Assembly: GCA_021805865.1 (NCBI GenBank)
Contig: JAJZDX010000001.1
Coordinates: forward strand, 213,588-277,587
Direction: 5' to 3'
Length of the DNA: 64,000 nucleotides
Source of the DNA: Pseudomonadota bacterium
GTDB lineage: Bacteria; Pseudomonadota; Gammaproteobacteria; Steroidobacterales; Steroidobacteraceae
In this document: positions 1 through 64,000 of the stretch, piece by piece
How positions within the stretch are numbered: position 1 is the stretch's first letter
How the letters are laid out: each line of letters opens with the position of its first letter
The notes under the pieces: generated by a model
What the model saw: the letters and a program-made list of their open reading frames with translations, nothing else
What the model was told of the DNA's origin: nothing
Database searches by the model: none
Made by a program: the position numbers and the translations under genes

Positions 1-389
1 CCTGCGGCTGTGCAGCCATGGGCGATCATGCTGGTGCCGAGCTTGCGTGCCATGTGCGCGATGGTCTGCGCCTGCATGACGCGCTCGGCCCCGACGCACA
101 GCGGATAGAGCTGGCCGCGCCTGACGTTGCCCATGATCAGGAATCGCAGCACTTGCTCGAAGTAATCGGCACGCGCATCGACTTGGTGGTGCTCGAGCGC
201 GCCGAGCGCCCGGGCGCGCTCGCCGAGCGTGCGCGCGGCCGCCTCGTCGATACCCCCGGTGTCGACGGTGACGGTGATGATCTGACGGCCATAGGTGTCC
301 TTCAGCCACGGCACCAGGAAAGAAGTGTCGAGGCCGCCGGAATAGGCGAGAACGATGGGCTGCCCGCCCTGGGATGCGGATGTCGGCAT
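1..389 (-). CDS. argG: Argininosuccinate synthase, N-terminal part (cut by window edge)
   Basis: Ligates citrulline and aspartate with ATP to give argininosuccinate, the penultimate step of arginine synthesis, in the cytoplasm. About 129 residues are visible; the C-terminal part lies beyond base 1. The P-loop-like ATP pyrophosphatase motif SGGLDTS is at residues 17-23, followed by the usual VTVDTGG segment. The ATG at 389 is the only start that keeps the whole nucleotide-binding motif. It lies 8 bases after the argR stop on the same strand, so argR and argG probably form one transcript that reads out of the window, under the ArgR operator at about 880. The family assignment is secure; completeness cannot be judged here. 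Confidence 0.93.
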   Translation of the reverse strand, partial: MPTSASQGGQPIVLAYSGGLDTSFLVPWLKDTYGRQIITVTVDTGGIDEAAARTLGERARALGALEHHQVDARADYFEQVLRFLIMGNVRRGQLYPLCVGAERVMQAQTIAHMARKLGTSMIAHGCTAA

Positions 390-397
390 GTAAAGCC

Positions 398-844
398 TTA
401 GATGCGGAATATGGTCTGCAGCCGCGTGACGAGCTCGTCCTGCGCGCGGCCGGTGGCGGTGGCGATGAAAATCGTGTCATCGCCGGAGATGGTGCCCGCG
501 ACTTCCGGCCACTCGGCCCGGTCGATGGCGACCGCGACGCTCTGGGCGGCGCCGATGGTGGTCTTCAGCACGGTGAGCGAAGGCCCGGCGCGCTTCAGCC
601 CGCGCACGAACTGGGCCAGCATGTCGAAATCGCCCTGGGTGCGGGAAACCTCGTCGGGCGGCAGCACATAGCGGCCACTCGCCTTGAGCACCCCCAAGTC
701 GCGCAGGTCGCGGCTGATGGAGGACTGGGTCACGTCACGGCCCTCCGCGCGCAGCAGACGAACGAGGTCCTCCTGGCGATGGACCACGCCCTCGCGCAGG
801 AGGCGCACGACGGCCTGGCGGCGTTCGAGCTGCTCGGCGTCCAC
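398..844 (-). CDS. argR: Arginine repressor ArgR
   Basis: Arginine-responsive hexameric DNA-binding repressor of arginine synthesis genes. The 148 residues match the family length (about 150). The N-terminal winged-helix domain carries the recognition motif SSISRDLR at residues 41-48, and the C-terminal oligomerisation domain carries GTISGDDT at 117-124, the arginine-binding signature. It precedes argG on the same strand, which suggests a co-transcribed, autoregulated pair. A palindrome typical of an ArgR site lies just upstream at 867-892. Nothing appears truncated or unusual. Confidence 0.95.
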   Translation of the reverse strand: MDAEQLERRQAVVRLLREGVVHRQEDLVRLLRAEGRDVTQSSISRDLRDLGVLKASGRYVLPPDEVSRTQGDFDMLAQFVRGLKRAGPSLTVLKTTIGAAQSVAVAIDRAEWPEVAGTISGDDTIFIATATGRAQDELVTRLQTIFRI

Positions 845-866
845 GGGATCAGGTGGAAGGGGATAT

Positions 867-892
867 ATGCATAAAGTTGCACATATTGTGCA
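867..892. promoter_or_regulatory. Candidate ArgR operator (ARG box pair) upstream of argR
   Basis: A perfect inverted repeat TGCACA-TAT-TGTGCA spans 878-892. It partly overlaps an imperfect one, TGCATA-AAG-TTGCAC, beginning at 868. The site is AT-rich in a GC-rich background and lies 23-48 bases upstream of the argR start codon. Paired 18-bp palindromes in this position are typical of ArgR autoregulation. The sequence is seen directly; binding by ArgR is inferred. Confidence 0.7.
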
Positions 893-928
893 TATTAATT
901 CGCAGGAGTCAAGCGTGCATTCCGCTGC

Positions 929-3900
929 CTACCTCACCACGCTGAACACCAGGTCCGCCCCGCCGATCTGGCCGCTCTTGCTCTGTCCCGCGCCTTTGCC
1001 CTGGCCCGCCAGGATGCGGATCATCAAGTGCCGGGTGAGACTGTAGCGCAGCCGGATCTCGTTCAGCTGCTGGGTGAGCCCCACGCCGTAGCTGACGTAA
1101 AGACGCGGCGAGAGGTACTTGCCGAGCACGAGAGAGGTCACGTTATTGAGGTCGGTTTCAAGGCTCATGGCCGGCAGGCCGATTCTCTGACCCAGCTGCT
1201 GTGCGAGCAGCGCCCCGCCCTGGGCCAGCAGCTCGCCGGCCGCGGTGGTCTGCTGAGTCTGCGCGGTGGACCCCGTCTGCAGTGCCTGCAGCGAGCCGCC
1301 ACCGCCGGAGAAAAGCAGCGACATGATCTGCGACTGCGACAGCGAGGGGTTCGAGAAGAACGACACCTGAGGCTGTTTCAGGGTGCCGCTGACGTCGATG
1401 CCCGCCGTGATCTGGGGATAGCTCTTCACGGCACGGATCTCAATGCCGGGATCATCGAGCAGACCACCCCTGAAGAGCAGCCGTCCATACTCGATATCGA
1501 GCTTGCGCGCGTAGGCGGCGTACTGGCCCTGCACGATCAGCAGCTCGCCCGTGGCCCGCGTCCCGGTGCCGTAGCCGCTGCGCACCGTGAATGCGCCCGT
1601 CAGCTTGCCGGTCAGGCCCATCGTGTCGATGTTCACGTTGTTGCCTAACCCCAAGGTGACCGTGCTCATGACTTGATAGCGGCGCGCCACGACGGCCGAC
1701 TCCTGGCCGACGATCACCTGGTCCGAGGAAGTGCGCATCGCACCCGTGAAATTCCTCGGATGGATGGATGCATACGGCACGAAGACCGTCCCCGACACCT
1801 CGATCCTGTGAGCGGCCACGTCGAAATCGAGATCCGGGGAGGCATCGACCTGCGCCTCCGGCGTGTCGACCACCAGCAGGTCGTTGCCCGTCAGGTGCAG
1901 GCGACCATAGGGCAGCAGGCCTCGCCAGCTCATGCGGCCGGCGGCACGCACGGTGCCGCGGCCGACGCGGGCCGAGCCCTGGAACACCACGCCGCCGTTG
2001 CTCAGATGCGCCTTGAGCGCCGCCCCCTCAAGCCGCAGGTTGGTCCGGTACCAGTTGGCTGTGCCGTTTGACACGCTGAGAAGGCCGGTCAGCCGCGGGT
2101 CGGCCGGGGTGCCGCTGATCGCGGCATCCGCGACCAGGTTGCCGGAGACCCCATCGACGCCGGGCAGGTAGATCGAGACCAGATCGAGTCTGGAAGTCTG
2201 CGCGTGCAGCGCACCCCGGATCGGCATGTTCCGCCAGCCCGCACCGACCCTGCGCGCACGGAGCGTGGCGTTGAATGTGCCGATGGCCCCGGCGGTGAGC
2301 GACGCATGGGCGTGAACCGAGCCCGGCAGAGCCGCGATCGACAGCAATCCCGAGCCCAACGGGGTGCGATCGATCCGCCCACTCACCAGACGGCGCGACA
2401 GAACCGCTTGGGTCAGGCTCGCACGCAGCGTGCCTCGCATCGGTGCGCCGCCGCCGCCCTCGAGCCGGGCCTGCGCGCCGATCGTCCCCTGATATTCGAC
2501 CGCCGGAGTCAGTCCGGCCGTCAGCGTCGCGAGCGGCAGGTGGCTGGCCGTCAGATACGCCGACCACGCCGCCGGAGTCCAATTGCCGCCGGCGCACAGT
2601 CCGGCGGGCGCTCCGCTCAGACACAGATCCTCGAGCGCGCTGTGCGAGCGCGACAGGGTGAGCGAGGCCGCCTTGCGCAGCCGCAGGTTCAACGCCTGCG
2701 CGCCCGTCACGTGCAAAGCGGTGAGTTGCCCGGCGAACACTCCGGCTTGGAGGCTGCCGTGGGCCGTGGCCTGCAGGGTAAGACCGGGCGCGCCGGCCGC
2801 AAGATGCGCCTCGAGATCTGTGGCGGGACCCTCCGCGGTCAGATCCAGATTGCGCAACAGCCGGCCGTGGAACCGCAGCCGGCGCAGATGCAGGGCCAGG
2901 GCGGAGCGGCGGCGCGAGGTCGGATCGAAATCCACCTGGGCAACGAGGGAGTCGAGCTCGAGGCCACCGACCTTCACGCCCGAGCCCTGCGCCCGCGCCC
3001 GGATGTCCAGAGCATCCAGCGGACCCTCGATCGTGCCGGTCGCCTGAACCCCGCCCCGATCTCCTGCAGCCAGCATGCGCAGATTACCCGCAGCGGCGAA
3101 TCGCACGCGGGTTTGCCGGCGGGCGAGGTGTCCGTTGAGCGCGACCCGCACTCCGCCCAGGCTGACTCTCACCCGCTCGAAGGTCCAGGTCCGGTCCGCA
3201 TGGCTCAATCCGCCCGCACCACTCGCCGGCAGCCCGTGCACGCGGCCGTGCAGCGCGTCGAGGCGCACCGAGAACGGACTGTCGGCGTGAAACCCCTCTC
3301 CGGATGCGCGCAGCGCAAACCCAAGGTGTCCTTTGAGGAACGGCCGCACCTGCCCTGGGTCGAGCCGCTCGACGAGTGCGTGCACGGTCCAGCGTTTGGG
3401 AGGTAGCCAGCTCACCTCACCCCGCGCCAGCACCTCTCCGCCGAGTAATCCCAGCTGCGCGTGATGCACGCTGATCCCCTGGCTGCCGAGCGTCGCCGCG
3501 ATGCCGGAGGACGTCACCGCAAGCTGGCGGACGCGAGCGATGCCGCTCGCGGTCACGTTCACCGGCCACCCCCCCGCAAGGGTGAATGTGCCGGAGCGGC
3601 TGTGAAAGACGGCCTTGCCGGCGAGCGGCCAGCGCAGATGCCGCCAGCTGCCGCGCAGAGCGAGCCGGGGCCTGCCGGGGCCGAGGACTAGGCTCCCGCT
3701 CGCATCAAGGTGCGAACCCGAAGCGAGGTGCGTGAGGGTGAGCCGGCGTGCGATCAGCACTCGCTTCGAATGACTGTCCTCGAGCCGGCCGTCGAGCCCG
3801 ACATGGAAGGCCCCCACGCGCAGACCCGTTGGATCGGCCGTGCCGCCGGCCTCGAATTCCCTCGCATCACCGCTCAGCGCCAGACGCGCGTTGATCAGGC

Positions 3901-4708
3901 CGAGGACCCCGCCGCGATGCCAGGCGCGCAGATCGAGGTCGCGGACCCTCGCCTCGCCCCGCCAGTGCCAGCGGCCCGTCAGATCGAGCGCCAGGCCGTG
4001 AAAATCGACCCGGCAAGGCTCGAGCACCTTCGCACTGAGCTCGAGCCTGCTCAGATCGCCGCCGAGGGAGGCCTCGATCACCCACCGCGGCTGATGGGGC
4101 ACCGTCCACACGATGCGTCCGTGGGCGGAGAGCCCGAGCGGACGGGCGGCGTGCAGGGTGCCCGCGGCGGTGTAGCTCATGTCGCCCATGCGCAGCCGGA
4201 CATGGTAGAGGCGTATTGCGCGATGGGAGACACGCGCCGCACCATCGATATCCACTCCCTCGAGCCGCCTGCCGTCCGGCAAGACCACCAGAGCCCGGCC
4301 GATGTGCGCATGATCGATCCGGATCAGCAGCCACCAGGGCAGGAAGTGCGGCCGCGGGGGGGGAGGCAGGTGCGAGCGCTTGATCTCGATGTAGGCGCTG
4401 TCGGCGGAAATCTCCGGGGTCTCGATCGTGCGCCAGTACAGCGGCGGAAACAGCACTCGGGCGTAAACGCCCTCGAGATCCATATGCTCGCGCAGCCCGT
4501 TGATCACGACCCGTCGGGCGAGTACCCCCGTGGCGAGCGTGCCGCTCGCCCCCTCGACCCTCACCTGCACGGTGCCGAAGCGCCGCGGCAGGTGATTGAC
4601 GATGAATTCCAGCCCGCCCTGGGTGAAGACCGCGTAGTAGAGGACTGCGCCCGACAGCACCGCCGCCAGCGCGATCAGCAATCCGGTCAGTGTCAGGAAT
4701 CGGCGCAT
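929..4708 (-). CDS. tamB: Translocation and assembly module subunit TamB
   Basis: Inner-membrane-anchored protein that spans the periplasm and works with the Omp85 protein TamA in outer-membrane protein assembly and/or phospholipid transport. It has 1259 residues, the usual size. One N-terminal membrane anchor (about residues 5-27) is followed by a long beta-rich AsmA/TamB-like repeat region and the C-terminal DUF490/TamB domain, ending in the LRYSLTRHLMIRI-type beta segment. It starts 12 bases after the tamA stop, so tamA-tamB is an operon. The operon order and both end domains make the assignment secure. Confidence 0.94.
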   Translation of the reverse strand: MRRFLTLTGLLIALAAVLSGAVLYYAVFTQGGLEFIVNHLPRRFGTVQVRVEGASGTLATGVLARRVVINGLREHMDLEGVYARVLFPPLYWRTIETPEISADSAYIEIKRSHLPPPPRPHFLPWWLLIRIDHAHIGRALVVLPDGRRLEGVDIDGAARVSHRAIRLYHVRLRMGDMSYTAAGTLHAARPLGLSAHGRIVWTVPHQPRWVIEASLGGDLSRLELSAKVLEPCRVDFHGLALDLTGRWHWRGEARVRDLDLRAWHRGGVLGLINARLALSGDAREFEAGGTADPTGLRVGAFHVGLDGRLEDSHSKRVLIARRLTLTHLASGSHLDASGSLVLGPGRPRLALRGSWRHLRWPLAGKAVFHSRSGTFTLAGGWPVNVTASGIARVRQLAVTSSGIAATLGSQGISVHHAQLGLLGGEVLARGEVSWLPPKRWTVHALVERLDPGQVRPFLKGHLGFALRASGEGFHADSPFSVRLDALHGRVHGLPASGAGGLSHADRTWTFERVRVSLGGVRVALNGHLARRQTRVRFAAAGNLRMLAAGDRGGVQATGTIEGPLDALDIRARAQGSGVKVGGLELDSLVAQVDFDPTSRRRSALALHLRRLRFHGRLLRNLDLTAEGPATDLEAHLAAGAPGLTLQATAHGSLQAGVFAGQLTALHVTGAQALNLRLRKAASLTLSRSHSALEDLCLSGAPAGLCAGGNWTPAAWSAYLTASHLPLATLTAGLTPAVEYQGTIGAQARLEGGGGAPMRGTLRASLTQAVLSRRLVSGRIDRTPLGSGLLSIAALPGSVHAHASLTAGAIGTFNATLRARRVGAGWRNMPIRGALHAQTSRLDLVSIYLPGVDGVSGNLVADAAISGTPADPRLTGLLSVSNGTANWYRTNLRLEGAALKAHLSNGGVVFQGSARVGRGTVRAAGRMSWRGLLPYGRLHLTGNDLLVVDTPEAQVDASPDLDFDVAAHRIEVSGTVFVPYASIHPRNFTGAMRTSSDQVIVGQESAVVARRYQVMSTVTLGLGNNVNIDTMGLTGKLTGAFTVRSGYGTGTRATGELLIVQGQYAAYARKLDIEYGRLLFRGGLLDDPGIEIRAVKSYPQITAGIDVSGTLKQPQVSFFSNPSLSQSQIMSLLFSGGGGSLQALQTGSTAQTQQTTAAGELLAQGGALLAQQLGQRIGLPAMSLETDLNNVTSLVLGKYLSPRLYVSYGVGLTQQLNEIRLRYSLTRHLMIRILAGQGKGAGQSKSGQIGGADLVFSVVR

Positions 4709-4720
4709 CGACGCAGTCGC

Positions 4721-6670
4721 TTACAGCTTGGGCGAGAAGTTGATGTAGAAGCGGGGCAGCTGGTGGCCCCGCGCCGACAGCGGCTGGGCCACGTCGATGC
4801 CGAGCGTCATGACCGGCAGGCGCACGAGAAGGCCGAGCCCCGCGCCGTATTGCAGCAGCCGGGAGGTGTGAATGCTGTCGAAGGCATTGCCATAGTCGAA
4901 AAATGCCGCGATCCCCAGGTGCTTCGGCAGATCGCGCTCGATCTCGACCGTGCCCGTGATCAGGTCCTTGCCGCCGGCCTGGGCGAAAAACGGACATTGG
5001 TATTGGATCTGGGCTTTCGGGGTGCCCGGATTGAGCGTGATGGCCTTTCCGTTCTGACAGGGCTGCTTGTTTTCATAGGCGTCAAAGGACTGATCAGGGC
5101 TCAGCGAGTCGTACGCGAAGCCGCGCACGCTGCCCTCGCCGCCGGCGAAGAATCGCATCACGGGAGGCAGCCTGTTGAAATGCGACGCCGCGGTGGCGCC
5201 GAAGTCATTGCGCAGCAGCAGGTGCCACTTCGGTGCCAGAGTGAATACCCGCTCGAGCTCGACCTGCAGCTGCAGGAAGTTCGACCCGGAGCCGAGGCTG
5301 GCGTGCGAGCCGCGCAGCTGCACGAACACTTCGTGCTGGAACACCGGCTCGCCGAAATAGCCCCTCGGCATCAGGGCGATGTCCACGCCCGGCACCAGCA
5401 TGTTGTCGTTGCCGACGCCGGCGAGGACACTGCGCGGCTGCAGGAACCGTGGATTTGGGCACACCGCGCCGGGCCTGGCGGTGGTGGACTCCTCGCAGAC
5501 GGTGCCGCTCACCGACCCGGTGGCATGCACGGCGTTCACGAACCAGACCATCTGCCAGCGGCCGATGACCCGGGTGAGACTCGGGCCGATGATCATCGTG
5601 CGGGCATCGACCGCGGCGAGCTGGCGCTGCTCGACGCTGGCGGCCAGCGTCAGGTTTTCCGTGGCAGGATCCTCCAGGGGAATCACATAGCGGCTCTGCA
5701 GGCTGTATTTGATCAGCTTGGCGACCTGCAGGTCGACGCTCATCCGGTGTCCCTCCGCGTTCACCCTGCGATCCTGCCAGCTCAGGATCGCGCGCGGACC
5801 GGTGTCGGTCTCGTACCCCCCCGCCAGTGAGTAGACATTGGGCCGGCTGGTGCCGGCGCGGATGCGCACCGGCACGGTGTGATCGAGCGCGTCCAGCTTG
5901 CCTGGCAGCACGTCCAGATTGGAGAAATACCCCGAATCATCCAGCGCGAACTGGGTCCGCAGCACCTGCGTCAGGTCAAAGAGCTGACCCCGCCGGTAGC
6001 GCAGATAGCGGCGCACCAGCTCCGGCTTGATGGCGTCCTGATTGATCGTGGTCGTCCCGAACCGGTAGCGCACGCCGGTCGCAAGCGTCAGCTCGATGGC
6101 TGCCCAGTGCTTTTGCGGATCGACCAGCAGCGCGTGGCGTGTGAGGTGCGCATCGAGGTAGCCGTAGGTGGCGGCAGTGCGCAGCAGCTCGCTCTTGAGC
6201 TGCTCGTATGCCACCTCGTTCAGCTGCTCTCCCGGATGAAAGGGCAGGTGCGCGGTGAGGCGCGTGAACAGCGGATCGGCAGCCCCCGGCCCCGTGAGCC
6301 GCACGTCCGCCTTTCTCAGGATCACCGGCGGACCGGGATCGATGTCGAGGACGACTCGCCAGTTCCCGGGGCTGGTCTGCGCGACGGTGGGGCGCACGGT
6401 GGGCTGGAAGTATCCGAAGGGCTCGAGCCCCGAGCGCACCTCCTCGTCGACCCGGTTCTCGAACCGCTCGATCGTGCGGGCGGTCAGGTGTTTACTGTTC
6501 CGGTACCGATGGAAGCTCAGATACGCCAGAACGTTTGTCCGCAAGGCGCCGCCCACGCCATGGATGACCACGGTGATGTTTGCGCGCGCCAGAGAGCTGA
6601 CGAGAAGCAATACGAGCGCACCCGAGGCTCTGCGCCGCCGAGCCCCGTGTAACGAATTGCGATTCGTCAT
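4721..6670 (-). CDS. tamA: Outer-membrane assembly protein TamA (Omp85 family)
   Basis: Outer-membrane beta-barrel partner of TamB. The 649-residue product begins with a basic segment and a hydrophobic signal (ALVLLLVSSLARA, about residues 18-30), then POTRA-type domains to about residue 270, then a 16-strand-type barrel. The Omp85 lid-loop motif is present as GGEGSVRGFAY, and the chain ends in a beta-signal-like YINFSPKL. It is about 70 residues longer than E. coli TamA, mostly in barrel loops. It is the first gene of the tamA-tamB operon. The upstream gap to the NRDE gene (6671-6777) contains a TACAAT element that could be a -10 box. Confidence 0.93.
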   Translation of the reverse strand: MTNRNSLHGARRRRASGALVLLLVSSLARANITVVIHGVGGALRTNVLAYLSFHRYRNSKHLTARTIERFENRVDEEVRSGLEPFGYFQPTVRPTVAQTSPGNWRVVLDIDPGPPVILRKADVRLTGPGAADPLFTRLTAHLPFHPGEQLNEVAYEQLKSELLRTAATYGYLDAHLTRHALLVDPQKHWAAIELTLATGVRYRFGTTTINQDAIKPELVRRYLRYRRGQLFDLTQVLRTQFALDDSGYFSNLDVLPGKLDALDHTVPVRIRAGTSRPNVYSLAGGYETDTGPRAILSWQDRRVNAEGHRMSVDLQVAKLIKYSLQSRYVIPLEDPATENLTLAASVEQRQLAAVDARTMIIGPSLTRVIGRWQMVWFVNAVHATGSVSGTVCEESTTARPGAVCPNPRFLQPRSVLAGVGNDNMLVPGVDIALMPRGYFGEPVFQHEVFVQLRGSHASLGSGSNFLQLQVELERVFTLAPKWHLLLRNDFGATAASHFNRLPPVMRFFAGGEGSVRGFAYDSLSPDQSFDAYENKQPCQNGKAITLNPGTPKAQIQYQCPFFAQAGGKDLITGTVEIERDLPKHLGIAAFFDYGNAFDSIHTSRLLQYGAGLGLLVRLPVMTLGIDVAQPLSARGHQLPRFYINFSPKL

Positions 6671-6777
6671 CTAGATCCGCGAACCCGGCTTGGGAGGTCG
6701 TTAAACGGATAATTGTAGTCTTTCCTGACCGCCTGGAGCGGACCCCAGTTCCCGCCGCGCTGCGCCGAGAGAGTCTC

Positions 6778-7578
6778 TCACGATCCCGAGTCCGGCCAGG
6801 CTTCTTCGCTCAGCCGATACTCGCTCTCGCCGATGCACCGGCCTTCTCGGTCGAAACGCCGTTCGGCGAGCAGAAGGGCTCCGGAGGGCTCGATCAGCAC
6901 CAGGGTGGAGCAGCGCGTACCGTACTGAGGATGCCGCACGAATGGTGCCGAGAGCGTCTGCTCCCACTTTGGCGACAGGCCCATGCGGGGCGGCCTTTCG
7001 GCTTCGGCGGCCGGCCGCGAGTCTGCGAGCAATGCAAACAGCGCCGCGGCATCGGCGTCGTGCGCGGCGCTCTCGCTCAGCCAGGCCTCGAAACCCGCGC
7101 GTACCCGGCGCAGTTTCGGCCAGGGCGTATCCAGGCGCTCGTTGGAGAGGCCATAGACTCCCGGAGACAACTCCCGGGCGAAAGGAGCGACCCGATTGGA
7201 GCCGTACCAGAGCGAGCGGCCATCGGCGAGCAGGAGGTTGAAGCCTCCGTAGCCGGCCGCCTCGGGCTCGAGCGAGGACAGGTACTCGCCCGCCCCGGCG
7301 CCTTGACGCATGAAGCGGGGAATCAGGCCGCCGCGGGACGGGGCCGTGGGTGCCGCGCGCTGCAGATCGTGGAAATTCGTGATGACGCCGAAGCGGCGGC
7401 GGCGATCGACGCCGAGCCAGGTGCCGCCGGCGCGCAGATCACGGCCGGCCAGCATCTCCTCGGGCGGCGGCCAGTTCCCAAGCGGCTCGGCGGGGCGATC
7501 GTGATACTCGTCCCGGTTGGCGGCGACGATGAGCCGATAGCGGGGGTGCGCGCTCCAGGCGAGCACGAGCAGACACAC
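6778..7578 (-). CDS. NRDE (TANGO2-like) family protein
   Basis: A 266-residue protein of the NRDE/TANGO2 family. The start is fixed by MCLL: Cys2 would be the N-terminal nucleophile of an Ntn-hydrolase-like fold. The signature NRDE lies at residues 21-24, followed by the family motif GGTWLGV near residue 52 and later GLSNERLDTPWPK. Bacterial members are poorly characterised; the eukaryotic relative is linked to heme and lipid handling. No substrate is assigned. It follows nudC on the same strand after a structured 188-base gap, so co-transcription is uncertain. Confidence 0.85.
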   Translation of the reverse strand: MCLLVLAWSAHPRYRLIVAANRDEYHDRPAEPLGNWPPPEEMLAGRDLRAGGTWLGVDRRRRFGVITNFHDLQRAAPTAPSRGGLIPRFMRQGAGAGEYLSSLEPEAAGYGGFNLLLADGRSLWYGSNRVAPFARELSPGVYGLSNERLDTPWPKLRRVRAGFEAWLSESAAHDADAAALFALLADSRPAAEAERPPRMGLSPKWEQTLSAPFVRHPQYGTRCSTLVLIEPSGALLLAERRFDREGRCIGESEYRLSEEAWPDSGS

Positions 7579-7659
7579 TACCGCTCCTCCCTATGAACGA
7601 GCGCTGAATCCGGCCGCCGTGCCCGGCCGAGCGCGGCAGCAGGCGTCGCCGAAGTGGCC

Positions 7660-7680
7660 CAGCGTGGTTTTTTCACGCTG
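7660..7680. other. Hairpin in the nudC-NRDE intergenic gap
   Basis: CAGCGTG and CACGCTG form a perfect 7-bp stem around a T-rich 7-base loop, in the 188-base gap 7579-7766. No U-tract follows on the minus strand, so it is not a standard terminator. The same gap has a direct repeat GGCGTCGCC at 7642-7650 and 7742-7750. Function unknown; a processing site, attenuator or small RNA are possible. Confidence 0.35.
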
Positions 7681-7766
7681 CTCGCCACCTCCGGCCGCGG
7701 ACACGCTCCTGTGCCTACGGCGTGCCTGCACTTTTTGCTCCGGCGTCGCCTGGGGGCGTTGGCCAA

Positions 7767-8699
7767 CTAAGAAGTCTCCGATCGGTCCCTGCGCCCTCGT
7801 GACGGAAGCTCATGGAGCCAGGCGTCGATCAGGCGGCGGGAAATGGAATGCACGGGTGGAAGCAGCACGGCACCGGCGCGCACTTCCTCTTGGGTGAACC
7901 AGCGGGCATCCTCGAGCTCGCCGCCGACGCGCACCGGGTCGGCAGGAGCCTCGGCGTGAAAGCCGACCATCAGAGAGGCCGGAAAGGGCCAGGGCTGGGA
8001 GGAATCGTAGCGGGCATGGGTGACGCGCACACCGGTTTCTTCCATGACCTCCCGAGCGACGGCATCCTCCAGGCTCTCGCCCGGCTCGACGAAACCGGCG
8101 ATCGTGGAATACCGACCGGGCGGCCAGGTGCCCTGGCGCCCGAGCAGCGCCCGCTCCCCGTCCGTGACCAGAACGATGATGGCTGGCTCCAGGCGCGGAA
8201 AATACTCCGCCCCGCAGGGCTCCCGGGAGCACAGCAGACTGTGCCCTGCCCGCCGGGGGCAGGTCGCAGCCCCGCAGACGCCGCAATAGCGCCGGCGCGA
8301 GCGCCAGATGGTCAGCGCCCGGGCATAGGCCAGAAGTCCGGCTTCCTCGGCATCGAGCTGAGGCGAGAGGGCGCGCAGCTCCTCAAATGCGGTGCCCGGC
8401 GGCGGCTCGAGCGTCTCGGGCGCAGACGGGAGCATCAGCAGCACACAACGCCGTCCTTGGAACCAGCCGAGCAACACGAACTGATGCGCGGCGGCAACCT
8501 GCACCGTCGGATGACCGGCGGGAACGAAAGCGATGTGCGGCCGCGAACCGGTGTAAAGGAGCTGGGCCGTGCCCCGGCCGAGCAAAAATTGCGTCTGCGG
8601 GTCCGTGAACGCCGCCGCCAGCCAGTCGAGCTCTTCGCGCGCGTCGGTGCACCGCTCGATGTACGGGCCCGAGAAGAAGTTCGGCTGGTCGGAATGCAT
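7767..8699 (-). CDS. nudC: NAD(+) diphosphatase / NAD-capped RNA decapping Nudix hydrolase
   Basis: Hydrolyses NAD(H) to NMN(H) and AMP and removes NAD caps from RNA. The start at 8699 (MHSDQPNF) gives 310 residues; reading further upstream only adds arginine-rich sequence that overlaps the flhC-like gene. A four-cysteine zinc site (YCGVCG and LCSREPCG) precedes the catalytic part. The Nudix box is complete (GFVEPGE, then REVMEETGV), followed by the NudC-specific SQPWPFPxS motif. It lies 20 bases downstream of the flhC-like gene on the same strand. Confidence 0.93.
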   Translation of the reverse strand: MHSDQPNFFSGPYIERCTDAREELDWLAAAFTDPQTQFLLGRGTAQLLYTGSRPHIAFVPAGHPTVQVAAAHQFVLLGWFQGRRCVLLMLPSAPETLEPPPGTAFEELRALSPQLDAEEAGLLAYARALTIWRSRRRYCGVCGAATCPRRAGHSLLCSREPCGAEYFPRLEPAIIVLVTDGERALLGRQGTWPPGRYSTIAGFVEPGESLEDAVAREVMEETGVRVTHARYDSSQPWPFPASLMVGFHAEAPADPVRVGGELEDARWFTQEEVRAGAVLLPPVHSISRRLIDAWLHELPSRGRRDRSETS

Positions 8700-8719
8700 G
8701 CTCACGGGACGGGCGGATT

Positions 8720-9265
8720 TTACCAGCCGGCGCGGCGGCGCCGGAAGTCGGGCTCGCAATAATCGCAGAGCCGCGGACCCTCCGGAAGCCGCTCGGCGAG
8801 CAGCGGGATATTGCAGTTGGCACAGCAGACCAGCCGCAGCTGATCGCCGCGCTGCAGGCACTGCGCCAGAAATACCGCGTACTCGAATGAGATCGCCGGC
8901 GCCGATACCACCTGCCGGTAATACTCGTAGGCGTCGAAGAGCAGCTTACCGGTGGCGAGGCTGGCAAAGCCGGCCTCGGCGGCGGGATCATTGAGCACCA
9001 GGCCGCAGGAGTAAAGCACCCCTCCCAGGAAAGACGCCTGGTGGCGCACCTTCGCCGAGCGGATGAAATAGCTGGCCTGCTGCGGTGATTTGCCGCGGTG
9101 ACGATTCCTCGGGTTCTCGTACTGGTGGGAAAGCTTGCGGATCCGATCACCGGACAGCCCCGTGAACGCGCGGATGGTCGAGGTCCGCGCCTCCAGCTGG
9201 ATGAATCGCAATGCCAGACCAATGCTGCCAATCTCATGTTGATAACGAGCTTCTCCGGCGCGCAT
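8720..9265 (-). CDS. FlhC-like transcriptional activator without FlhD
   Basis: A 181-residue relative of FlhC, which together with FlhD activates flagellar genes in enterobacteria and betaproteobacteria. It shows the expected N-terminal helical region, including a RIRKLSHQY-type stretch near residue 43, and the C-terminal zinc site of two CxxC pairs (C148/C151 and C167/C170). The start at 9265 is chosen for a strong Shine-Dalgarno (GGAGGGG) just upstream, although the frame is open to 9385. No flhD or flagellar gene is present in the window. It may therefore be an orphan regulator of something else. Family assignment is good; role unknown. Confidence 0.8.
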   Translation of the reverse strand: MRAGEARYQHEIGSIGLALRFIQLEARTSTIRAFTGLSGDRIRKLSHQYENPRNRHRGKSPQQASYFIRSAKVRHQASFLGGVLYSCGLVLNDPAAEAGFASLATGKLLFDAYEYYRQVVSAPAISFEYAVFLAQCLQRGDQLRLVCCANCNIPLLAERLPEGPRLCDYCEPDFRRRRAGW

Positions 9266-9297
9266 ATCCCCTCCTCTTCCATCTCGGTCGTGATTTG

Positions 9298-9311
9298 GCC
9301 GCAACTGCGGC
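9298..9311. promoter_or_regulatory. Palindrome upstream of the FlhC-like gene
   Basis: GCCGCA-AC-TGCGGC is a perfect 14-base palindrome lying 33 bases upstream of the FlhC-like start, in the divergent promoter region 9266-9441. It could be an operator or a leader hairpin. Only the symmetry is seen. Confidence 0.3.
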
Positions 9312-9441
9312 TTGGACTGACGATTTTCTGGAATTTCCCGAAAAGCACAATCCGGCAAATCTAGGCAAAAAACACAGAAATGCATAGGTGGATTGCGGCG
9401 GCGGCCGCGGTACTATCGCCTGCAAATCGCATGGAGTCGTT

Positions 9442-10083
9442 ATGCCACGTCGCGACCACATGGCTGAGGAGCTGCCCTCCGAGATGCTTCAGGCATTAAG
9501 AGAGCTCAATCTAGAGTGCCTCGATCTGCTCGCCGCGCAGTCGCGGGCGACCTCTGGGGGCGATTTTCCGCTCGGAGAGCTCATCGAGCTCTGGAACGGC
9601 CTCGACGGCGAGGCCCGGAACCGAGCGGTCGACTACCCCTATCTGTTGTTCAGTGCGGGCTTCACCGATCCGCAGCGCTGGCGGCAACCGGCCGAAGCGC
9701 AGATCAACGAGGATCGGGACGAGCCGCACGAGACGTTCTTCACGGTGCCGGCCGCCGTGCAGGTGGCGCACCAGGTCTTCGTGCACGCCTGGTCTGCGGT
9801 GCGGGAACACCCCACAAACGCGATGCTGACGCTCGGGATGCATCCGCAGTGTGCGAAGCTCATCGCCGCCCACACCCCGGTGTCCCTGCACAAAACGGTT
9901 GAGCGGCACTGGACCTGGCTGCGGCCGCGGTGGCTCGACAGACCGCAGATCTGGCGGGAATTGCTGCTCGGCGGCTTGGAGGGCGGAGAAACCCGGGCGA
10001 ACGCGCTCGTACACGGTTTACGGCTCGTCACCGCGGAGATCGCGGTCGCGACGCGGAAGCGGGACAGGCACTTCAGAGGCTGA
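9442..10083 (+). CDS. Hypothetical protein, divergent from the FlhC-like gene
   Basis: A 213-residue soluble protein that I do not recognise. The ATG at 9442 has a GGAG Shine-Dalgarno 6 bases upstream; an in-frame ATG at 9388 has none. There is no signal peptide or membrane segment. It is Trp- and acid-rich, with a central stretch around AHQVFVHAWSAV and a Trp-rich segment RHWTWLRPRWLD near residue 150. It is transcribed away from the FlhC-like gene across a 176-base shared promoter region, so the two may be functionally linked. No function is proposed. Confidence 0.65.
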   Translation: MPRRDHMAEELPSEMLQALRELNLECLDLLAAQSRATSGGDFPLGELIELWNGLDGEARNRAVDYPYLLFSAGFTDPQRWRQPAEAQINEDRDEPHETFFTVPAAVQVAHQVFVHAWSAVREHPTNAMLTLGMHPQCAKLIAAHTPVSLHKTVERHWTWLRPRWLDRPQIWRELLLGGLEGGETRANALVHGLRLVTAEIAVATRKRDRHFRG

Positions 10084-10102
10084 GCGGCCCCGCCGGCGGC
10101 TT

Positions 10103-11005
10103 CTATAGGGCGATCTGCCTCAGACCCTCCGAGTCGCGGGCACCGCGGAACATGCCCTGGGTGGTGAAGTCCATCGCAATCCGGCCGGCGGCATCGACGG
10201 CAATCAGCCCGCCGCTGCCGCCGAGCTCCCCCAGGCGGGCAAGCGTCTCGCGCATCGCCTCCTGAAGGGCCAGGCCGCGGTATTCGACCGCCGCGCACAT
10301 ATGATGGGCGGCCACGATACGCATGAAGTACTCGCCGTGACCGGTGGCGGAGACCGCGCAGACACCGTTTCGCGCATAGGTGCCCGCGCCGATGATGGGC
10401 GAATCGCCCACCCGCCCGGTACGCTTGTTGGCGACACCGCCGGTGGAAGTGGCGGCGGCCAGATTGCCGGCCGCATCCCGCGCGACCGCGCCCACCGTCC
10501 CCTGGGGCGAGGGCACGAGCTCCGAGGCCGCCCGGCCGCTGTGCAGGGCATCGAGCTCCGCCCGGCGCTCAGGCGTGCGGAAATAGCTATTGGGAACGAG
10601 GGGAAGCCCCTCTTCCAACGCGAATTCCTCGGCGCCGGCGCCGACCAGCAGCACGTGGTGGGATTTCTCCATGACGCGGCGGGCAAGCTCGATGGGGCTC
10701 TTCACGTGCCGGACCGCCGCCACCGCGCCGGCGCGCTGTTGGCTGCCTTCCATGATGGCCGCATCGAGCTCCACCGCCCCCTCGCGGGTGAGGGCCGCGC
10801 CGCGGGCCGCGTTGAACAGGGGATCTTCCTCGAGCACACCGACTGCGGCCGTCACGGCATCGAGGCTGGTGCCGCCGCGCTCGAGCACTTCGTAGCCGCA
10901 GTCGAGGGCAGAGGCGAGACCGTTACGGTAGAGGGCCTCCCGTGTGCTCGAGAACAGCCGCCTCGGCACATTGCCAGCGCCACCGTGAATCGCAATGGCA
11001 TACAT
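10103..11005 (-). CDS. iaaA: Isoaspartyl peptidase / L-asparaginase (Ntn-hydrolase)
   Basis: Plant-type asparaginase family enzyme that cleaves beta-aspartyl dipeptides and L-asparagine. The 300-residue precursor starts MYAIAIHGGAG, the family's N-terminal signature. The autoprocessing site is SPQG/TVGAVA, so Thr170 becomes the catalytic N-terminal nucleophile of the beta subunit. ATSTGG (residues 185-190) and the substrate-binding loop near GDSPIIGAGTYA are conserved. There is no signal peptide, so it is cytoplasmic. It is divergent from the pyruvate carboxylase gene across 75 bases. Confidence 0.92.
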   Translation of the reverse strand: MYAIAIHGGAGNVPRRLFSSTREALYRNGLASALDCGYEVLERGGTSLDAVTAAVGVLEEDPLFNAARGAALTREGAVELDAAIMEGSQQRAGAVAAVRHVKSPIELARRVMEKSHHVLLVGAGAEEFALEEGLPLVPNSYFRTPERRAELDALHSGRAASELVPSPQGTVGAVARDAAGNLAAATSTGGVANKRTGRVGDSPIIGAGTYARNGVCAVSATGHGEYFMRIVAAHHMCAAVEYRGLALQEAMRETLARLGELGGSGGLIAVDAAGRIAMDFTTQGMFRGARDSEGLRQIAL

Positions 11006-11080
11006 AAATAACTCTGAATGCTGCGCGCGAATTGCCCGCGCTCGCTATGATCGGACGGCATCTTAACGGTAGACGAGCCC

Positions 11081-14000
11081 ATGTCGCAGAGGATTCGAAG
11101 CATTCTGGTCGCCAATCGGGGCGAAATCGCCATTCGGGTGATGCGGGCCGCGAGCGAGCTCGGGCTGCGCACCGTGGCCGTATATTCCCAGGAAGACCGC
11201 TTCTCGCTGCACCGCACGAAGGCGGACGAGGCCTACCTCATCGGGCAGGGCAAGGGACCGATCGAGGCGTACCTCGATATCGAGGAGATCCTTCGCATCG
11301 CCCGCGAGACCCGGGCGGACGCGCTTCATCCCGGATACGGCTTCCTGTCGGAGAATCCGCAGCTCGCGGAAGGCTGTGCGCGTGCGGGTATCCGCTTCAT
11401 CGGCCCCGAGCCCGAGACCATGCGCGTCCTCGGCAACAAGGTGAGCGCACGCGATCTTGCCACCCGGGCGGGCGTGCCGGTGATGCCGGCCACGGCGCCG
11501 CTGCCGGAGAGCCTCGAGGAGTGCCGGCGCCTGGCGGGCAGCATCGGCTATCCGCTGATGCTGAAGGCCAGCTGGGGCGGGGGCGGGCGCGGCATGCGCG
11601 TCGTGGAAAGCGATGAGCAGCTCGATCAGTCGCTGCCGGTGGCGCGCCGGGAGGCGAAGGCCGCGTTCGGCAACGACGAGGTCTACCTCGAGAAGCTGGT
11701 ACGCCGCGCGCGCCACGTAGAGGTCCAGATCCTCGGGGACGCTCACGGCGGCCTCGTGCACCTCTACGAGCGGGACTGCACCGTGCAGCGGCGCAACCAG
11801 AAAGTCATCGAGCGCGCCCCGGCTGTCTTTCTCACCGACGCCCAGCGCGCAGAGATCTGCCAGGCCGCGCTCGCGATCGGGCGCGCCGCGCGCTATCGCA
11901 GCGCCGGCACGGTAGAGTTCCTGCAGGACGCCGACAGCGGCAAGTTCTTCTTCATCGAGGTCAATCCGCGCATCCAGGTGGAGCACACCGTCACCGAGTG
12001 CGCCACCGGCATCGATCTGGTCAAAGCGCAGATCCGGCTCGCAGAAGGCGCGCGCCTCGGCTCACCGGAAAGCGGCGTGCCGCCGCAGGAGGACATCCGC
12101 ATCCACGCGCACGCGCTGCAGTGCCGGGTGACCACCGAGGACCCTGAGAACAGCTTCATTCCCGACTACGGCAAGATCAGCGCCTACCGCAGCCCGGCCG
12201 GGTTTGGCATCCGCCTCGACGCCGGCACCGCCTACACCGGCGCCATCATCACGCGCTCCTACGACTCCCTGCTGGTGAAGGTGACCTCCTGGGCGTCCAC
12301 GCCCGAGGAAGCGATTGCGCGCATGCACCGCGCACTGTGGGAGTTCCGCATCCGCGGCGTCGTCACCAACCTGCGGTTCCTCGACCAGCTCATCACCCAC
12401 CCGCGCTTCGCCCGGGGCGAGTACACGACCAAATTCATAGATGAGACGCCCGAGCTGTTTCGCTGGCCGCGCAAGCGTGACCGGGCGACCCGCATCCTCA
12501 CCTACATCGCCGACACCATCGTCAATGGCCACCCGGAAGCACGCAACCGCCCGCGCCCGCAGCGGCTCGAGAGCGCGAGGCTGCCGCCGGTGGCTCTCGG
12601 GGATCCGCCGGCCGGCACCCGCCAGATGCTCGAGGCGCTCGGCCCGGAGCGCTTCGCGCAGTGGATGCTGCAACAGGAGCGGGTACTGCTCACCGACACC
12701 ACGATGCGCGATGCGCACCAGTCGCTGCTCGCCACGCGCATGCGCACCATCGACATGGCGGCCATCGCTCCGTACTACGCCTGCCTCGCGCCCGAGCTGT
12801 TCTCGGTGGAATGCTGGGGCGGGGCGACCTTCGACGTGGCCATGCGCTTTCTGCACGAGGATCCCTGGCAGCGGCTGTCGGTGCTGCGCACGGCGCTCCC
12901 CAATCTGCTGCTGCAGATGCTGCTGCGCTCGGCCAACGCCGTCGGATACACCAACTACCCGGACAATGTGGTGCGCTTTTTCGTCCGGCGCGCCGCCGAG
13001 GGCGGCATCGACGTGTTCCGGATCTTCGACTCGCTCAACTGGGTCGAGAACATGCGCGTGGCCATCGACGCGGTGCTCGAGTCCGGCAAGCTCTGCGAGG
13101 CGGCGATCTGCTACACGGGCAACCTGAGCGACCCGCGCGAGAGAAAATACACCCTGGACTACTACCTGAGGCTCGCCCGCGAGCTGAAGGCCGCCGGGAC
13201 GCACGTGCTCGGCATCAAGGACATGGCGGGACTTTGCCGCCCGCGCGCCGCGTACACCCTGGTCAAGGCCCTCAAGGAGGAGATCGGCCTGCCGGTGCAC
13301 TTCCACACTCACGACACCAGCGGCATCGCCGCGGCGAGCGTGCTGGCGGCCGTCGAGGCCGGAGCGGATGCCGTCGACGGGGCGATCGACGCGATGAGCG
13401 GGCTCACCTCGCAGCCGAATCTCGGCTCGATCGTCGAGGCGCTGCGCCACGGAGTGCGCGACCCCGGAGTGGACCCCGGGAAGCTGCGCATGCTCTCTTC
13501 CTACTGGGAGCAGGTGCGCCGGCTCTATGGCGCCTTCGAGAGCGACATCCGCTCGGGCGCCTCGGAGGTCTATGTGCATGGCATGCCCGGCGGGCAGTAC
13601 ACCAACCTGCGCGAGCAGGCCCGCGCCCTCGGCATCGACAACGCCCACTGGCCGCAGGTCGCCCAGGCGTACGCCGACGTCAACTCGATGTTCGGCGACA
13701 TCGTCAAGGTCACGCCCAGCTCCAAGGTGGTCGGCGACATGGCCCTGCTCATGGTGACGAGCGGCCTCACGCCCGAGCAGGTGCTCGACCCCGAGGTCGA
13801 CGTGCCCTTCCCGGAATCGGTGGTGCAGCTGTTTCACGGCGATCTCGGCCAGCCCGAGGGCGGCTTTCCGCAGGCTCTGCAGCGCAAGGTGCTCAAGGGC
13901 GCGGCGCCGCTCGCCACCCGGCCTGGAGCCTCCCTTGCGCCGGTGGATCTGGAGGCGGTGCGCGCCAGGATCCAGCAGCAGGTGCCGCGGCCGGTCACCG

Positions 14001-14527
14001 ACGATGATCTTGCTTCGTACCTCATGTACCCGCGGGTGTGGCAAGAGTATGCCGCGGTGCGCACCCTGTACGGCGATGTGGGCATCCTGCCGACCCCGGT
14101 GTTCTTCTACGGCATGGAGCCGGGGCAGGAGATCTGCCTCGATCTGGAGAAGGGCAAGACGCTGTTCGTGCGCTACGTTGCCTGCAGCGAGACGCACGAA
14201 GACGGCACCCGCACGGTGTTCCTGGAGCTCAACGGCCATCCGCGCTCGCTGCGGGTGCCCGACAGGAGCCAGGTCGCCCGACGGCCTCCGCAGCGCAAGG
14301 CCGAGGCCGGCAACCCGCGGGAGGTGGGCGCGCCCATGCCGGGCACCCTCACCACCATCGCGGTGAGCGTCGGGCGCAAGGTTGCCCGGGGCGATGTGCT
14401 GGCGACGCTGGAAGCGATGAAGATGGAAACCCAGGTGCGCGCCGAGATCGACGGCGAGGTCGCCGAGGTGTTGGTCACTCCGGGCCAGCAGGTGGACCCG
14501 AAGGATCTGCTGCTGGTGCTGCGGTAG
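11081..14527 (+). CDS. pyc: Pyruvate carboxylase
   Basis: Biotin-dependent anaplerotic enzyme that converts pyruvate, bicarbonate and ATP to oxaloacetate. The 1148-residue single-chain form has an N-terminal biotin carboxylase domain (VANRGEIAIRV at the start, ATP-grasp glycine-rich SWGGGGRGM near residue 165), then a carboxyltransferase/HMGL-like domain (TDTTMRDAHQSLLATRMR near residue 545), the post-catalytic domain, and a C-terminal biotinyl domain. The biotin site EAMKMET has its lysine at residue 1114. Its 3' end overlaps the convergent glycosidase gene by 53 bases. It would help feed pyruvate from sugar breakdown into the TCA cycle. Confidence 0.96.
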   Translation: MSQRIRSILVANRGEIAIRVMRAASELGLRTVAVYSQEDRFSLHRTKADEAYLIGQGKGPIEAYLDIEEILRIARETRADALHPGYGFLSENPQLAEGCARAGIRFIGPEPETMRVLGNKVSARDLATRAGVPVMPATAPLPESLEECRRLAGSIGYPLMLKASWGGGGRGMRVVESDEQLDQSLPVARREAKAAFGNDEVYLEKLVRRARHVEVQILGDAHGGLVHLYERDCTVQRRNQKVIERAPAVFLTDAQRAEICQAALAIGRAARYRSAGTVEFLQDADSGKFFFIEVNPRIQVEHTVTECATGIDLVKAQIRLAEGARLGSPESGVPPQEDIRIHAHALQCRVTTEDPENSFIPDYGKISAYRSPAGFGIRLDAGTAYTGAIITRSYDSLLVKVTSWASTPEEAIARMHRALWEFRIRGVVTNLRFLDQLITHPRFARGEYTTKFIDETPELFRWPRKRDRATRILTYIADTIVNGHPEARNRPRPQRLESARLPPVALGDPPAGTRQMLEALGPERFAQWMLQQERVLLTDTTMRDAHQSLLATRMRTIDMAAIAPYYACLAPELFSVECWGGATFDVAMRFLHEDPWQRLSVLRTALPNLLLQMLLRSANAVGYTNYPDNVVRFFVRRAAEGGIDVFRIFDSLNWVENMRVAIDAVLESGKLCEAAICYTGNLSDPRERKYTLDYYLRLARELKAAGTHVLGIKDMAGLCRPRAAYTLVKALKEEIGLPVHFHTHDTSGIAAASVLAAVEAGADAVDGAIDAMSGLTSQPNLGSIVEALRHGVRDPGVDPGKLRMLSSYWEQVRRLYGAFESDIRSGASEVYVHGMPGGQYTNLREQARALGIDNAHWPQVAQAYADVNSMFGDIVKVTPSSKVVGDMALLMVTSGLTPEQVLDPEVDVPFPESVVQLFHGDLGQPEGGFPQALQRKVLKGAAPLATRPGASLAPVDLEAVRARIQQQVPRPVTDDDLASYLMYPRVWQEYAAVRTLYGDVGILPTPVFFYGMEPGQEICLDLEKGKTLFVRYVACSETHEDGTRTVFLELNGHPRSLRVPDRSQVARRPPQRKAEAGNPREVGAPMPGTLTTIAVSVGRKVARGDVLATLEAMKMETQVRAEIDGEVAEVLVTPGQQVDPKDLLLVLR

Positions 14528-16367
14528 CCGAGCTCGGCGGCCGCGGGTGCCTGGCGGCGGCCGTGGCCGACATGGCCGCGCTGAACCAGCCACCCGTGAA
14601 TTGGGCCCGGCGCAATCCGGCGCGGACATAAGGATTGCGGCGCATGATCCGCCAGAGCAGGCCGGTGCGCTGGTTCTCGATCATGGCGATGATCGGCCCC
14701 TGGTCGATGCCGAGGAACTTGTTGTCGACCCAGCCCCGTCCCGGAATGACGTAACCATGACGGGCCAGTCGGGCATGGGTGAAGCTCGGGTTGAAGGAGT
14801 CCAGAAACCCGTAGCGGGTGTAGAGGATGTCGCCGTAGTCGCGCAGAAGCGCCTGCGTCGCCTGGGTCACGATCTGCGGAGCGAACGGTAGAGAGCCGAG
14901 CACCGCGGTCGGGGCCAGGGTGCCGTCGTCGTCGGCGGGGTTGGTGATACCGCGCGCGAAATAGCCGTGGAATTGCCGCATCCGGCCATGGTAAGGGGCG
15001 CGGACGTTTCCCGGTCCGTTGCAGGCCGTGAGTCCCCAGATGTCGGGACCATAGCCGGCCCAGCCATTCGGGTTGACGATGGCGTACTGGCGCTGCGCGA
15101 GGGTCGCCCGGGTGCCGTTCTCGAAGTAATTCTCGCCGTGGGCGCGCATGAACGGATCGGCGATGCCCTGCAGATCGATCCACACGGCGGTGTACTGCGG
15201 GCCGAACTGCGGGCCGAAGGCAAGCAGGGTCTGGCCGTCGAGCACCCGCCAGTCGTGCTGGTCCGTGGCGGTCCAGGCGCTCCACGCGTTGTTGCGCAAG
15301 GGATAGGTGGGCGAGCCCAGGCCGAGGATGTAAAGGATCGACGCTTCGTTGTAGCCGGACCAGCGCGCCTTGGAGAAGCCGTGATCGGGATACCAGGCCA
15401 TGCTGACACGCGGGTCGGTGCCGGGCGCGGCCCATCCCCAGTTGACGCGCAGGTACAGCCGCTTGGCCAAGTGACGCACCCTGCGCTCCGTCGCTGTGGA
15501 ATGGTCGAAGTAGCTCTCTGCGGTGAGGACTCCCGCCATGAGCAGTGCGGTATCGATGGTGGAGAGCTCGCTGTTGCGATACCTCAGGCCACTTCGCATG
15601 CCGATGAAGTGGTAGAAGAATCCATGGTACCCGGCATAGCCCTTGCGTCCCTTTCCCTGGGGACGGCTGAGCAGGAAGGCAAGGATCTTGCGCACGCGTG
15701 AGGCGGCGGCGTGTCGGGTGACGTATCCCCGGTCGGCGCCGATCACGTATGCCGTCAGTTCAAAACCGATGGCCGCGATGCTCGAGGGGTCGCGGGACGG
15801 CCAGTGATCCGGCGCCAGCCCGGTCACCGGGTCGGCTGTGTCCCAGAAGTAGTCGAACGTGCGCCGCTCGATGTCGCGGTACATGCGTCGAGGATCGTTT
15901 GCCAGAGCTTGCACGCAAGGCCGGGAGATCAGTGCGACCGGGGTCGGTGGCCATGGCTTCCATGACGTTGCCTTCGCGCACGCGATCGTGACGAGCGTGC
16001 CGGGCATGGCGGCACTCTTCATTGCCACTCGGGTGAGCGGGTCCGGAGTATTCCTCTTATCCCAGAACTCATCGGATGCCAGGCGCGCGATATCTCGACC
16101 CATTCGTCTCGGGTCGATCGAGAAGCGCCCCACGTAGCGCCAGGAGAGCGGCGCCGGGACCAGCGGCTGCGACGACGCGTGCGCGCACGTCATCACGACG
16201 AGCGCCGCGATTGCGCCGAGTACGCCGGCGAGGCGCGGCCGGCCTTGGGCGTGTGCGCGATGGGTAAGCAGGACGCGCGCCGGCGCCTGGCGCGCGCAGC
16301 TTCGCCGGGCCGCTCGTAATGCCGCCTCCTGCGCTTCGCCCCTTCCGGGCAAGAAGCCGCTCGTCAC
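14475..16367 (-). CDS. Exported PF10091 (GH144-type) glycoside hydrolase
   Basis: Member of the 'glucoamylase-like' PF10091 family, which includes endo-beta-1,2-glucanases (GH144). Motifs typical of the catalytic alpha/alpha barrel are seen: SGYNEASILYILGLGSPT, NPNGWAGYGPDIWGLTAC, DDGTLAPTAVLGSLPFAP, GIDQGPIIAMIENQRTGLLW. A signal-like segment (LAGVLGAIAALVVMTCAHA) ends near base 16175. No ATG lies upstream of it at a sensible distance, so the GTG at 16367 is a tentative start (630 residues). An N-terminal oddity is a repeated DPRRM-RDI-FWD motif (see findings). The last 50 or so residues are low-complexity and run into the pyc 3' end, suggesting an extended C-terminus. Family confident; substrate and start uncertain. 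Confidence 0.8.
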   Translation of the reverse strand: MTSGFLPGRGEAQEAALRAARRSCARQAPARVLLTHRAHAQGRPRLAGVLGAIAALVVMTCAHASSQPLVPAPLSWRYVGRFSIDPRRMGRDIARLASDEFWDKRNTPDPLTRVAMKSAAMPGTLVTIACAKATSWKPWPPTPVALISRPCVQALANDPRRMYRDIERRTFDYFWDTADPVTGLAPDHWPSRDPSSIAAIGFELTAYVIGADRGYVTRHAAASRVRKILAFLLSRPQGKGRKGYAGYHGFFYHFIGMRSGLRYRNSELSTIDTALLMAGVLTAESYFDHSTATERRVRHLAKRLYLRVNWGWAAPGTDPRVSMAWYPDHGFSKARWSGYNEASILYILGLGSPTYPLRNNAWSAWTATDQHDWRVLDGQTLLAFGPQFGPQYTAVWIDLQGIADPFMRAHGENYFENGTRATLAQRQYAIVNPNGWAGYGPDIWGLTACNGPGNVRAPYHGRMRQFHGYFARGITNPADDDGTLAPTAVLGSLPFAPQIVTQATQALLRDYGDILYTRYGFLDSFNPSFTHARLARHGYVIPGRGWVDNKFLGIDQGPIIAMIENQRTGLLWRIMRRNPYVRAGLRRAQFTGGWFSAAMSATAAARHPRPPSSATAAPAADPSGPPAGPE

Positions 16368-16767
16368 GCGCGATATGCTCGCGGTGCAGATTCTGGTCAA
16401 ATTCGTGACTTCTCGGGATGCCGAGGAAACAAGAATGCAGTTTCGGAGCCCGGGACGTCCATAGGCAAGCCGTCCCCGACGGGCGGGAAATCCAGCCGGA
16501 CTGAGCATCAGTCCAGTGAATGGGTGCCTGATCGGGGGAGATCCTCGTGCCGGGCGGCGCCGACCGATGCCTGCAATCATATGCGCTTTGATTTGCACCG
16601 CATGCCAGCGTTCGCAACACACCCGCCCTCGGGCCGGGCCGGCGCATCCCCCCACTTCGCAGAGGGGATACGGTGCGCCGGCCTCACGCGCTCGGCCCGG
16701 CTCAGACGGGCCGGACAGCCGGTCCGGCCGCTTCGTATTGTCTGAGCGAATGATGCGTGGCGGGTTC
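16368..16767. other. 400-base intergenic stretch upstream of the PF10091 hydrolase
   Basis: No convincing gene lies here, although the hydrolase frame stays open to 16655. The sequence holds one clear hairpin, GGACTGA-GCA-TCAGTCC at 16498-16514, with no U-tract on either side. Several GC-rich inverted segments lie around 16620-16735. It should contain the promoter of the hydrolase gene and the 3' end of the oxidase transcript; no promoter elements could be picked out with confidence. Confidence 0.4.
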
Positions 16768-17964
16768 TCAGCGGGCGGCCGGGATCCCGGGACCGCGCAG
16801 CAGGTGCGGCCCGAGATCGCCCACCGTGCGGCAGCTCAGCTGACCGAGCACCCGATCGAGCTCGACCGTGAGCACCTCCAAGGCGCGGCGGACTCCGGTC
16901 TCCCCGTCCGCGGCCAGCCCGTACAGCGCGGCGCGTCCGATCATCACCGCATCGGCGCCGAGAGCGAGCGCCTTGGCGATGTCGGTGCCGCGGCGAAAGC
17001 CGCTGTCGATTACGATCGTGAGGCGCTCTCCGACCGCCTGCGCGATTTCCGCCAGGACCTCGATGGGCGCGACGCAGTGATCGAGCTGCCGACCGCCGTG
17101 GTTGGTGAGCACGATGCCGTCGCAGCCGAGGCTGGCGGCGCGGCGCGCGTCAGGAACGCTGAGCACCCCTTTTATGAGGAGCTTGCGGGGCCAGTGCTCC
17201 CGCACCCACGCGATGTCCTCCCAGGTGATGGTGGGCGCGAACATCTGAGGAATGATGGTGCTGCCGCCGACCGCGCTCGCGGCACCAGCGGGAAGGAAGG
17301 CCTCGATGTTGCGGAATCGGGGAATGCCGTGGCGCAGTAGGACCTGTGTCAGCCAACGGGGATGGCGCAACGTATCGAGCACCGCGCGCATGCGCGGGCG
17401 GCCCGGAGTGCGATAGTTGCGCTTGTCCCATTCACGGCTGCCGAAGACGTTGGCGTCGGTGGTGAACAGCAGCGCCTCGAAGCCGCTCGCCGCCGCACGG
17501 CGCATGATGTCTTCGGCGATGGCACGGTTGCGCATGACGTACAGCTGCATCCACAGCCGTCCGCCCGCCTGTCTCGCGACGTCTTCCAAGAGCGTCGTCG
17601 ACAGCGTGCTCAGGGTGTAGGGAATGCCGAAGGCCGCCGCCGCCCGGGCGAGTGCAATGTCACCCTGTGGATGCAGCATGCCGTTCAGCCCCGTCGGTCC
17701 GATCGCGAGCGGCGCACCGCAGGGCGTGCCCAGCAGTTGAGTAGCGAGGCTGCGCCCCTCGGTGTCGATGAGGGTCGGCGGGACGAACCGCAGCGCCGCA
17801 AAGGCTTCGCGGTTGCCGCGCAGCGTCGCTTCGTCTTCGGCGCCGCCTTCAACGTACTCGAAGGCGAAACCCGGCACTGTGCGCCGCGCCACTTCGCGCA
17901 GATCGGCGATGTTCAGTGCCGCACTGAGGTCCCGCCCGGTGAAGGGCCGGCGTTTCCAGGGCAT
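16768..17964 (-). CDS. FMN-dependent alpha-hydroxyacid oxidase/dehydrogenase (LldD-like)
   Basis: Oxidises an L-2-hydroxyacid such as L-lactate or mandelate to the 2-oxoacid. The start at 17964 (MPWKRRPFTGRD) gives 398 residues, the family length. FMN-binding and catalytic motifs are present: VEGGAEDE near residue 38, GPTGLNGMLHP, LTTDANVFGSREWDKRN-type segment (here LFTTDANVFG), IKGVLSVPDA, the active-site TNHGGRQLD, and DSGFRRGTDI. It is the last gene of the minus-strand operon starting at 27069, 49 bases after the SDR gene. L-lactate is an attractive substrate because the rhamnose pathway in this window should release it, but the sequence does not prove this. Confidence 0.87.
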   Translation of the reverse strand: MPWKRRPFTGRDLSAALNIADLREVARRTVPGFAFEYVEGGAEDEATLRGNREAFAALRFVPPTLIDTEGRSLATQLLGTPCGAPLAIGPTGLNGMLHPQGDIALARAAAAFGIPYTLSTLSTTLLEDVARQAGGRLWMQLYVMRNRAIAEDIMRRAAASGFEALLFTTDANVFGSREWDKRNYRTPGRPRMRAVLDTLRHPRWLTQVLLRHGIPRFRNIEAFLPAGAASAVGGSTIIPQMFAPTITWEDIAWVREHWPRKLLIKGVLSVPDARRAASLGCDGIVLTNHGGRQLDHCVAPIEVLAEIAQAVGERLTIVIDSGFRRGTDIAKALALGADAVMIGRAALYGLAADGETGVRRALEVLTVELDRVLGQLSCRTVGDLGPHLLRGPGIPAAR

Positions 17965-18013
17965 ATGCGAACGCTCCGATGACGTTGAATTCGGGTTTGC
18001 GCGGCCGTTCGGC

Positions 18014-18754
18014 TCAGAGGCTCCAGCCTCCATCGATCACGTGGATCTGACCGGTGGTATAGGTGGCCCCGGCCAGGTACACCACCAAGTCGGCGATCTC
18101 CTGCGGCCGGCCAATCCGGCCGATCGGCTGGCGGGCGACGAAGGCGGCGCGCGTCTGCTCATAGTTGCCCTGAGACCGCAGCCGCTGCTCGAGCGAGGGC
18201 GTCTCCACGGTTCCGGGACAGATGGCGTTGCAGCGGATGCCGCGGCCGACGAAATCTGCGGCCACGGACTTGGTCAGTCCGATCACGGCGGCTTTGGTGG
18301 TCCCGTACACACACCGCACGGGAATGCCCTTGACGCTGCTCGCCACCGAGGACATGTTGATGATGCAGCCCTCGCTGCGCTCGAGCATGCCCGGCAGGAC
18401 GGCGCGGATCGTGCGAAACATCGCCTTGACGTTCAGGTCATAGGCAAAGTCGAGCTCCTCGTCGGTGCTGTCCAGGAGGGTGCCGTGATGCACGCAGCCG
18501 GCGCAGTTGAAGAGAATGTCGACCGCACCTGCGCGCCCGACTGCCGCGGCGACGCTCTTCGCCTCGCGCACGTCCATCCGGCAGACCTCGATGTCGTGCT
18601 CGGCAAGCGGCGCGAGCTTTTCCTCATCGATGTCGGTGGCGAGGACACGCGCGCCGGCGGCCGCCAGGGCCAGGGCGCTCGAGCGCCCGATGCCCTGGGC
18701 GGCGGCGGTGACGAGGGCGGTCTTGCCTTTCAAGCTGATAGCAGTATTGGACAT
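18014..18754 (-). CDS. SDR family NAD(P)-dependent oxidoreductase (2-keto-3-deoxy sugar-acid dehydrogenase-like)
   Basis: Classical short-chain dehydrogenase of 246 residues starting at MSNTAISLKGK; the frame is open upstream but that is arginine-rich shadow sequence. TAAAQGIGRSS is the nucleotide-binding motif, NCAG the structural one, and S...VYGTTKAAV the catalytic Ser-Tyr-Lys set. The core (RCVYGTTKAAVIGLTKSVAADF) resembles dehydrogenases acting on L-2-keto-3-deoxyfuconate/rhamnonate and mammalian DHRS6. It lies between the Gfo/Idh/MocA gene (22-base gap) and the FMN oxidase gene. The exact substrate is not determined; it could also serve the RuBisCO-like pathway. Confidence 0.85.
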   Translation of the reverse strand: MSNTAISLKGKTALVTAAAQGIGRSSALALAAAGARVLATDIDEEKLAPLAEHDIEVCRMDVREAKSVAAAVGRAGAVDILFNCAGCVHHGTLLDSTDEELDFAYDLNVKAMFRTIRAVLPGMLERSEGCIINMSSVASSVKGIPVRCVYGTTKAAVIGLTKSVAADFVGRGIRCNAICPGTVETPSLEQRLRSQGNYEQTRAAFVARQPIGRIGRPQEIADLVVYLAGATYTTGQIHVIDGGWSL

Positions 18755-18776
18755 GCCTGATCTCGGGTGTTCGACG

Positions 18777-19847
18777 TTACGATTGTGGAACCGGCGTCGC
18801 CGGTGCCTCGTCGGACCGGTAGCACGCTTCGACCAACGCCATGGTGCGCCAGGCGTCTTCCACCGAAGTGCGCAGCACTTCGTCCTCGCCGCTCGCAAAG
18901 CGCTGGACGTTGGACATCGGGCCGATGAACGCGTCCGGAAACCATGCGCCTTCGAGCGGCACCGACTGCCACGGGCCGCCGCGCGGGGCGATCCATAGCT
19001 CATCGGGCTCGCCGCGAGGATAGTCGAGCAGCAGACCGAGCTTCATCAGCGCCGCCCCGCGTTCGCCCTCGATGCGAACAGTGGCATCCTGGAACCGCCG
19101 TCCGAAGTCATGATGATGGTTGATCGAGAGCGTCACGCGACGCTCCGGGCCGTAGTCGAGGATGGCGGAGGTGCGCGTTTGCGCGAGTGCGCTGCCCGGA
19201 TAATGATAAGTGCGGGCAAGGACACCGCGCGGCTCGCCGGCTAGCGCCCGGATGGTGTCCAGGTAATGAATGGAGTGCGAGGCGATCTCGACACGGGGAT
19301 TGGGGATGAGGTGGGGGAACAGCTCCCAGGGCGTGACGAGACTCAAGTGCACTTCGATATCGATGAGCCGGCCGAGCAGCCCGCGCTCCTGCGCGGCGGC
19401 GACGGCTTCCATCATGGGCGCGAAACGCAGCTGGAAGTTGACTGCCGCCGCGAAGCGCCGCTCGCGGCACACGGCGCGGATGTCGGTGGCCTGCGCGAGG
19501 TCGAGCCCAAGGGGCTTCTGGATCAGCACCGCGGCTGCGGGCGGCAGAGCGGTGAGAATGGCGCGATGCGCCACCGGCGGGGCTGCGATGTCGAAAACGC
19601 AGCCCTCGACGCCGGCCGCCTCCCCGAGGGACCGATACACGCGCTCGATGCTCCAGCGCTGCGCCGTGGCACGCGCCTTGTCGGCGTCGAGGTCGAAGAT
19701 CCCCGCCACCGCGAATCCGGCCTTGCGGTACGCCGGCAGGTGGGCATCGTTGACGATGCCGCCGGTGCCGATGATGACGATGGGCCGCGCGGCGCTCGGC
19801 AGAGGGTGCCGCTGGCGCAGGCCCGACGCACTCCACCCGGTGCTCAT
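18777..19847 (-). CDS. Gfo/Idh/MocA family sugar oxidoreductase
   Basis: NAD(P)-dependent dehydrogenase family acting on sugars and sugar acids. The 356-residue protein has a Rossmann domain (IVIIGTGGIVNDAHLPAYRK near residue 23), the family's EKP motif as QKPLG near residue 115, and a C-terminal alpha/beta substrate domain with ASHSIHYLDTIRAL. It overlaps the upstream gene by 4 bases, so it is translationally coupled to the solute-binding-like protein. In D-apiose catabolism the first oxidation is done by a member of this family, which makes it a candidate for the first step in this locus; that link is inference. Confidence 0.85.
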   Translation of the reverse strand: MSTGWSASGLRQRHPLPSAARPIVIIGTGGIVNDAHLPAYRKAGFAVAGIFDLDADKARATAQRWSIERVYRSLGEAAGVEGCVFDIAAPPVAHRAILTALPPAAAVLIQKPLGLDLAQATDIRAVCRERRFAAAVNFQLRFAPMMEAVAAAQERGLLGRLIDIEVHLSLVTPWELFPHLIPNPRVEIASHSIHYLDTIRALAGEPRGVLARTYHYPGSALAQTRTSAILDYGPERRVTLSINHHHDFGRRFQDATVRIEGERGAALMKLGLLLDYPRGEPDELWIAPRGGPWQSVPLEGAWFPDAFIGPMSNVQRFASGEDEVLRTSVEDAWRTMALVEACYRSDEAPATPVPQS

Positions 19848-21034
19848 CGGATGAGCGCCTGGAGGCGGGTTTGCGCCTCATCCAACAGCAGACGGCTCGA
19901 CTCCTCGGTGTCGAGTGCACGCGCGAGCAGCCCGTCGATCACCCGCGAGACTTCGGCGAGCCGCGGATGCAGGGGCAGTTCCCGGGCGTGCTCGTGCAGC
20001 GCTTCGAGCCTGTGATAGAAGGGGATCAACCGGTTGACCTCCTCGTCCTCCCAGGTGGAGCGGCGCACGCCGATGGCGCCCTCGAGGGTGGTCAGTTTGT
20101 CCATGGGAGCGCTCGCCACGTGGCGCAGGAATGCCCAGGCCAGGTCCTTCTGGCGCGATCCGGAGGCGAGAGCGATGACCCAGAAGACATTCAACGAAAC
20201 GCTGCGCCCGCCGGGTCCCATCGGCAGCGGCGCGACCTCCACACAGCCTTTGACGCGACTCTCGGCCCAGGACTCCGCGAGCGCGGCGAATCCGAACCAA
20301 TTGGCCATCAGCGCCACCTTCCCGGCGCAGAACAGCAGGCCCGCCTTGACGCTGTCGAGAGCTCGTGCTCCGGGCGCGATCGCCGCCTCGTCGCGCGCGA
20401 GGAGGCGCAGAAAGTCGAGCGCGCTCTCGGCTTCGCGCGTGCGCAGTTGCGGCCGCGCTCCCGGGCCGAACGGCTCCCCGCCGCGCGACCAGACATGGAT
20501 GCAAAAATCGTAAAAGCCGTTGTGACCGTCGGGGTACAGCGCGAGGGTCGTCCCGTAGAGCTCCCGTCCGGGGGCATGCAGCCGCCGCGCGGTGGCGTGG
20601 AAGCCCTCCCAGGTGGTCGGCACGGGCAGACCGGCCGCATGCAGCAGGTCCTTGCGGTAGATGAGGCACTCCGGACCGTCGTGATACGGCAGCCCCCAGA
20701 ATCCGCCGGCGAAATCGGCAGGCCGCATCAGCGAACGGCTCCAGGCCGCCGGAAAATCGGTGATCGGCGCCCGGGCGAGATACGGGCGCAGGTTCTCGAT
20801 CAGACCGCCGGATTGCGCTTCGGCGAGCCAGTCGGTCGAGAGGAAGGCGAGATCGAGCGATCCGTCGCGCAGAGCGCCCTGATCGAACAATCGCGCGTGC
20901 AGGTCGTTCAGGTCCAGCGCTTCGATCTCAAGACTGAGTGCCTGGCCGGTGGCGTGCGCGAAATCCGCGAATTGCCGGCGGATGGCGCTCTCGAACGGGT
21001 CAAACCTGCGGATCGCTATGCGGACGACTCGCAC
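19844..21034 (-). CDS. Family 1 solute-binding-like protein without signal peptide
   Basis: Looks like a carbohydrate ABC transporter substrate-binding protein (396 residues): YHDGPECLIYRKDLLHAAGLPVPTTWEGF, then WSRGGEPF and an LAWAFLRHVAS segment are typical of the SBP_bac_1 fold. The N-terminus MRVVRIAIRRFDPFES has no hydrophobic signal and runs straight into the fold. The GTG start at 21034 has an AGGAGG Shine-Dalgarno inside the upstream IclR gene, which it overlaps by 35 bases. No MalF/MalG-type permease or MalK-type ATPase is nearby. It may be a cytoplasmic sensor or binding protein rather than a transporter part. Confidence 0.75.
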   Translation of the reverse strand: MRVVRIAIRRFDPFESAIRRQFADFAHATGQALSLEIEALDLNDLHARLFDQGALRDGSLDLAFLSTDWLAEAQSGGLIENLRPYLARAPITDFPAAWSRSLMRPADFAGGFWGLPYHDGPECLIYRKDLLHAAGLPVPTTWEGFHATARRLHAPGRELYGTTLALYPDGHNGFYDFCIHVWSRGGEPFGPGARPQLRTREAESALDFLRLLARDEAAIAPGARALDSVKAGLLFCAGKVALMANWFGFAALAESWAESRVKGCVEVAPLPMGPGGRSVSLNVFWVIALASGSRQKDLAWAFLRHVASAPMDKLTTLEGAIGVRRSTWEDEEVNRLIPFYHRLEALHEHARELPLHPRLAEVSRVIDGLLARALDTEESSRLLLDEAQTRLQALIR

Positions 21035-21839
21035 CGCGCACCTCCTCTTCGGGCTTCAGCCCCGCGTGCACCGCGATCACATCGGCGCAGGCCTTCAGCG
21101 CCGGAAGCATGTTTTCCAGACTGGGGCCGCTCTTTTCCTTGAGCGTGGCGATGGTGAGTGCGGCCTTGATGGAGGAGCCCGGCGAGCCGACCGACACGCC
21201 GATATCCAATCCTCCGACGAACCGCTCGCCCTCGGAGCGCTCGTAGCCGCGCGCCCGAATCGCCGCGAGACGCTTCAGGAACTGCGCGCGCGCGGCCGGC
21301 TTCTCGCGCCGCCATTCGAGGTCGTGCGTCAGCAGCTCCTCGCGGTCCTCGGGATCCATGTTCGCGAGCAGGACCCGGCCCGAGGTGGTGTGCATGGGCG
21401 AGTGCTGCGAGCCGACTTCGACCGACAGGCGGAAAGGCTTCGGGCTCTCCTCCTGGGCGAGCACCAGCACCCTCTCGCGATGCAGCACGGACAGGTGACA
21501 GGACTCGCGCAGATCCTCGGCGAGCCCGCGCATCAACGGCTGGGCGGCTTTCAGCAGCGCCTCGTAGGGCGAGTGGGTTCGCGAGAGCTCGAACAGCTTG
21601 AGCGTCAGCGAGTACGCGCCGGTGGTCGGCTCGCGCCTCAAGTAGCCGCGGCTCTCCAGGCAGGCGAGCATGCGGAAGATTTCCCCGGCCTGACGGTTGA
21701 GGGCGCGGGCAAGCTGCGCCTGGGTGAGCGGCACGGCCTGATCGGACAGGTATTCCAGGACGTCGAGGCCCTTCTCGAGCGCCGGCACGGAATACTTGGT
21801 GCGGCGCTCCTCGAGACTAAGCAGGCTATCGTGTGTCAT
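21000..21839 (-). CDS. IclR family transcriptional regulator
   Basis: DNA-binding regulator of 279 residues. The start at 21839 (MTHDSLLS) is fixed by an AAAGGAGG Shine-Dalgarno. An N-terminal winged helix-turn-helix (VPALEKGLDVLEYLSD through LTQAQLARALNRQAGEIFRML) is followed by the IclR effector domain with ESCHLSVLHRERVLVLAQ and GGLDIGVSVGSPG. It sits in the middle of the minus-strand operon, 16 bases after the permease gene. It is a likely regulator of this operon and of the divergent GH127/RuBisCO-like operon, through the inverted repeat at 27088-27120. Confidence 0.9.
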   Translation of the reverse strand: MTHDSLLSLEERRTKYSVPALEKGLDVLEYLSDQAVPLTQAQLARALNRQAGEIFRMLACLESRGYLRREPTTGAYSLTLKLFELSRTHSPYEALLKAAQPLMRGLAEDLRESCHLSVLHRERVLVLAQEESPKPFRLSVEVGSQHSPMHTTSGRVLLANMDPEDREELLTHDLEWRREKPAARAQFLKRLAAIRARGYERSEGERFVGGLDIGVSVGSPGSSIKAALTIATLKEKSGPSLENMLPALKACADVIAVHAGLKPEEEVRGASRPHSDPQV

Positions 21840-21855
21840 GCAACCTCCTTTGAGC

Positions 21856-22887
21856 TCAGAGGACGGCTGGCTGGGATTGTGCCTGATGCGCATCCGGCGC
21901 GCCGGATGGAGGGTCGGCCGACAGGCGCGGTGCGCGCCAGCGGCCGCCCACCGTATAGATGGCAGCGGCCGCGATCAGCACGGTGCCTTCGATCAGGCCC
22001 TGGTAGTTCGCGCCGAGGTTCAGCACATTGAAACCGTTGGTCAGGGTGTACAGCACCAGCGCGCCGGCCACCGTCTTCAGCACGCTGCCGGCACCTCCGA
22101 ACAGCGAGGTGCCGCCGAGAATCGCCGCCGCGATCACCGTCAGCTCCTCGCCCTGCAGCGCAGTCGGGTTCATGGCGCCGAACCGCGAGGCGTACAGGAC
22201 GCCGGCGAAGCCGGCCGCAAGACTCGAGAGCACGAACGCGCCGAGCTTGTAGCCGCGCACGTTGATGCCCGCGAGCCGCGCCGCCTCCGGGTTGCCGCCC
22301 GCGGCATAGATGCGCCTCCCGGCGGTGGTAAAGCGCAGCACCAGCCAGATGAGCAGCGTGAAGCCGGCCATGTACAGAATCGGCCGGGGCAGACCGGCCG
22401 CGCGCCCGCTCTCGAAACTCGTCATGGCATTGAGCGCGGTGGGCGTGCCGACCATGAGCGAGCGGTCGTGGGTCACCACCAGCACCAGGCCCCGGATCGC
22501 GGTGAGCGTGCCCAGGGTGACGATGAAGGCGTTGATCCCGACCAGCTCGACCATCAGCCCGTTGAGCAGTCCGGCCGCGCCGGCGGTCGCCAGCGACACC
22601 ACCATCGCCGCCCAGAAGCCCACGCGATCGATCACCAGGATGTTGACGGCGGCGGCCAGTGCCGCAACCGAGGCCACCGAGAGGTCGAAGTTGCCGGTGA
22701 TCAGCACCACGGTCATCGCCACGCCCATGATGGCGACCGGTGCAGTCTGATAGAGGATATTGGTGAGATTGACGGGGCTGAGATAGCTCGGCCGGCCGAG
22801 TGCGGCGGTGACCGCCGTGAGCGCGGCCACCAGCAGCAGCAGCGCGTAATAGACGCCTGCCTCGCGCAGGCCCAGTATGCGTCGCAT
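21856..22887 (-). CDS. Sugar ABC transporter permease (RbsC family)
   Basis: Inner-membrane channel subunit of a ribose-type (CUT2) importer. It has 343 residues with about ten hydrophobic segments and the family motifs GNFDLSVASVAALAA (near residue 70), NGLMVELVGINAFIVTLGT, and GGNPEAARLAGINV. It lies 17 bases after the ATPase gene and belongs with the neighbouring ATPase and binding protein. CUT2 systems import monosaccharides; the sugar here is unknown. Confidence 0.92.
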   Translation of the reverse strand: MRRILGLREAGVYYALLLLVAALTAVTAALGRPSYLSPVNLTNILYQTAPVAIMGVAMTVVLITGNFDLSVASVAALAAAVNILVIDRVGFWAAMVVSLATAGAAGLLNGLMVELVGINAFIVTLGTLTAIRGLVLVVTHDRSLMVGTPTALNAMTSFESGRAAGLPRPILYMAGFTLLIWLVLRFTTAGRRIYAAGGNPEAARLAGINVRGYKLGAFVLSSLAAGFAGVLYASRFGAMNPTALQGEELTVIAAAILGGTSLFGGAGSVLKTVAGALVLYTLTNGFNVLNLGANYQGLIEGTVLIAAAAIYTVGGRWRAPRLSADPPSGAPDAHQAQSQPAVL

Positions 22888-22904
22888 CGATCCCCCCGAT
22901 CCCG

Positions 22905-24422
22905 TCAGTGTCTCTGCCCCTGCGGCCCGGCGCCCGGGGCGCCTGCGGCGAGCCGGATCAGCTCCTGCTCGTCGGTTTCGGCTGCCATGCGTTCCGCCAC
23001 GATCGCCCCCTCGCGCATGACCAGGATGCGATCGGCTTCCTCGAGCAGCAGCTTCAGCTGCGAATCGACCAGGATGACGGCCACCCCCGCGGCCGAGAGC
23101 TCGCGGACCTGATCGAGGATTTCCGTCTTGGCGCCGATGTCGATCCCGGCGGTCGGCTCATCGAGCAGCAGCAGCCGCGTTGGCCCGCACAGCCATCGGG
23201 CGATGCTGACCTTCTGAGCGTTGCCGCCGGACAGATCACCGACCGCGGTGTCCAGATCGGGTGTCTTGATCAACAGACGCCTGACGGCCGCCGCCGCGGC
23301 CGCGCGCTCCAGCCCGCGCCGCGGAAACACGCCCCAGCGCGAGAGCCTCCCCAGATGCGCCAGCGTGATGTTCTGCCACAGCGGCAACCCCGGCACCAGC
23401 GCCTGGGAGGCCCGATCCTCGGGCACCAGAGCGATGCCGGCGCGCACCGCCGCAACCGGGAAGCGCGGCACAGCCCGGCCAGACACGCGCACCACGCCGA
23501 GAGCGCTTCGGTCGGCTCCAAAGATCGCCTGAAGCAGCTCGCTGCGCCCGGAGCCGAGAAAGCCGGCGATGCCGAGCACCTCTCCGCCGCGCACGCGGAA
23601 TGTGCACGGCGCCAGGCGCCCGGGCGAGCGGAGCCCGACGATTTCGGCGGCGACGTCGGCCCCGGCGCGCGCGGTCGGTCTTGCGGCTCTATGGATGGGG
23701 CGCCCGGCGATCGCGGTGGCAATCGCGGCCTCATCGACCGCGGCGGTGTCCGAGCTCACCACCGCCGCGCCGTCGCGCAATACCGTCAATGCATCCGTCA
23801 GCGCCAGCACTTCGTCGAGAAAATGCGTTACGAGCAGAACCGCGCAGCCTTCCCCGGCGAGACGGCGGATCGCGCGGTGCACGATACGGCGCTCGGGCGC
23901 GGCGAGCGAAGCAGTCGGCTCGTCCATCACGATGAGCTGCGCGTCGGCCGCGAGCGCCTGCAGGATGCCGACCATCTGCCGCTCCCCGATCGCAAGCGCC
24001 GCGACCGGAATGTCAGGCGGCAAGTGATAGCCGATCTGGCCCATCAGACGCGACAGCCGCCGGCGCTCCTTGCGGCCGCTGCGGGCCCATCCGCTGCGCC
24101 CGAGGAACACGTTCTCCCGGACCGACAGCGAGCCGACCAGAGGGATTTGCTGATGCACCGTGGCGATGCCGGCTGCACGTGCCTGTGCGGGGTGCGACCA
24201 CTGTACCGGAGCACCGCGCCACAGGATCCTGCCCGCGCTCGCGTGCGTGGCGCCGCAGAGGATGCGGATGAGAGTCGACTTGCCCGCGCCATTGGCGCCG
24301 AGCAGGCCGTGGACGGTCCCGGAGCGGACCGTGAGATCGATACCACGCAGCGCGGCGGTACCGTTGGGATAGGTCTTCGCCAGGCGCTCGAGCGACAGCA
24401 GAGGTTGGACGAGGCTCGACAC
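22905..24422 (-). CDS. Sugar ABC transporter ATP-binding protein (RbsA family, double domain)
   Basis: Energises the CUT2 importer. The 505 residues form two fused ATPase domains. The first has a complete Walker A (GANGAGKST) and Walker B (LIVMDEPTASL). The second has the usual degenerate Walker A (GFLGSGRSEL), the signature LSGGNAQKVSIARWL and LLLLDEPTAGID. It lies 7 bases after the binding-protein gene. Nothing is missing, so the importer should be functional. Confidence 0.94.
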   Translation of the reverse strand: MSSLVQPLLSLERLAKTYPNGTAALRGIDLTVRSGTVHGLLGANGAGKSTLIRILCGATHASAGRILWRGAPVQWSHPAQARAAGIATVHQQIPLVGSLSVRENVFLGRSGWARSGRKERRRLSRLMGQIGYHLPPDIPVAALAIGERQMVGILQALAADAQLIVMDEPTASLAAPERRIVHRAIRRLAGEGCAVLLVTHFLDEVLALTDALTVLRDGAAVVSSDTAAVDEAAIATAIAGRPIHRAARPTARAGADVAAEIVGLRSPGRLAPCTFRVRGGEVLGIAGFLGSGRSELLQAIFGADRSALGVVRVSGRAVPRFPVAAVRAGIALVPEDRASQALVPGLPLWQNITLAHLGRLSRWGVFPRRGLERAAAAAAVRRLLIKTPDLDTAVGDLSGGNAQKVSIARWLCGPTRLLLLDEPTAGIDIGAKTEILDQVRELSAAGVAVILVDSQLKLLLEEADRILVMREGAIVAERMAAETDEQELIRLAAGAPGAGPQGQRH

Positions 24423-24429
24423 GGACGGC

Positions 24430-25392
24430 TCACCACTGCGGCGGGCAGTCGCGCACGTTCGCCCGGGTGATCCCGGGTGTCCGGTACGTGATAAACGCCG
24501 CGTGCAACGGCTTCCTGCCCGTCACGTCGTCATAGAGCGCCTCGAAGGCGAGCGCGCCCAGCTTGAGCGGCTTGTAGCAGACCGTGCCGTCGATGCGGCC
24601 GGCCTCGAGCGACAGGATCGCAAGACTCGAGCCGCCGATACCGATCAGTTTCGCGTGCGAGCCGGCGGAACGCACCGCGCGCGCGCAGCCCACGGCCATG
24701 TCGTCCGCTTCGTTGAAGAACAGGTCGATATCAGGGTGGGCCTCGAGAATGTTCTGACAGGCCATGTCCGCGTCCTCCATTCGCCAATAGCCGGGTTGGG
24801 TCGCGACGATCCGGTAGGTTACGTGCGCGGTCCGAAGCGCCTGCTCGAATCCATCTTCGCGCTGCAGGACTTCGGGAAATCCGGGCGCGCCCTGGATGAT
24901 GGCGATGTGCGCGAGACGACCCGGCGGCAGAAGCCGGGCCGCGAGCCGGCCTGCCTCGCGGCCGGCGGCGGTCTCGTCCTGGGTGACCAGCGCCACGAGC
25001 TTCGGATACACGTCCCGCAGAGGCCGCCTGCGCGGGTTGCCGACCTGCGAGCCGACCGCCACGATCGGGATGCCGGCCCGCGCGGCCTCGCTCACCCAGC
25101 TCTCCGCGATCACCGAATCGAGCGGCATGAGCACGATGCCGTTGACCCGTTCGGCGATCAAGTCCTGCAGGTCATTCGCCTGTTTCTGCACGCGGTTCTG
25201 GGCATCGAGAACGATCGCCTGCACGCCGGCGCGAGCGGCCGCCTGTTTGAAGCCCCGTGCGATCGCCGCTGCGAACGGATAGCTCAGTCCCGCGCTCGAG
25301 AGTCCGAAGCGCAGCGGAGCTGCGATCACAGCGTGCGCGAGCAGCGTGCCGCACAGGGCTGTCGCATACGCCGAGCGGCGCACGGCTTTCAC
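24430..25392 (-). CDS. Periplasmic sugar-binding protein (RbsB/Peripla_BP_4 family)
   Basis: Substrate-binding protein of the CUT2 importer. The GTG at 25392 is taken as start (320 residues) because it lies 19 bases after the maoC stop and directly precedes a standard Sec signal (VKAVRRSAYATALCGTLLAHAVIAA). The mature protein begins PLRFGLSS and shows the type I periplasmic fold: DAQNRVQKQANDLQDLIAERVNGIVLMP, IIQGAPGF, FNEADDMAVGCARAV. Sugar specificity cannot be read from the sequence; relatives bind ribose, xylose, apiose and others. Confidence 0.88.
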   Translation of the reverse strand: MKAVRRSAYATALCGTLLAHAVIAAPLRFGLSSAGLSYPFAAAIARGFKQAAARAGVQAIVLDAQNRVQKQANDLQDLIAERVNGIVLMPLDSVIAESWVSEAARAGIPIVAVGSQVGNPRRRPLRDVYPKLVALVTQDETAAGREAGRLAARLLPPGRLAHIAIIQGAPGFPEVLQREDGFEQALRTAHVTYRIVATQPGYWRMEDADMACQNILEAHPDIDLFFNEADDMAVGCARAVRSAGSHAKLIGIGGSSLAILSLEAGRIDGTVCYKPLKLGALAFEALYDDVTGRKPLHAAFITYRTPGITRANVRDCPPQW

Positions 25393-25411
25393 GACCGCGG
25401 CCCCTCGCGTC

Positions 25412-25864
25412 TCATGCGAGCGCCTCGCGCCGCTCGACGAGATACAGATGCTCACAGCCGAGCACGGTCTCGCCGCGTTGATTGGCGATCTCGACCTGCT
25501 CGACGATGATGCCGTGCGTCTTGCGCCTGGGATGGTCGCGTCGCGCGCTGATGCGTGCGGTCACGGTGAGCGTATCGCCGATGAACACCGGTCGGATGAA
25601 ACGCACCCGGTCGTAGCCGTAGGAGATCGAGCGCGGGTTGATGGTGCTGGCGGTCATCCCGATGCCGATGCACAACACCAGCGTGCCGTGGGCGATGCGC
25701 AGCTTGAATGGCTGTTGCGCGCACCATTCGGCATCCATGTGATGGGGGAAGAAATCGCCGGTCTGGCCCGCATGCATCACGATGTCCGCTTCGGTGAGCG
25801 TGCGGCCGAAGGTTCGCCGCCCGGCGCCGATCTCATAGTCCTCGAAGTACTGCTCGGCGATCAT
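25412..25864 (-). CDS. MaoC family (hotdog-fold) dehydratase
   Basis: A 150-residue hotdog-fold protein like enoyl-CoA hydratases. The catalytic-type motif is at residues 25-45 ([19 protein letters not shown]), followed by [13 protein letters not shown]. It starts inside the CaiB/BaiF stop (4-base overlap), so the two are translationally coupled. The pair suggests a CoA-thioester of a small acid that is hydrated or dehydrated. No CoA-ester lyase is nearby, so the pathway is incomplete or ends elsewhere. Confidence 0.88.
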
Positions 25865-27069
25865 GCCGACTCTCCCGGAGTGTCGAGCGCGAAGCGGCGC
25901 AGGATGTCGGCGGTGTCGCGGCCGAGCGCCGGAGCGCCGCGCGAGGCGCCGAGCACCTCCCCGTCGATGCGGATGGGGCAGCGGGTCGTGCGCAGGGTAC
26001 CGTGCTCACCGTCGTGGATGTCCTGCGTCAGCGCGAGAGCGGTAAAGCCCTCGCGCTCGAGCAGCTGGGGCCAGGTGAGCACCTCGGCGCACCAGATGTC
26101 GGCGGGCTCCAGGATGGCCAGCCAGTGCGCGCTCGGCTGCGCCGCAAGGTGCGTGGCGAGGATCGACTTGATCCGGGCCCGCTCGGTGAACCAGCGCGCC
26201 GGGTCGGTGTAGGCCTCGAGCGGCTTGCAGCCGATGAGCGTCCCGAGGCGGTCGACCGGGGACATCGCAACCGCGAGGTAGCCGTCGGCGGTCTGGTAGA
26301 TGCCGTACGGCGCGCCGAGGTACACGCTGGCGTTGTTGACCGCATCGCGGGCGGGCTGGCGGCCATCGCCGTTGAGAAATGCGCTGAGCTGCTCGAACTG
26401 CATGTCGATCGCGGACTCGAACAAGCTCACATCGACTCGACCGCCCCTGCCGGTCCGCCCGCGCCGCACCAGCAGGGCGAGCACTCCCTGACAGAGGTGG
26501 GCGCCGGCCATCAGATCGGCGATGGACACGCCCATGGGCACCGGTCCCCGGTCGGCGTCGCCCGAGAGCCATGCCAGCCCCGACATGGCCTGCACCAGCA
26601 GATCCTGTCCGGGCTTCTTGCGCCAGGGGCCTTCGGTGCCGTAGCCGGTGATGGCCGCGTAGATCAGGCGCGGGTTCAGGCCGGCGACCGTGGTGTAGTC
26701 CAGGCCGAGGCGGTCCATCACGCCCGGTCGGAAATTGTGGACCATCACATCGGCGCGCCGGATCAGCGCCTTCACCCGCTCAAGATCGGCGGGATCCTTC
26801 AAGTCCGCGGCGAAACTTTCCTTGTTTCGGTTGATGGTATGAAAGAGCGCGCTGTCCTCGCCGAAGGATTGGTCGGCTAGATACAGGCGGCGGGACAAAT
26901 CCCCCCCCTGTGGACGCTCCACCTTGATCACCTCGGCGCCGAGATCCGCCAGCCGCAGGCAGCAGGAGGGTCCGGCTAGAAACTGGCTGAAATCCAGCAC
27001 CAGCACCCCCTCCAGCGGTCGCTCGGCGATCCTCGTCGGCGCGCCGTCGTCCACGTGCGCTGTCTTCAA
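25861..27069 (-). CDS. CaiB/BaiF family (class III) CoA-transferase
   Basis: Moves CoA between carboxylic acids in the cytoplasm. The 402-residue protein opens with [33 protein letters not shown], a clear family signature, and continues with [13 protein letters not shown] and [19 protein letters not shown]. The catalytic aspartate should be the one in [14 protein letters not shown]. It is the first gene of the minus-strand operon that runs to 16768, and is divergent from the plus-strand solute-binding-like gene. Donor and acceptor acids are unknown. Confidence 0.92.
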
Positions 27070-27087
27070 CCGGGTTCCTCGCGTATA

Positions 27088-27120
27088 GTTTGTAGGTAAA
27101 TGCTATGTTCGTTACCAAAC
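27088..27120. promoter_or_regulatory. Inverted repeat in the divergent promoter of the two sugar-acid operons
   Basis: GTTTG-TA-GGTAA (27088-27099) is mirrored by TTACC-AAAC (27112-27120), with 12 bases between. It lies in the 99-base AT-richer gap between the CaiB/BaiF gene and the plus-strand solute-binding-like gene, where one operator could control both operons. Candidate site for the IclR regulator at 21000-21839. The symmetry is seen; binding is inferred. Confidence 0.5.
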
Positions 27121-27168
27121 CGTGTCAACCCGATCACGGGATGGACCGGGGGATGAGGGGGATGAGCG

Positions 27169-28305
27169 ATGCGCAAAGATCGGCCGATCCTGCTGCGAGG
27201 CATGACCTGGGACCATCCGCGCGGCTACGGGCCGCTCGTGGCGTGCTCGGCGGCCTGGCGCGAGCGCACCGGTGTGAGGATCGAGTGGGAGCGGCGCTCG
27301 CTGCAGGATTTCGAGTCCTTTCCGGTCGCTGAGCTGGCCGCCCGCTACGACCTCATCGTCATCGATCATCCGCACATCGGACAGGTGACGCGCGAAGAGT
27401 GCCTCGCGCCGCTCGATGAGGGGGTCGATGCGCAAGAGCCGGCGTACGGGGCGGTCGGGGCCTCGCTCTCGAGCTACCGGTGGGGCGATCGGCTCTGGGC
27501 GCTGCCCATCGACGCGGCGGCACAGGTTCTGGCCTGGCGCCCGGATCGCCTGTCCGCCCCCCCGGCGGACTGGTCGGCCGTGCTCGAGATGGCGGCCGGC
27601 GGCGCAGTACGGTGCCCGCTGCGCCCGCCGCACAATCTGATGGCGCTGTTCACGCTGTGCGGATTGGCCGCTCACCCGCCGCGCACGCACGGAGAGGAGC
27701 TTTTCGAGCCGGCGGCGGGCTGCGAGGCCTATGAGCGCTTGCGCGAGCTCGCCGCACGCATCGATCCGCGCTGCGGCGAGCAGGATCCGATCGCGGTGCT
27801 CGAGGAGATGGCGGCGCCGGACTCGAGAGCGGCCTGTGCGCCGCTCATCTACGGCTATGTGAGTTATTCCAGGGCGGATGCCCGGGGCGCCCGCGTGGCT
27901 TTCGCCGATCTGGCGCCTCTTGCGCGCGGCGGCTCGTGCGCCGGCTCGGCGCTCGGCGGCACCGGCATCGCCGTCTCGGCGCACGGTACGGAGCGCGCCG
28001 CCGCGACCGCTTTCGCACACTGGGTGGCCGGCGCCGAGGCCCAGTGCGGACCGTATCTCGCCGGCGGCGGCCAGGCGGCGCACTGCGCCGCCTGGGACGA
28101 CGCGCGTGCGAACGAGGTCTCGCTCGGCTTCTTCCGCAGCACCCGCGCGACGCTGGAGGGCGCCTGGGTGCGTCCGCGTCAAGCGGGTTACATGACATTT
28201 CAGGATGCAGCCGCCGAGCGCCTCACACAGGCGCTCGCGGCGCACGAGTCGGGCGTCGCGGTCATTGCGGCGCTCAATCGACTGTATCTGGAGGTACTGC
28301 CATGA
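27169..28305 (+). CDS. Solute-binding-like protein without signal peptide
   Basis: A 378-residue protein distantly like ABC transporter solute-binding proteins. It begins MRKDRPILLRGMTWDHPRGYGP, with no signal peptide, and has YDLIVIDHPHIGQVT near residue 60 and a GDRLWALPIDAAAQVLAWRPD segment typical of the fold. It differs clearly from the one at 19844. It is first in the plus-strand operon and overlaps the GH127-like gene by 4 bases (ATGA). With no permease of its own, it may be a cytoplasmic sensor or effector-binding protein. Function unknown. Confidence 0.72.
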   Translation: MRKDRPILLRGMTWDHPRGYGPLVACSAAWRERTGVRIEWERRSLQDFESFPVAELAARYDLIVIDHPHIGQVTREECLAPLDEGVDAQEPAYGAVGASLSSYRWGDRLWALPIDAAAQVLAWRPDRLSAPPADWSAVLEMAAGGAVRCPLRPPHNLMALFTLCGLAAHPPRTHGEELFEPAAGCEAYERLRELAARIDPRCGEQDPIAVLEEMAAPDSRAACAPLIYGYVSYSRADARGARVAFADLAPLARGGSCAGSALGGTGIAVSAHGTERAAATAFAHWVAGAEAQCGPYLAGGGQAAHCAAWDDARANEVSLGFFRSTRATLEGAWVRPRQAGYMTFQDAAAERLTQALAAHESGVAVIAALNRLYLEVLP

Positions 28306-30137
28306 GCCGACCCACCACACGCCGGAAATTCCTGCAATCAGCCGCAACGGCGGCCGGGCTCGGAGTCATCGGCGCGCGCGCGCGCTGGGCCCGCGCTCGC
28401 CCGGCGATGGCGCGCAACGATTCTGCAGGTCCGCTCATCGAGCGACTGCGGGAGTTCGATTACGCGGACGTGGCCCTCACGGGCGGCCCGCTCAAGACGC
28501 AGTACGACTTCATTCACGCTCACTATCTGGCGCTCGACAACGACCGGCTGCTGCAGGTCTACCGCGAGCACGCCGGACTGGCGGCACCGGGCATCGACAT
28601 GGGCGGCTGGTACGGCAAGGGCGGGTTCATTCCCGGCCATGCGCTCGGGCAATACGTCTCCGGCATCGCGCGTTTCGGCCGCTGCACCGGCGACCAAGCG
28701 TGCCGGTCGAAGGTACACGAGCTGGTGCGCGGCTTCGGCAAGACGCTCGACGCCAACCCGGTCCCGTACGCCGGCGAGGGCGCCTGGAAAGTCTGGCCGG
28801 CCTACGTGCTCGACAAACACATGATCGGGCTGATCGATGCCTACCGTCTGAGCGGCATGCGGGAGGCGCTCCCGTTGATCCCGCGCGTGATCCACGGCGC
28901 GCTGCCGTTCATCTCGCCGGTGAGCCGCGACCGGATCGGCGTCAAGAACCCGCCCTATGACGAAACCTACATCGTTTCGGAGAACCTGTTCACCGCGGCG
29001 CGCCTGACCGGCAAGCGAGGCGTGCGCGATCTGGCGGTGAAGTATCTGTTGAACAAACCTTACTTCGATCCGCTCTCCCGCGGCGAGAACGTACTGGCCG
29101 GCCGACAGGCCTACAGTCACGTCATGGCGCTCAGCTCGGCGGCCATGGCGTACCTCGAGCTCGGCGAGTCCCGTTACCGCGATGCGCTCGTCAACGGCTG
29201 GAAGTTCCTCGACGAGCAGAGCTACGCTACCGGCGGCTGGGGACCGAACGAGCTGCTGATCGCCTCGGGCACCGGGGCGCTGTACTCCAGCCTGGCCGGC
29301 ACCGTGAATCATTTCGAGACGCCGTGCGGCACCTACGCGACCATGAAGGCCGCCCGCTACCTGATGCGCTTCACGGGCGATGCGCGCTACGGCGATGGGC
29401 TCGAGCGCATCATGTGGAACGGGCTGATGGCGGTGAAGCCGCCGGACTCAAACGGCAACTCACCGTACTACTCGAGCTACCACCCGGACGGGAAGAAGGT
29501 GTTCTATCCTGAGAAGTGGCCGTGCTGCTCGGGCACTCTGGTGCAAGGCGTGGCCGATTACGTCCGCAATGTCTACTTCCATGCGCCGGGCGCGCTGTAC
29601 GTGAACCTGTTTGCGCCGTCGCGGGTGCGCTGGCGCACGGATGCGGGGGTCATCACGCTCACGCAGCACACCGACTACCCGATGGGCGGATCGGTGACGC
29701 TGCAGGTGGCGACAGCCGCGCCGGTGACGTTCGCGCTCGTGATCCGCATTCCCGGCTGGCTGCAGGCCGATGCTGAAATCCGCGTCAATGGCCGGCGAAC
29801 GACGGTCGCGGCCGAGCCGGGCACGTTCGCCGCGCTCAAGCGCACCTGGCGCGACGGCGACCGGGTGGAGTTGCACCTGCCGCAATCGTTGCGCACGCAG
29901 TCCATCGACCGCTCGCACCCCGGCACGGTGGCCCTGTTGCGCGGACCGGTCGTGTACGGCGCGCTGAATTTCGCCGGCCCCGCCACGCCCGTGCCGCGAC
30001 TCGATGTGCCCGGCCTGAGGCCGGTTGCCGGCGCGGGCGACACCTATCGGCAGATGGACCGTGGGCAGCAGATCCTGTTCGTGCCTTTCTACAAAGTTCA
30101 GAACGAGTCCTACAATGTCTACTTCGAACGGGCCTGA
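28302..30137 (+). CDS. GH127-like glycoside hydrolase with Tat-type signal
   Basis: Member of the GH127/GH146 superfamily (alpha/alpha barrel), whose characterised enzymes release beta-L-arabinofuranose or, in rhamnogalacturonan-II degraders, aceric acid. The 611-residue precursor begins MSRPTTRRKFLQSAATAAG, a twin-arginine signal. The metal/nucleophile site of GH127 appears conserved in kind: Glu339 and Cys342 (FETPC) plus Cys408-Cys409 (KWPCCSG), although Glu and Cys are one residue further apart than in the common ExC arrangement. It overlaps the upstream gene by 4 bases and the next by 23. Family confident; exact substrate not. Confidence 0.85.
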   Translation: MSRPTTRRKFLQSAATAAGLGVIGARARWARARPAMARNDSAGPLIERLREFDYADVALTGGPLKTQYDFIHAHYLALDNDRLLQVYREHAGLAAPGIDMGGWYGKGGFIPGHALGQYVSGIARFGRCTGDQACRSKVHELVRGFGKTLDANPVPYAGEGAWKVWPAYVLDKHMIGLIDAYRLSGMREALPLIPRVIHGALPFISPVSRDRIGVKNPPYDETYIVSENLFTAARLTGKRGVRDLAVKYLLNKPYFDPLSRGENVLAGRQAYSHVMALSSAAMAYLELGESRYRDALVNGWKFLDEQSYATGGWGPNELLIASGTGALYSSLAGTVNHFETPCGTYATMKAARYLMRFTGDARYGDGLERIMWNGLMAVKPPDSNGNSPYYSSYHPDGKKVFYPEKWPCCSGTLVQGVADYVRNVYFHAPGALYVNLFAPSRVRWRTDAGVITLTQHTDYPMGGSVTLQVATAAPVTFALVIRIPGWLQADAEIRVNGRRTTVAAEPGTFAALKRTWRDGDRVELHLPQSLRTQSIDRSHPGTVALLRGPVVYGALNFAGPATPVPRLDVPGLRPVAGAGDTYRQMDRGQQILFVPFYKVQNESYNVYFERA

Positions 30138-31401
30138 CAGTGCGCGCGTCCTGGCGCGCTACTGGATCGAAACCGCCCGTCCGCTGGAGGAAGCGGCGGC
30201 GCAGATGGCCGGCGAGCAGTCGACCGGCACGTTCGTGCGCGTCGCGGGCGAAACGGACGCGCTGCGCGAACACTTTGCCGCACGCATCGAGGCAATGACG
30301 CCGACGGGCGAGGTGGGCTCACCCTCGTTGCCCGGAGCCTGGCAGCCGCGGGGCGGGGCGGGCGTTTGGCGCGCCGCCGAGGTCACCCTGTCCTGGCCAC
30401 TGCACAATTTCGGACCCTCGCTGCCGAACCTGCTCGCCACCGTCGCCGGAAACCTCTGGGAGCTGAAGGCGTTCTCCGGCATGCGGCTGCTCGATCTGAC
30501 GCTGCCGCGGGAGTTTCTCTCGGCCTACCCCGGCCCCCGGTTCGGGGTGCCCGGAACACGCGCGGTGAGCGGCGTGCACGGCCGGCCGCTCATCGGCACA
30601 ATCATCAAGCCGAGCGTGGGCCTCTCGCCCGAAGCGACCGCCGCCCGGGTCGCGGAACTCGCCGCCGCCGGCGTGGACTTCATCAAGGATGACGAGCTGC
30701 AGGCGGACGGTCCGCTTTGCCCGTTCGAGGCGCGCCTCAGCGCGGTGATGCGCGTACTGCGCGCGCACGCCGAGCGCACCGGGCGGCGCATCCTTTACGC
30801 AGTCAACATCACCGGCGAGATCGATCAGATGCTGCGCCGCCACGAGCGTGTCGTCGCCGAAGGCGGCAACTGCATCATGGTGAGCCTGCACAGCATCGGC
30901 TTGCCGGCGCTCACGGCCCTGCGCGCCCAGTGCCAGGTGCCGATTCACGGCCACCGCAATGGCTGGGGCCTGCTCGGCCGCTCGCCGGCGATCGGCGTGA
31001 GCTTTCCGGCCTGGCAGAAGCTGTGGCGGCTTGCCGGCATCGATCACGTGCACGTCAATGGACTCGACAACAAGTTCTGCGAGAGCAATGAGTCGGTCAT
31101 CGCCTCGGCACGCGCGTGTCTCACGCCGATGTTCTCGCCCCCGGCTTCCGGCTGCGAGATCATGCCGGTGTTCTCGTCCGGCCAGACGGCGCTGCAGGCG
31201 CCGGGCACTTGGCAGGCGCTCGGCTCGGTGGATCTCATTCACGCCTGCGGCGGCGGCATCATCGGCCACCCGGGCGGCGCGACCGCCGGGGTGCGCAGCC
31301 TGCATCAGGCCTGGGAAGCGGCGGTCGCCGGCATCCCTCTCGCGCGCTACGCGCGCGAGCATCGTGAGCTCGCCGAGGCGATTGACGCCTTTGGCCGCTG
31401 A
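30115..31401 (+). CDS. RuBisCO-like protein (acid-sugar phosphate decarboxylase type)
   Basis: A form IV RuBisCO-like protein of 428 residues, not a carbon-fixing RuBisCO. RuBisCO active-site lysines and metal ligands are kept: K165 (IIKPSVGLS), K191-D193-E194 (FIKDDE), H278/H280 (IHGHRNG), K320 (LDNKF) and the phosphate-binding GGG (ACGGGIIGHPGG). The loop HGHRNGWG differs from true RuBisCO. Together with a DUF1537 kinase, such proteins act in D-apiose/apionate catabolism as 3-oxo-isoapionate-4-phosphate decarboxylase or transcarboxylase. The ATG at 30115 lies within the GH127-like gene; the kinase gene follows after 10 bases. Confidence 0.88.
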   Translation: MSTSNGPDSARVLARYWIETARPLEEAAAQMAGEQSTGTFVRVAGETDALREHFAARIEAMTPTGEVGSPSLPGAWQPRGGAGVWRAAEVTLSWPLHNFGPSLPNLLATVAGNLWELKAFSGMRLLDLTLPREFLSAYPGPRFGVPGTRAVSGVHGRPLIGTIIKPSVGLSPEATAARVAELAAAGVDFIKDDELQADGPLCPFEARLSAVMRVLRAHAERTGRRILYAVNITGEIDQMLRRHERVVAEGGNCIMVSLHSIGLPALTALRAQCQVPIHGHRNGWGLLGRSPAIGVSFPAWQKLWRLAGIDHVHVNGLDNKFCESNESVIASARACLTPMFSPPASGCEIMPVFSSGQTALQAPGTWQALGSVDLIHACGGGIIGHPGGATAGVRSLHQAWEAAVAGIPLARYAREHRELAEAIDAFGR

Positions 31402-31411
31402 GGACCATCCC

Positions 31412-32725
31412 GTGGACCGTCCTCTGTACGCGTATTACGGCGATGACTTCACCGGCTCGACCGACGTCCTCGAGGTGGTGGCGGCGGCCGGCGTGCGCAG
31501 CGTGCTGTTCATCGGGCCGCCGAGCGAGCGGCACGTGCGCCAGTTCTCCGACTGTCAGGCGATCGGCATCGCGGGCGACAGCCGCAGCCGCTCGCCGCAG
31601 TGGATGAGCGAGCACCTGCCGGCGCTTTTCACCCGGCTTGGGGCGTTCGGTGCGCCGATCGCGCACTACAAGACCTGCTCCACATTCGACAGCTCGCCGC
31701 AGGTCGGCTCGATCGGGCGTGCGCTTGAGATCGGGCGCGACACGCTGCCCGGCCCCTTCATTCCAATCGTGGTCGCCGCCCCGCACCTTGGCCGCTACGT
31801 GGCCTTCGGCAACCTGTTCGCAGCCGCCGGCGGGGTCGTGCACCGGATCGATCGCCACCCCACGATGCGGGCTCACCCGGTCACACCCATGCACGAGGCG
31901 GATGTGCGCCGTCACTTGGCCGCACAGACCGCGATGCGCATCGGGCTGATCGAGCTGCCGGCGCTGGCGCGCAGCGCCGCAGCCGAGGCGGTGGCCGACT
32001 GCGTCGCCGCCGGCGACGAGGCGGTGCTCTTCGACGGGGTGAGCGAGGCGGACCTCGAGCAGAGCGGTCGGGTGTTGTGGCGCAGTGCGAAGCGTCATGC
32101 GCTGTTTTGCGCCGGCAGCTCCGGACTTGCGCACGCGCTGCTGTCAGTCTGGCGGGACGCGGGACTGATTCCGGCCCGAAGCGAGAGGCAGCCGTGCGGC
32201 GAGCCCGTGGACACGCTGCTGGTGATGAGCGGCAGCTGCTCGCCCGTGACCGAGCGCCAGATCCAGGCCGCCCTGCGCACGGGCTATCACGGCATCGCGC
32301 TGGATCCCGCGCGCCTGCTCAGCGAGGCGGGCGGCGCGCAGGCAGGCGAGCGGCTGGTGCGTGAGGCGGTTGCCCGGTTGCGGGAGGGCCGCAGCACCGT
32401 TCTCTACAGCGCGCTCGGGCCGCTGGGCGGCGCCTCACCCGCCTCGGGCGAGGCGCTCGGCCGGCGGATGGGCGAGCTGCTTGCACGCATCCTCGCCACT
32501 GCGCCGGTGCCGCGCGTGCTGCTCGCCGGCGGCGATACCTCGAGCCACGCGGTCGCGCAGCTCGGTCTCTACGCCCTCACCTGGAAGGCCGGCCTGGAGC
32601 CGGGAGCACCGTTGTGCCGGGCGCATGCCGACGAGCGATCCGGTCTCGAGGGCTTAGAGCTCATCCTCAAGGGCGGCCAGGTGGGGAGCGAGGGATTTTT
32701 CGAGCGTGTCAGGCTCGGCCGTTAG
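31412..32725 (+). CDS. Four-carbon acid-sugar kinase family protein (DUF1537)
   Basis: ATP-dependent kinase of the DUF1537 family, whose members phosphorylate 3-oxo-tetronates or 3-oxo-isoapionate. The N-terminal substrate domain opens YYGDDFTGSTDV; the C-terminal nucleotide domain carries GGDTSSHAVAQLG and LKGGQVGSEGFF. The GTG at 31412 gives 437 residues; a TTG at 31391 is an alternative. It directly follows the RuBisCO-like gene, so its product is probably that enzyme's phosphorylated substrate. Its 3' end overlaps the convergent MFS gene by 72 bases. Confidence 0.9.
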   Translation: MDRPLYAYYGDDFTGSTDVLEVVAAAGVRSVLFIGPPSERHVRQFSDCQAIGIAGDSRSRSPQWMSEHLPALFTRLGAFGAPIAHYKTCSTFDSSPQVGSIGRALEIGRDTLPGPFIPIVVAAPHLGRYVAFGNLFAAAGGVVHRIDRHPTMRAHPVTPMHEADVRRHLAAQTAMRIGLIELPALARSAAAEAVADCVAAGDEAVLFDGVSEADLEQSGRVLWRSAKRHALFCAGSSGLAHALLSVWRDAGLIPARSERQPCGEPVDTLLVMSGSCSPVTERQIQAALRTGYHGIALDPARLLSEAGGAQAGERLVREAVARLREGRSTVLYSALGPLGGASPASGEALGRRMGELLARILATAPVPRVLLAGGDTSSHAVAQLGLYALTWKAGLEPGAPLCRAHADERSGLEGLELILKGGQVGSEGFFERVRLGR

Positions 32726-33952
32726 TCCGGCCGTGCAGTCGACCCGTGAGAAAACGACAGCCGCGATCAACACCATCAGCGCCACCGCCCGTACCGGCAG
32801 CTCGTAGTTGCCGGTGGCGCCGGCGATATAGCCGAAGGCGAGCGTGCAGAGAACCCCTCCGGCCTGACCGGCGGTGTTCATGACTCCGGTGGCCGCGCCG
32901 CCGTGGTTGCCGCCGATGCTCATGCACATGGCCCAGGAGGCCGGCAACATCAGATCCATGGTGGCGAATCCGGCGCTGGCAAGGATCACGATGGCCGCCC
33001 GGCCGGTGACCCAGCTCATGGCGAAGAGCAGCCCCGCGCCGACGATCAGACAGCCGGCGGTCATGATCCGCGTGGCGTTGCGCAGGCCGATCCTGGTCCC
33101 CAGGCGGTCGCAGACCGTGCCGCCGATGAGATTGCTGCCGATGCCGAGCAGAAACGGAAAGGCCGCATACACCCCCATCTGGCGCAGCGTGAAGTGCCCG
33201 GCATGCACCATCCAGGTGGGAAACCAGTTGAAGTAGAACCAGCTGCCGCAGCCATAGCAGCCGTAGGCGAGCACGATGAGCCACAGCTGACGCAGTCCGA
33301 GCAGCCGGCTCAGCGCCCCCTTACCGCCGTGCGCATCGCCGTGGCGCGGGCCGATTTCAGCCAGCTCCTCGGGACGAATTCCCGGCTGCTCGGCCGGGCG
33401 GTCGTGATACCACAGCCACCAGGCGAGAGCCCACACCGCACCGATGACGGCGAGCACCCAGAACACCACCCGCCAGCCGAAATGGATCGCGAGCGGCACC
33501 AGCAGCAGCGGCGCGAGCGCACCGCCGAGCCTGCTCGCGGCCCACACCGCTCCCTGGCCCCGGGCCCGCTCGCGTGCCGGCAGCCAGCGCCATAACACGC
33601 CGGAGGCGTTCGGATAAGCACCGGCCGAGCCGATGCCGAAGCAGAACCGCACGATCGCGAGCGGGATGAATCGTGTGCACGCCCCGGTGAGCGCCGTGAA
33701 GCCCGACCACCAGGCGGCGATGCGGGAAAGCTCGCGCCGCTGGCCATGGCGGTCCCCGAGCGCGCCGGAGGGAATCTCGAACAGGCCGTAGGCGATCACA
33801 TAAGCGCTGAGCACCCAGCCCCACTGCTCGGGGGTCAGGCCGAGATCGCGCTGAATGCGCGGTCCCAGCACCGAGATCGCCATCCGGTCGAGAAACGTGA
33901 TGACCGAGACGACGCTCAGCAGCCCGACGACGGCGTAGCGCTTCCTGGGCAC
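32654..33952 (-). CDS. MFS transporter (ACS-like sugar-acid family)
   Basis: A 432-residue, 12-segment major facilitator of the anion:cation symporter type, whose members import hexuronates, tartrate and similar acids. Motifs: FLDRMAISVLGPRIQRDLGLT near the N-terminus and GALGDRHGQRR between segments 2 and 3. The GTG start at 33952 abuts the racemase stop. It is the last gene of the minus-strand run that begins with rhmD. An acid such as lactate, rhamnonate or an aldonate is a likely cargo; not proven. Confidence 0.87.
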   Translation of the reverse strand: MPRKRYAVVGLLSVVSVITFLDRMAISVLGPRIQRDLGLTPEQWGWVLSAYVIAYGLFEIPSGALGDRHGQRRELSRIAAWWSGFTALTGACTRFIPLAIVRFCFGIGSAGAYPNASGVLWRWLPARERARGQGAVWAASRLGGALAPLLLVPLAIHFGWRVVFWVLAVIGAVWALAWWLWYHDRPAEQPGIRPEELAEIGPRHGDAHGGKGALSRLLGLRQLWLIVLAYGCYGCGSWFYFNWFPTWMVHAGHFTLRQMGVYAAFPFLLGIGSNLIGGTVCDRLGTRIGLRNATRIMTAGCLIVGAGLLFAMSWVTGRAAIVILASAGFATMDLMLPASWAMCMSIGGNHGGAATGVMNTAGQAGGVLCTLAFGYIAGATGNYELPVRAVALMVLIAAVVFSRVDCTAGLTAEPDTLEKSLAPHLAALEDEL

Positions 33953-34627
33953 TCAGCCGGCCCCGAGATCGAACACCTCGCGCACTTGACGCACCCCGGA
34001 CTCGGGGCTCGACAGCACCGGGGCCGGGACGGCGTCCGCCGGCAGCGCCGCGACGACCCGTGCCATGGACGCCTGCGCCAATACGATGACATCGACATCC
34101 CGCATCCGTCCGGTCAGCGCCTCGCTCACCAGACGATCGTGCGTGGCGGTATTGCCTGCGAGCACGGCCTCGAATGCGCCCTCGCACAGACATTCGACGA
34201 CCTCGACGGGACGGCCGGCCTCGAGCGCCGCGCTGCGCACCAGCGCCGAAGTCGGCTCGAGCGTGGTGCGCAGCGTCGCGAGCACTCCGATGCGCCGCCC
34301 CTGGCGCACCGCGGCGCGCGCCATGGGCGCATCCACCCGCAGCACGGGCTGGTCGTACAGCTGCCGGGCGACGTCCACGGCCGGGCCGATGGACGAGCAG
34401 GTCACGAGCACGCCGTCCGCGCCAGCCTCGAGTGCCGAGCCCGCCAGCGTAGCCAGTCGGCGCACCGTCGTCTTCTCCAGCCGCCCGGCGTGGATGGTGT
34501 TCTTGATGAGGCTTTCGTCGACGGCGTGGAAGATCTGCACCTCCGGCAGCCATTGCGCGCACAGCGAGGCGAACAACGGAGTCAGCACGGGCGAGGTGTG
34601 CAGCAGGGCAAGCGTACGTTGCGGCAT
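33953..34627 (-). CDS. Asp/Glu/hydantoin racemase family protein
   Basis: A 224-residue member of the Asp/Glu racemase superfamily. The two-cysteine mechanism is partly visible: one cysteine lies in VLVTCSSIGP (near residue 76), but the second half has QASMARVV where many members have C, so it may not be a classical two-base racemase. It starts one base after the GH78 stop and runs into the MFS gene. No amino-acid substrate is suggested by the sugar context; an aryl- or hydroxyacid decarboxylase/isomerase role is possible. Confidence 0.78.
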   Translation of the reverse strand: MPQRTLALLHTSPVLTPLFASLCAQWLPEVQIFHAVDESLIKNTIHAGRLEKTTVRRLATLAGSALEAGADGVLVTCSSIGPAVDVARQLYDQPVLRVDAPMARAAVRQGRRIGVLATLRTTLEPTSALVRSAALEAGRPVEVVECLCEGAFEAVLAGNTATHDRLVSEALTGRMRDVDVIVLAQASMARVVAALPADAVPAPVLSSPESGVRQVREVFDLGAG

Positions 34628-34628
34628 G

Positions 34629-37600
34629 TCAGTCTCTCGTCAACTCATAGGTTCCCGAGCCCAGCTCGGTGAGGAAGGCGCCGGACCCGCTGGCCGCGGT
34701 GCGCTCGAGGGCCGTGGTAAGCGGCCTGCCGTCGGCGCGCCATTCGGGCGGCCCGCCCGGCAAGTGCACTTCCGCGCGGCTGTTGGCCGGTACCTGCAGC
34801 CGCAACCGCCTGAGGCCGCGCGCATCGCCCTCGACCTCGGTCGCGATCCGCCCGAGGCAGGAGTCGTAATGCGCGCGCACGCGAGGAATGCGCGCGTCGA
34901 AGATCGGATCGATCCTGATGCGCCGGAACCCCGGTGCGGCTTCGGTGATGCCGCCGATGCGCCGGTACATGAACCCGACCACGGCGCCGAGCGCGTAGTG
35001 ATTGAAGGAGTTCATGGACTGATCAACGGCGTTGCCGTTCCACCGCTCCCACATCGTGGTCGCGCCGTGGTCGATCATGTAGCCCCAGGAGGGATATCCG
35101 GTCTGCAGCAGCAGCGTGACCGCGAGCCGCTCTTGCCCCGTGTCGGCGAGCGCATCGAGCAGGCAGGGGGTGCCGAGAAAGCCCGTGGAGAGCAGATTTC
35201 CCCGATGCTCGACGTTGGCCGCGAGTCGCGCGCCGGCGCTGCGGCGCAGCGTGGCCGGCACCAGACCGAAGCGCAGCGAGAGCGCGTAGCTCGTCTGGCT
35301 GCCGTTGCCCACGGTACCGTCGGGGCGCACGAACTCCCGGATGAAGGCCTGCTCGATGCATTGACGCATGCGCGCGTAGCGCTCGGCCTCGTCCTGGTGG
35401 CCGATGGCCCCGGCCATGTCCGCCATCAAGGACGCACAGCGGGCCCAATACGCCGTTGCCACCAGCATTTTCGGTGTGGTCGCCTCGGCGGGATCGGGCG
35501 CCACGTCCGGGTTGGTCGAGACGACCGACAGCCAGTCGCCGAGATCCAGGCCACGTCGGCGCCGCCAGAGAAAATCCGGATTCGCCTCGGCGACGTAATC
35601 GACCCAGCGCTGCATGTGCGGCCAGTTCTCTTCGATCACCGTCGTGTCACCGTACCGCCGATACAGCATCCAGGGCAGGATGACGCCCGCGTCGCTCCAG
35701 CCGGCAGTCACCAGCTCGGGGAAGGAGCGTGGCTGGGGCGTGACGATCGGAAAGGCGCCATCGGAGGTCTGACCGGCGCGTACCTCCAGCAGGAATCGGC
35801 GGATGAAGGCATCGACGTCCATGTTGAAGGCGGCGGCGTCCAGAAACACCTGAATGTCGCCCATCCAGCCCATGCGCTCGTCGCGCTGGGGACAGTCGGT
35901 CGGCACGCCGAAGAAGTTCGAGCGCTGGCTCCACAACGCGTTGTGCCAGATCCGCTGCGCGATCGGCTGCTCGAGCTCGAGCGCGCCGGTCTCGGCGGCG
36001 TCGGTGTGCACCACCACGCCTTCAATCGATTCGCGGGTGGGAACGCCTGGGAAGCCGGTAATCTCGACGTAACGAAAGCCGTGATAGGTGAAGTGCGGCT
36101 CGTAAGTCTCGCCGTGCGGCTCGCCACGGAGCGTGTAGTGGTCCGTGGCGCGCGCGGCGCGCAGATTGGAGGTGTTGATGTTGCCGTTGGGGTAGAGAAT
36201 TTCGGCATGCCGCAGGCGCACCGTCGTGCCGGCCGGCCCCTGCACGCGCAGCCGGCACCAGCCGGCGAAATTCTGCCCCAAGTCGCACACATGGACACCG
36301 GGGCGGGGCTGGGTGATCGTTCGCACCGCCACGGTCTGCAATGCGCGGATGGGCGGATCGACCTGCGCCACGAGCCGCTCGCGTGGCCTCGCGCCGATCG
36401 CGGCCACCTGCCAGGCGCTATCGTCATAGCCCGGCTCATCCCAGCCGTGCCGCTCGAGGCGCGCGTCGTAGTCCTCGCCGTTGTAGATCTCAGAGGAGAG
36501 GATCATGGAGTTGGACAGCCGCCACTCGGAGTCGGTGACCACGACATCACGGTTGCCGTCGGTGTACTCGAGCACCAGCTGGGCGAGAAAACGCCGTGGG
36601 CTGTCGGCGAGGGAGTAGCGCTCGTCCATCCAGCTGAAGGCTGAGGCGTACCACCCGTCGCCGATCAACGCCCCGAGGGCGTTGCGACCGGGACGCAGCA
36701 GGTCTGTCGCGTCGTAGCACTGATAGAGCACATGGTCGCCGGCCACGGTGATTTCCGGTGACAACCGTGCGCTGCCGAGCCGTTGGCCGTTGATGTGCGG
36801 CTCGTAGGCGCCGAGCGCCGTCGCGTACAGCCTGGCGCGCGCCAGCGGCTTGGCGACCGTGAACTCCCGGCGGGCGAACATCGCGGGACGCGGCGGCCTG
36901 GGATCGCACGGCGGAGCGGTGGCGGCGGGCCGCGCGTACGGCCACGTGCTGTCATCGAAATCCAACGCCGTCCAGCCGGCCGGGGCGGTGCGCGAGGTAC
37001 GCCAATTCGGCCCGCTGGTGAATCGCCCGATCGTTCCGTCCGTGTGCCAGATCTTGACGATGGCGGCCAGTGCCCCGCCCGTGCCCGGCATGAAGGTGCC
37101 GGGATCGGCCCGACCACTCACGCCGATGAGATGGGCCCCGGGTGTCACCGGCAGCGCGATGCGCTGCATCGATCCCCAGGGGCGCTCTGCGGGCAGCTCT
37201 ACGGGTCGGCCGTCGATCCACACCCCGAGCAGGTCGTCCTTGGCGGACAGCCACAGCTGCGCCTGGCGCACGCCGGCGGGCAGGGTGATGCGGTAGCGAA
37301 ACTGCTGCGGCTCGGGCGCGAGGGCCGGCGCATCACTCCAAATCCAATGAATGCCGACCGTGCGATCTGCGCGCTCGTCCGCGTCCTCGATGGCGAGCCA
37401 CTCGGCCTGCCAATCGGCGGGCTGCAACAGTCCCATCTCGAACCAGGCGGGCTCGCTGGGCGGCGACGGACGATCCTCGGCGTCCCAGAGCTGCACGCGC
37501 CACCACACACGTTGCCCAGAGCGCAGTGTCGCTCCGCCGTAGGGGACTTCGAAACAGCGGTCCGAGCGGACCCGCCCGCTGTCCCAGAGGTCGGCATCGC

Positions 37601-37886
37601 CCGCCTCGAGGCGCTCGCGGCTCGAAGCGGCGCTGATGCGATAGGCGCTCTGCGCGGCGCCGCGCGCGCGGCTCGCGCACGCCCAGGACAATCGCGGCTG
37701 CAAGACTTCGAGGCCGAAGGGCTGCTCGATGTACTCGGCACGCGGCCGGATGACCCGAAGCGCTTGCGCTTCGGGCGCCGCGGCGCCCCCTTCGGCCCCC
37801 TGCGCGCGCGCCGGCCGCAGCAGTATCGGTGCGGCGGCGAGCAGCCCCGTGCCGCACAGCATGCGACGCCGGTTGATCCTGGCCAT
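34629..37886 (-). CDS. GH78 alpha-L-rhamnosidase, Tat-type signal
   Basis: Exported enzyme that removes terminal alpha-L-rhamnose. The start at 37886 (MARINRRRMLCGTGLLAAAP) gives a twin-arginine-like signal and 1085 residues. N-terminal beta-sandwich domains, including the LRPRLSWA-type opening (here LQPRLSWACAS), precede the alpha/alpha catalytic barrel with DCPQRDERMGWMGD at about residue 664 and the late GATTMWERWNG segment. It sits in the rhamnose operon between the SGNH esterase and racemase genes. Substrate position and aglycone are unknown. Confidence 0.92.
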   Translation of the reverse strand: MARINRRRMLCGTGLLAAAPILLRPARAQGAEGGAAAPEAQALRVIRPRAEYIEQPFGLEVLQPRLSWACASRARGAAQSAYRISAASSRERLEAGDADLWDSGRVRSDRCFEVPYGGATLRSGQRVWWRVQLWDAEDRPSPPSEPAWFEMGLLQPADWQAEWLAIEDADERADRTVGIHWIWSDAPALAPEPQQFRYRITLPAGVRQAQLWLSAKDDLLGVWIDGRPVELPAERPWGSMQRIALPVTPGAHLIGVSGRADPGTFMPGTGGALAAIVKIWHTDGTIGRFTSGPNWRTSRTAPAGWTALDFDDSTWPYARPAATAPPCDPRPPRPAMFARREFTVAKPLARARLYATALGAYEPHINGQRLGSARLSPEITVAGDHVLYQCYDATDLLRPGRNALGALIGDGWYASAFSWMDERYSLADSPRRFLAQLVLEYTDGNRDVVVTDSEWRLSNSMILSSEIYNGEDYDARLERHGWDEPGYDDSAWQVAAIGARPRERLVAQVDPPIRALQTVAVRTITQPRPGVHVCDLGQNFAGWCRLRVQGPAGTTVRLRHAEILYPNGNINTSNLRAARATDHYTLRGEPHGETYEPHFTYHGFRYVEITGFPGVPTRESIEGVVVHTDAAETGALELEQPIAQRIWHNALWSQRSNFFGVPTDCPQRDERMGWMGDIQVFLDAAAFNMDVDAFIRRFLLEVRAGQTSDGAFPIVTPQPRSFPELVTAGWSDAGVILPWMLYRRYGDTTVIEENWPHMQRWVDYVAEANPDFLWRRRRGLDLGDWLSVVSTNPDVAPDPAEATTPKMLVATAYWARCASLMADMAGAIGHQDEAERYARMRQCIEQAFIREFVRPDGTVGNGSQTSYALSLRFGLVPATLRRSAGARLAANVEHRGNLLSTGFLGTPCLLDALADTGQERLAVTLLLQTGYPSWGYMIDHGATTMWERWNGNAVDQSMNSFNHYALGAVVGFMYRRIGGITEAAPGFRRIRIDPIFDARIPRVRAHYDSCLGRIATEVEGDARGLRRLRLQVPANSRAEVHLPGGPPEWRADGRPLTTALERTAASGSGAFLTELGSGTYELTRD

Positions 37887-37897
37887 CACGGCGTCCC

Positions 37898-39166
37898 TCA
37901 GCGGTGCGGGTGGGCGGCCGCGGCGCGCGCCAGCGACCTGCCCGGCGCAAACAACTCCTTGTATACGGTCTCGGCCATGAGGTGATATCCGGCATCGTTC
38001 GGGTGCAGATCGTCGCCGCACTGGAGCGCACGGAGATAGTGATGCGGATGCCGCGGATCACGCAGTGCGCCGTCGAAGTGGATCACGCCGTCGAAGCCGT
38101 GACCGCGGCGGATCCAGGCGTTGACTTGCTCGCGCACCTTCTCGCCCGCGGGGTGCTCGTAGATGGCCCCGAGGTACGGCGTGAGCGTGCCCAGGTAGAT
38201 TTTGATGCCGCGCGCATGTGCCTGCCGGATCAGATCGCGGTAAGCACCGATGATGGCCGAGGCCGGCAGCGGCCCGGTGTCGCCGCTCGGATCGTAGGCC
38301 CAGCCGATGTCGTTGATCCCCTCGAGCAGCACGATGGCGCGCACGCCCGGAATGTCGAGCGCATCGCGCCGGAAGCGCGACAGCGCCTTCGGCCCCGCAC
38401 CGTTGTGCAGCAGGCGATTGCCGCTGATGCCGGAGTTGATCACGACCCAGCGGCGGTCCGCGGCGTGCGCCGCAAGCAGGCGCGCCAGTTGCTCTGGGTA
38501 GTCGAGGTGCATGCCGGGGGTCGAGCAGAAGCCCTCGGTGATGGAATCGCCGAAGGCGACCAGCACCGGGCGCGGATGGGCGGCATACACTTCAACGCCG
38601 CTCGCCAGCCCCGGCGCCTGCGGCCGGCCGCCGAGCGGCCAGACCGCTTCGGTCACATGATTGCCCGGGGGCGAGACCCACAGGTGCTTCAGGTGGCCGG
38701 CCGGTGTGGCGCCGGAGGGGTAATACACGGAGATCGCGAGGTTCTCGAACCGGTGGACTCTCATCTCGAGCGGGTCGCTCACCCACGCCTTGCCGATCGG
38801 AATGACTCCGCCTCGCCTGCCGTCGAAGGTCAGCACGTGGACCGGACCCAGCAGCACGCCGTTCGGCGAGGAGGCGGCGACGGTCACTTCGCCGAATCTC
38901 ACCCGCGAGAGCCCGAGCTCGTTGGTCAGGCGCACGCGCACGCGGCTGCCGCCGGTCTCGAGCCGCACCACTTGGCGCACCGACTGATGGGTGAACGTAC
39001 GTTGCTGGTTGCACCCCCACGCCGCCGTGGTCGGGAACGGCGGAGAATACCAGGCTTCGACCCAGTGAGCCGCTGCGGCCGCGGCCGATGCCGCCGGCGC
39101 GCAAACGCACGCGGCCAGTACGGCCGCAACCCCCATGGCGCTGCGAGTGAAGCGCCGGGCGCTCAT
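37898..39166 (-). CDS. Exported SGNH/GDSL-family esterase
   Basis: A 422-residue hydrolase with a Sec signal (MSARRFTRSAMGVAAVLAAC...ASA). An N-terminal beta-rich domain of about 180 residues precedes the catalytic domain with the four SGNH blocks: VAFGDSITEG, INSGISGNRLL, EGINDIG and HPNDAGY. It overlaps the rhaT stop by 4 bases, so it is coupled to rhamnose uptake. Removing acetyl groups from rhamnose- or galacturonate-rich glycans is a reasonable role, given acetylated rhamnogalacturonan; that is inference. Confidence 0.88.
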   Translation of the reverse strand: MSARRFTRSAMGVAAVLAACVCAPAASAAAAAAHWVEAWYSPPFPTTAAWGCNQQRTFTHQSVRQVVRLETGGSRVRVRLTNELGLSRVRFGEVTVAASSPNGVLLGPVHVLTFDGRRGGVIPIGKAWVSDPLEMRVHRFENLAISVYYPSGATPAGHLKHLWVSPPGNHVTEAVWPLGGRPQAPGLASGVEVYAAHPRPVLVAFGDSITEGFCSTPGMHLDYPEQLARLLAAHAADRRWVVINSGISGNRLLHNGAGPKALSRFRRDALDIPGVRAIVLLEGINDIGWAYDPSGDTGPLPASAIIGAYRDLIRQAHARGIKIYLGTLTPYLGAIYEHPAGEKVREQVNAWIRRGHGFDGVIHFDGALRDPRHPHHYLRALQCGDDLHPNDAGYHLMAETVYKELFAPGRSLARAAAAHPHR

Positions 39167-40245
39167 CCCCGCACCACCAGATAGTTGCCGAGACCGATCA
39201 CGACCGTGGCACCGACGAGGGTCACGAGGCCGGCGGTCATGATGGCGAAGCTGCGCGCGCTCGAGCCCTTCCATTCCTTGAGCGCGAGTCCCCACAGGGT
39301 GGCGAAGATGATGATGCTGGACATGTGCAGCGTCCAGCTGGAGAAGGCGTATCGGCCCATCTGACTTTCCCCCATGGTGTAGAAAAAGAACTGCAGGTAC
39401 CAGGCGGTACCGCCGAGGGCGCACAGCAGGTAATTGCGAGACAGGGAGACTGTCGGGCCGCCGCTGCCGGCCCTCCTCCTGAGATCCCGCGCGCTGGCGT
39501 TCCTGACAATGAGATACAGGCACCAGACGGCGTTGGTCGTGAAGCCGCCAAGCAGCACCACCACGAGCACCGGCAGCCCTTGCCAAAGCGTGCCGGTGCC
39601 CTGCGCGAGGGTGAGATGCTGGATCGGGCCGCCGGCATCGAGCCCATAGGCGAAGCAGCTGCTCATGATGCCGGAGAAGATCGCCACGGAGATGCCCTTG
39701 CGGAAGTCCCTCTCGCGCGGCAGGGCGCGGTCCTGCTCGGTGAGATGTTTCGCGGCCTGCTCGTGCTCCTTGTCGTGACCGGCCTTGCCGACGATGGCGA
39801 TGCCCGCGAGCGCCACGGCCACACCGAGCAGCACGATCTGTCCGCCGGTGCTGTGGATGAGGCTGCCGAAGAGCTGCCCGCTCACGAGCGGCGGGATCAG
39901 CGTGCCGAACGCGGCGGTGAGGCCCAGGGCGACCGCGGTGCCGAGGGAGATGCCGAGGTAGCGCATGGTCAGGCCGAAGGTGAGGCCTCCGAACCCCCAC
40001 AGCACGCCGAAGAAATAGCACAGCGCCAGTGTGCGCGGCGGCGTCGCCGCCAGGACCTCGAGCAGGTGGTGCGTCTGCACGCCCGCGAACAGCCAGGGCG
40101 CGATGATCCAGCTGAACACGCCTCCGACCAGCCAGAACACTTCCCACGACCAGCCGCGCACCGCGCGGTAGGGCACATAAAAGCTCGCCGAGGCGAGCCC
40201 GCCGAGCCAGTGGAAGCAAACGCCGAGCAGCGGATTGGGCGTCAT
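39163..40245 (-). CDS. rhaT: L-rhamnose/proton symporter (RhaT family)
   Basis: Inner-membrane transporter of the drug/metabolite superfamily that takes up L-rhamnose. The 360-residue protein starts MTPNPLLGVCFHWLGGLASASFYVPYR, a close match to the RhaT N-terminus, and has about ten hydrophobic segments with GFGGLTFGLTMRYLGISLG near residue 87. It lies 56 bases after the lactonase gene. Its place beside the non-phosphorylating rhamnose enzymes supports the substrate. Confidence 0.92.
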   Translation of the reverse strand: MTPNPLLGVCFHWLGGLASASFYVPYRAVRGWSWEVFWLVGGVFSWIIAPWLFAGVQTHHLLEVLAATPPRTLALCYFFGVLWGFGGLTFGLTMRYLGISLGTAVALGLTAAFGTLIPPLVSGQLFGSLIHSTGGQIVLLGVAVALAGIAIVGKAGHDKEHEQAAKHLTEQDRALPRERDFRKGISVAIFSGIMSSCFAYGLDAGGPIQHLTLAQGTGTLWQGLPVLVVVLLGGFTTNAVWCLYLIVRNASARDLRRRAGSGGPTVSLSRNYLLCALGGTAWYLQFFFYTMGESQMGRYAFSSWTLHMSSIIIFATLWGLALKEWKGSSARSFAIMTAGLVTLVGATVVIGLGNYLVVRG

Positions 40246-40301
40246 CGCAGGTGTGCCTGATGGTGTGGGACCGATAGTGCGGAGAAGACGGGCATCGCAG
40301 C

Positions 40302-41204
40302 TCAGATCCGGTAGATTCTCTCGGCAGTGGCGGCAAACAGATCGGCGCGCTCGGCGAGGCTCGCGCCGGCGAGCAAATCGGCGTAGGCCGCGTAGAACTG
40401 CCCGAACGTGCCGAACAGCCGGTCCACCGGAAAGTTGCTGGCGAGCATCGTGCGCGCCGCGCCGAAGATCTCGAGCGTCTCGAGCACGAAGGAGCGCAGC
40501 GACTCCACACTCCAGCGCCAGTCGAGCATGGCGAGGCCGGAGATCTTGACCGCGACGTTCGGTTGCGCTGCGAGCAGCCGCATGCCGCCGCGCCACGCCG
40601 CGAGTCCGTCCCGATCCTTGTCCACCGGCATGCCGGTGTGGTTGAGGATCAGCGAAGTCTCGGGATGACGGGCGGCGAGGCGGGCCGCCGCGCTCATCTG
40701 ACCCGGATAGATCTGCAGATCGAAGGACAGGCCGTGGCTCGCAAGCAGCGCGAAGCCCGCGTGCCAAGCCTCGTCGTGGAGCAGGTCGCGCGGCGTGTAG
40801 GACTTGGCCGGATCCGGGTGCCAGTTGAGGATCTGGCGGATGCCGCGCACGTTGCGATGCGCGGCGTGGCGCTCGAGCAGCGCCGCGGCGTCGGGCTTCT
40901 CGAGCTGCGCGTGGGCGACGATGGCCTGCGGGTAGCCGCGTGCGTCGGCGGTCGCTTGCAGCCAGCGGGTCTCGGCCAGCGCGTCGGCGGGGTTGGCGCC
41001 GGCCTCTATGTGGACGATCTTGGCCGGATGCACACCGCCCTGCGCGGCATCGCGCAGATAATCATCGAGCAGGTAGTCGCGCGCGATGGGCGTCACGTCA
41101 CCAGTGATGCCCACGGGCAGGGGCGGCGTGAGCCACGGATAGCGCAGGTGCTGCAGGTCCCACAGGTGCATGTGGGAGTCGACGAGGACCCGCTGCCCGC
41201 TCAT
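40302..41204 (-). CDS. Amidohydrolase-family lactonase (probable L-rhamnono-1,4-lactonase)
   Basis: Metal-dependent hydrolase of the amidohydrolase_2 family, 300 residues, starting MSGQRVLVDSHMHLWD with the HxH metal motif. The start at 41204 has a GGAG Shine-Dalgarno 7 bases upstream; a GTG at 41216 does not. NWHPDP near residue 130, LNHTGMPVDKD near residue 190 and ASNFPVDRLF near residue 262 match sugar lactonases of L-fucose and L-rhamnose pathways. It would open L-rhamnonolactone made by RhaDH (56831-57592). Confidence 0.88.
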   Translation of the reverse strand: MSGQRVLVDSHMHLWDLQHLRYPWLTPPLPVGITGDVTPIARDYLLDDYLRDAAQGGVHPAKIVHIEAGANPADALAETRWLQATADARGYPQAIVAHAQLEKPDAAALLERHAAHRNVRGIRQILNWHPDPAKSYTPRDLLHDEAWHAGFALLASHGLSFDLQIYPGQMSAAARLAARHPETSLILNHTGMPVDKDRDGLAAWRGGMRLLAAQPNVAVKISGLAMLDWRWSVESLRSFVLETLEIFGAARTMLASNFPVDRLFGTFGQFYAAYADLLAGASLAERADLFAATAERIYRI

Positions 41205-41286
41205 ATCGATCTCCACACACGCAGGGGCGGCCGCGCGGGGCTCGACCAGGGTCTCAGGGTCGGATTGATCCGCGCCATGGCCGGCA

Positions 41287-42036
41287 TCAGTACGTCGTTC
41301 GCCCGCCGGAGATGTCGAACGTTGCCGCCGTGGAGAAGGAGCACTCTTCGCTCGCCAGCCAGCACACCAGCGCGGCCACCTCCTCGACCTCCCCGAGCCG
41401 GCCCATGGGGATTTTCGAGCGCATGTAGTCGATCTGGCTTTGCGGCAGCTGCTCGAGAATCGGGCTCTTGAATGTCGCCGGCGTCACGCAGTTGACGCGC
41501 ACGCCGGTCTGCGCGAGCTCCTTGCCGAGCGACTTGGTGAGGCCGATGACCGCGGCCTTGGCGGCGGAATACGCCGATGCGTTCGGGTTGCCTTCCTTGC
41601 CCGCTACCGATGCGATGTTGACGATCCGTCCGTAGTCGCTCTTGAGCATGTGCGGCACGACGGCGCGGCACGAGTTGAACACACCGTGCAGATCGACGTC
41701 GATGACCCGCCGCCACTCTAGCGGCGGATACGCCCAGAGCGTGGCGGTCGGACCGGTGATGCCGGCGCTCGCGATGAGCACGTCGATCCGCCCGAAGGCG
41801 GCAAAGGCGCGCTCGGCCGCGCGTGCCACCTGCTCGGCATCCGCCACATCGACCCTGGCGAGTTCCGCGCCGGGGATGGCCTGCCCGGCCGCGCTCAAGG
41901 CCTTCTCGTCCCAATCCCACAGGCAGACCCTGCCGCCCTCGGCGGTGATGCGGCTCGCCGCCTCACGCCCGACGCCGGAGCCGCCGCCCGTGATGATCGC
42001 GACCCGATGCTCGAATCGGCCGGAATACACTGTCAT
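41287..42036 (-). CDS. SDR oxidoreductase, probable L-2-keto-3-deoxyrhamnonate 4-dehydrogenase
   Basis: Short-chain dehydrogenase of 249 residues; the ATG at 42036 has a GGGAG Shine-Dalgarno. Cofactor motif TGGGSGVGR, ASAG structural motif, catalytic SVAGKEGN and SAYSAAK. The end FDISGGRTTY is typical of SDRs encoded with FAH hydrolases in deoxy-sugar-acid clusters. It lies between the lactonase and FAH genes, which fits oxidation of L-2-keto-3-deoxyrhamnonate to the 2,4-diketo acid that FAH then cleaves. The alternative, rhamnose 1-dehydrogenase, is less likely because a better match exists at 56831. Confidence 0.86.
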   Translation of the reverse strand: MTVYSGRFEHRVAIITGGGSGVGREAASRITAEGGRVCLWDWDEKALSAAGQAIPGAELARVDVADAEQVARAAERAFAAFGRIDVLIASAGITGPTATLWAYPPLEWRRVIDVDLHGVFNSCRAVVPHMLKSDYGRIVNIASVAGKEGNPNASAYSAAKAAVIGLTKSLGKELAQTGVRVNCVTPATFKSPILEQLPQSQIDYMRSKIPMGRLGEVEEVAALVCWLASEECSFSTAATFDISGGRTTY

Positions 42037-42049
42037 GTTTTCGCTCCCC

Positions 42050-42904
42050 TCAGCGCCGCCGCCAGGCACGCACGGTCTGACTTTGCTCGCCGAGCTTCTC
42101 GATGCCGAGCCGGATGCGGTCCCCGGGCGCGAGATACACCGGCTCGGGCTTCTGTCCCATGCCGACGCCCGGCGGCGTGCCCGTCGTGATGATGTCGCCG
42201 GGCTCCAGCGTCATGAAGCGGCTGACGTAGCTCACCAGGATCGCGACGCCGAAAATCATGGTCCTCGTGTTGCCGGTCTGTTTGCGCTCACCGTTGACGT
42301 CGAGCCACAGGTCGAGGTTGTGCACGTCGCCGACTTCATCGCGCGTCACGAGCCAGGGACCCACCGGGCCGAAGGTGTCGCAGCCCTTGCCCTTGTCCCA
42401 CGTGCCGCCGCGCTCGATCTGGTATTCGCGCTCGGACAGATCATTGACCACGACATAGCCGGCGACGTACTCGAGCGCCTCGCGCTCCTCGACGTAACGC
42501 GCGGTGGTTCCGATGACAACCCCGAGCTCGACCTCCCAGTCGCTTTTCTTGGAATCCCTCGGCAGCACGACCTCATCGTTCGGGCCCTGCAGACAGCTGA
42601 CGGCCTTGGTAAAGACTACCGGCTCGGTCGGGATGGGCAGGCCCGATTCCCTGGCGTGGTCGGCGTAGTTCAGGCCGATGGCGAGGAACTTGCGAGTGCC
42701 GGCGAACGGCACGCCGAGCCGCGGGTTGCCGCTGACCGCCGGCAGGGTCATCGGGTCGATTGCCGCGAGGCGCGCGAGGCTCGCCGGCGCAAGATGCTCT
42801 GGGGTGAGATCCGGGATTTTCCCGGTCAGTGAGCGGAGGGTGTCATGCTCGTCGAGCAGTCCAGGCTGTTCATGGCCGGCCGGGCCGTAGCGCAACAGTT
42901 TCAT
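42050..42904 (-). CDS. FAH-family hydrolase, probable L-2,4-diketo-3-deoxyrhamnonate hydrolase
   Basis: Fumarylacetoacetate hydrolase family enzyme that cleaves a 2,4-diketo acid to pyruvate and L-lactate in the non-phosphorylating rhamnose/fucose routes. The 284 residues start MKLLRYGPAGHEQPG. Metal-ligand motifs are seen at DWEVELGVVIG and VVNDLSERE, and the GDIITTGTPPGVG loop is intact. It lies 57 bases after the rhmD stop and 13 before the SDR start. Its presence indicates the hydrolytic rather than the aldolase ending of the pathway. Confidence 0.91.
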   Translation of the reverse strand: MKLLRYGPAGHEQPGLLDEHDTLRSLTGKIPDLTPEHLAPASLARLAAIDPMTLPAVSGNPRLGVPFAGTRKFLAIGLNYADHARESGLPIPTEPVVFTKAVSCLQGPNDEVVLPRDSKKSDWEVELGVVIGTTARYVEEREALEYVAGYVVVNDLSEREYQIERGGTWDKGKGCDTFGPVGPWLVTRDEVGDVHNLDLWLDVNGERKQTGNTRTMIFGVAILVSYVSRFMTLEPGDIITTGTPPGVGMGQKPEPVYLAPGDRIRLGIEKLGEQSQTVRAWRRR

Positions 42905-42961
42905 GGCGTATTGACGGGTCTCTTGCGGACTGGATGATCAGGGGAAGTGTCGGCGTTGGAG

Positions 42962-44140
42962 TCAACGCGGATAGGGTCGGTGCAGCGGCAGGCTGCGGTT
43001 GAGCTCGACGCCGAAACCGGGTGTGTCGGGTAGCTTCAGCCGCCCGTTGACAGGCACGGGCTCACCGGTCAGCTGCGGGTGGAACATGGGCACGACACGG
43101 TCGGCCTCCGGAGCCATCATGAGGAATTCCGCGAACGGACTGTTGTGACGCGTGATCACGAAGTGGTAGCTGTAGATGCTCGATCCGTGAGGAATGACGA
43201 GCACTCCTCGGCTGTCCGCGAGCGCGGCAATCTTCTGCAGCTCCGTAATCCCTCCACACCATCCGACATCGGGCTGGATGATGTCGCAGCAGTCCATCTC
43301 GAGCAGCATGCGAAATCCCCATCGGGTCGCTTCGTGCTCACCGGTGGTGACGAGCATCCCGGGCGGCGTGCTACGCTTCAGCTGTGCGTAACCCCAGTAA
43401 TCATCCGGTGACAGGGCTTCCTCGATCCATTTCAGGCCGTGCGCCTGCGCGCCATGCGCCAATCTGACCGCATAGGGAAGATCGAGGCTCATCCAGCAAT
43501 CGAGCATGAGCCAGAAATCGCCGCCGACGCGGCTGCGCATCTCGCCGAGGGCATCGAGGTTGCGCCGCAGACCCTCCTCGCCTTCGGACGGGCCATGGTG
43601 CAGCGGCAGTTTGCCGCCGATGAAGCCCATGGACTTCGCCAGATCCGGACGCGAGCCGGTGGCATAGAAGAGGAGCTCGTCGCGGACCTTGCCGCCGAGC
43701 AGCTGGTAGACCGGCTCACCCCGCAGGCGCCCCAGCAGATCCCACAGTGCCAGGTCGACGCCGGAAATGGCGTTTACGACGAGACCCTTGCGGCCGTAAT
43801 ACTGGGTCGCGAAGTACATTTGGTCCCAGATCATCTCGAGGGCCGAGGGATCACGGCCCTCGAGAAAGCGGGAGAGGTGGTGCTCGACGATGTACGCGGC
43901 CGGCTCCCCGCCCGTGGTCACGGCGAATCCGATGGTGCCGTCGGCCGCCTCGATCTCGACCACCAGGGTGCCGAGCACGTTGATGCCGAAGCTGCGCCGG
44001 CTCTGGCGGTACTGCGGATAGCGGCTCATGGGAGTGGCGATGTGATCGTCTATCCAGTGGTTGCCGGCCTGGTCGTGGTAGTCGGCGCCCCCGCCGCGAA
44101 TGACGAAGGCGCGTACTTGTCGGATCAGCGGAAAGGTCAT
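42962..44140 (-). CDS. rhmD: L-rhamnonate dehydratase
   Basis: Enolase-superfamily enzyme that dehydrates L-rhamnonate to L-2-keto-3-deoxyrhamnonate. The start at 44140 ([12 protein letters not shown]) gives 392 residues and matches known RhmD proteins from the first residue: [61 protein letters not shown] (metal Asp), [28 protein letters not shown] (catalytic His) and the end PGFGVELNR. This is rhamnonate-, not fuconate-, dehydratase sequence. It is first in the minus-strand rhamnose operon, divergent from an IclR gene. Confidence 0.95.
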
Positions 44141-44229
44141 GGACGTCTTCGGGTCTCGAGTCTGGACGAACGGGACGATGCGTCGCGGCGGTTGCGGCCG
44201 CGGCTTCTGTCCCACATACTAATACGGGT

Positions 44230-44244
44230 ACCACATAATGAGAA
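44230..44244. promoter_or_regulatory. Candidate operator between rhmD and the IclR gene
   Basis: The minus strand reads TTCTCATTATGTGGT here. It matches the palindromic site at 61711 in 11 of 13 core positions and resembles another at 50764. It overlaps the IclR start codon (44238) and lies about 90 bases upstream of rhmD, so it could serve both genes. A GGTACC palindrome adjoins it. Sequence similarity is seen; the regulator is inferred. Confidence 0.5.
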
Positions 44245-45125
44245 GCACGCGAAACTCAGGCGGGTCCGAGCACCAGGGCGCGCGCGGTGAGGAGCCGCAG
44301 CGCGCCCGCCTGGGCAGCCAGACGCTGCTGCGCGGGCTTGATATGATCGACGTCGTCGCCGAAGGTCCGGTCAAACTCGGTGATCTGGCCGCCCGGCTGG
44401 GACTCACGCGCAGCACCACGCACCGACTGGCATCCGCGCTGACCGACAGGCGCTATCTGTCGTTCGTGCCGCACAGCGGCTACAGCCTCGGACCGAAGCT
44501 GCTCGAGCTCGGCTTTCGTGTGCGCGACGAGCTCGATCTGCCGCGCGTGGCCGCGCCGCACCTGGAGCGTCTGGCACTCCTGACCGAGGACACGGTGCAT
44601 CTCGGCGTGCTCGATCACGGCCATGTGCTGTACCTCGACAAGGTGCCGGGCAGGCGCCGGATCAATATCAGCTCGAGGATCGGCGAGCTGCAGCCGGTCA
44701 CCTGCACCGGACTCGGCAAGGCGCTGATTCTCGACCTCGACGAGGACGCCTGGGTCGAGCTGTTCCGCACCGAGCGCAAGGCACGGCGCGTCGAGATCTC
44801 CCAGCACGAGTGGCTCGAGCGGATGCGCGGCTACGTGCGCGCCGGCTACGCATTCGACCTCGAGGAGAACGAGGATCAGATCCGTTGCGTCGCCGCGCCG
44901 ATCCGCGATGTGGCGGGCCGCACCATCGCGGCGATCAGCGTTTCCAGCGCGGCGCAGTACATGAGCGACCAGCGCATGCAGACCATGAGCAGGGAGGTGT
45001 TGAGCACCGCCCAGCGCATCAGCGAGGATCTCGGCTGGACCGGCCGGCATCCCGCCGCGCCGAGTCCGGCCGCGGCCGGCGCCAAAGCGCACGGAACACG
45101 ACGCGGGCCGGACCGCTCGCGCTGA
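44238..45125 (+). CDS. IclR family regulator, probably of L-rhamnose genes
   Basis: A 295-residue IclR-type regulator. The winged helix-turn-helix is at about residues 28-85 (LLRGLDMIDVVAEGPVKLGDLAARLGLTRSTTHRLA), followed by the effector domain with DTVHLGVLDHGHVLYLDKVPG and CTGLGKALI. The last 35 residues are low-complexity. It is divergent from rhmD across a 97-base gap and probably senses a rhamnose-pathway intermediate. The ATG lies inside the candidate operator, which would suit autorepression. Confidence 0.91.
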   Translation: MRSTRNSGGSEHQGARGEEPQRARLGSQTLLRGLDMIDVVAEGPVKLGDLAARLGLTRSTTHRLASALTDRRYLSFVPHSGYSLGPKLLELGFRVRDELDLPRVAAPHLERLALLTEDTVHLGVLDHGHVLYLDKVPGRRRINISSRIGELQPVTCTGLGKALILDLDEDAWVELFRTERKARRVEISQHEWLERMRGYVRAGYAFDLEENEDQIRCVAAPIRDVAGRTIAAISVSSAAQYMSDQRMQTMSREVLSTAQRISEDLGWTGRHPAAPSPAAAGAKAHGTRRGPDRSR

Positions 45126-45223
45126 GCAAGGCGCCTCCCTTGCCGCCGATGCACAGGCCCTCTGGTTCATCGGTCCCGCGGATGCTCCCCGGCACGGCCC
45201 GCGGCACGCCTGCCTCGCTCAGC

Positions 45224-46487
45224 TCAGACCGCCGGCGCAGACTCTCCCCGGCGCGGCAACGATACCTCCGCGCGCAATCCCCTGAGGGCGCGGCCTCGAA
45301 GCGCAACGAGCCCCCGTGCAATGACAGGAGGCGGTGGCAAATGCGCAAACCGATGCCCGCGCCGTGACCGGGCTGCTTCGGCAGGACTCCCGCATTCATG
45401 GCCGAGAGCATGTCGGGAATCAATGCGCCATCGCCCCGATCGGTCAGGGAAAAGTGGACCCTGTCCCGGGTACAGGCGGCGGCAAATGTCAGGTGGCCAC
45501 CGCCGTAGCGGCGGACATTGTCGAAAAGATTGCGGAATACCCTTTCCAACGCCATGGGACGGCAGGAAAACACGCAATCCGCGTCGCTGATCCTCGTTTC
45601 CACCTGCAATGCATGGCGTTCCCTCGCAATGCCCGCCATTTCCTCGGCCCATTCCACCAGGCCGACCGGCACCGTCTTCTCGCTGCGCCCCCTGGACCCA
45701 GGCGAGGAAGTTACCGATGACTTCATCCATCTCCTGAACGTCCGCCAGCATCGCCGGTTTCTGCTCGGGCAGGGCCTGATCGGACAGATGCAGACTGAGC
45801 ATCAGGCGCGAGAGGGGGGTGCGCAGCTCGTGGGAGATCCCGGTCAACAGCAGGGTCCGCTCCTCATGCAGACGATGCAGATCGTCGGCCATGCCGGCGA
45901 TCGTCTGTTCGAGCTCCTGGATTTCACTCGGTGCCTGATGACTGATCGGGTAGTCACCCAGTTCGCCGCGCAGGATGCGCGGCGCGGATGCGGCAAGACG
46001 GGCCAAAGGGCGATTGATCTGGCGCACGATCAGCCAGGCCCCGCAAGGCAATGATCAGCAGGCGCGCCAGGGTAAACGGATTGCCGCTGAAGGCCATGTC
46101 CTGTACGGGGATGCCGAGCCAGGGCTCGTCAAAGCCGGCCCTCATCCACAGCCGGGTCTGTCCCGACAGCCGCGCCGAGCGAAGTTCGGCGCCCGGCGCG
46201 CTGTGGGCGAAGTATGTCGCGGTGTGATAGAGAAAATAAGACCGCGGCGGAGCGCCGTGCGCCGCTGGCGAATAGCGCCACGGTGGCGGCGCCGAAATCG
46301 GGGCGGCCGCGCCGCTCACGGCGCGGTCGGCTTGCCAGAGTATGCGTGCAAAACGCCGGGCGGCCGGATCCAGGACATAGTTGTGGAACAGGAAATAAAT
46401 CAGCCCTTGGCTGCCCAGCATGAGAATGGAGAGCAGGAGGAGGCTGCGCCCGAGGGTGCTATGCGGCCAGATTCGGCCGATTCTCAT
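45224..46487 (-). pseudogene. Sensor histidine kinase with three frameshifts
   Basis: An OmpR-partner type kinase read in three frames. N-terminal part 46487 to about 46045: membrane segment LLLLSILMLGSQGLIYFLF and a periplasmic loop. Middle part to about 45690: HAMP-like region and the phosphoacceptor motif HELRTPL. Then a third frame to about 45280 with N-box LFRNLFDN-type sequence (VFRNLFDN) and GAGIGLRICHRLL. The tail (GLRAEVSLPRRGES) returns to the middle frame. Each switch falls in a run of G: an extra G near 46044, an extra G in the G5 run at 45688-45692, and a missing G at 45279-45282. It overlaps the regulator gene by ATGA. Confidence 0.82.
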
Positions 46488-47191
46488 GGTTCGGCGACGA
46501 ACAGATAGCCTCTCCCCCACACCGTGCGAATATGCCGGTTCTCGCGCCGGTCATCGCCGCGCAGGCGGCGCAACCGGGATATCTGCATGTCGATGCTGCG
46601 ATCGTCCGGGGAATGGGGGCGCTGTCGGGTCAATCGAAGCAGTTTTTCCCGCCAGAGAACCTGCCCTTCATGACCGATGAGAGCGGCCAGCGTCGCAAAC
46701 TCAGCGATGCTCAGTTCCAGGCGCTTGTCGTCCAGGGAAATCTCCTGGCGCTTGCGGTCGACACTGAAAGGCCCGACCCTGCAGGGTTCGTCGGCTCTCG
46801 GGATCGGCATCGCCGCGCCGCGCGTGCGCCGCAGGACCGCCTGGATCCGCGCCAACAGCTCGCGGGGATGGAAGGGCTTGGCGAGGTAGTCGTCGGCCCC
46901 CATTTCCAGGCCCAGTATGCGATCGAGCTCCTCGCCCCGGGCGGTGAGCATCAGGATGGGGACCGGGTACTTCTGGCGCAGACGTTGACAGATCTGCAAA
47001 CCGTCGTCCCCCGGCAGACCGAGGTCAAGAACGATCAGGTCGATCGGCGATTCGGCGAGCACGCGCTCGACCTGACGCCCGTCGCCCAACCCCTGCACGC
47101 TGAAGGCGTAGGATCGCAGATGGGATTGCACCAGGCTGCGCAGCCGCAAGTCGTCTTCGACGACCAGGATATACCCCTTGCTCTGTTCCAT
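46484..47191 (-). CDS. OmpR-family response regulator
   Basis: A 235-residue two-component regulator. The receiver domain has the acidic pair VEDD (residues 11-14), phosphoacceptor Asp56 (VLDLGLPG), and the conserved TARG and KPF motifs. The C-terminal winged helix ends in IRTVWGRGYLFV. It is intact although its partner kinase gene is broken. An RND efflux remnant lies just upstream on the other strand, so it may once have controlled that pump. Confidence 0.92.
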   Translation of the reverse strand: MEQSKGYILVVEDDLRLRSLVQSHLRSYAFSVQGLGDGRQVERVLAESPIDLIVLDLGLPGDDGLQICQRLRQKYPVPILMLTARGEELDRILGLEMGADDYLAKPFHPRELLARIQAVLRRTRGAAMPIPRADEPCRVGPFSVDRKRQEISLDDKRLELSIAEFATLAALIGHEGQVLWREKLLRLTRQRPHSPDDRSIDMQISRLRRLRGDDRRENRHIRTVWGRGYLFVAEP

Positions 47192-47311
47192 GCCGCCACG
47201 ATAACCCTGGGTTCGAGCGCTTCCAAGAGCCGAATGTAACCGCGCCCCTTCACGCCAGGCCGGCGTGACCGATTGTTACCAAAGGGATGTTTACTCTGCC
47301 CCGGGACGGAT

Positions 47312-47878
47312 CAGATCCACTACGCCGGGGTATCTCGGCAATACATTCAGCAGGGCGATGCATTGTTCGTCACGTTCGGCTTCGCCCTGCTGATGGTGGT
47401 GTTGCTGCTTGCCGCTCAGTTCGACGGGTTCCGGGACGCCGCGGTGGTCATCGCCGCCGTTCCGCTGGCGCTGTTCGGGGCGCTGCTGCCCGCAGCCCTG
47501 GGGCTCTCCAGCATCAACCTCTATTCCGAGGTGGGTCTGGTGATGCTCATCGGCCTGATTGCCAAACAGGGCATCCTGGTCGTGCAGTTCGCACGGCGGT
47601 TGCAGAGGGACGGGCGCTTGCGCAAGCGCGCGGCGGTGATCGAGGCGGCGACGCTGCGCTTGCGTCCCATATTGATGACGGTGGCAGCCATGATCGCCGG
47701 GGCGGTGCCTTTGGTGATCGCGAGCGGCGGCAATGCCGAAGCCCGCTTCTCCATGGGACTGGTGATCATCGCCGGTCTCGGCTTCGGCTCCCTCATCTCG
47801 CTGTTCGTCATCCCGGCGCTCTATCTCTGGTTTGGCGCAGCGCTCGCCTGCGGATCGACGGCCTCGACCGCAAGCTGA
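47312..47878 (+). pseudogene. C-terminal remnant of an RND efflux pump (AcrB/MexB type)
   Basis: About 180 residues matching only the last fifth of an RND transporter (normally about 1030 residues). Homology begins around IHYAGVSRQYIQQGDAL and includes AAQFDGFRDAAVV, VPLALFGALLPAALG, NLYSEVGLVMLIGLIAKQGILVVQFA and the end LFVIPALYLWFG. No start codon or ribosome site fits, and the upstream four-fifths is missing. The fragment joins directly to the promoter region of the response regulator. Its 3' end overlaps the convergent GH78 gene, pointing to a rearrangement on both sides. Confidence 0.87.
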
Positions 47879-50735
47879 CCGGATCGCCCTGAGGGCTCCT
47901 CACGACGTACCTGCCCGGTCCGCTCAGCCGGACGACGGCGCGCCGGCCTGCGTCGGCGGAGCGACTCCTCACCCGCTTGCCGTTGACCACGACCGCCGCG
48001 TGCGGCGAGGGAACCGGTACCGAGACTCTGGCTTCGACCCGCGGCGGCAAGTCGACCGTCGTCACATAGCCATTGTGCTTGCGGATCGCGACTCGCAGCA
48101 TCCCGTGCGGCGTCGGTTCCGATCCTTTCGCCCATTCGAGGCCGAGCAGGTCCGGCCGGATGTCGACCTGCGCGAATCCGCCCGCCGTCGGGCGGATGCC
48201 CAATAACTGCCTCATCAGCCACGGCGTCACTCCGCTCGACCAGCCGTGCGCGAGGCTGACGTTGAATCCCGAGACGCCGTCGGCCTGGAGCGACGCTTGA
48301 TACAGGAAGCCCTTGAACCAGGTCGGATTATAGGCTTCCCAGAAGCTGGTCGCGCCTTCCCGCACCATGCCGCCCCAGTATTGGCGAATCCACCTGAGCG
48401 CGGCGCGCCGGTGACCCATCTTCGCCATCGCGCTCGCGACGTAGAAGCCGTAATAGGGAGTGATGGTGTACGAGCGATACTTCGGCTCGCCCACATGGGA
48501 CAGGACGTATCGCCAGATGGCGCCGTATTGATCCTTGTTCGCGACGCCCGAAATCACCGCGTAAGCGTTGGGCTGCCAGCGACTCCCGAACGTTCCGCGC
48601 GCGCTCAGCATGTACTTCTGCGCGGCCGTCTTGAGCGCCCGGGCCTCCCTGGCCATGCACCGGGCGTTCTTTTCGTCGTGCAGGACTCGCAGCAGATAGG
48701 CTCCGTCCTTGAATGCCGCGTAATACTCAAATTGCGTCGCCATGCGGGTCTGCGGAGTGTAGCCGCTCATGCCCGGCGCCCAATCGACGAATGGCCACGC
48801 GTGAGTCCGGTCGGAAAAGAGGTTCCGCCGGTCCAGATCCTTCTCCATGTACCGCAGGAGCTGCACCAGTCGCGCATGCACGCTGCGCAACTGCTTGAGG
48901 GATCCGGCATGCAGGTAAAAGTCCCTCTCCTCAATCACCCAGAACGCCGAATAGCCGGGGATGCCGTTCACATGCCTCGTGACGGGCGCGGGGCCTATCA
49001 GCCGGCTCAGGGTGTTGCGCATCAGGAAATGGTCGCCGAACACGTCCTCGATGGTTCGGCCGCTGACATCGAGATCACCCATCCAACGGTTGCGGTCCCG
49101 TTTCGGCGCGTCCCAGATGCCATCCTGCATGCACAGGTGCGCCGTGTAGGCGCCGATCGTCCACATCCTGTCGAGCAAGGGCGCGGACGATTCGAAGGAA
49201 CCCCGGTACCGGACCGGATAGGCGATCCCCTCGAGGCGAATCGAGCGGAAGCGGGTCCGTCGCCCGCCGGTAAAGCGGATGATGGCGTAGCGGAATGCGC
49301 TTTTGGGTCCGTATGCCGTTCCATGCGCAGGCACGTAGACCGGATCGACACCGAGGTACGGCTGCAGGATGGCCTCGGCCTCGGATTCCCCGTACTGCAC
49401 GGTCACTTCGGCGGGTGCATTCGAAGCGGATTGCAGCTCGATCCGGCCGGCCACCTCGCGGCCGAAGTCGAGCTCGACCTGGGGAGCGTCGTAGACGGAC
49501 ACGTGCGCGCGAGGAAGGGTGACGGTGAATTGCCCGCCGCGCGCGGTCGTGGTCAGCAGCGCGTGGACATGCCGGATCGTGCCCACGCCGGCGTAGACAT
49601 GGCGCACTTCCATGGGCTTCAACGCGTACTGCGCGAGAAACGGCGAAATGCCGTCATATCCCGGCCAGGCGTACATGCCCGCGTCGGCGTTTGCCTGGAA
49701 CAGGCCGATCGAGCTTTCGATGCCGCCGAGATCGTCGACCTTCGGCCAGGCGGAATCCTTGAATCGCGGGGCCTGCCAGCCGTGCGGAACGCGTCCCACG
49801 GTGCCTTTCCAATGGGCGTCGCTCATCACCAGGGGCTTCGCCTCGATCCCGCGCGCCGCCGGGACGATCATCGCCGCGAGGACCTTTCCGTCGCGCAGCT
49901 GCCGGCTGATGGCGGCCTCGGCCTCGTTGCCGGCCAGCGGTCCGCGCACCGCCTCAATGGCGAGCACGTTCCGGCCCGTATGCAACGCACCGGTGACGTC
50001 GCATTCGTAGACCCGAATGCCCATGGGAAAGTCGAGGTTCAGCTGGAAATGGCCGACTTCCCTGCCGTTGACATAGATCGTCGCCTGCCGGGGGCCGGCC
50101 ACATAGAGGGTGGCATGCGCCGGTACGGTCGCGAGCTCGAAGGCGCGGCGGAAGAAATGCCGCTCAAGGCCGTACGCGCTCCCCTCGTGCACGCTCGTCC
50201 AGACGTATTGTTCGGGCAGCGGCCGATGCAGGACACGCTCGAGTTGGGAAGGCTTCAGGCGGCGCGCCGGATCGAGTTCGGCATCCGCAATGCTCGTCGG
50301 CCCATTGGGGGGTTGCCGCAACTCGACGCGCACCGGCGCCGCAGGCACCTTCGCCAGCGCGGCGCCGATCTTGGCCAGCACGGCATCCGTCAACCGGGTC
50401 GAATCGAAGGGTTGCACGGCCTTCAGCGTCAGGTGACGGCCCTTGTCGGCAACGCGGGTGGCGCTGAATCCCGGCACATATCGGTCCAGAATCGCCCGGG
50501 TCCGGGGGTTGGCGATCAGCGCGCCGATCGTCGAGTGCGCGACACTGTATCTCGGCGCAGGAGCAACGGACGCCGACCCGGCTGCGCGCGCCGGCGCCGA
50601 TGGCGTCAGGGCGCAGGCGAGCAGAACGCTCGCGGCCGCGAGCGGTAGAAACGCGCGACGATCCAGCGCACCGCCGGGCGCATCCGTTGTGTTCGCAGCA
50701 CTGGCGGTGGACCGCCTGTCGTGCTCCTCAGTCAT
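47808..50735 (-). CDS. GH78 alpha-L-rhamnosidase
   Basis: Second rhamnosidase, 975 residues from the ATG at 50735 (MTEEHDRRS). The N-terminal region DRRAFLPLAAASVLLACALTPSAPARA is an export signal with a degenerate twin-arginine. An N-terminal domain (about residues 55-130, with STIGALIANPRTRAILDRY) is followed by beta-sandwiches and the catalytic barrel with DAPKRDRNRWMGDLDV near residue 540. The last 25 residues are Arg-rich and lie antisense to the RND remnant, so the natural end may have been lost. It is divergent from the GH42 pair. Confidence 0.9.
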   Translation of the reverse strand: MTEEHDRRSTASAANTTDAPGGALDRRAFLPLAAASVLLACALTPSAPARAAGSASVAPAPRYSVAHSTIGALIANPRTRAILDRYVPGFSATRVADKGRHLTLKAVQPFDSTRLTDAVLAKIGAALAKVPAAPVRVELRQPPNGPTSIADAELDPARRLKPSQLERVLHRPLPEQYVWTSVHEGSAYGLERHFFRRAFELATVPAHATLYVAGPRQATIYVNGREVGHFQLNLDFPMGIRVYECDVTGALHTGRNVLAIEAVRGPLAGNEAEAAISRQLRDGKVLAAMIVPAARGIEAKPLVMSDAHWKGTVGRVPHGWQAPRFKDSAWPKVDDLGGIESSIGLFQANADAGMYAWPGYDGISPFLAQYALKPMEVRHVYAGVGTIRHVHALLTTTARGGQFTVTLPRAHVSVYDAPQVELDFGREVAGRIELQSASNAPAEVTVQYGESEAEAILQPYLGVDPVYVPAHGTAYGPKSAFRYAIIRFTGGRRTRFRSIRLEGIAYPVRYRGSFESSAPLLDRMWTIGAYTAHLCMQDGIWDAPKRDRNRWMGDLDVSGRTIEDVFGDHFLMRNTLSRLIGPAPVTRHVNGIPGYSAFWVIEERDFYLHAGSLKQLRSVHARLVQLLRYMEKDLDRRNLFSDRTHAWPFVDWAPGMSGYTPQTRMATQFEYYAAFKDGAYLLRVLHDEKNARCMAREARALKTAAQKYMLSARGTFGSRWQPNAYAVISGVANKDQYGAIWRYVLSHVGEPKYRSYTITPYYGFYVASAMAKMGHRRAALRWIRQYWGGMVREGATSFWEAYNPTWFKGFLYQASLQADGVSGFNVSLAHGWSSGVTPWLMRQLLGIRPTAGGFAQVDIRPDLLGLEWAKGSEPTPHGMLRVAIRKHNGYVTTVDLPPRVEARVSVPVPSPHAAVVVNGKRVRSRSADAGRRAVVRLSGPGRYVVRSPQGDPVSLRSRPSIRRRALRQTRDRAPG

Positions 50736-50763
50736 CGGTCGCTTCCCAAAGAGATCCCCATGA

Positions 50764-50778
50764 ATCCCATATTGTGGT
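50764..50778. promoter_or_regulatory. Candidate operator between GH78 and GH42 genes
   Basis: The plus strand reads ATCCCATATTGTGGT in the 118-base divergent gap. It fits the pattern TCYCATWWTRTGR also seen at 44230 (minus strand) and 61711. It is 29 bases upstream of the GH78 start and 76 upstream of the GH42 start. A TATTAT element follows at about 50781. Inferred as a shared regulon site. Confidence 0.4.
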
Positions 50779-50853
50779 CTATTATTCCAGGAAATGAAAC
50801 CTGATCCCGCCCACGTCTCCGGTCCAGCATCGGTGACGCCCCCGGAGAGGCTC

Positions 50854-52965
50854 ATGCAAACGCATCCCCATTCTTCTCGCTTGGTCGAGGCGGCACGCGC
50901 GGCTCGTCGGCCTGTGCGAAGGCTGCTGCTGCTGGGTACGTGCCTCGCTGGAGTGTTCGGCGTGGCGCGGGCGGCTGCGGTACCGCACCCGCCCGCGCTG
51001 CTGCTCGGCACCGCATGGTACCCGGAGCAGTGGCCGCAATCCCGCTGGCCGAAGGATCTCGCGCTGATGCAAGCGGCGCACATCCGTGTCGTGCGGGTCG
51101 GGGAGTTTGCCTGGAGCACACTCGAGCCGCGCCAGGGCGTGTATCACTTCGGCTGGCTCGAGCGCGCGATCGCCGACGCGGCGCGTCATCATATTTTCGT
51201 CGTGATCGGCACGCCAACCGCCGCACCGCCGGCGTGGCTCACCAGCCGCTATCCGCAGACGCTGCGCGTCCACGCCGATGGGCGCAGAGCGCAGCACGGC
51301 AACCGGCAGCAGTTCTCCTTCTCGAGCCCCCTGTACCGCAGGTTCTGCCGCAGCATCGCCACGCGTCTGGCCCAGCACTTCGGGCGCAACCCCGACGTCA
51401 TCGGCTGGCAGATCGACAATGAGATGGGTCCACCGTCGTTCGGCGCCGGGACGCGGCATCAATTTCACGCCTGGCTGCGCCGCAGATACCACACCATCGC
51501 CGCCCTGAACCGGCATTGGGCGACGGCCTACTGGAGCCAGACGTACGATCACTTCAGCCAAGTGCCGATGCGCGCGCAGGGTGAGAACCCCGGGCTGCTG
51601 CTCGATTTCAGGCGCTTCGTGACCGCCACCTGGGCGAGCTATGTGCGGAACCAGGTCCAGGCCATCGGCCGTTACGCCTCCCCCAGGCAATTCATCACCA
51701 CCAATACCACGCACTGGGGCAATCAGTTCGATCAGTACGTGATCAACCGTGAGCTGACCCTCTCGTCCTGGGACGATTACGTGCCGGGCGGCCGCTACCG
51801 CTGGCTCGATAACGCCGTCCAGGATGATCTGGTGCGCGGCTACAAGCGCCGGGACTTCTGGGTCATGGAGACGCAGCCGGCGTTCGTCGACTGGGCACCG
51901 ATCAACGCGGCGCTGCCGCCGTACCGCATGCGTGAGCTCGCATGGCAGGACGTGGGACACGGCGCCAACGCGGTGCTCTACTGGCAGTGGCGCAGTGCGC
52001 TCAACGGGCAGGAGCAATACAACGGCACGCTGGTCGGACCGGACGGCGAGCCGGTGCCCGCTTACCGGGTCGTGCGCAGGATCGGTGCGCAGTTCGCGCT
52101 GGCCGCTCCGGCGCTCGCGGGGACGGCGCCGCGCAGCCGCGTGGCGATGCTGCAGTCCTACGCCAGCCGCTGGGCCATCGATTTCCAGCGCCAGACGGTT
52201 CGTTTCCGCGTGGTGCGCGAATTCACCGCCTTCTACAAGCCGCTCGAGCGCTTCGCACAGTCGGTGGACGTGATCTCTGCCCGTGCGCCGCTCGGGCGCT
52301 ACCGGCTGGTGGTCGCGCCGGCGCTCAATGTGCTCTCGCGCGCCGAAGCGCGCCACCTCGCCGCATATGTGCGCGCCGGCGGCCACCTGGTACTGGGTCC
52401 GCGCAGCGGCATGAAGGACCCCTACGATGCGCTGTGGACCGAGCGCCAGCCCGGCCCCCTCGTGCCGCTGCTCGGCGGCCACGTGCAGCAATATTATTCG
52501 CTTTTGCACCCGGTGCCGCTCTCCGGAAGACTCGGGTCGGGATTCGCCTCCATCTGGGCCGAAACCCTCGTGCCGCAGGCCCGCGACACGCACGTGCTGA
52601 TGCGCTACGGCACGAGCAACGGCTGGCTGAACGGCAAGCCGGCCATCATCACGCGCCGGGTCGGCAAGGGCTCCATCACCTACATCGGCGCCTGGCTCGA
52701 TCCTTCGCTGATGCGCACCGTTCTCGATGCCCTCGCCCGCGACGCGCGCGTTCGACCTCTCATCCCGGGCGTGGCGCGCAACGTGGAGGTGTGTGAGCGG
52801 ATCGGCGACGGCAAGCGCGTGTGGATCCTCATCGACCATGGGCGCAAGCCCCATACCGTGCACCTGCCCGCGCCGGCTTCCTCGCTGCTCACCGGCGGTG
52901 CGGCGACGAGCACCGTGGCGCTCGCGCCGCATCAGGTCGCGGTACTCCTGGCGTCCCTCACGTGA
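50854..52965 (+). CDS. Exported GH42 beta-galactosidase, copy 1
   Basis: Cleaves terminal beta-galactose, for example from galactan side chains. The start at 50854 has a GGAGAGG Shine-Dalgarno; an ATG at 50794 does not. The 703-residue precursor has a signal peptide (LLLLGTCLAGVFGVARA). The TIM barrel opens GTAWYPEQWPQSRWPKDL. The acid/base is Glu190 (QIDNEMG) and the nucleophile Glu339 (WVMETQP). Trimerisation and C-terminal beta domains follow. Export is unusual, since many GH42 enzymes are cytoplasmic. The next gene is a close paralogue with a 4-base overlap. Confidence 0.92.
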   Translation: MQTHPHSSRLVEAARAARRPVRRLLLLGTCLAGVFGVARAAAVPHPPALLLGTAWYPEQWPQSRWPKDLALMQAAHIRVVRVGEFAWSTLEPRQGVYHFGWLERAIADAARHHIFVVIGTPTAAPPAWLTSRYPQTLRVHADGRRAQHGNRQQFSFSSPLYRRFCRSIATRLAQHFGRNPDVIGWQIDNEMGPPSFGAGTRHQFHAWLRRRYHTIAALNRHWATAYWSQTYDHFSQVPMRAQGENPGLLLDFRRFVTATWASYVRNQVQAIGRYASPRQFITTNTTHWGNQFDQYVINRELTLSSWDDYVPGGRYRWLDNAVQDDLVRGYKRRDFWVMETQPAFVDWAPINAALPPYRMRELAWQDVGHGANAVLYWQWRSALNGQEQYNGTLVGPDGEPVPAYRVVRRIGAQFALAAPALAGTAPRSRVAMLQSYASRWAIDFQRQTVRFRVVREFTAFYKPLERFAQSVDVISARAPLGRYRLVVAPALNVLSRAEARHLAAYVRAGGHLVLGPRSGMKDPYDALWTERQPGPLVPLLGGHVQQYYSLLHPVPLSGRLGSGFASIWAETLVPQARDTHVLMRYGTSNGWLNGKPAIITRRVGKGSITYIGAWLDPSLMRTVLDALARDARVRPLIPGVARNVEVCERIGDGKRVWILIDHGRKPHTVHLPAPASSLLTGGAATSTVALAPHQVAVLLASLT

Positions 52966-55073
52966 AGCGATTCCTCCGGTCTTCTGCGGCATGTGCGCTC
53001 GTCTGCGCCACGGCGATGAGCGCGGCGGACCTGCGCCCGGCTGCGGCCACGGGCTCCCCGCCCCCGTCCCCGGCCGTGCGCACCGCGCTCGGGCGCCTGT
53101 GGCTGGGCGCGGCCTGGTACCCGGAGCAATGGCCGCAGTCGCGCTGGCCGAAGGATTTGGCCTTGATGCAGGCCGCCGGTATCAACGTGGTGCGGGTCGG
53201 GGAGTTCGCCTGGAGCACGCTGGAGCCGCATCAGGGCGACTATCACTTCGGGTGGCTCGAGCGCGCGATCGCCGAGGCGGCCCGCCACCACATCCGCGTC
53301 GTGATCGGCACGCCGACCGACGCCCCGCCGGTATGGCTGACGAGCCGCTATCCGCAGGTGCTGCGCGTGCATGCCGACGGACGTACGGCGCAGCACGGCA
53401 ACCGCCGTCAGTTCTCCTACGCGAGTCCGCTCTACCGGAAATTCTGCCGCGACATCGTCACCCGCCTGGCCGAGCGTTTCGGCCACAACCCCGATGTCAT
53501 CGGCTGGCAGATCGACAACGAGTACACGAACGAGTCGTATGATGCCGGCGCGCGGCGGGAGTTCCATCGTTGGCTCCAGCGCCGCTTCGGCTCCCTCGCG
53601 GCGCTGAATCGGGACTGGACCACGGCGTACTGGAGCCAAACCTACACCGCCTGGAATCAGATCCCGCTCAATGACCGGCCGGGCAACCCGGGCCTGATGC
53701 TGGCACACCGCCAGTTCGTCACCGCCACCTGGCTCGGCTACGAGCGCAATCAGCTGCAGGCGCTGCGCGCGCACGTGGCGCCGTGGCAGTTCATCACCAC
53801 CAACATCGGAGGGCTCGGCTGGAGCGCCCACTGGAACCACTACACGATCACCCGTCCGCTCGATATCGCTGCATGGGATGACTATGTCGGCGAGGGTCAG
53901 TTGAGCTTCTACCGCAATGGCGCGATGAGCGATTTCGTGCGCGGCTGGAAGCGCCAGGACTATTGGGTGATGGAAGCGCAACCCGGCTTCGTCGACTGGG
54001 CGCCGATCAACAACTCTCTCGTCAAGGGCGCGGTCCGTGCCATGACCTGGGAGTCGGTCGGCCACGGAGCCGATGCGGTGCTCTTCTGGCAGTGGCGCGC
54101 CGCCCTCGGCGGCCAGGAGCAGTACCACGGCACGCTGGTGGGACCGGACGGCAAGCCCGAGCCGCTGTACACGGAGGTCCGACGTATCGGACGGGAGTTC
54201 AAACGGGCGTCCGCCGTCATCGCCGGCACGAGTCCGCGCTCCCAGGTGGCGCTGCTCGTATCGTATGACAGCCGCTGGGCCATCGATTTCCAGCGCCAGA
54301 CTCGCCGCTATCATCAGCTCGGCGTGCTTCTCGATTACTACCGCCCGCTCGAGAACCTGACTCATTCGGTCGACATCGTATCGGCGCGCGCGCCGCTGCG
54401 TCGATACAAGATCGTGTTCGCGCCGAGCCTGAACGTGATCTCCCGGTCGCTGGCTCGCCATCTGCGCGCATATGTGCTCGGGGGCGGCGTGCTCGTGCTC
54501 GGCCCGCGCAGCGGCATGAAGGATCAGTACAACCGTCTCAACGTCGAGGATCAACCCGGCCCTCTGGTGCCGGCTCTCGGCGGGCGGGTGCAGCAGTATT
54601 ACGCGCTCGACGCGCCGGTCGCGCTCGAGGGCGCGGTCGGCCGCGGCACCGGCCGGATCTGGGCCGAGGCGCTCACGAGGCTCGCGCCGGCGACGCGGGT
54701 CCTGCTGCGCTACGGAGCGGGCAATGCGTGGCTCACGGGGGAGCCGGCGGCGATCGAGCGCCGCTGCGGCCGCGGCGCCATCATTTATCTGGGCACCATT
54801 CTCAACCGGCGATTGATGCACGCTTTCGTCGCCAGACGCCTGGCGGCGGCGGGCGTGCGCTCACCGTTCGGCGTGCTGCCCCGCGGCATCGAGCTGATGC
54901 GGCGCATCGGCTCGGGACGCGAAGTGGTGATCGTCATCAACCATGGCAGCACCACCCGTACGGTGCGGCTGCCGTACGTCATGCATGACGTGCTGCATCC
55001 CGGGCGCCCCGTGCGAACGCTGAATCTGCGAGCTCAGGGCGTCGCGGTCCTGGAGCACGCGGTTCAGCGCTGA
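52962..55073 (+). CDS. Exported GH42 beta-galactosidase, copy 2
   Basis: Paralogue of the preceding gene, also 703 residues, starting at a GTG that overlaps its stop (GTGA). It has a signal peptide (KRFLRSSAACALVCATAMSA). The barrel opens GAAWYPEQWPQSRWPKDL. Acid/base Glu187 (QIDNEYT) and nucleophile Glu338 (WVMEAQP) are present. The two proteins align over their full length with long identical stretches, so they arose by tandem duplication. Differences around the acid/base (EMGPPSF against EYTNESY) suggest different substrate preference. Confidence 0.91.
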   Translation: MKRFLRSSAACALVCATAMSAADLRPAAATGSPPPSPAVRTALGRLWLGAAWYPEQWPQSRWPKDLALMQAAGINVVRVGEFAWSTLEPHQGDYHFGWLERAIAEAARHHIRVVIGTPTDAPPVWLTSRYPQVLRVHADGRTAQHGNRRQFSYASPLYRKFCRDIVTRLAERFGHNPDVIGWQIDNEYTNESYDAGARREFHRWLQRRFGSLAALNRDWTTAYWSQTYTAWNQIPLNDRPGNPGLMLAHRQFVTATWLGYERNQLQALRAHVAPWQFITTNIGGLGWSAHWNHYTITRPLDIAAWDDYVGEGQLSFYRNGAMSDFVRGWKRQDYWVMEAQPGFVDWAPINNSLVKGAVRAMTWESVGHGADAVLFWQWRAALGGQEQYHGTLVGPDGKPEPLYTEVRRIGREFKRASAVIAGTSPRSQVALLVSYDSRWAIDFQRQTRRYHQLGVLLDYYRPLENLTHSVDIVSARAPLRRYKIVFAPSLNVISRSLARHLRAYVLGGGVLVLGPRSGMKDQYNRLNVEDQPGPLVPALGGRVQQYYALDAPVALEGAVGRGTGRIWAEALTRLAPATRVLLRYGAGNAWLTGEPAAIERRCGRGAIIYLGTILNRRLMHAFVARRLAAAGVRSPFGVLPRGIELMRRIGSGREVVIVINHGSTTRTVRLPYVMHDVLHPGRPVRTLNLRAQGVAVLEHAVQR

Positions 55074-55113
55074 GCCCCCCCCTCAATCGCCTCTACCATC
55101 GGACGAGTTCGAC

Positions 55114-56820
55114 ATGTCGTACAGCCCCTTTTTGCATCGCGAGCGTACCGGTCACCCTACGGCCCGGACGCTCGGCTGGTCGCTGCTGGCCGGATGCGGC
55201 TTGATGCTCGGCGCGCATTCGCCCGTCGCAGCGGCCGCGAGCGCTCCCGCCGCGCAAGTGCGCAGCGTGCACACGTTCCCGCCCTTGTGGGACGAGCCGA
55301 AGAACTACGAGCAATTGCTGCATCACCAGATGCACAAGGTCGCCGCCGGGGCGCGCCGTGGGCCGTTCAAGCCGAAGTGGCGCTCGCTCGAGGCGTATCA
55401 GGTGCCCCGTTGGTTCCGCAACGCCAAGTTCGGCATCTTCATCCACTGGGGCGTGTTCTCGGTGCCGGCGTTCCAGAACGAATGGTACTCGCGCAACATG
55501 TACGTGAAGGACTCGCTGGCCTACGACTACCAGCGTGCGCTCTACGGCCCGCAATCGAAGTTCGGCTACAAGAACTTCATTTCGAAGTTCACCATGGCAA
55601 AGTTCGATCCCAAGGCCTGGGCCGCGTTGTTCAAGCGCGCCGGCGCACGCTATGTCGTCCCGGTCGCGGAGCATTGCGACGGGTTTGCGGAGTACAACTC
55701 GAAATTCACGCTGTGGGACGCTGCGCGCATGGGACCGAAGCAGGACCTGGTCGGGGAGCTCGAGAAGGCCGTGCATGCCGACGGCATGCGCTTTGGCGTC
55801 TCCTCGCACAGAGCCGAGCACTGGTGGTGGTATCACCCGGGGACGAGGTACGACTCGGACGTGAACGATCCACGGTACGCGGGCCTCTACGGTCCCGCCG
55901 AGCCGATGAACTTGCCCGGCGTGCACGGCCACGGCGAGCCGAACCCGGGCCAGCTGCAGGACTGGCTGCCACCTTCCAAGGCATTCCTCGAGGACTGGCT
56001 GGCGCGCAGCACGGAGCTGGTGGATGAGTATCACCCGGACCTGATCTACTTCGACTGGTGGATCAATCAGCCCGCCTTCGCGCCCTACTTGAAGAAGATG
56101 GCGGCGTACTATTACAACGTGGCCGTCGACCGCCACCAGGGCGTGGTGCTGACGTACAAGATGCATGCCTTCCCGCGGGGCGCTGCGGTGCTCGACATCG
56201 AGCGCGGCAAGCTCAATGCGCTCAGCCTGCGCCCCTGGCAGACCGACACGTCGGTGAGCCTGGATTCCTGGGGTTACGTGCGCCACGATCACTACCGTAC
56301 CGCACGCTCGCTGCTCACCGACCTGATCGACATCGTGAGCAAGAATGGCAACATGCTGCTGAACATCGGACCGCGTGCGAACGGCACGATCCCGTCGAAG
56401 GTGCGCCGTATCCTGCTGCGGATGGGAGCATGGCTCGCGGTCAACGGACAGGCCATTTACGGCACACGTCCGTGGGTGCTCTACGGCGAGGGCCCGACCC
56501 TGTCGCCCACCGGATCGCTGACGGACTTCGGACAGCCCTACACCCCGGAGGACATTCGCTTTACCCACAGGCACGGCGTGCTCTACGCGCTCGGCCTGGC
56601 GCGGCCGAGCAACGGCAAGGTGCTGATCCATGTGCTGTACGCGCGTACGCCCTATCTGCCGGGCCCGATCACGCACGTGAGCCTGCTCGGGGACACCGGG
56701 CCGATTCGCTGGACGCAGACGCCTGACGGCCTCGCCGTGCAGTTGCCGGCTTCCCACAGCAAAATGCCGTATGCGCTCGCGATCCTCACCCGCCCGGCCC
56801 CCGGGCATTCCGTGCATTGA
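55114..56820 (+). CDS. Exported GH29 alpha-L-fucosidase
   Basis: Removes alpha-L-fucose. The 568-residue precursor has a signal peptide (LGWSLLAGCGLMLGAHSPVAAAA). The barrel shows WFRNAKFGIFIHWGVFSVPAF, then VVPVAEHCDGFAEYNS. The nucleophile is Asp314 in PDLIYFDWW, followed by NGNMLLNIGPRANG. It lies 40 bases after the GH42 pair and 10 before the rhamnose dehydrogenase, in one plus-strand run. No L-fucose dehydrogenase is recognised in the window, so released fucose may be handled by the rhamnose enzymes or left unused. Confidence 0.93.
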   Translation: MSYSPFLHRERTGHPTARTLGWSLLAGCGLMLGAHSPVAAAASAPAAQVRSVHTFPPLWDEPKNYEQLLHHQMHKVAAGARRGPFKPKWRSLEAYQVPRWFRNAKFGIFIHWGVFSVPAFQNEWYSRNMYVKDSLAYDYQRALYGPQSKFGYKNFISKFTMAKFDPKAWAALFKRAGARYVVPVAEHCDGFAEYNSKFTLWDAARMGPKQDLVGELEKAVHADGMRFGVSSHRAEHWWWYHPGTRYDSDVNDPRYAGLYGPAEPMNLPGVHGHGEPNPGQLQDWLPPSKAFLEDWLARSTELVDEYHPDLIYFDWWINQPAFAPYLKKMAAYYYNVAVDRHQGVVLTYKMHAFPRGAAVLDIERGKLNALSLRPWQTDTSVSLDSWGYVRHDHYRTARSLLTDLIDIVSKNGNMLLNIGPRANGTIPSKVRRILLRMGAWLAVNGQAIYGTRPWVLYGEGPTLSPTGSLTDFGQPYTPEDIRFTHRHGVLYALGLARPSNGKVLIHVLYARTPYLPGPITHVSLLGDTGPIRWTQTPDGLAVQLPASHSKMPYALAILTRPAPGHSVH

Positions 56821-56830
56821 GGTGCGCTCC

Positions 56831-57592
56831 ATGCTGCTCGAAGGCAAGAACGTCCTGATCACCGGCGCCTCGCGCGGCATCGGCCGCGCCACGGCCATCG
56901 AGTGCGCACGCCACGGCGCGGATGTCGCGCTCAACTGGTTCAAGGACCGGGAGGGGATCGATGAAACGCTCGGTGAGCTCACTCGGCTGGGGCGGCGCGC
57001 CATCGAGGTGGAAGGCGACGTGGCGCGGCCGGAGTCCGCGGAGCGCTTCGTCTCGGCGGCGGCCGCGGCGCTCGGCGGCGTGGACGTGTTCGTGAGCAAT
57101 GCCGGCATCTGCCCGTTTCACGCCTTTCTGGATACTCCTGCCGAGGTCTTCGAGCGCACCATGGCGGTGAACCTGCACGGGGCCTACTACATGACCCAGG
57201 CGGCCGCGCGGCAGATGAAGCGTCAGGGCACCGGCGGCGCGCTCATCGCCATCAGCTCGATCAGTGCGCTGGTCGGCGGGGGGATGCAGGCGCACTACAC
57301 CCCGACGAAGGCCGGCGTGCACTCGCTGATGCAGTCGTGCGCGATCGCGCTCGGGCCATACGGCATCCGCTGCAATTCGGTCATGCCGGGCACCATCGCC
57401 ACGGATATCAACAAGGAGGATCTGGCCGATCCGGTGAAGCGCGCATACCTGGAGCGGCGCATCCCGCTCGGCCGGCTGGGCGAGCCCGGGGACGTGGCCG
57501 GCTGCGTGGTCTTCCTGGCCTCCGACCTCGCGCGCTACGTGACGGGAGCGTCGGTGCTCGTCGATGGAGGGCTGTTCGTCAACCTGCAGTAA
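56831..57592 (+). CDS. L-rhamnose 1-dehydrogenase (SDR)
   Basis: First step of the non-phosphorylating rhamnose pathway: oxidises L-rhamnose to L-rhamnono-1,4-lactone. The 253-residue protein starts MLLEGKNVLITGASRGIGRA. It has NAGICPFHAFLDTP near residue 92, catalytic SISALVGGGMQ and HYTPTKAGVHSLMQSCAIALGPYGIRCN, and ends ASVLVDGGLFVNLQ. These stretches match the known bacterial RhaDH type closely. It lies 12.7 kb from the rest of the pathway (39-44 kb), in a run with GH42 and GH29 genes. A GAGG Shine-Dalgarno precedes the ATG. Confidence 0.9.
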   Translation: MLLEGKNVLITGASRGIGRATAIECARHGADVALNWFKDREGIDETLGELTRLGRRAIEVEGDVARPESAERFVSAAAAALGGVDVFVSNAGICPFHAFLDTPAEVFERTMAVNLHGAYYMTQAAARQMKRQGTGGALIAISSISALVGGGMQAHYTPTKAGVHSLMQSCAIALGPYGIRCNSVMPGTIATDINKEDLADPVKRAYLERRIPLGRLGEPGDVAGCVVFLASDLARYVTGASVLVDGGLFVNLQ

Positions 57593-57613
57593 AGGGCACC
57601 CCCGGGACAGGAA

Positions 57614-57647
57614 GCGAGGCGCCGGCCATCCTGGCCCGGCGCCTCGC
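57614..57647. terminator. Strong hairpin between convergent genes
   Basis: GCGAGGCGCCGG and CCGGCGCCTCGC form a perfect 12-bp stem around a 10-base loop. It lies between the rhamnose dehydrogenase and beta-propeller hydrolase genes, which converge here. There is no U-tract, so it would act as an atypical bidirectional terminator or as mRNA 3'-end protection. Confidence 0.6.
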
Positions 57648-57706
57648 AGGGGGGGCCGTGCCGCGGCGCGCTGGTCCTGCCCGGCGGCGGGACTGCGGCG
57701 CTCGGC

Positions 57707-58846
57707 TCACCAGGGCCGCGAGCGCGCCACGGAGATGGCGCGGTCGTCGTGCGGCCATTTTCCGCTCACGCAGCAATAGAACTGGTACAGCGTGTCATCC
57801 GCGTAGAGGATCGACGGCTTGTGCGCGAAGTCGTTGTCGATCGATCCGGGCGGCCCCACGTTGAGCATGATCTGCGGCACCTTGGTCAGGTGATAGGGAC
57901 TGGTTCCCAGCGCCAGCAGATCCCTCGCGTGGCCGTCGTTCGCAAAGCCGTAGTAATACACGCCCCACCACGGCCCCCAGCGGACCACGCACGGATCGCT
58001 GGCAAAGCGCGCATCCCAAGCCGCGGGGCCGCCGTGGCGCAGGACGGGGTTGCCGGGATAGCGCGTCCAGGTCTTCAGGTCCGGCGAGGTGGCGATGCCG
58101 ATCTGCTCATGCCAGTCGGTGGCGTGGTTGGTCTTGGCGTTGTAGAAGAGGTAATAGAGATCGTCGTTCTTGATCAGATACGCCTTGTAGAGCCCGCCGG
58201 CCTCCCAGGGCAGGTCCGGATCGGGCGTCAGGATCGGCTCGCTGATCTCCCAGTGATACAGGTCCGGGCTGAACGCAAGCCCGATCACGCCCGGCCCCTG
58301 CTCATACCCCGGGTGCGGGCAGGCGAACCAGGTGGCGACGTAGCGGCCGTCGACCTTGATGAGCGAGCCTCTCGAGTGCAGCCCGTCCTCGCGCAGGATC
58401 GACATCAGGGCGATGTTGTAGCGGATGGCGGGATTGCCGGGGTCGCGACGGAGGATCAGTCCGGCCCGCCGCCAGTGCTCGAGATCGTCGGATTCGGCGA
58501 GCCCGGTCTGGTAGCCGATGCCGTCGAATCCGACGTAGGTCATGTAGTAGCGGCCGCAGCTCTCGAACACGAACGGACAGTCGACCTTGAGCCGGTCGAA
58601 GCTGCCCGGCACGCCGGAGCGGGTGAGGATCCGGCGCCCGAGCTTGTACGGCGTGCGAAACGGCGCGATGCTCGGCAGCTGCACCGGTCCACCGCCGGGC
58701 GGCGGGCGAGCGGACATCCTGTCCGGACCGGAAGCCCTGCCGCGTGCGAGGACCGCGGGCAGGGCGGCCCGCGAATCCCGCATCCATCCCGCGCCGGTGG
58801 CCGCCAACAGCCCCGTGAGCAGTGCCCGTCTATGCTGGTCGACCAT
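57707..58846 (-). CDS. Exported five-bladed beta-propeller glycoside hydrolase (GH43-like)
   Basis: A 379-residue protein with a Tat-like signal (QHRRALLTGLLAATGAG) and propeller-blade motifs: DCPFVFESCGRYYMTYVGFDG, GLAFSPDLYHWE, LYKAYLIKNDDLYYLFYNAK, SDPCVVRWGPWWGVYYYG and KPSILYADDTLYQFY. The fold is that of clan F/J-like families (GH43, GH32, GH117, GH130). Aspartates in DCPF and SDPC and a glutamate in the middle would be the usual catalytic set, but family and substrate cannot be settled by eye. It follows the TonB receptor gene after 18 bases, so the two probably form one operon. Confidence 0.75.
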   Translation of the reverse strand: MVDQHRRALLTGLLAATGAGWMRDSRAALPAVLARGRASGPDRMSARPPPGGGPVQLPSIAPFRTPYKLGRRILTRSGVPGSFDRLKVDCPFVFESCGRYYMTYVGFDGIGYQTGLAESDDLEHWRRAGLILRRDPGNPAIRYNIALMSILREDGLHSRGSLIKVDGRYVATWFACPHPGYEQGPGVIGLAFSPDLYHWEISEPILTPDPDLPWEAGGLYKAYLIKNDDLYYLFYNAKTNHATDWHEQIGIATSPDLKTWTRYPGNPVLRHGGPAAWDARFASDPCVVRWGPWWGVYYYGFANDGHARDLLALGTSPYHLTKVPQIMLNVGPPGSIDNDFAHKPSILYADDTLYQFYCCVSGKWPHDDRAISVARSRPW

Positions 58847-58864
58847 GGCTTGCTTCCCCAGACA

Positions 58865-61561
58865 TCAGAACTTGACGTTCACCCCGACCATGACCATGCG
58901 GTCGTCTATGGTCGCGCCCTGCGGCAGCGTCGGCACGCCATAGTAGAACGTCTGCTGAGTGCCCAGCAGGTTCGAGCCGTTGGCATACACCTGCACGTGG
59001 TGGTTGATGTTGTACTGGAGCGAGGCGTCCAGCCAGCCGAAGCTCGCGGTGTAGATCGGGTTCACCGCCAGTTGCGCCGTCGCGCCGGTGTACAGCGAAG
59101 TGTAGAACGCGCTGCGCCAGTTGTACGCGACACGGAACGACCACGGTCCCTTCTCGTAGATGCCGATCAGGTTGTAGCTGTTCTTCGACAGGCCCGGCAG
59201 AGTGGTGGTCTGGCCGACCACCGCGGTGGGCGCCGCCGCCTCGATGTACGTGTAGTTCGCTTCCATTCCGAGGCCGCTCAGCCAGCCCGGCAGATTGCGG
59301 AAGAACTGCTGATACTCGAATTCCGCGCCCTTGATCGTGGCGCCGCCGCCATCCACCGCGCCGGTCAGGTTGTACTTCACGCCGTCGATCGTGAAGGCGT
59401 CCTGCTGGGTCTCGGAGAGCCAGAAATTGCTCAGGCGCTTGTAGAAGAAGTCGCCGCTGACGACCGCCCCGCGCGCGAAGTAATAGGACAGCGAGCTGTC
59501 GAATTGGGTCGCGGTCATGGGCTTCAGGTACGGATTGCCGCCGCTCGCCGCGCCCTGCGCGGGCAGGAGGGAGATCGACGGGCTCATCTGGCTGAAGTCC
59601 GGATAGGCGATCGTCTTGTTGGCGGCGAGACGCAGCTGCAGATCATGGGTCAGCTTGAACATCAGGTTCAGGCTCGGCAGGGGATCGGTCTCACCCGTGG
59701 AGAAATTCGCGGGCGACAGCAGCCCGCCGGTCTGCAGGTGGCCGTTCAGAAAGTCCTCGTGCCGCACGACGCGCACGCCGATATTGCCGGACATCGGGAT
59801 GCCGATGTTGTAGGCGAAGTTCAACTGCACGAACCCGGCGTAGGTGCGCTCGTCGATGTGGTAATCCGAGGCGCCGGTGTCGACCGGCGCCGGCACTCCG
59901 AAGGCCTGGTAGACCGAGGCGGGGGCGTAGTGCAGCAGGTTCGGATTGTACACCGCGTACGGCGGATCGATCGGCGTCGGGGAGACGGCGGAGAAGAACG
60001 GGCTCAGCGGCACATGGCTGAACCACGGCGCATTGGTCTGGATCTGCGCTGAGTCGATCGCCCCGAACGTGGACCATTGATGGAAGGCGTCCGCGCGGTT
60101 GGCCCAGCGGACACCGCCCTCGACCGAGGTGAGCGGGCCGCGCGGCAGCACGTAGGTCACGTTGAGCGCCGCGGCCGTTTCGCCGCCGCGGAAGTGCTGC
60201 TCGGTGTCGTACAGGTAGCTGTGATAGTTGCTGGGCGTGCTGTCGTTGAAGCTCGCGACGTTGGTCAGGTCAGCTCCCGGAACGATCGACTGCGTGACGC
60301 CGCCGATCGAGTTGATCTGGGTCAGCGAGGGCACGGTGGTACCGATGTCGACCGCCGGGTTGTTCAGGCGCTCGGTGGCCTTCGTGTAGTTGATGTCGCC
60401 CGTCACGATCCACGGAATGGGAGTCCATTTCGCGTGCAGGTGGAACTGGCGGTTGACGTCCTCGACGGTGCGCCAGGCGCCGACGGAGCTTACGAGCGCG
60501 TTTTTGATGGTGAAGGCGCGCGCGTCGTTCGTGCCGGGGAACAGGGAAACGGATCCCGGCACGAGGCTGCCGCCGCCCTGCTGGGTAAAGAAGGAATACT
60601 GGTTCTGCGCCCAGACGAAATCCTCGCTGGAGGCTTCGGCGTAGGTCTGCAGGTCATGCAGGGGCTGCCATTGCAGCACGGCGTCGACGCCGATGCGGCG
60701 GCGGTTGCCGACGAACATCGTGTTGTAGACGCCATTGGTGTAATCGATGGTCTTGCCGGGCACGACCGTGGAATTGGTGCCGATCGCGCTGTCGGTGATG
60801 CCGTCTTCCCGATAGGCGCGGTCGTGGTAGGACAGATCGAGCAGTGCGCCGACCTTGCCGATGCCGGTGTGCCAGATGTCGCTCGCCAGCACGTTGGCGT
60901 TCGGCTTGGCCGTGCCGATCATGCTGCCGTAGGTCTCCCCGGCGCTCACATCGAGCTCGGGCCCGGCGAAGTCGAACGGCTTGTGGGTGATCAGATTGAC
61001 CGTGCCGGCGAGTCCGCCGGCGATCAGGCTCGCCATCGGGTCCTTGTAGACGTCGATGCCGGCCAGCAGCGCCGAGGGAATGTCCTGCAGGTTCAGCACG
61101 CGGCTGCCGGTGGCGCTGAACACCTCGTCGCCGTTCAGGGTGGTCTCCGCGTAGGGCAGGCCGCGGATTTCGTAGCCGCTGTTCACGGAGGAGCCGCCGA
61201 TGGCGATCGTACCACCGCCTTCCCCGAGCTGGCGGCTGATCTGGATGCCCGGGATGCGCTGCAGCGCATCGATGGCGGTGACGTCGGGGAGCTTGCCGAT
61301 GTCCGAGGCGACAATGGCGTCTTCGATGGTGTTGGAGAAGCGCTGGATGTTGAGGGCGCTCTCCATGCTGGCGCGGATGCCGGTCACCACGATCTCCTGC
61401 AGTACCGCGGGTTTCGCCGCCTTGCCCGGATCCTGTCGAGTCCCCATGGTCGGGTTGGCGGACGATGCGGTCCGGGGTCCGGGAGTTTTGGCCCAGGCGG
61501 GTACGGCGCCGGCCATTGCCAGAGCGACGGCGCCGGACACGAGCCTTGACGAGAGCTTCAT
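58865..61561 (-). CDS. TonB-dependent outer-membrane receptor
   Basis: Outer-membrane active-transport channel of 898 residues. Signal peptide MKLSSRLVSGAVALAMAGAVPAWA; TonB-box-like EIVVTGIRASMESAL near residue 55; plug domain with DVTAIDALQRIPGIQISR and TLNGDEVF; then a 22-strand-type barrel ending in VMVGVNVKF. The plug type is the one common in Xanthomonadales/Alteromonadales carbohydrate receptors. It is divergent from a GH78 gene across 212 bases containing a clear palindromic operator, and upstream of a propeller hydrolase. A rhamnose-containing oligosaccharide is the likely cargo. Confidence 0.93.
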   Translation of the reverse strand: MKLSSRLVSGAVALAMAGAVPAWAKTPGPRTASSANPTMGTRQDPGKAAKPAVLQEIVVTGIRASMESALNIQRFSNTIEDAIVASDIGKLPDVTAIDALQRIPGIQISRQLGEGGGTIAIGGSSVNSGYEIRGLPYAETTLNGDEVFSATGSRVLNLQDIPSALLAGIDVYKDPMASLIAGGLAGTVNLITHKPFDFAGPELDVSAGETYGSMIGTAKPNANVLASDIWHTGIGKVGALLDLSYHDRAYREDGITDSAIGTNSTVVPGKTIDYTNGVYNTMFVGNRRRIGVDAVLQWQPLHDLQTYAEASSEDFVWAQNQYSFFTQQGGGSLVPGSVSLFPGTNDARAFTIKNALVSSVGAWRTVEDVNRQFHLHAKWTPIPWIVTGDINYTKATERLNNPAVDIGTTVPSLTQINSIGGVTQSIVPGADLTNVASFNDSTPSNYHSYLYDTEQHFRGGETAAALNVTYVLPRGPLTSVEGGVRWANRADAFHQWSTFGAIDSAQIQTNAPWFSHVPLSPFFSAVSPTPIDPPYAVYNPNLLHYAPASVYQAFGVPAPVDTGASDYHIDERTYAGFVQLNFAYNIGIPMSGNIGVRVVRHEDFLNGHLQTGGLLSPANFSTGETDPLPSLNLMFKLTHDLQLRLAANKTIAYPDFSQMSPSISLLPAQGAASGGNPYLKPMTATQFDSSLSYYFARGAVVSGDFFYKRLSNFWLSETQQDAFTIDGVKYNLTGAVDGGGATIKGAEFEYQQFFRNLPGWLSGLGMEANYTYIEAAAPTAVVGQTTTLPGLSKNSYNLIGIYEKGPWSFRVAYNWRSAFYTSLYTGATAQLAVNPIYTASFGWLDASLQYNINHHVQVYANGSNLLGTQQTFYYGVPTLPQGATIDDRMVMVGVNVKF

Positions 61562-61710
61562 GGTCTATTCCCCCTCGATTCGTTGCTGCAAAGGTGTTGC
61601 GAAAACTCCAAAGCCACCGCGCTTCGCGGCAGCTCGCCCGCGGGATCGTTTACAGGCGGACGATATCTTTGTATATAAATACCATTGCCGGCCGGCTCGA
61701 TGCAAGAGGA

Positions 61711-61739
61711 ATCTCATTATATGAGATGCAAGCTCATAT
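61711..61739. promoter_or_regulatory. Palindromic operator with a third half-site, between TonB receptor and GH78 genes
   Basis: ATCTCAT-TAT-ATGAGAT (61711-61727) is a perfect 17-base palindrome. The second arm also pairs with a further CTCATAT at 61733-61739, giving CTCAT-N3-ATGAG-N7-CTCAT. It lies in an AT-rich part of the 212-base divergent promoter region; TATATAAATA at about 61672 may include a -10 box. The first 13 bases resemble the sites at 44230 and 50764. Confidence 0.65.
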
Positions 61740-61773
61740 CTTTGAACGCCGCGACTTGTAGGGATCGCGCCAC

Positions 61774-64000
61774 ATGACCTCTCGGCGCGAGTTGCTGCGC
61801 CTGCTGGCGCTCGGCGCTCCGCTGGCCACCGAGACGGGGTGGAGCGGCGCCACGATGCCGGCACCGGCCGGACCCTGCGACGTCGCGGCGACGGATGGCC
61901 GCGTCGAGTGGCGTGATGCCCCGCTCGGGATCGACGAGCCGCGGCCGCGCTTTTCCTGGACGCTGGCCGCGCGCGAGCCCGGTCGGCGGTTGCTGGGCCA
62001 AAGCGCCTGCCAGGTGATTGTCTCGAGGTCCCGCAGGGCGATCCGCCGCGGCCGCGGCGAGGTGTGGGACAGCGGCATGCGCCCGACCGCCGATCTGCGC
62101 ATCGTACCGGATCGCGATCTGCCGCTCGGCTCGCAGACAGCCTATTGGTGGGCCGTGCGCGTCTGGGACCAGCGAGGCCGGCCCGGTCGGTTCAGCGAGC
62201 CTGAGCGCTTCGGCACGGGCATTCTGTGCGAGACCGGCTGGCGTGCCGGCTGGATATCAGACGGCCCGGATTGGCCGGCGAGCCCTCTGCCGCCACCCGC
62301 CATCAACCACAGCCCGCCTGTCGAGCCGCGCCCCATGCCGCTGTTCCGGCGGGAGTTCAGGCTCGACAGGCCTTTGGCGCGCGCCATCGTGTCGGTATGT
62401 GGGCTCGGTCAATACGCGCTCTCGGTAAATGGCCGCCGCCCGACCGACAGCGTACTCCATCCCGGCTGGACGGATTATCGCAAGACCGTTCTCTACGACA
62501 CCTACGACGTCACCTCGCTGCTGGCCCAGGGTCCGAACGTGCTCGGGGTGATGCTCGGCAACGGATTCTTCAATGTGGAGAAGTATCCGGGACGCTATAC
62601 GAAGTTCGTCGGCCGCTTCGGCCGACCCAAGCTGATCCTGCAGCTGCGACTGCTGTTCACGGACGGCACCGAGCGTTACATCCTGAGTGACGAGCAGTGG
62701 CGAACGCACACCGGACCCATCGTACTGTCCTCGGTCTACGGCGGCGAGGATTGCGACGCGCGGCGCGGGCCGGTCGACTGGGACCGCCCCGGGTTTGAGG
62801 CGGACCACTGGGCACGCGTGACTCCCGTTTCGGGCCCCGGAGGGCGGCTGTGCGCGCAGAATGTGCCGCCGATCCGGGTGATGCGCACGCTCGCACCCGT
62901 GGCCATCACCCGGCCCAAGCCTGGTGTCTGGGTGTATGACCTTGGCGAGAACTTCTCCGGCTGGCCGGTCATACAGGTGCGGGGCCCGGGCGGGCGCACC
63001 GTCCGATTGCTGCCGGGTGAGCTGCTCGATGCGCAAGGCTGTGTCAGCCAACGCAGCGCGGCGGCCGGTCCGGGCGATGCCGTATGGTTCACCTATACGC
63101 TGGCGGGTACCGGTCTCGAGCGCTGGCATCCGCGCTTCAGCTATTACGGCTTTCGCTACGTGCAGGTCGAAGGCGCCGTGCCAAGCGGGGAGCACAGCGC
63201 CGACGTGCCGGAGCTGCTCAGCCTGGAGGGAGAATTTCTGCACGCCGCCCTGCCTCGCATCGGCGCGCTCGAGATCGGCGAGCCGCTGCTGCAGCGCATT
63301 CACCGGCTGATCCTGCAGGCGCTGCTGAGCAATACCTTCAGCGTCCTCACCGACTGTCCTCAGCGCGAGAAGCTCGGGTGGCTCGAGCAGACCTATCTCA
63401 ATGCCGATACCGTCTTTTACAACGAGCAGGCGGTGACGCTCTACGAGAAGATACTGGGCGACATGATGGACAGCCAGCTCCCCTCAGGGATGGTGCCGAG
63501 CATCGCACCGGAGTACGTGGCGTTCCTGAGCGCCGACGGGGGCGACTCGGCGTTTCGAGACTCGCCCGAGTGGGGCGCGGCGATCGTTCTGTCCCCATGG
63601 GCCGCTCACCGCTTCACCGGCGACCGCCGCATCCTCGAGCGGGGCTATCCGGCCATGCGCCGATACGCGCATTATCTGGCCTCCCGCGCCCGGGGCGATC
63701 TGCTCGACTACGGCCTCGGGGACTGGTTTGACTGGGGGCCGAAGCCGCCGGGGGAGTCGCAGCTGACCAGTAAGATGCTGACCGCGACTTCGACGTACTG
63801 CCGGCTGCTGAGCGCATTGTCGAGCATCGCGCGCCTGCTCGGCCACACGGCCGACGCGCGTCACTATGCCCGCCATGCCGTCGCGGTCCGCCGCGCCCTG
63901 AACCGCAGGCTGTTCAACCCGGTCACGAATCAATACGACCGGGGCAGTCAGACCGCCAACGCCATGCCGTTGGCGATCGGTCTGGTCCCGGCGCGCCACC
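61774..64000 (+). CDS. GH78 alpha-L-rhamnosidase, N-terminal part (cut by window edge)
   Basis: Third rhamnosidase; 742 residues are visible and the frame is open at the window end. It begins MTSRRELLRLLALGAPLA, a twin-arginine-like start with a short hydrophobic stretch. The Ig-like domain opens PRPRFSWTLAA-type sequence, followed by the Bac_rhamnosid_N domain (SVNGRRPTDSVLHPGWTDYRKTVLYDTYDV near residue 220), YDLGENFSGW near residue 390 and the catalytic-barrel motif DCPQREKLGWLEQ from residue 527. It differs strongly from the other two GH78 proteins. It is divergent from the TonB receptor gene. Confidence 0.92.
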   Translation, partial: MTSRRELLRLLALGAPLATETGWSGATMPAPAGPCDVAATDGRVEWRDAPLGIDEPRPRFSWTLAAREPGRRLLGQSACQVIVSRSRRAIRRGRGEVWDSGMRPTADLRIVPDRDLPLGSQTAYWWAVRVWDQRGRPGRFSEPERFGTGILCETGWRAGWISDGPDWPASPLPPPAINHSPPVEPRPMPLFRREFRLDRPLARAIVSVCGLGQYALSVNGRRPTDSVLHPGWTDYRKTVLYDTYDVTSLLAQGPNVLGVMLGNGFFNVEKYPGRYTKFVGRFGRPKLILQLRLLFTDGTERYILSDEQWRTHTGPIVLSSVYGGEDCDARRGPVDWDRPGFEADHWARVTPVSGPGGRLCAQNVPPIRVMRTLAPVAITRPKPGVWVYDLGENFSGWPVIQVRGPGGRTVRLLPGELLDAQGCVSQRSAAAGPGDAVWFTYTLAGTGLERWHPRFSYYGFRYVQVEGAVPSGEHSADVPELLSLEGEFLHAALPRIGALEIGEPLLQRIHRLILQALLSNTFSVLTDCPQREKLGWLEQTYLNADTVFYNEQAVTLYEKILGDMMDSQLPSGMVPSIAPEYVAFLSADGGDSAFRDSPEWGAAIVLSPWAAHRFTGDRRILERGYPAMRRYAHYLASRARGDLLDYGLGDWFDWGPKPPGESQLTSKMLTATSTYCRLLSALSSIARLLGHTADARHYARHAVAVRRALNRRLFNPVTNQYDRGSQTANAMPLAIGLVPARH

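Follow-up and report, generated by a model that had tools for sequence, protein, structure and literature searches.

We propose that a four-gene array encoding, among others, a RuBisCO-like protein (RLP) and a DUF1537 kinase belongs to a locus for side chain B of rhamnogalacturonan-II (RG-II), and we judge it on balance probable that the array serves a route for aceric acid that would proceed through an isomerase, the kinase and the RLP. The array lies in a 64,000-nucleotide stretch (the window) of contig JAJZDX010000001.1 from a Steroidobacteraceae genome (GCA_021805865.1; G000 in our comparisons). More tentatively, at slightly under an even chance, we suggest that aceric acid enters via a one-cysteine isomerase of the racemase fold, the kinase and the RLP, that a single kinase/RLP pair receives both apiose and aceric acid, and that lineages differ in having one or both of the entry modules. 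Aceric acid is an unusual branched acid sugar of RG-II, a highly complex plant pectin.

We infer the following reactions for this route. The GH127-superfamily enzyme of the array would free L-aceric acid (3-C-carboxy-5-deoxy-L-xylose) in the periplasm, an MFS transporter would import it, and the one-cysteine racemase-fold protein would convert the aldose to the 2-ketose HOOC-C(OH)(CHOH-CH3)-CO-CH2OH. The kinase would phosphorylate the CH2OH adjoining the ketone, and the RLP would decarboxylate the beta-keto acid. This ketose differs from 3-oxo-isoapionate in one branch, so that the product of the isomerase, kinase and RLP steps would be a 5-deoxypentulose 1-phosphate; an aldolase could then cleave it to DHAP and acetaldehyde. 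The sole Aldolase_II match of the window genome comes after a gene scoring above the mtnA cut-off. The protein of this match most resembles L-fuculose-phosphate and ribulose-1-phosphate aldolases but reaches neither of their cut-offs. Pairs of mtnA with an Aldolase_II-type gene are used in 5-deoxypentulose phosphate salvage. When this Aldolase_II protein was used as the query, three distant matches were obtained (L101, L103 and L111), none of them in a locus with the module of RLP, kinase and racemase-fold gene, and the stereochemistry of the aldolase may not fit the aceric acid route.

The layout of the array given in an earlier note on this DNA, four plus-strand genes with 4- and 23-base overlaps and a 10-base gap, was exact on re-checking, and Pfam matches bore out the families that had been claimed. 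The first gene (27169..28305) encodes a solute-binding-protein (SBP)-like protein of 378 aa (PF13416, SBP_bac_8/1, 2.1e-10) that has no signal peptide as judged by eye and whose homologues, among 85 sequences (80 loci, four further stretches and the window), occur only in L032 and L033 (77 and 75% identical). It is followed by the GH127-superfamily hydrolase (28302..30137; 611 aa; PF07944 8.3e-37, PF20736 3e-27), the RLP (30115..31401; 428 aa; RuBisCO_large) and the kinase (31412..32725; 437 aa, GTG start; SBD_N and NBD_C, the DUF1537 kinase domains). The earlier account was incomplete in that it gave neither the racemase-fold and MFS partners nor the absence of ApnL and ApnO here and their presence in relatives. 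On the minus strand, the set is extended by the MFS transporter (32654-33952), the Asp/Glu-racemase-like protein (33953-34627) and a GH78 alpha-L-rhamnosidase (34629-38021; PF17389 8.8e-120). The transporter most resembles the galactonate (acid sugar) type (TIGR00893, 214 bits, cut-off 395), and a homologue is present in 21 of 26 RLP loci with the racemase-fold gene versus 1 of 55 without it.

Further genes place the array in a locus with enzymes that the breakdown of side chain B of RG-II would be expected to need. A minus-strand GH137-like protein (57707..58846), which we regard as a marker of this chain, has its best match over residues 63-378 in 5mt2/5mui (E 3.6e-26; entry name Beta-galactosidase), a chain that we take to be the GH137 domain of BT0996. 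At E<=1e-70, this gene was found in 19 of 27 module genomes versus none of 15 apiose genomes; two Chloroflexota module genomes gave no detection. On the plus strand lie two copies of GH42 (50794..52965, PF02449 4.1e-108; 52821..55073, PF02449 1.9e-111) and a GH29 alpha-L-fucosidase (55114..56820; PF01120 5.9e-98). A rhamnosidase-like protein of GH78 type is encoded on the minus strand (47808..51119; PF17389 2.5e-18; 3cih 3.7e-46); because the upstream end of this gene overlaps the GH42 gene at 50794, its true start is probably further in. The minus-strand genes at 40302..44215, identified by profiles and Pfam, encode lactonase-like, SDR, didehydro-deoxy-rhamnonate hydrolase-like and L-rhamnonate dehydratase proteins, of the non-phosphorylating L-rhamnose route; the respective models scored 738 bits for the dehydratase (cut-off 393), 487 for the hydrolase (500) and 111 for the lactonase (400).

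By sequence, the RLP and the kinase are closest to OiaX and OiaK of apiose catabolism, well under the cut-offs of these models. The RLP scored 441 bits with OiaX (NF042437, cut-off 700), and the kinase scored 473 bits with OiaK (NF042436, cut-off 700) and 195 with the 3-oxo-tetronate kinase model. A methionine-salvage RLP (MtnW) was rejected, the respective models scoring 200 and 165 bits; thus neither the methionine-salvage nor the tetronate-only clade, which the earlier note had named as placements that would speak against it, received the pair. The nearest solved chain to the RLP is 3nwr. The active-site lysines had been described as kept, which holds for K175, K201 and K334 (spinach numbering; here K165, K191 and K320) but not for K177, which is serine (S167), as it is in 81 of 83 aligned RLPs including that of the window. 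The catalytic residues of the OiaX-like group, K165, K191, D193, E194, H280, R281, H313 and K320, are kept. At position 230, 39 of 41 RLPs whose loci have ApnO but lack the racemase-fold gene carry Phe; the window clade has Ala, Val or Pro there. We considered this a candidate pocket change for a larger branch and rejected it; because the Chloroflexota and Bacillota module RLPs retain Phe or Tyr, the position is a clade mark and not proof. The RLPs were grouped by connected components; Louvain clustering split them.

According to the available text of PMC6302742, citing Carter et al. 2018, OiaK and OiaX act in D-apiose/D-apionate catabolism. The pair could be a diverged OiaK/OiaX whose substrate is 3-oxo-isoapionate derived from apiose, the second branched sugar in RG-II, with the upstream steps performed by unrelated enzymes in the window genome. 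The model scores point this way, and so do the relatives. Strong ApnO-like matches occur in 11 of 27 module genomes; in six of these, ApnL and ApnO share the contig of the racemase-fold gene at a distance of about 20-35 kb from it, and therefore the same kinase/RLP pair probably also serves apiose there. The stretches from five of these six revealed neither another RLP nor another kinase, and at L066 ApnO and a DUF5060 protein lie beside the module. We nevertheless consider an apiose substrate improbable for the window. Its genome contains no ApnL match in a search that was positive in 13 of 15 apiose genomes, no DUF5060 match and, with a query whose name is itself presumptive, nothing above noise for ApnO (best 22.5 bits; all 15 apiose genomes at E<=1e-76). 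Within the window, no ApsD-like dehydrogenase near the RLP exceeded the threshold, and a Gfo/Idh gene (18777-19847) is distant. ApnL and ApnO were likewise not found in 15 of the 26 other module-bearing genomes searched, and ApnO lies within about 10 kb in none of 22 loci with GH127 versus 44 of 59 others. Moreover, the racemase-fold gene has, to our knowledge, no place in the apiose route, and curated aceric acid hydrolases accompany the module in two loci.

At E<=1e-67, the racemase-fold gene was found in all 27 module genomes and in 1 of 15 apiose genomes. Its product was assigned through PF01177 and fold comparison. C77 is invariant and the second site reads LAQxSMAR in 18 of 18 aligned proteins; of the two catalytic cysteines of Asp/Glu racemase, only C77 is conserved. 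We know of no aldose-ketose isomerase in this fold, and the structural neighbours of the protein are racemases; it is thus quite possible, if not quite evenly so, that the protein acts as an epimerase or at a step further down the route, with another isomerase making the ketose. The runs around the RLP at L105 and L109 argue for the racemase-fold protein as the isomerase, since they hold the hydrolase, RLP, kinase, transport genes and racemase-fold protein, with no further enzyme in the run that suggests itself as a candidate.

The hydrolase starts with the Tat-like motif TRRKFLQ and reaches 127.5 bits with PF07944 (gathering cut-off 24.9), which places it in the GH127 superfamily. PF07944 and PF20736 are the GH127 catalytic and middle domains. 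Candidate catalytic residues are E317 (acid/base), E339, C342, C408 and C409, the three cysteines being invariant in the alignment of group A3. The predicted structure (mean pLDDT 79) is nearest to the GH146 enzymes 8qf8/5opj at 23% identity, with BT_1003 at 17%. A BT1003-type acerate hydrolase was rejected because the NF049879 model scored 95 bits against a cut-off of 950; judged by sequence, the protein is not closely related to the known acerate hydrolase and cannot be assigned to aceric acid, and we regard it as a candidate releaser of a branched acid sugar. Aceric acid, named earlier as a candidate sugar, is favoured by the side chain B enzymes of the window cluster but not by the score of its GH127-like protein. 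The enzyme might instead be an ordinary beta-L-arabinofuranosidase of an RG-II locus, merely co-located with the kinase and RLP and not the source of their substrate. The closest solved folds are consistent with this, and RG-II contains several arabinofuranosyl residues according to the available text of PMC12282258. We consider it rather unlikely, because the terminal arabinose of chain B could already be dealt with by the GH137-like gene, PF07944 matches nothing in the genome apart from the hydrolase gene, and the module is accompanied by three GH127-clan groups, unlike each other and in different phyla.

Across 81 RLP loci (26 with and 55 without the racemase-fold gene), a GH127-clan gene was present in 20 of 26 versus 2 of 55, the latter two cut near a contig end; these associations share ancestry, leaving only 2-3 informative independent pairs and a sign test of low power (p 0.25-1). 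Two Chloroflexota loci lend comparative support to the earlier suggestion that the sugar released by GH127 feeds the kinase and RLP. L105 contains GH2, GH127, RLP, kinase and racemase-fold genes, and L074 contains GH127, racemase-fold, an ABC binding protein with two permeases, RLP and kinase. Their GH127 proteins exceed the cut-off of the curated aceric acid hydrolase model NF049879 (950), with 998 bits for L105 and 1019 for L074, and that of L105 matches 5mqo, which is BT_1003, at 775 bits (next best 407). BT_1003 is described as an aceric acid hydrolase in the available text of PMC5698469 and PMC10850190. For a third hydrolase above the cut-off (G586, 961 bits), no RLP, kinase or racemase-fold match was found 8-10 kb to either side.

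In the open-access literature available to us, with subscription journals mostly outside its scope, we found no route for aceric acid beyond the hydrolase. If true, the proposed route would add a new substrate to the RuBisCO-like family and might extend the Asp/Glu racemase fold by a new reaction and the GH127 clan by a new acerate-releasing group. It would also provide a genomic marker for RG-II-consuming environmental bacteria and account for the occurrence of one RLP/kinase pair both with and without the apiose genes.

The window shares with the Bacteroides thetaiotaomicron RG-II system (BT1003 aceric acid hydrolase, BT0996 GH137) an extracytoplasmic GH127-clan hydrolase and a GH137-like protein for side chain B, whereas the available descriptions of that system cover the hydrolases and no RLP/kinase route for the freed aceric acid. 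The GH146/GH127 beta-L-arabinofuranosidases have the fold and Cys/Glu catalytic set of the window hydrolase at about 23% (5opj) and 16% (HypBA1) identity. The carrageenan GH127 alpha-1,3-(3,6-anhydro)-D-galactosidases, as far as the available text of PMC5698469 describes them, likewise have as neighbours catabolic genes and an MFS permease for the unusual sugar that is freed, but the sugar and the downstream enzymes are different. The Asp/Glu/hydantoin racemases share with the window protein the fold and the first cysteine (in TCSS), but they carry a second catalytic cysteine where the window protein has LAQxSM. The D-apiose/D-apionate system, in the part of its description available, uses a DUF1537 kinase and an RLP homologous to those of the window on a phosphorylated branched beta-keto acid; unlike that system, the window has no ApsD, ApnL or ApnO nearby and combines the pair with a constant racemase-fold protein, an acid-type MFS transporter and a GH127-clan hydrolase.

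The earlier note had described four plus-strand genes, and a check of the sequence confirmed all of them: a solute-binding-protein-like gene (27169-28305), a GH127-superfamily hydrolase (28302-30137), a RuBisCO-like protein (RLP, 30115-31401) and a DUF1537 kinase (31412-32725), with overlaps of 4 and 23 bases and a gap of 10 bases. Pfam agreed on the families, identifying the solute-binding-like protein, the GH127 catalytic and middle domains, the RuBisCO large chain and the DUF1537 kinase domains. The nearest NCBIfam models for the RLP and the kinase were OiaX (441 bits) and OiaK (473 bits), the decarboxylase and kinase of apiose catabolism, both below the cut-off of 700. Inspection by eye showed a Tat-like motif at the N-terminus of the hydrolase and no signal in the solute-binding-like protein. 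A second solute-binding-like protein without a visible signal peptide is encoded at 19844-21034; a CoA-transferase III/MaoC pair and genes of a ribose-type ABC transporter lie between the two, and homologues of the two solute-binding-like genes were found only in L032 and L033, the two nearest loci, among the loci compared.

The hydrolase is related only distantly to BT1003, described as an aceric acid hydrolase in PMC5698469 and PMC10850190, and its predicted structure (moderate confidence, mean pLDDT 79) is nearest in fold to GH146 arabinofuranosidases; we therefore lean only narrowly towards reading the locus as a route for aceric acid, in which GH127-type release would be followed by import, an isomerase, the kinase and the RLP. 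That the window hydrolase itself frees aceric acid has slightly less than an even chance, and an isomerase role for the neighbouring one-cysteine racemase-fold protein is more tentative still.

The kinase is adjoined on the minus strand by an MFS transporter nearest the galactonate type (NCBIfam and Pfam), and Pfam identified two further minus-strand genes near it, the Asp/Glu-racemase-like (racemase-fold) gene (33953-34627) and a GH78 gene. An acid-sugar-type MFS suits an acidic monosaccharide as cargo. Further right are genes of the non-phosphorylating L-rhamnose route, including an L-rhamnonate dehydratase (738 bits, cut-off 393) and a match to the hydrolase model of that route (487 bits, cut-off 500). 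Aceric acid is part of side chain B of RG-II. The right part of the window also encodes a rhamnosidase-like protein, two GH42 and one GH29 enzymes, a TonB receptor and a GH137-like protein matching 5mt2/5mui, which we take to be the GH137 domain of BT0996. According to PMC9843283, BT0996 contains both GH2 and GH137, the latter being the first enzyme to cut side chain B; Vidal et al. 2000, as cited in PMC12282258, refer in their title to an aceric acid-containing side chain. A putative member of the glucoamylase family (PF10091) is encoded at 14475-16655, next to lactate-dehydrogenase-like, SDR and Gfo/Idh genes.

We compared neighbours, within flanks of about 10 kb or less, at 81 RLP loci, comprising the window and the best 80 of 553 confirmed matches obtained when genomes were scanned with an alignment of three RLPs. 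Family c7 is ApnL-like (the L071 member scored 640 bits on NF049900, cut-off 750); we infer that c6, a Gfo/Idh protein, is ApsD and that c2, which weakly matches ketol-acid reductoisomerase and prephenate dehydrogenase, is ApnO. The racemase-fold gene lay within the flanks at 26 of these 81 loci. A GH127-clan gene accompanied it at 20 of the 26, against 2 of the 55 loci without it. The L074, L105 and L097 matches hold by construction because the profile was trained on proteins including these; those of L109 and L092 were outside the training set. The two exceptions, L032 and L092, are both cut near a contig end, and the racemase-fold loci without a GH127-clan match were L040, L044, L049, L051, L056 and L066. 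MFS genes followed the same pattern (21/26 vs 1/55), whereas the apiose genes showed the reverse: ApnO (3/26 vs 41/55), ApnL (0/26 vs 16/55) and ApsD (0/26 vs 16/55). Fisher values for these associations ignore ancestry and are not readable as probabilities. At L066:8758-15681, a single array holds MFS, RLP, kinase, ApnO-like, DUF5060/Collagen_bind_2 and racemase-fold genes, apparently a combination of the entry genes for apiose with those for aceric acid. A 754-aa protein at L123:4425-6689, whose family recurs in sphingomonad loci, had no Pfam or PDB sequence match.

We then searched 42 whole genomes, 15 apiose-type ones chosen by us from the 80 loci and 27 with the module of RLP, kinase and racemase-fold gene (the window genome G000, L032-L050, L056, L066, L072, L074, L097, L105 and L109). 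The racemase-fold profile matched at E<=1e-67 in 27/27 module and 1/15 apiose-type genomes (three weaker matches, 4e-52 to 2e-26, in the latter), and a GH137-like protein at E<=1e-70 in 19/27 and 0/15 (three matches near 1e-18 to 1e-22). An ApnO-like protein was strong in 11/27 and 15/15, and ApnL matched in 10/27 and 13/15; the ApnL model gave no match in its control genomes, yet the same model found those 13. Both were absent genome-wide from 16 of the 27 module genomes, including that of the window. In six genomes (L034, L041, L042, L047, L048, L050) the contig with the racemase-fold gene also carries ApnL and ApnO, at a distance of about 20-35 kb, and a DUF5060 protein is near them in two of the five examined; in these six the kinase/RLP pair probably acts on the apiose route as well.

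In a quick-method RLP tree (83 rows, two from other genomes), the RLPs of the window, L032 and L033 formed a group (support 100) within a clade of 21 rows from Acidobacteriota and Pseudomonadota (support 99). The racemase-fold gene sits beside the RLP in 19 of these rows and is present in the genome of the other two, L032 and L043. Module loci also occur in Bacillota and in Chloroflexota, where the apiose-type L110 is the sister of L074, with eight changes on the tree. It looks as if entry modules were swapped on a common kinase/RLP pair; only 2-3 pairs were informative in an independent-pair test.

The main evidence comes from two Chloroflexota loci that join the module to GH127 genes exceeding the curated aceric acid hydrolase cut-off: L105 (GH2, GH127, RLP, kinase, racemase-fold) and L074 (GH127, racemase-fold, ABC binding protein with two permeases, RLP, kinase). 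These were the only genes passing it where 50 of the 80 loci were searched, and 5mqo (BT_1003) matched the L105 protein at 775 bits (next best 407). L107 (Verrucomicrobia) has a hydrolase just under the cut-off (942 bits), away from its RLP. Among 400 sampled Chloroflexota genomes, two exceeded it, G392 (= L105) and G586. Because the module was not found near the G586 hydrolase, and seven other stretches around lower-scoring relatives had no RLP, kinase or racemase-fold match, hydrolase and module do not always go together. L097 and L109, both from Bacillota, encode a GH127-clan protein that matches no Pfam family (L097:7529-9265, L109:7479-9212); the racemase-fold gene, RLP and kinase follow it.

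The racemase-fold protein is the one enzyme still lacking a role in the runs of L105 and L109. A single cysteine (C77) is retained in it, with LAQxSMAR at the second-cysteine site, and its predicted structure shows the racemase fold (mean pLDDT 95); proton shuttling by a single base would, at a guess, suit an isomerase. 3-Oxo-isoapionate of the apiose route has the formula HOOC-C(OH)(CH2OH)-CO-CH2OH, the aceric acid 2-ketose HOOC-C(OH)(CHOH-CH3)-CO-CH2OH. Because the two differ only in the branch, one aldose-ketose isomerisation of aceric acid would yield a compound analogous to the OiaK substrate; its phosphorylation would give an analogue of the OiaX substrate, and the product would be a 5-deoxypentulose 1-phosphate. 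Neither a dehydrogenase nor a lactonase would be needed, which fits the genes absent here. In the window genome, a gene that scores above the cut-off for mtnA (409 bits, cut-off 279) is directly followed by the only Aldolase_II match, and the two genes (L116:392-2154; G000:C41) resemble a 5-deoxypentulose phosphate salvage pair. The models nearest to the aldolase are those of L-fuculose-phosphate aldolase (212 bits, cut-off 264) and of ribulose-1-phosphate aldolase (178 bits, cut-off 300).
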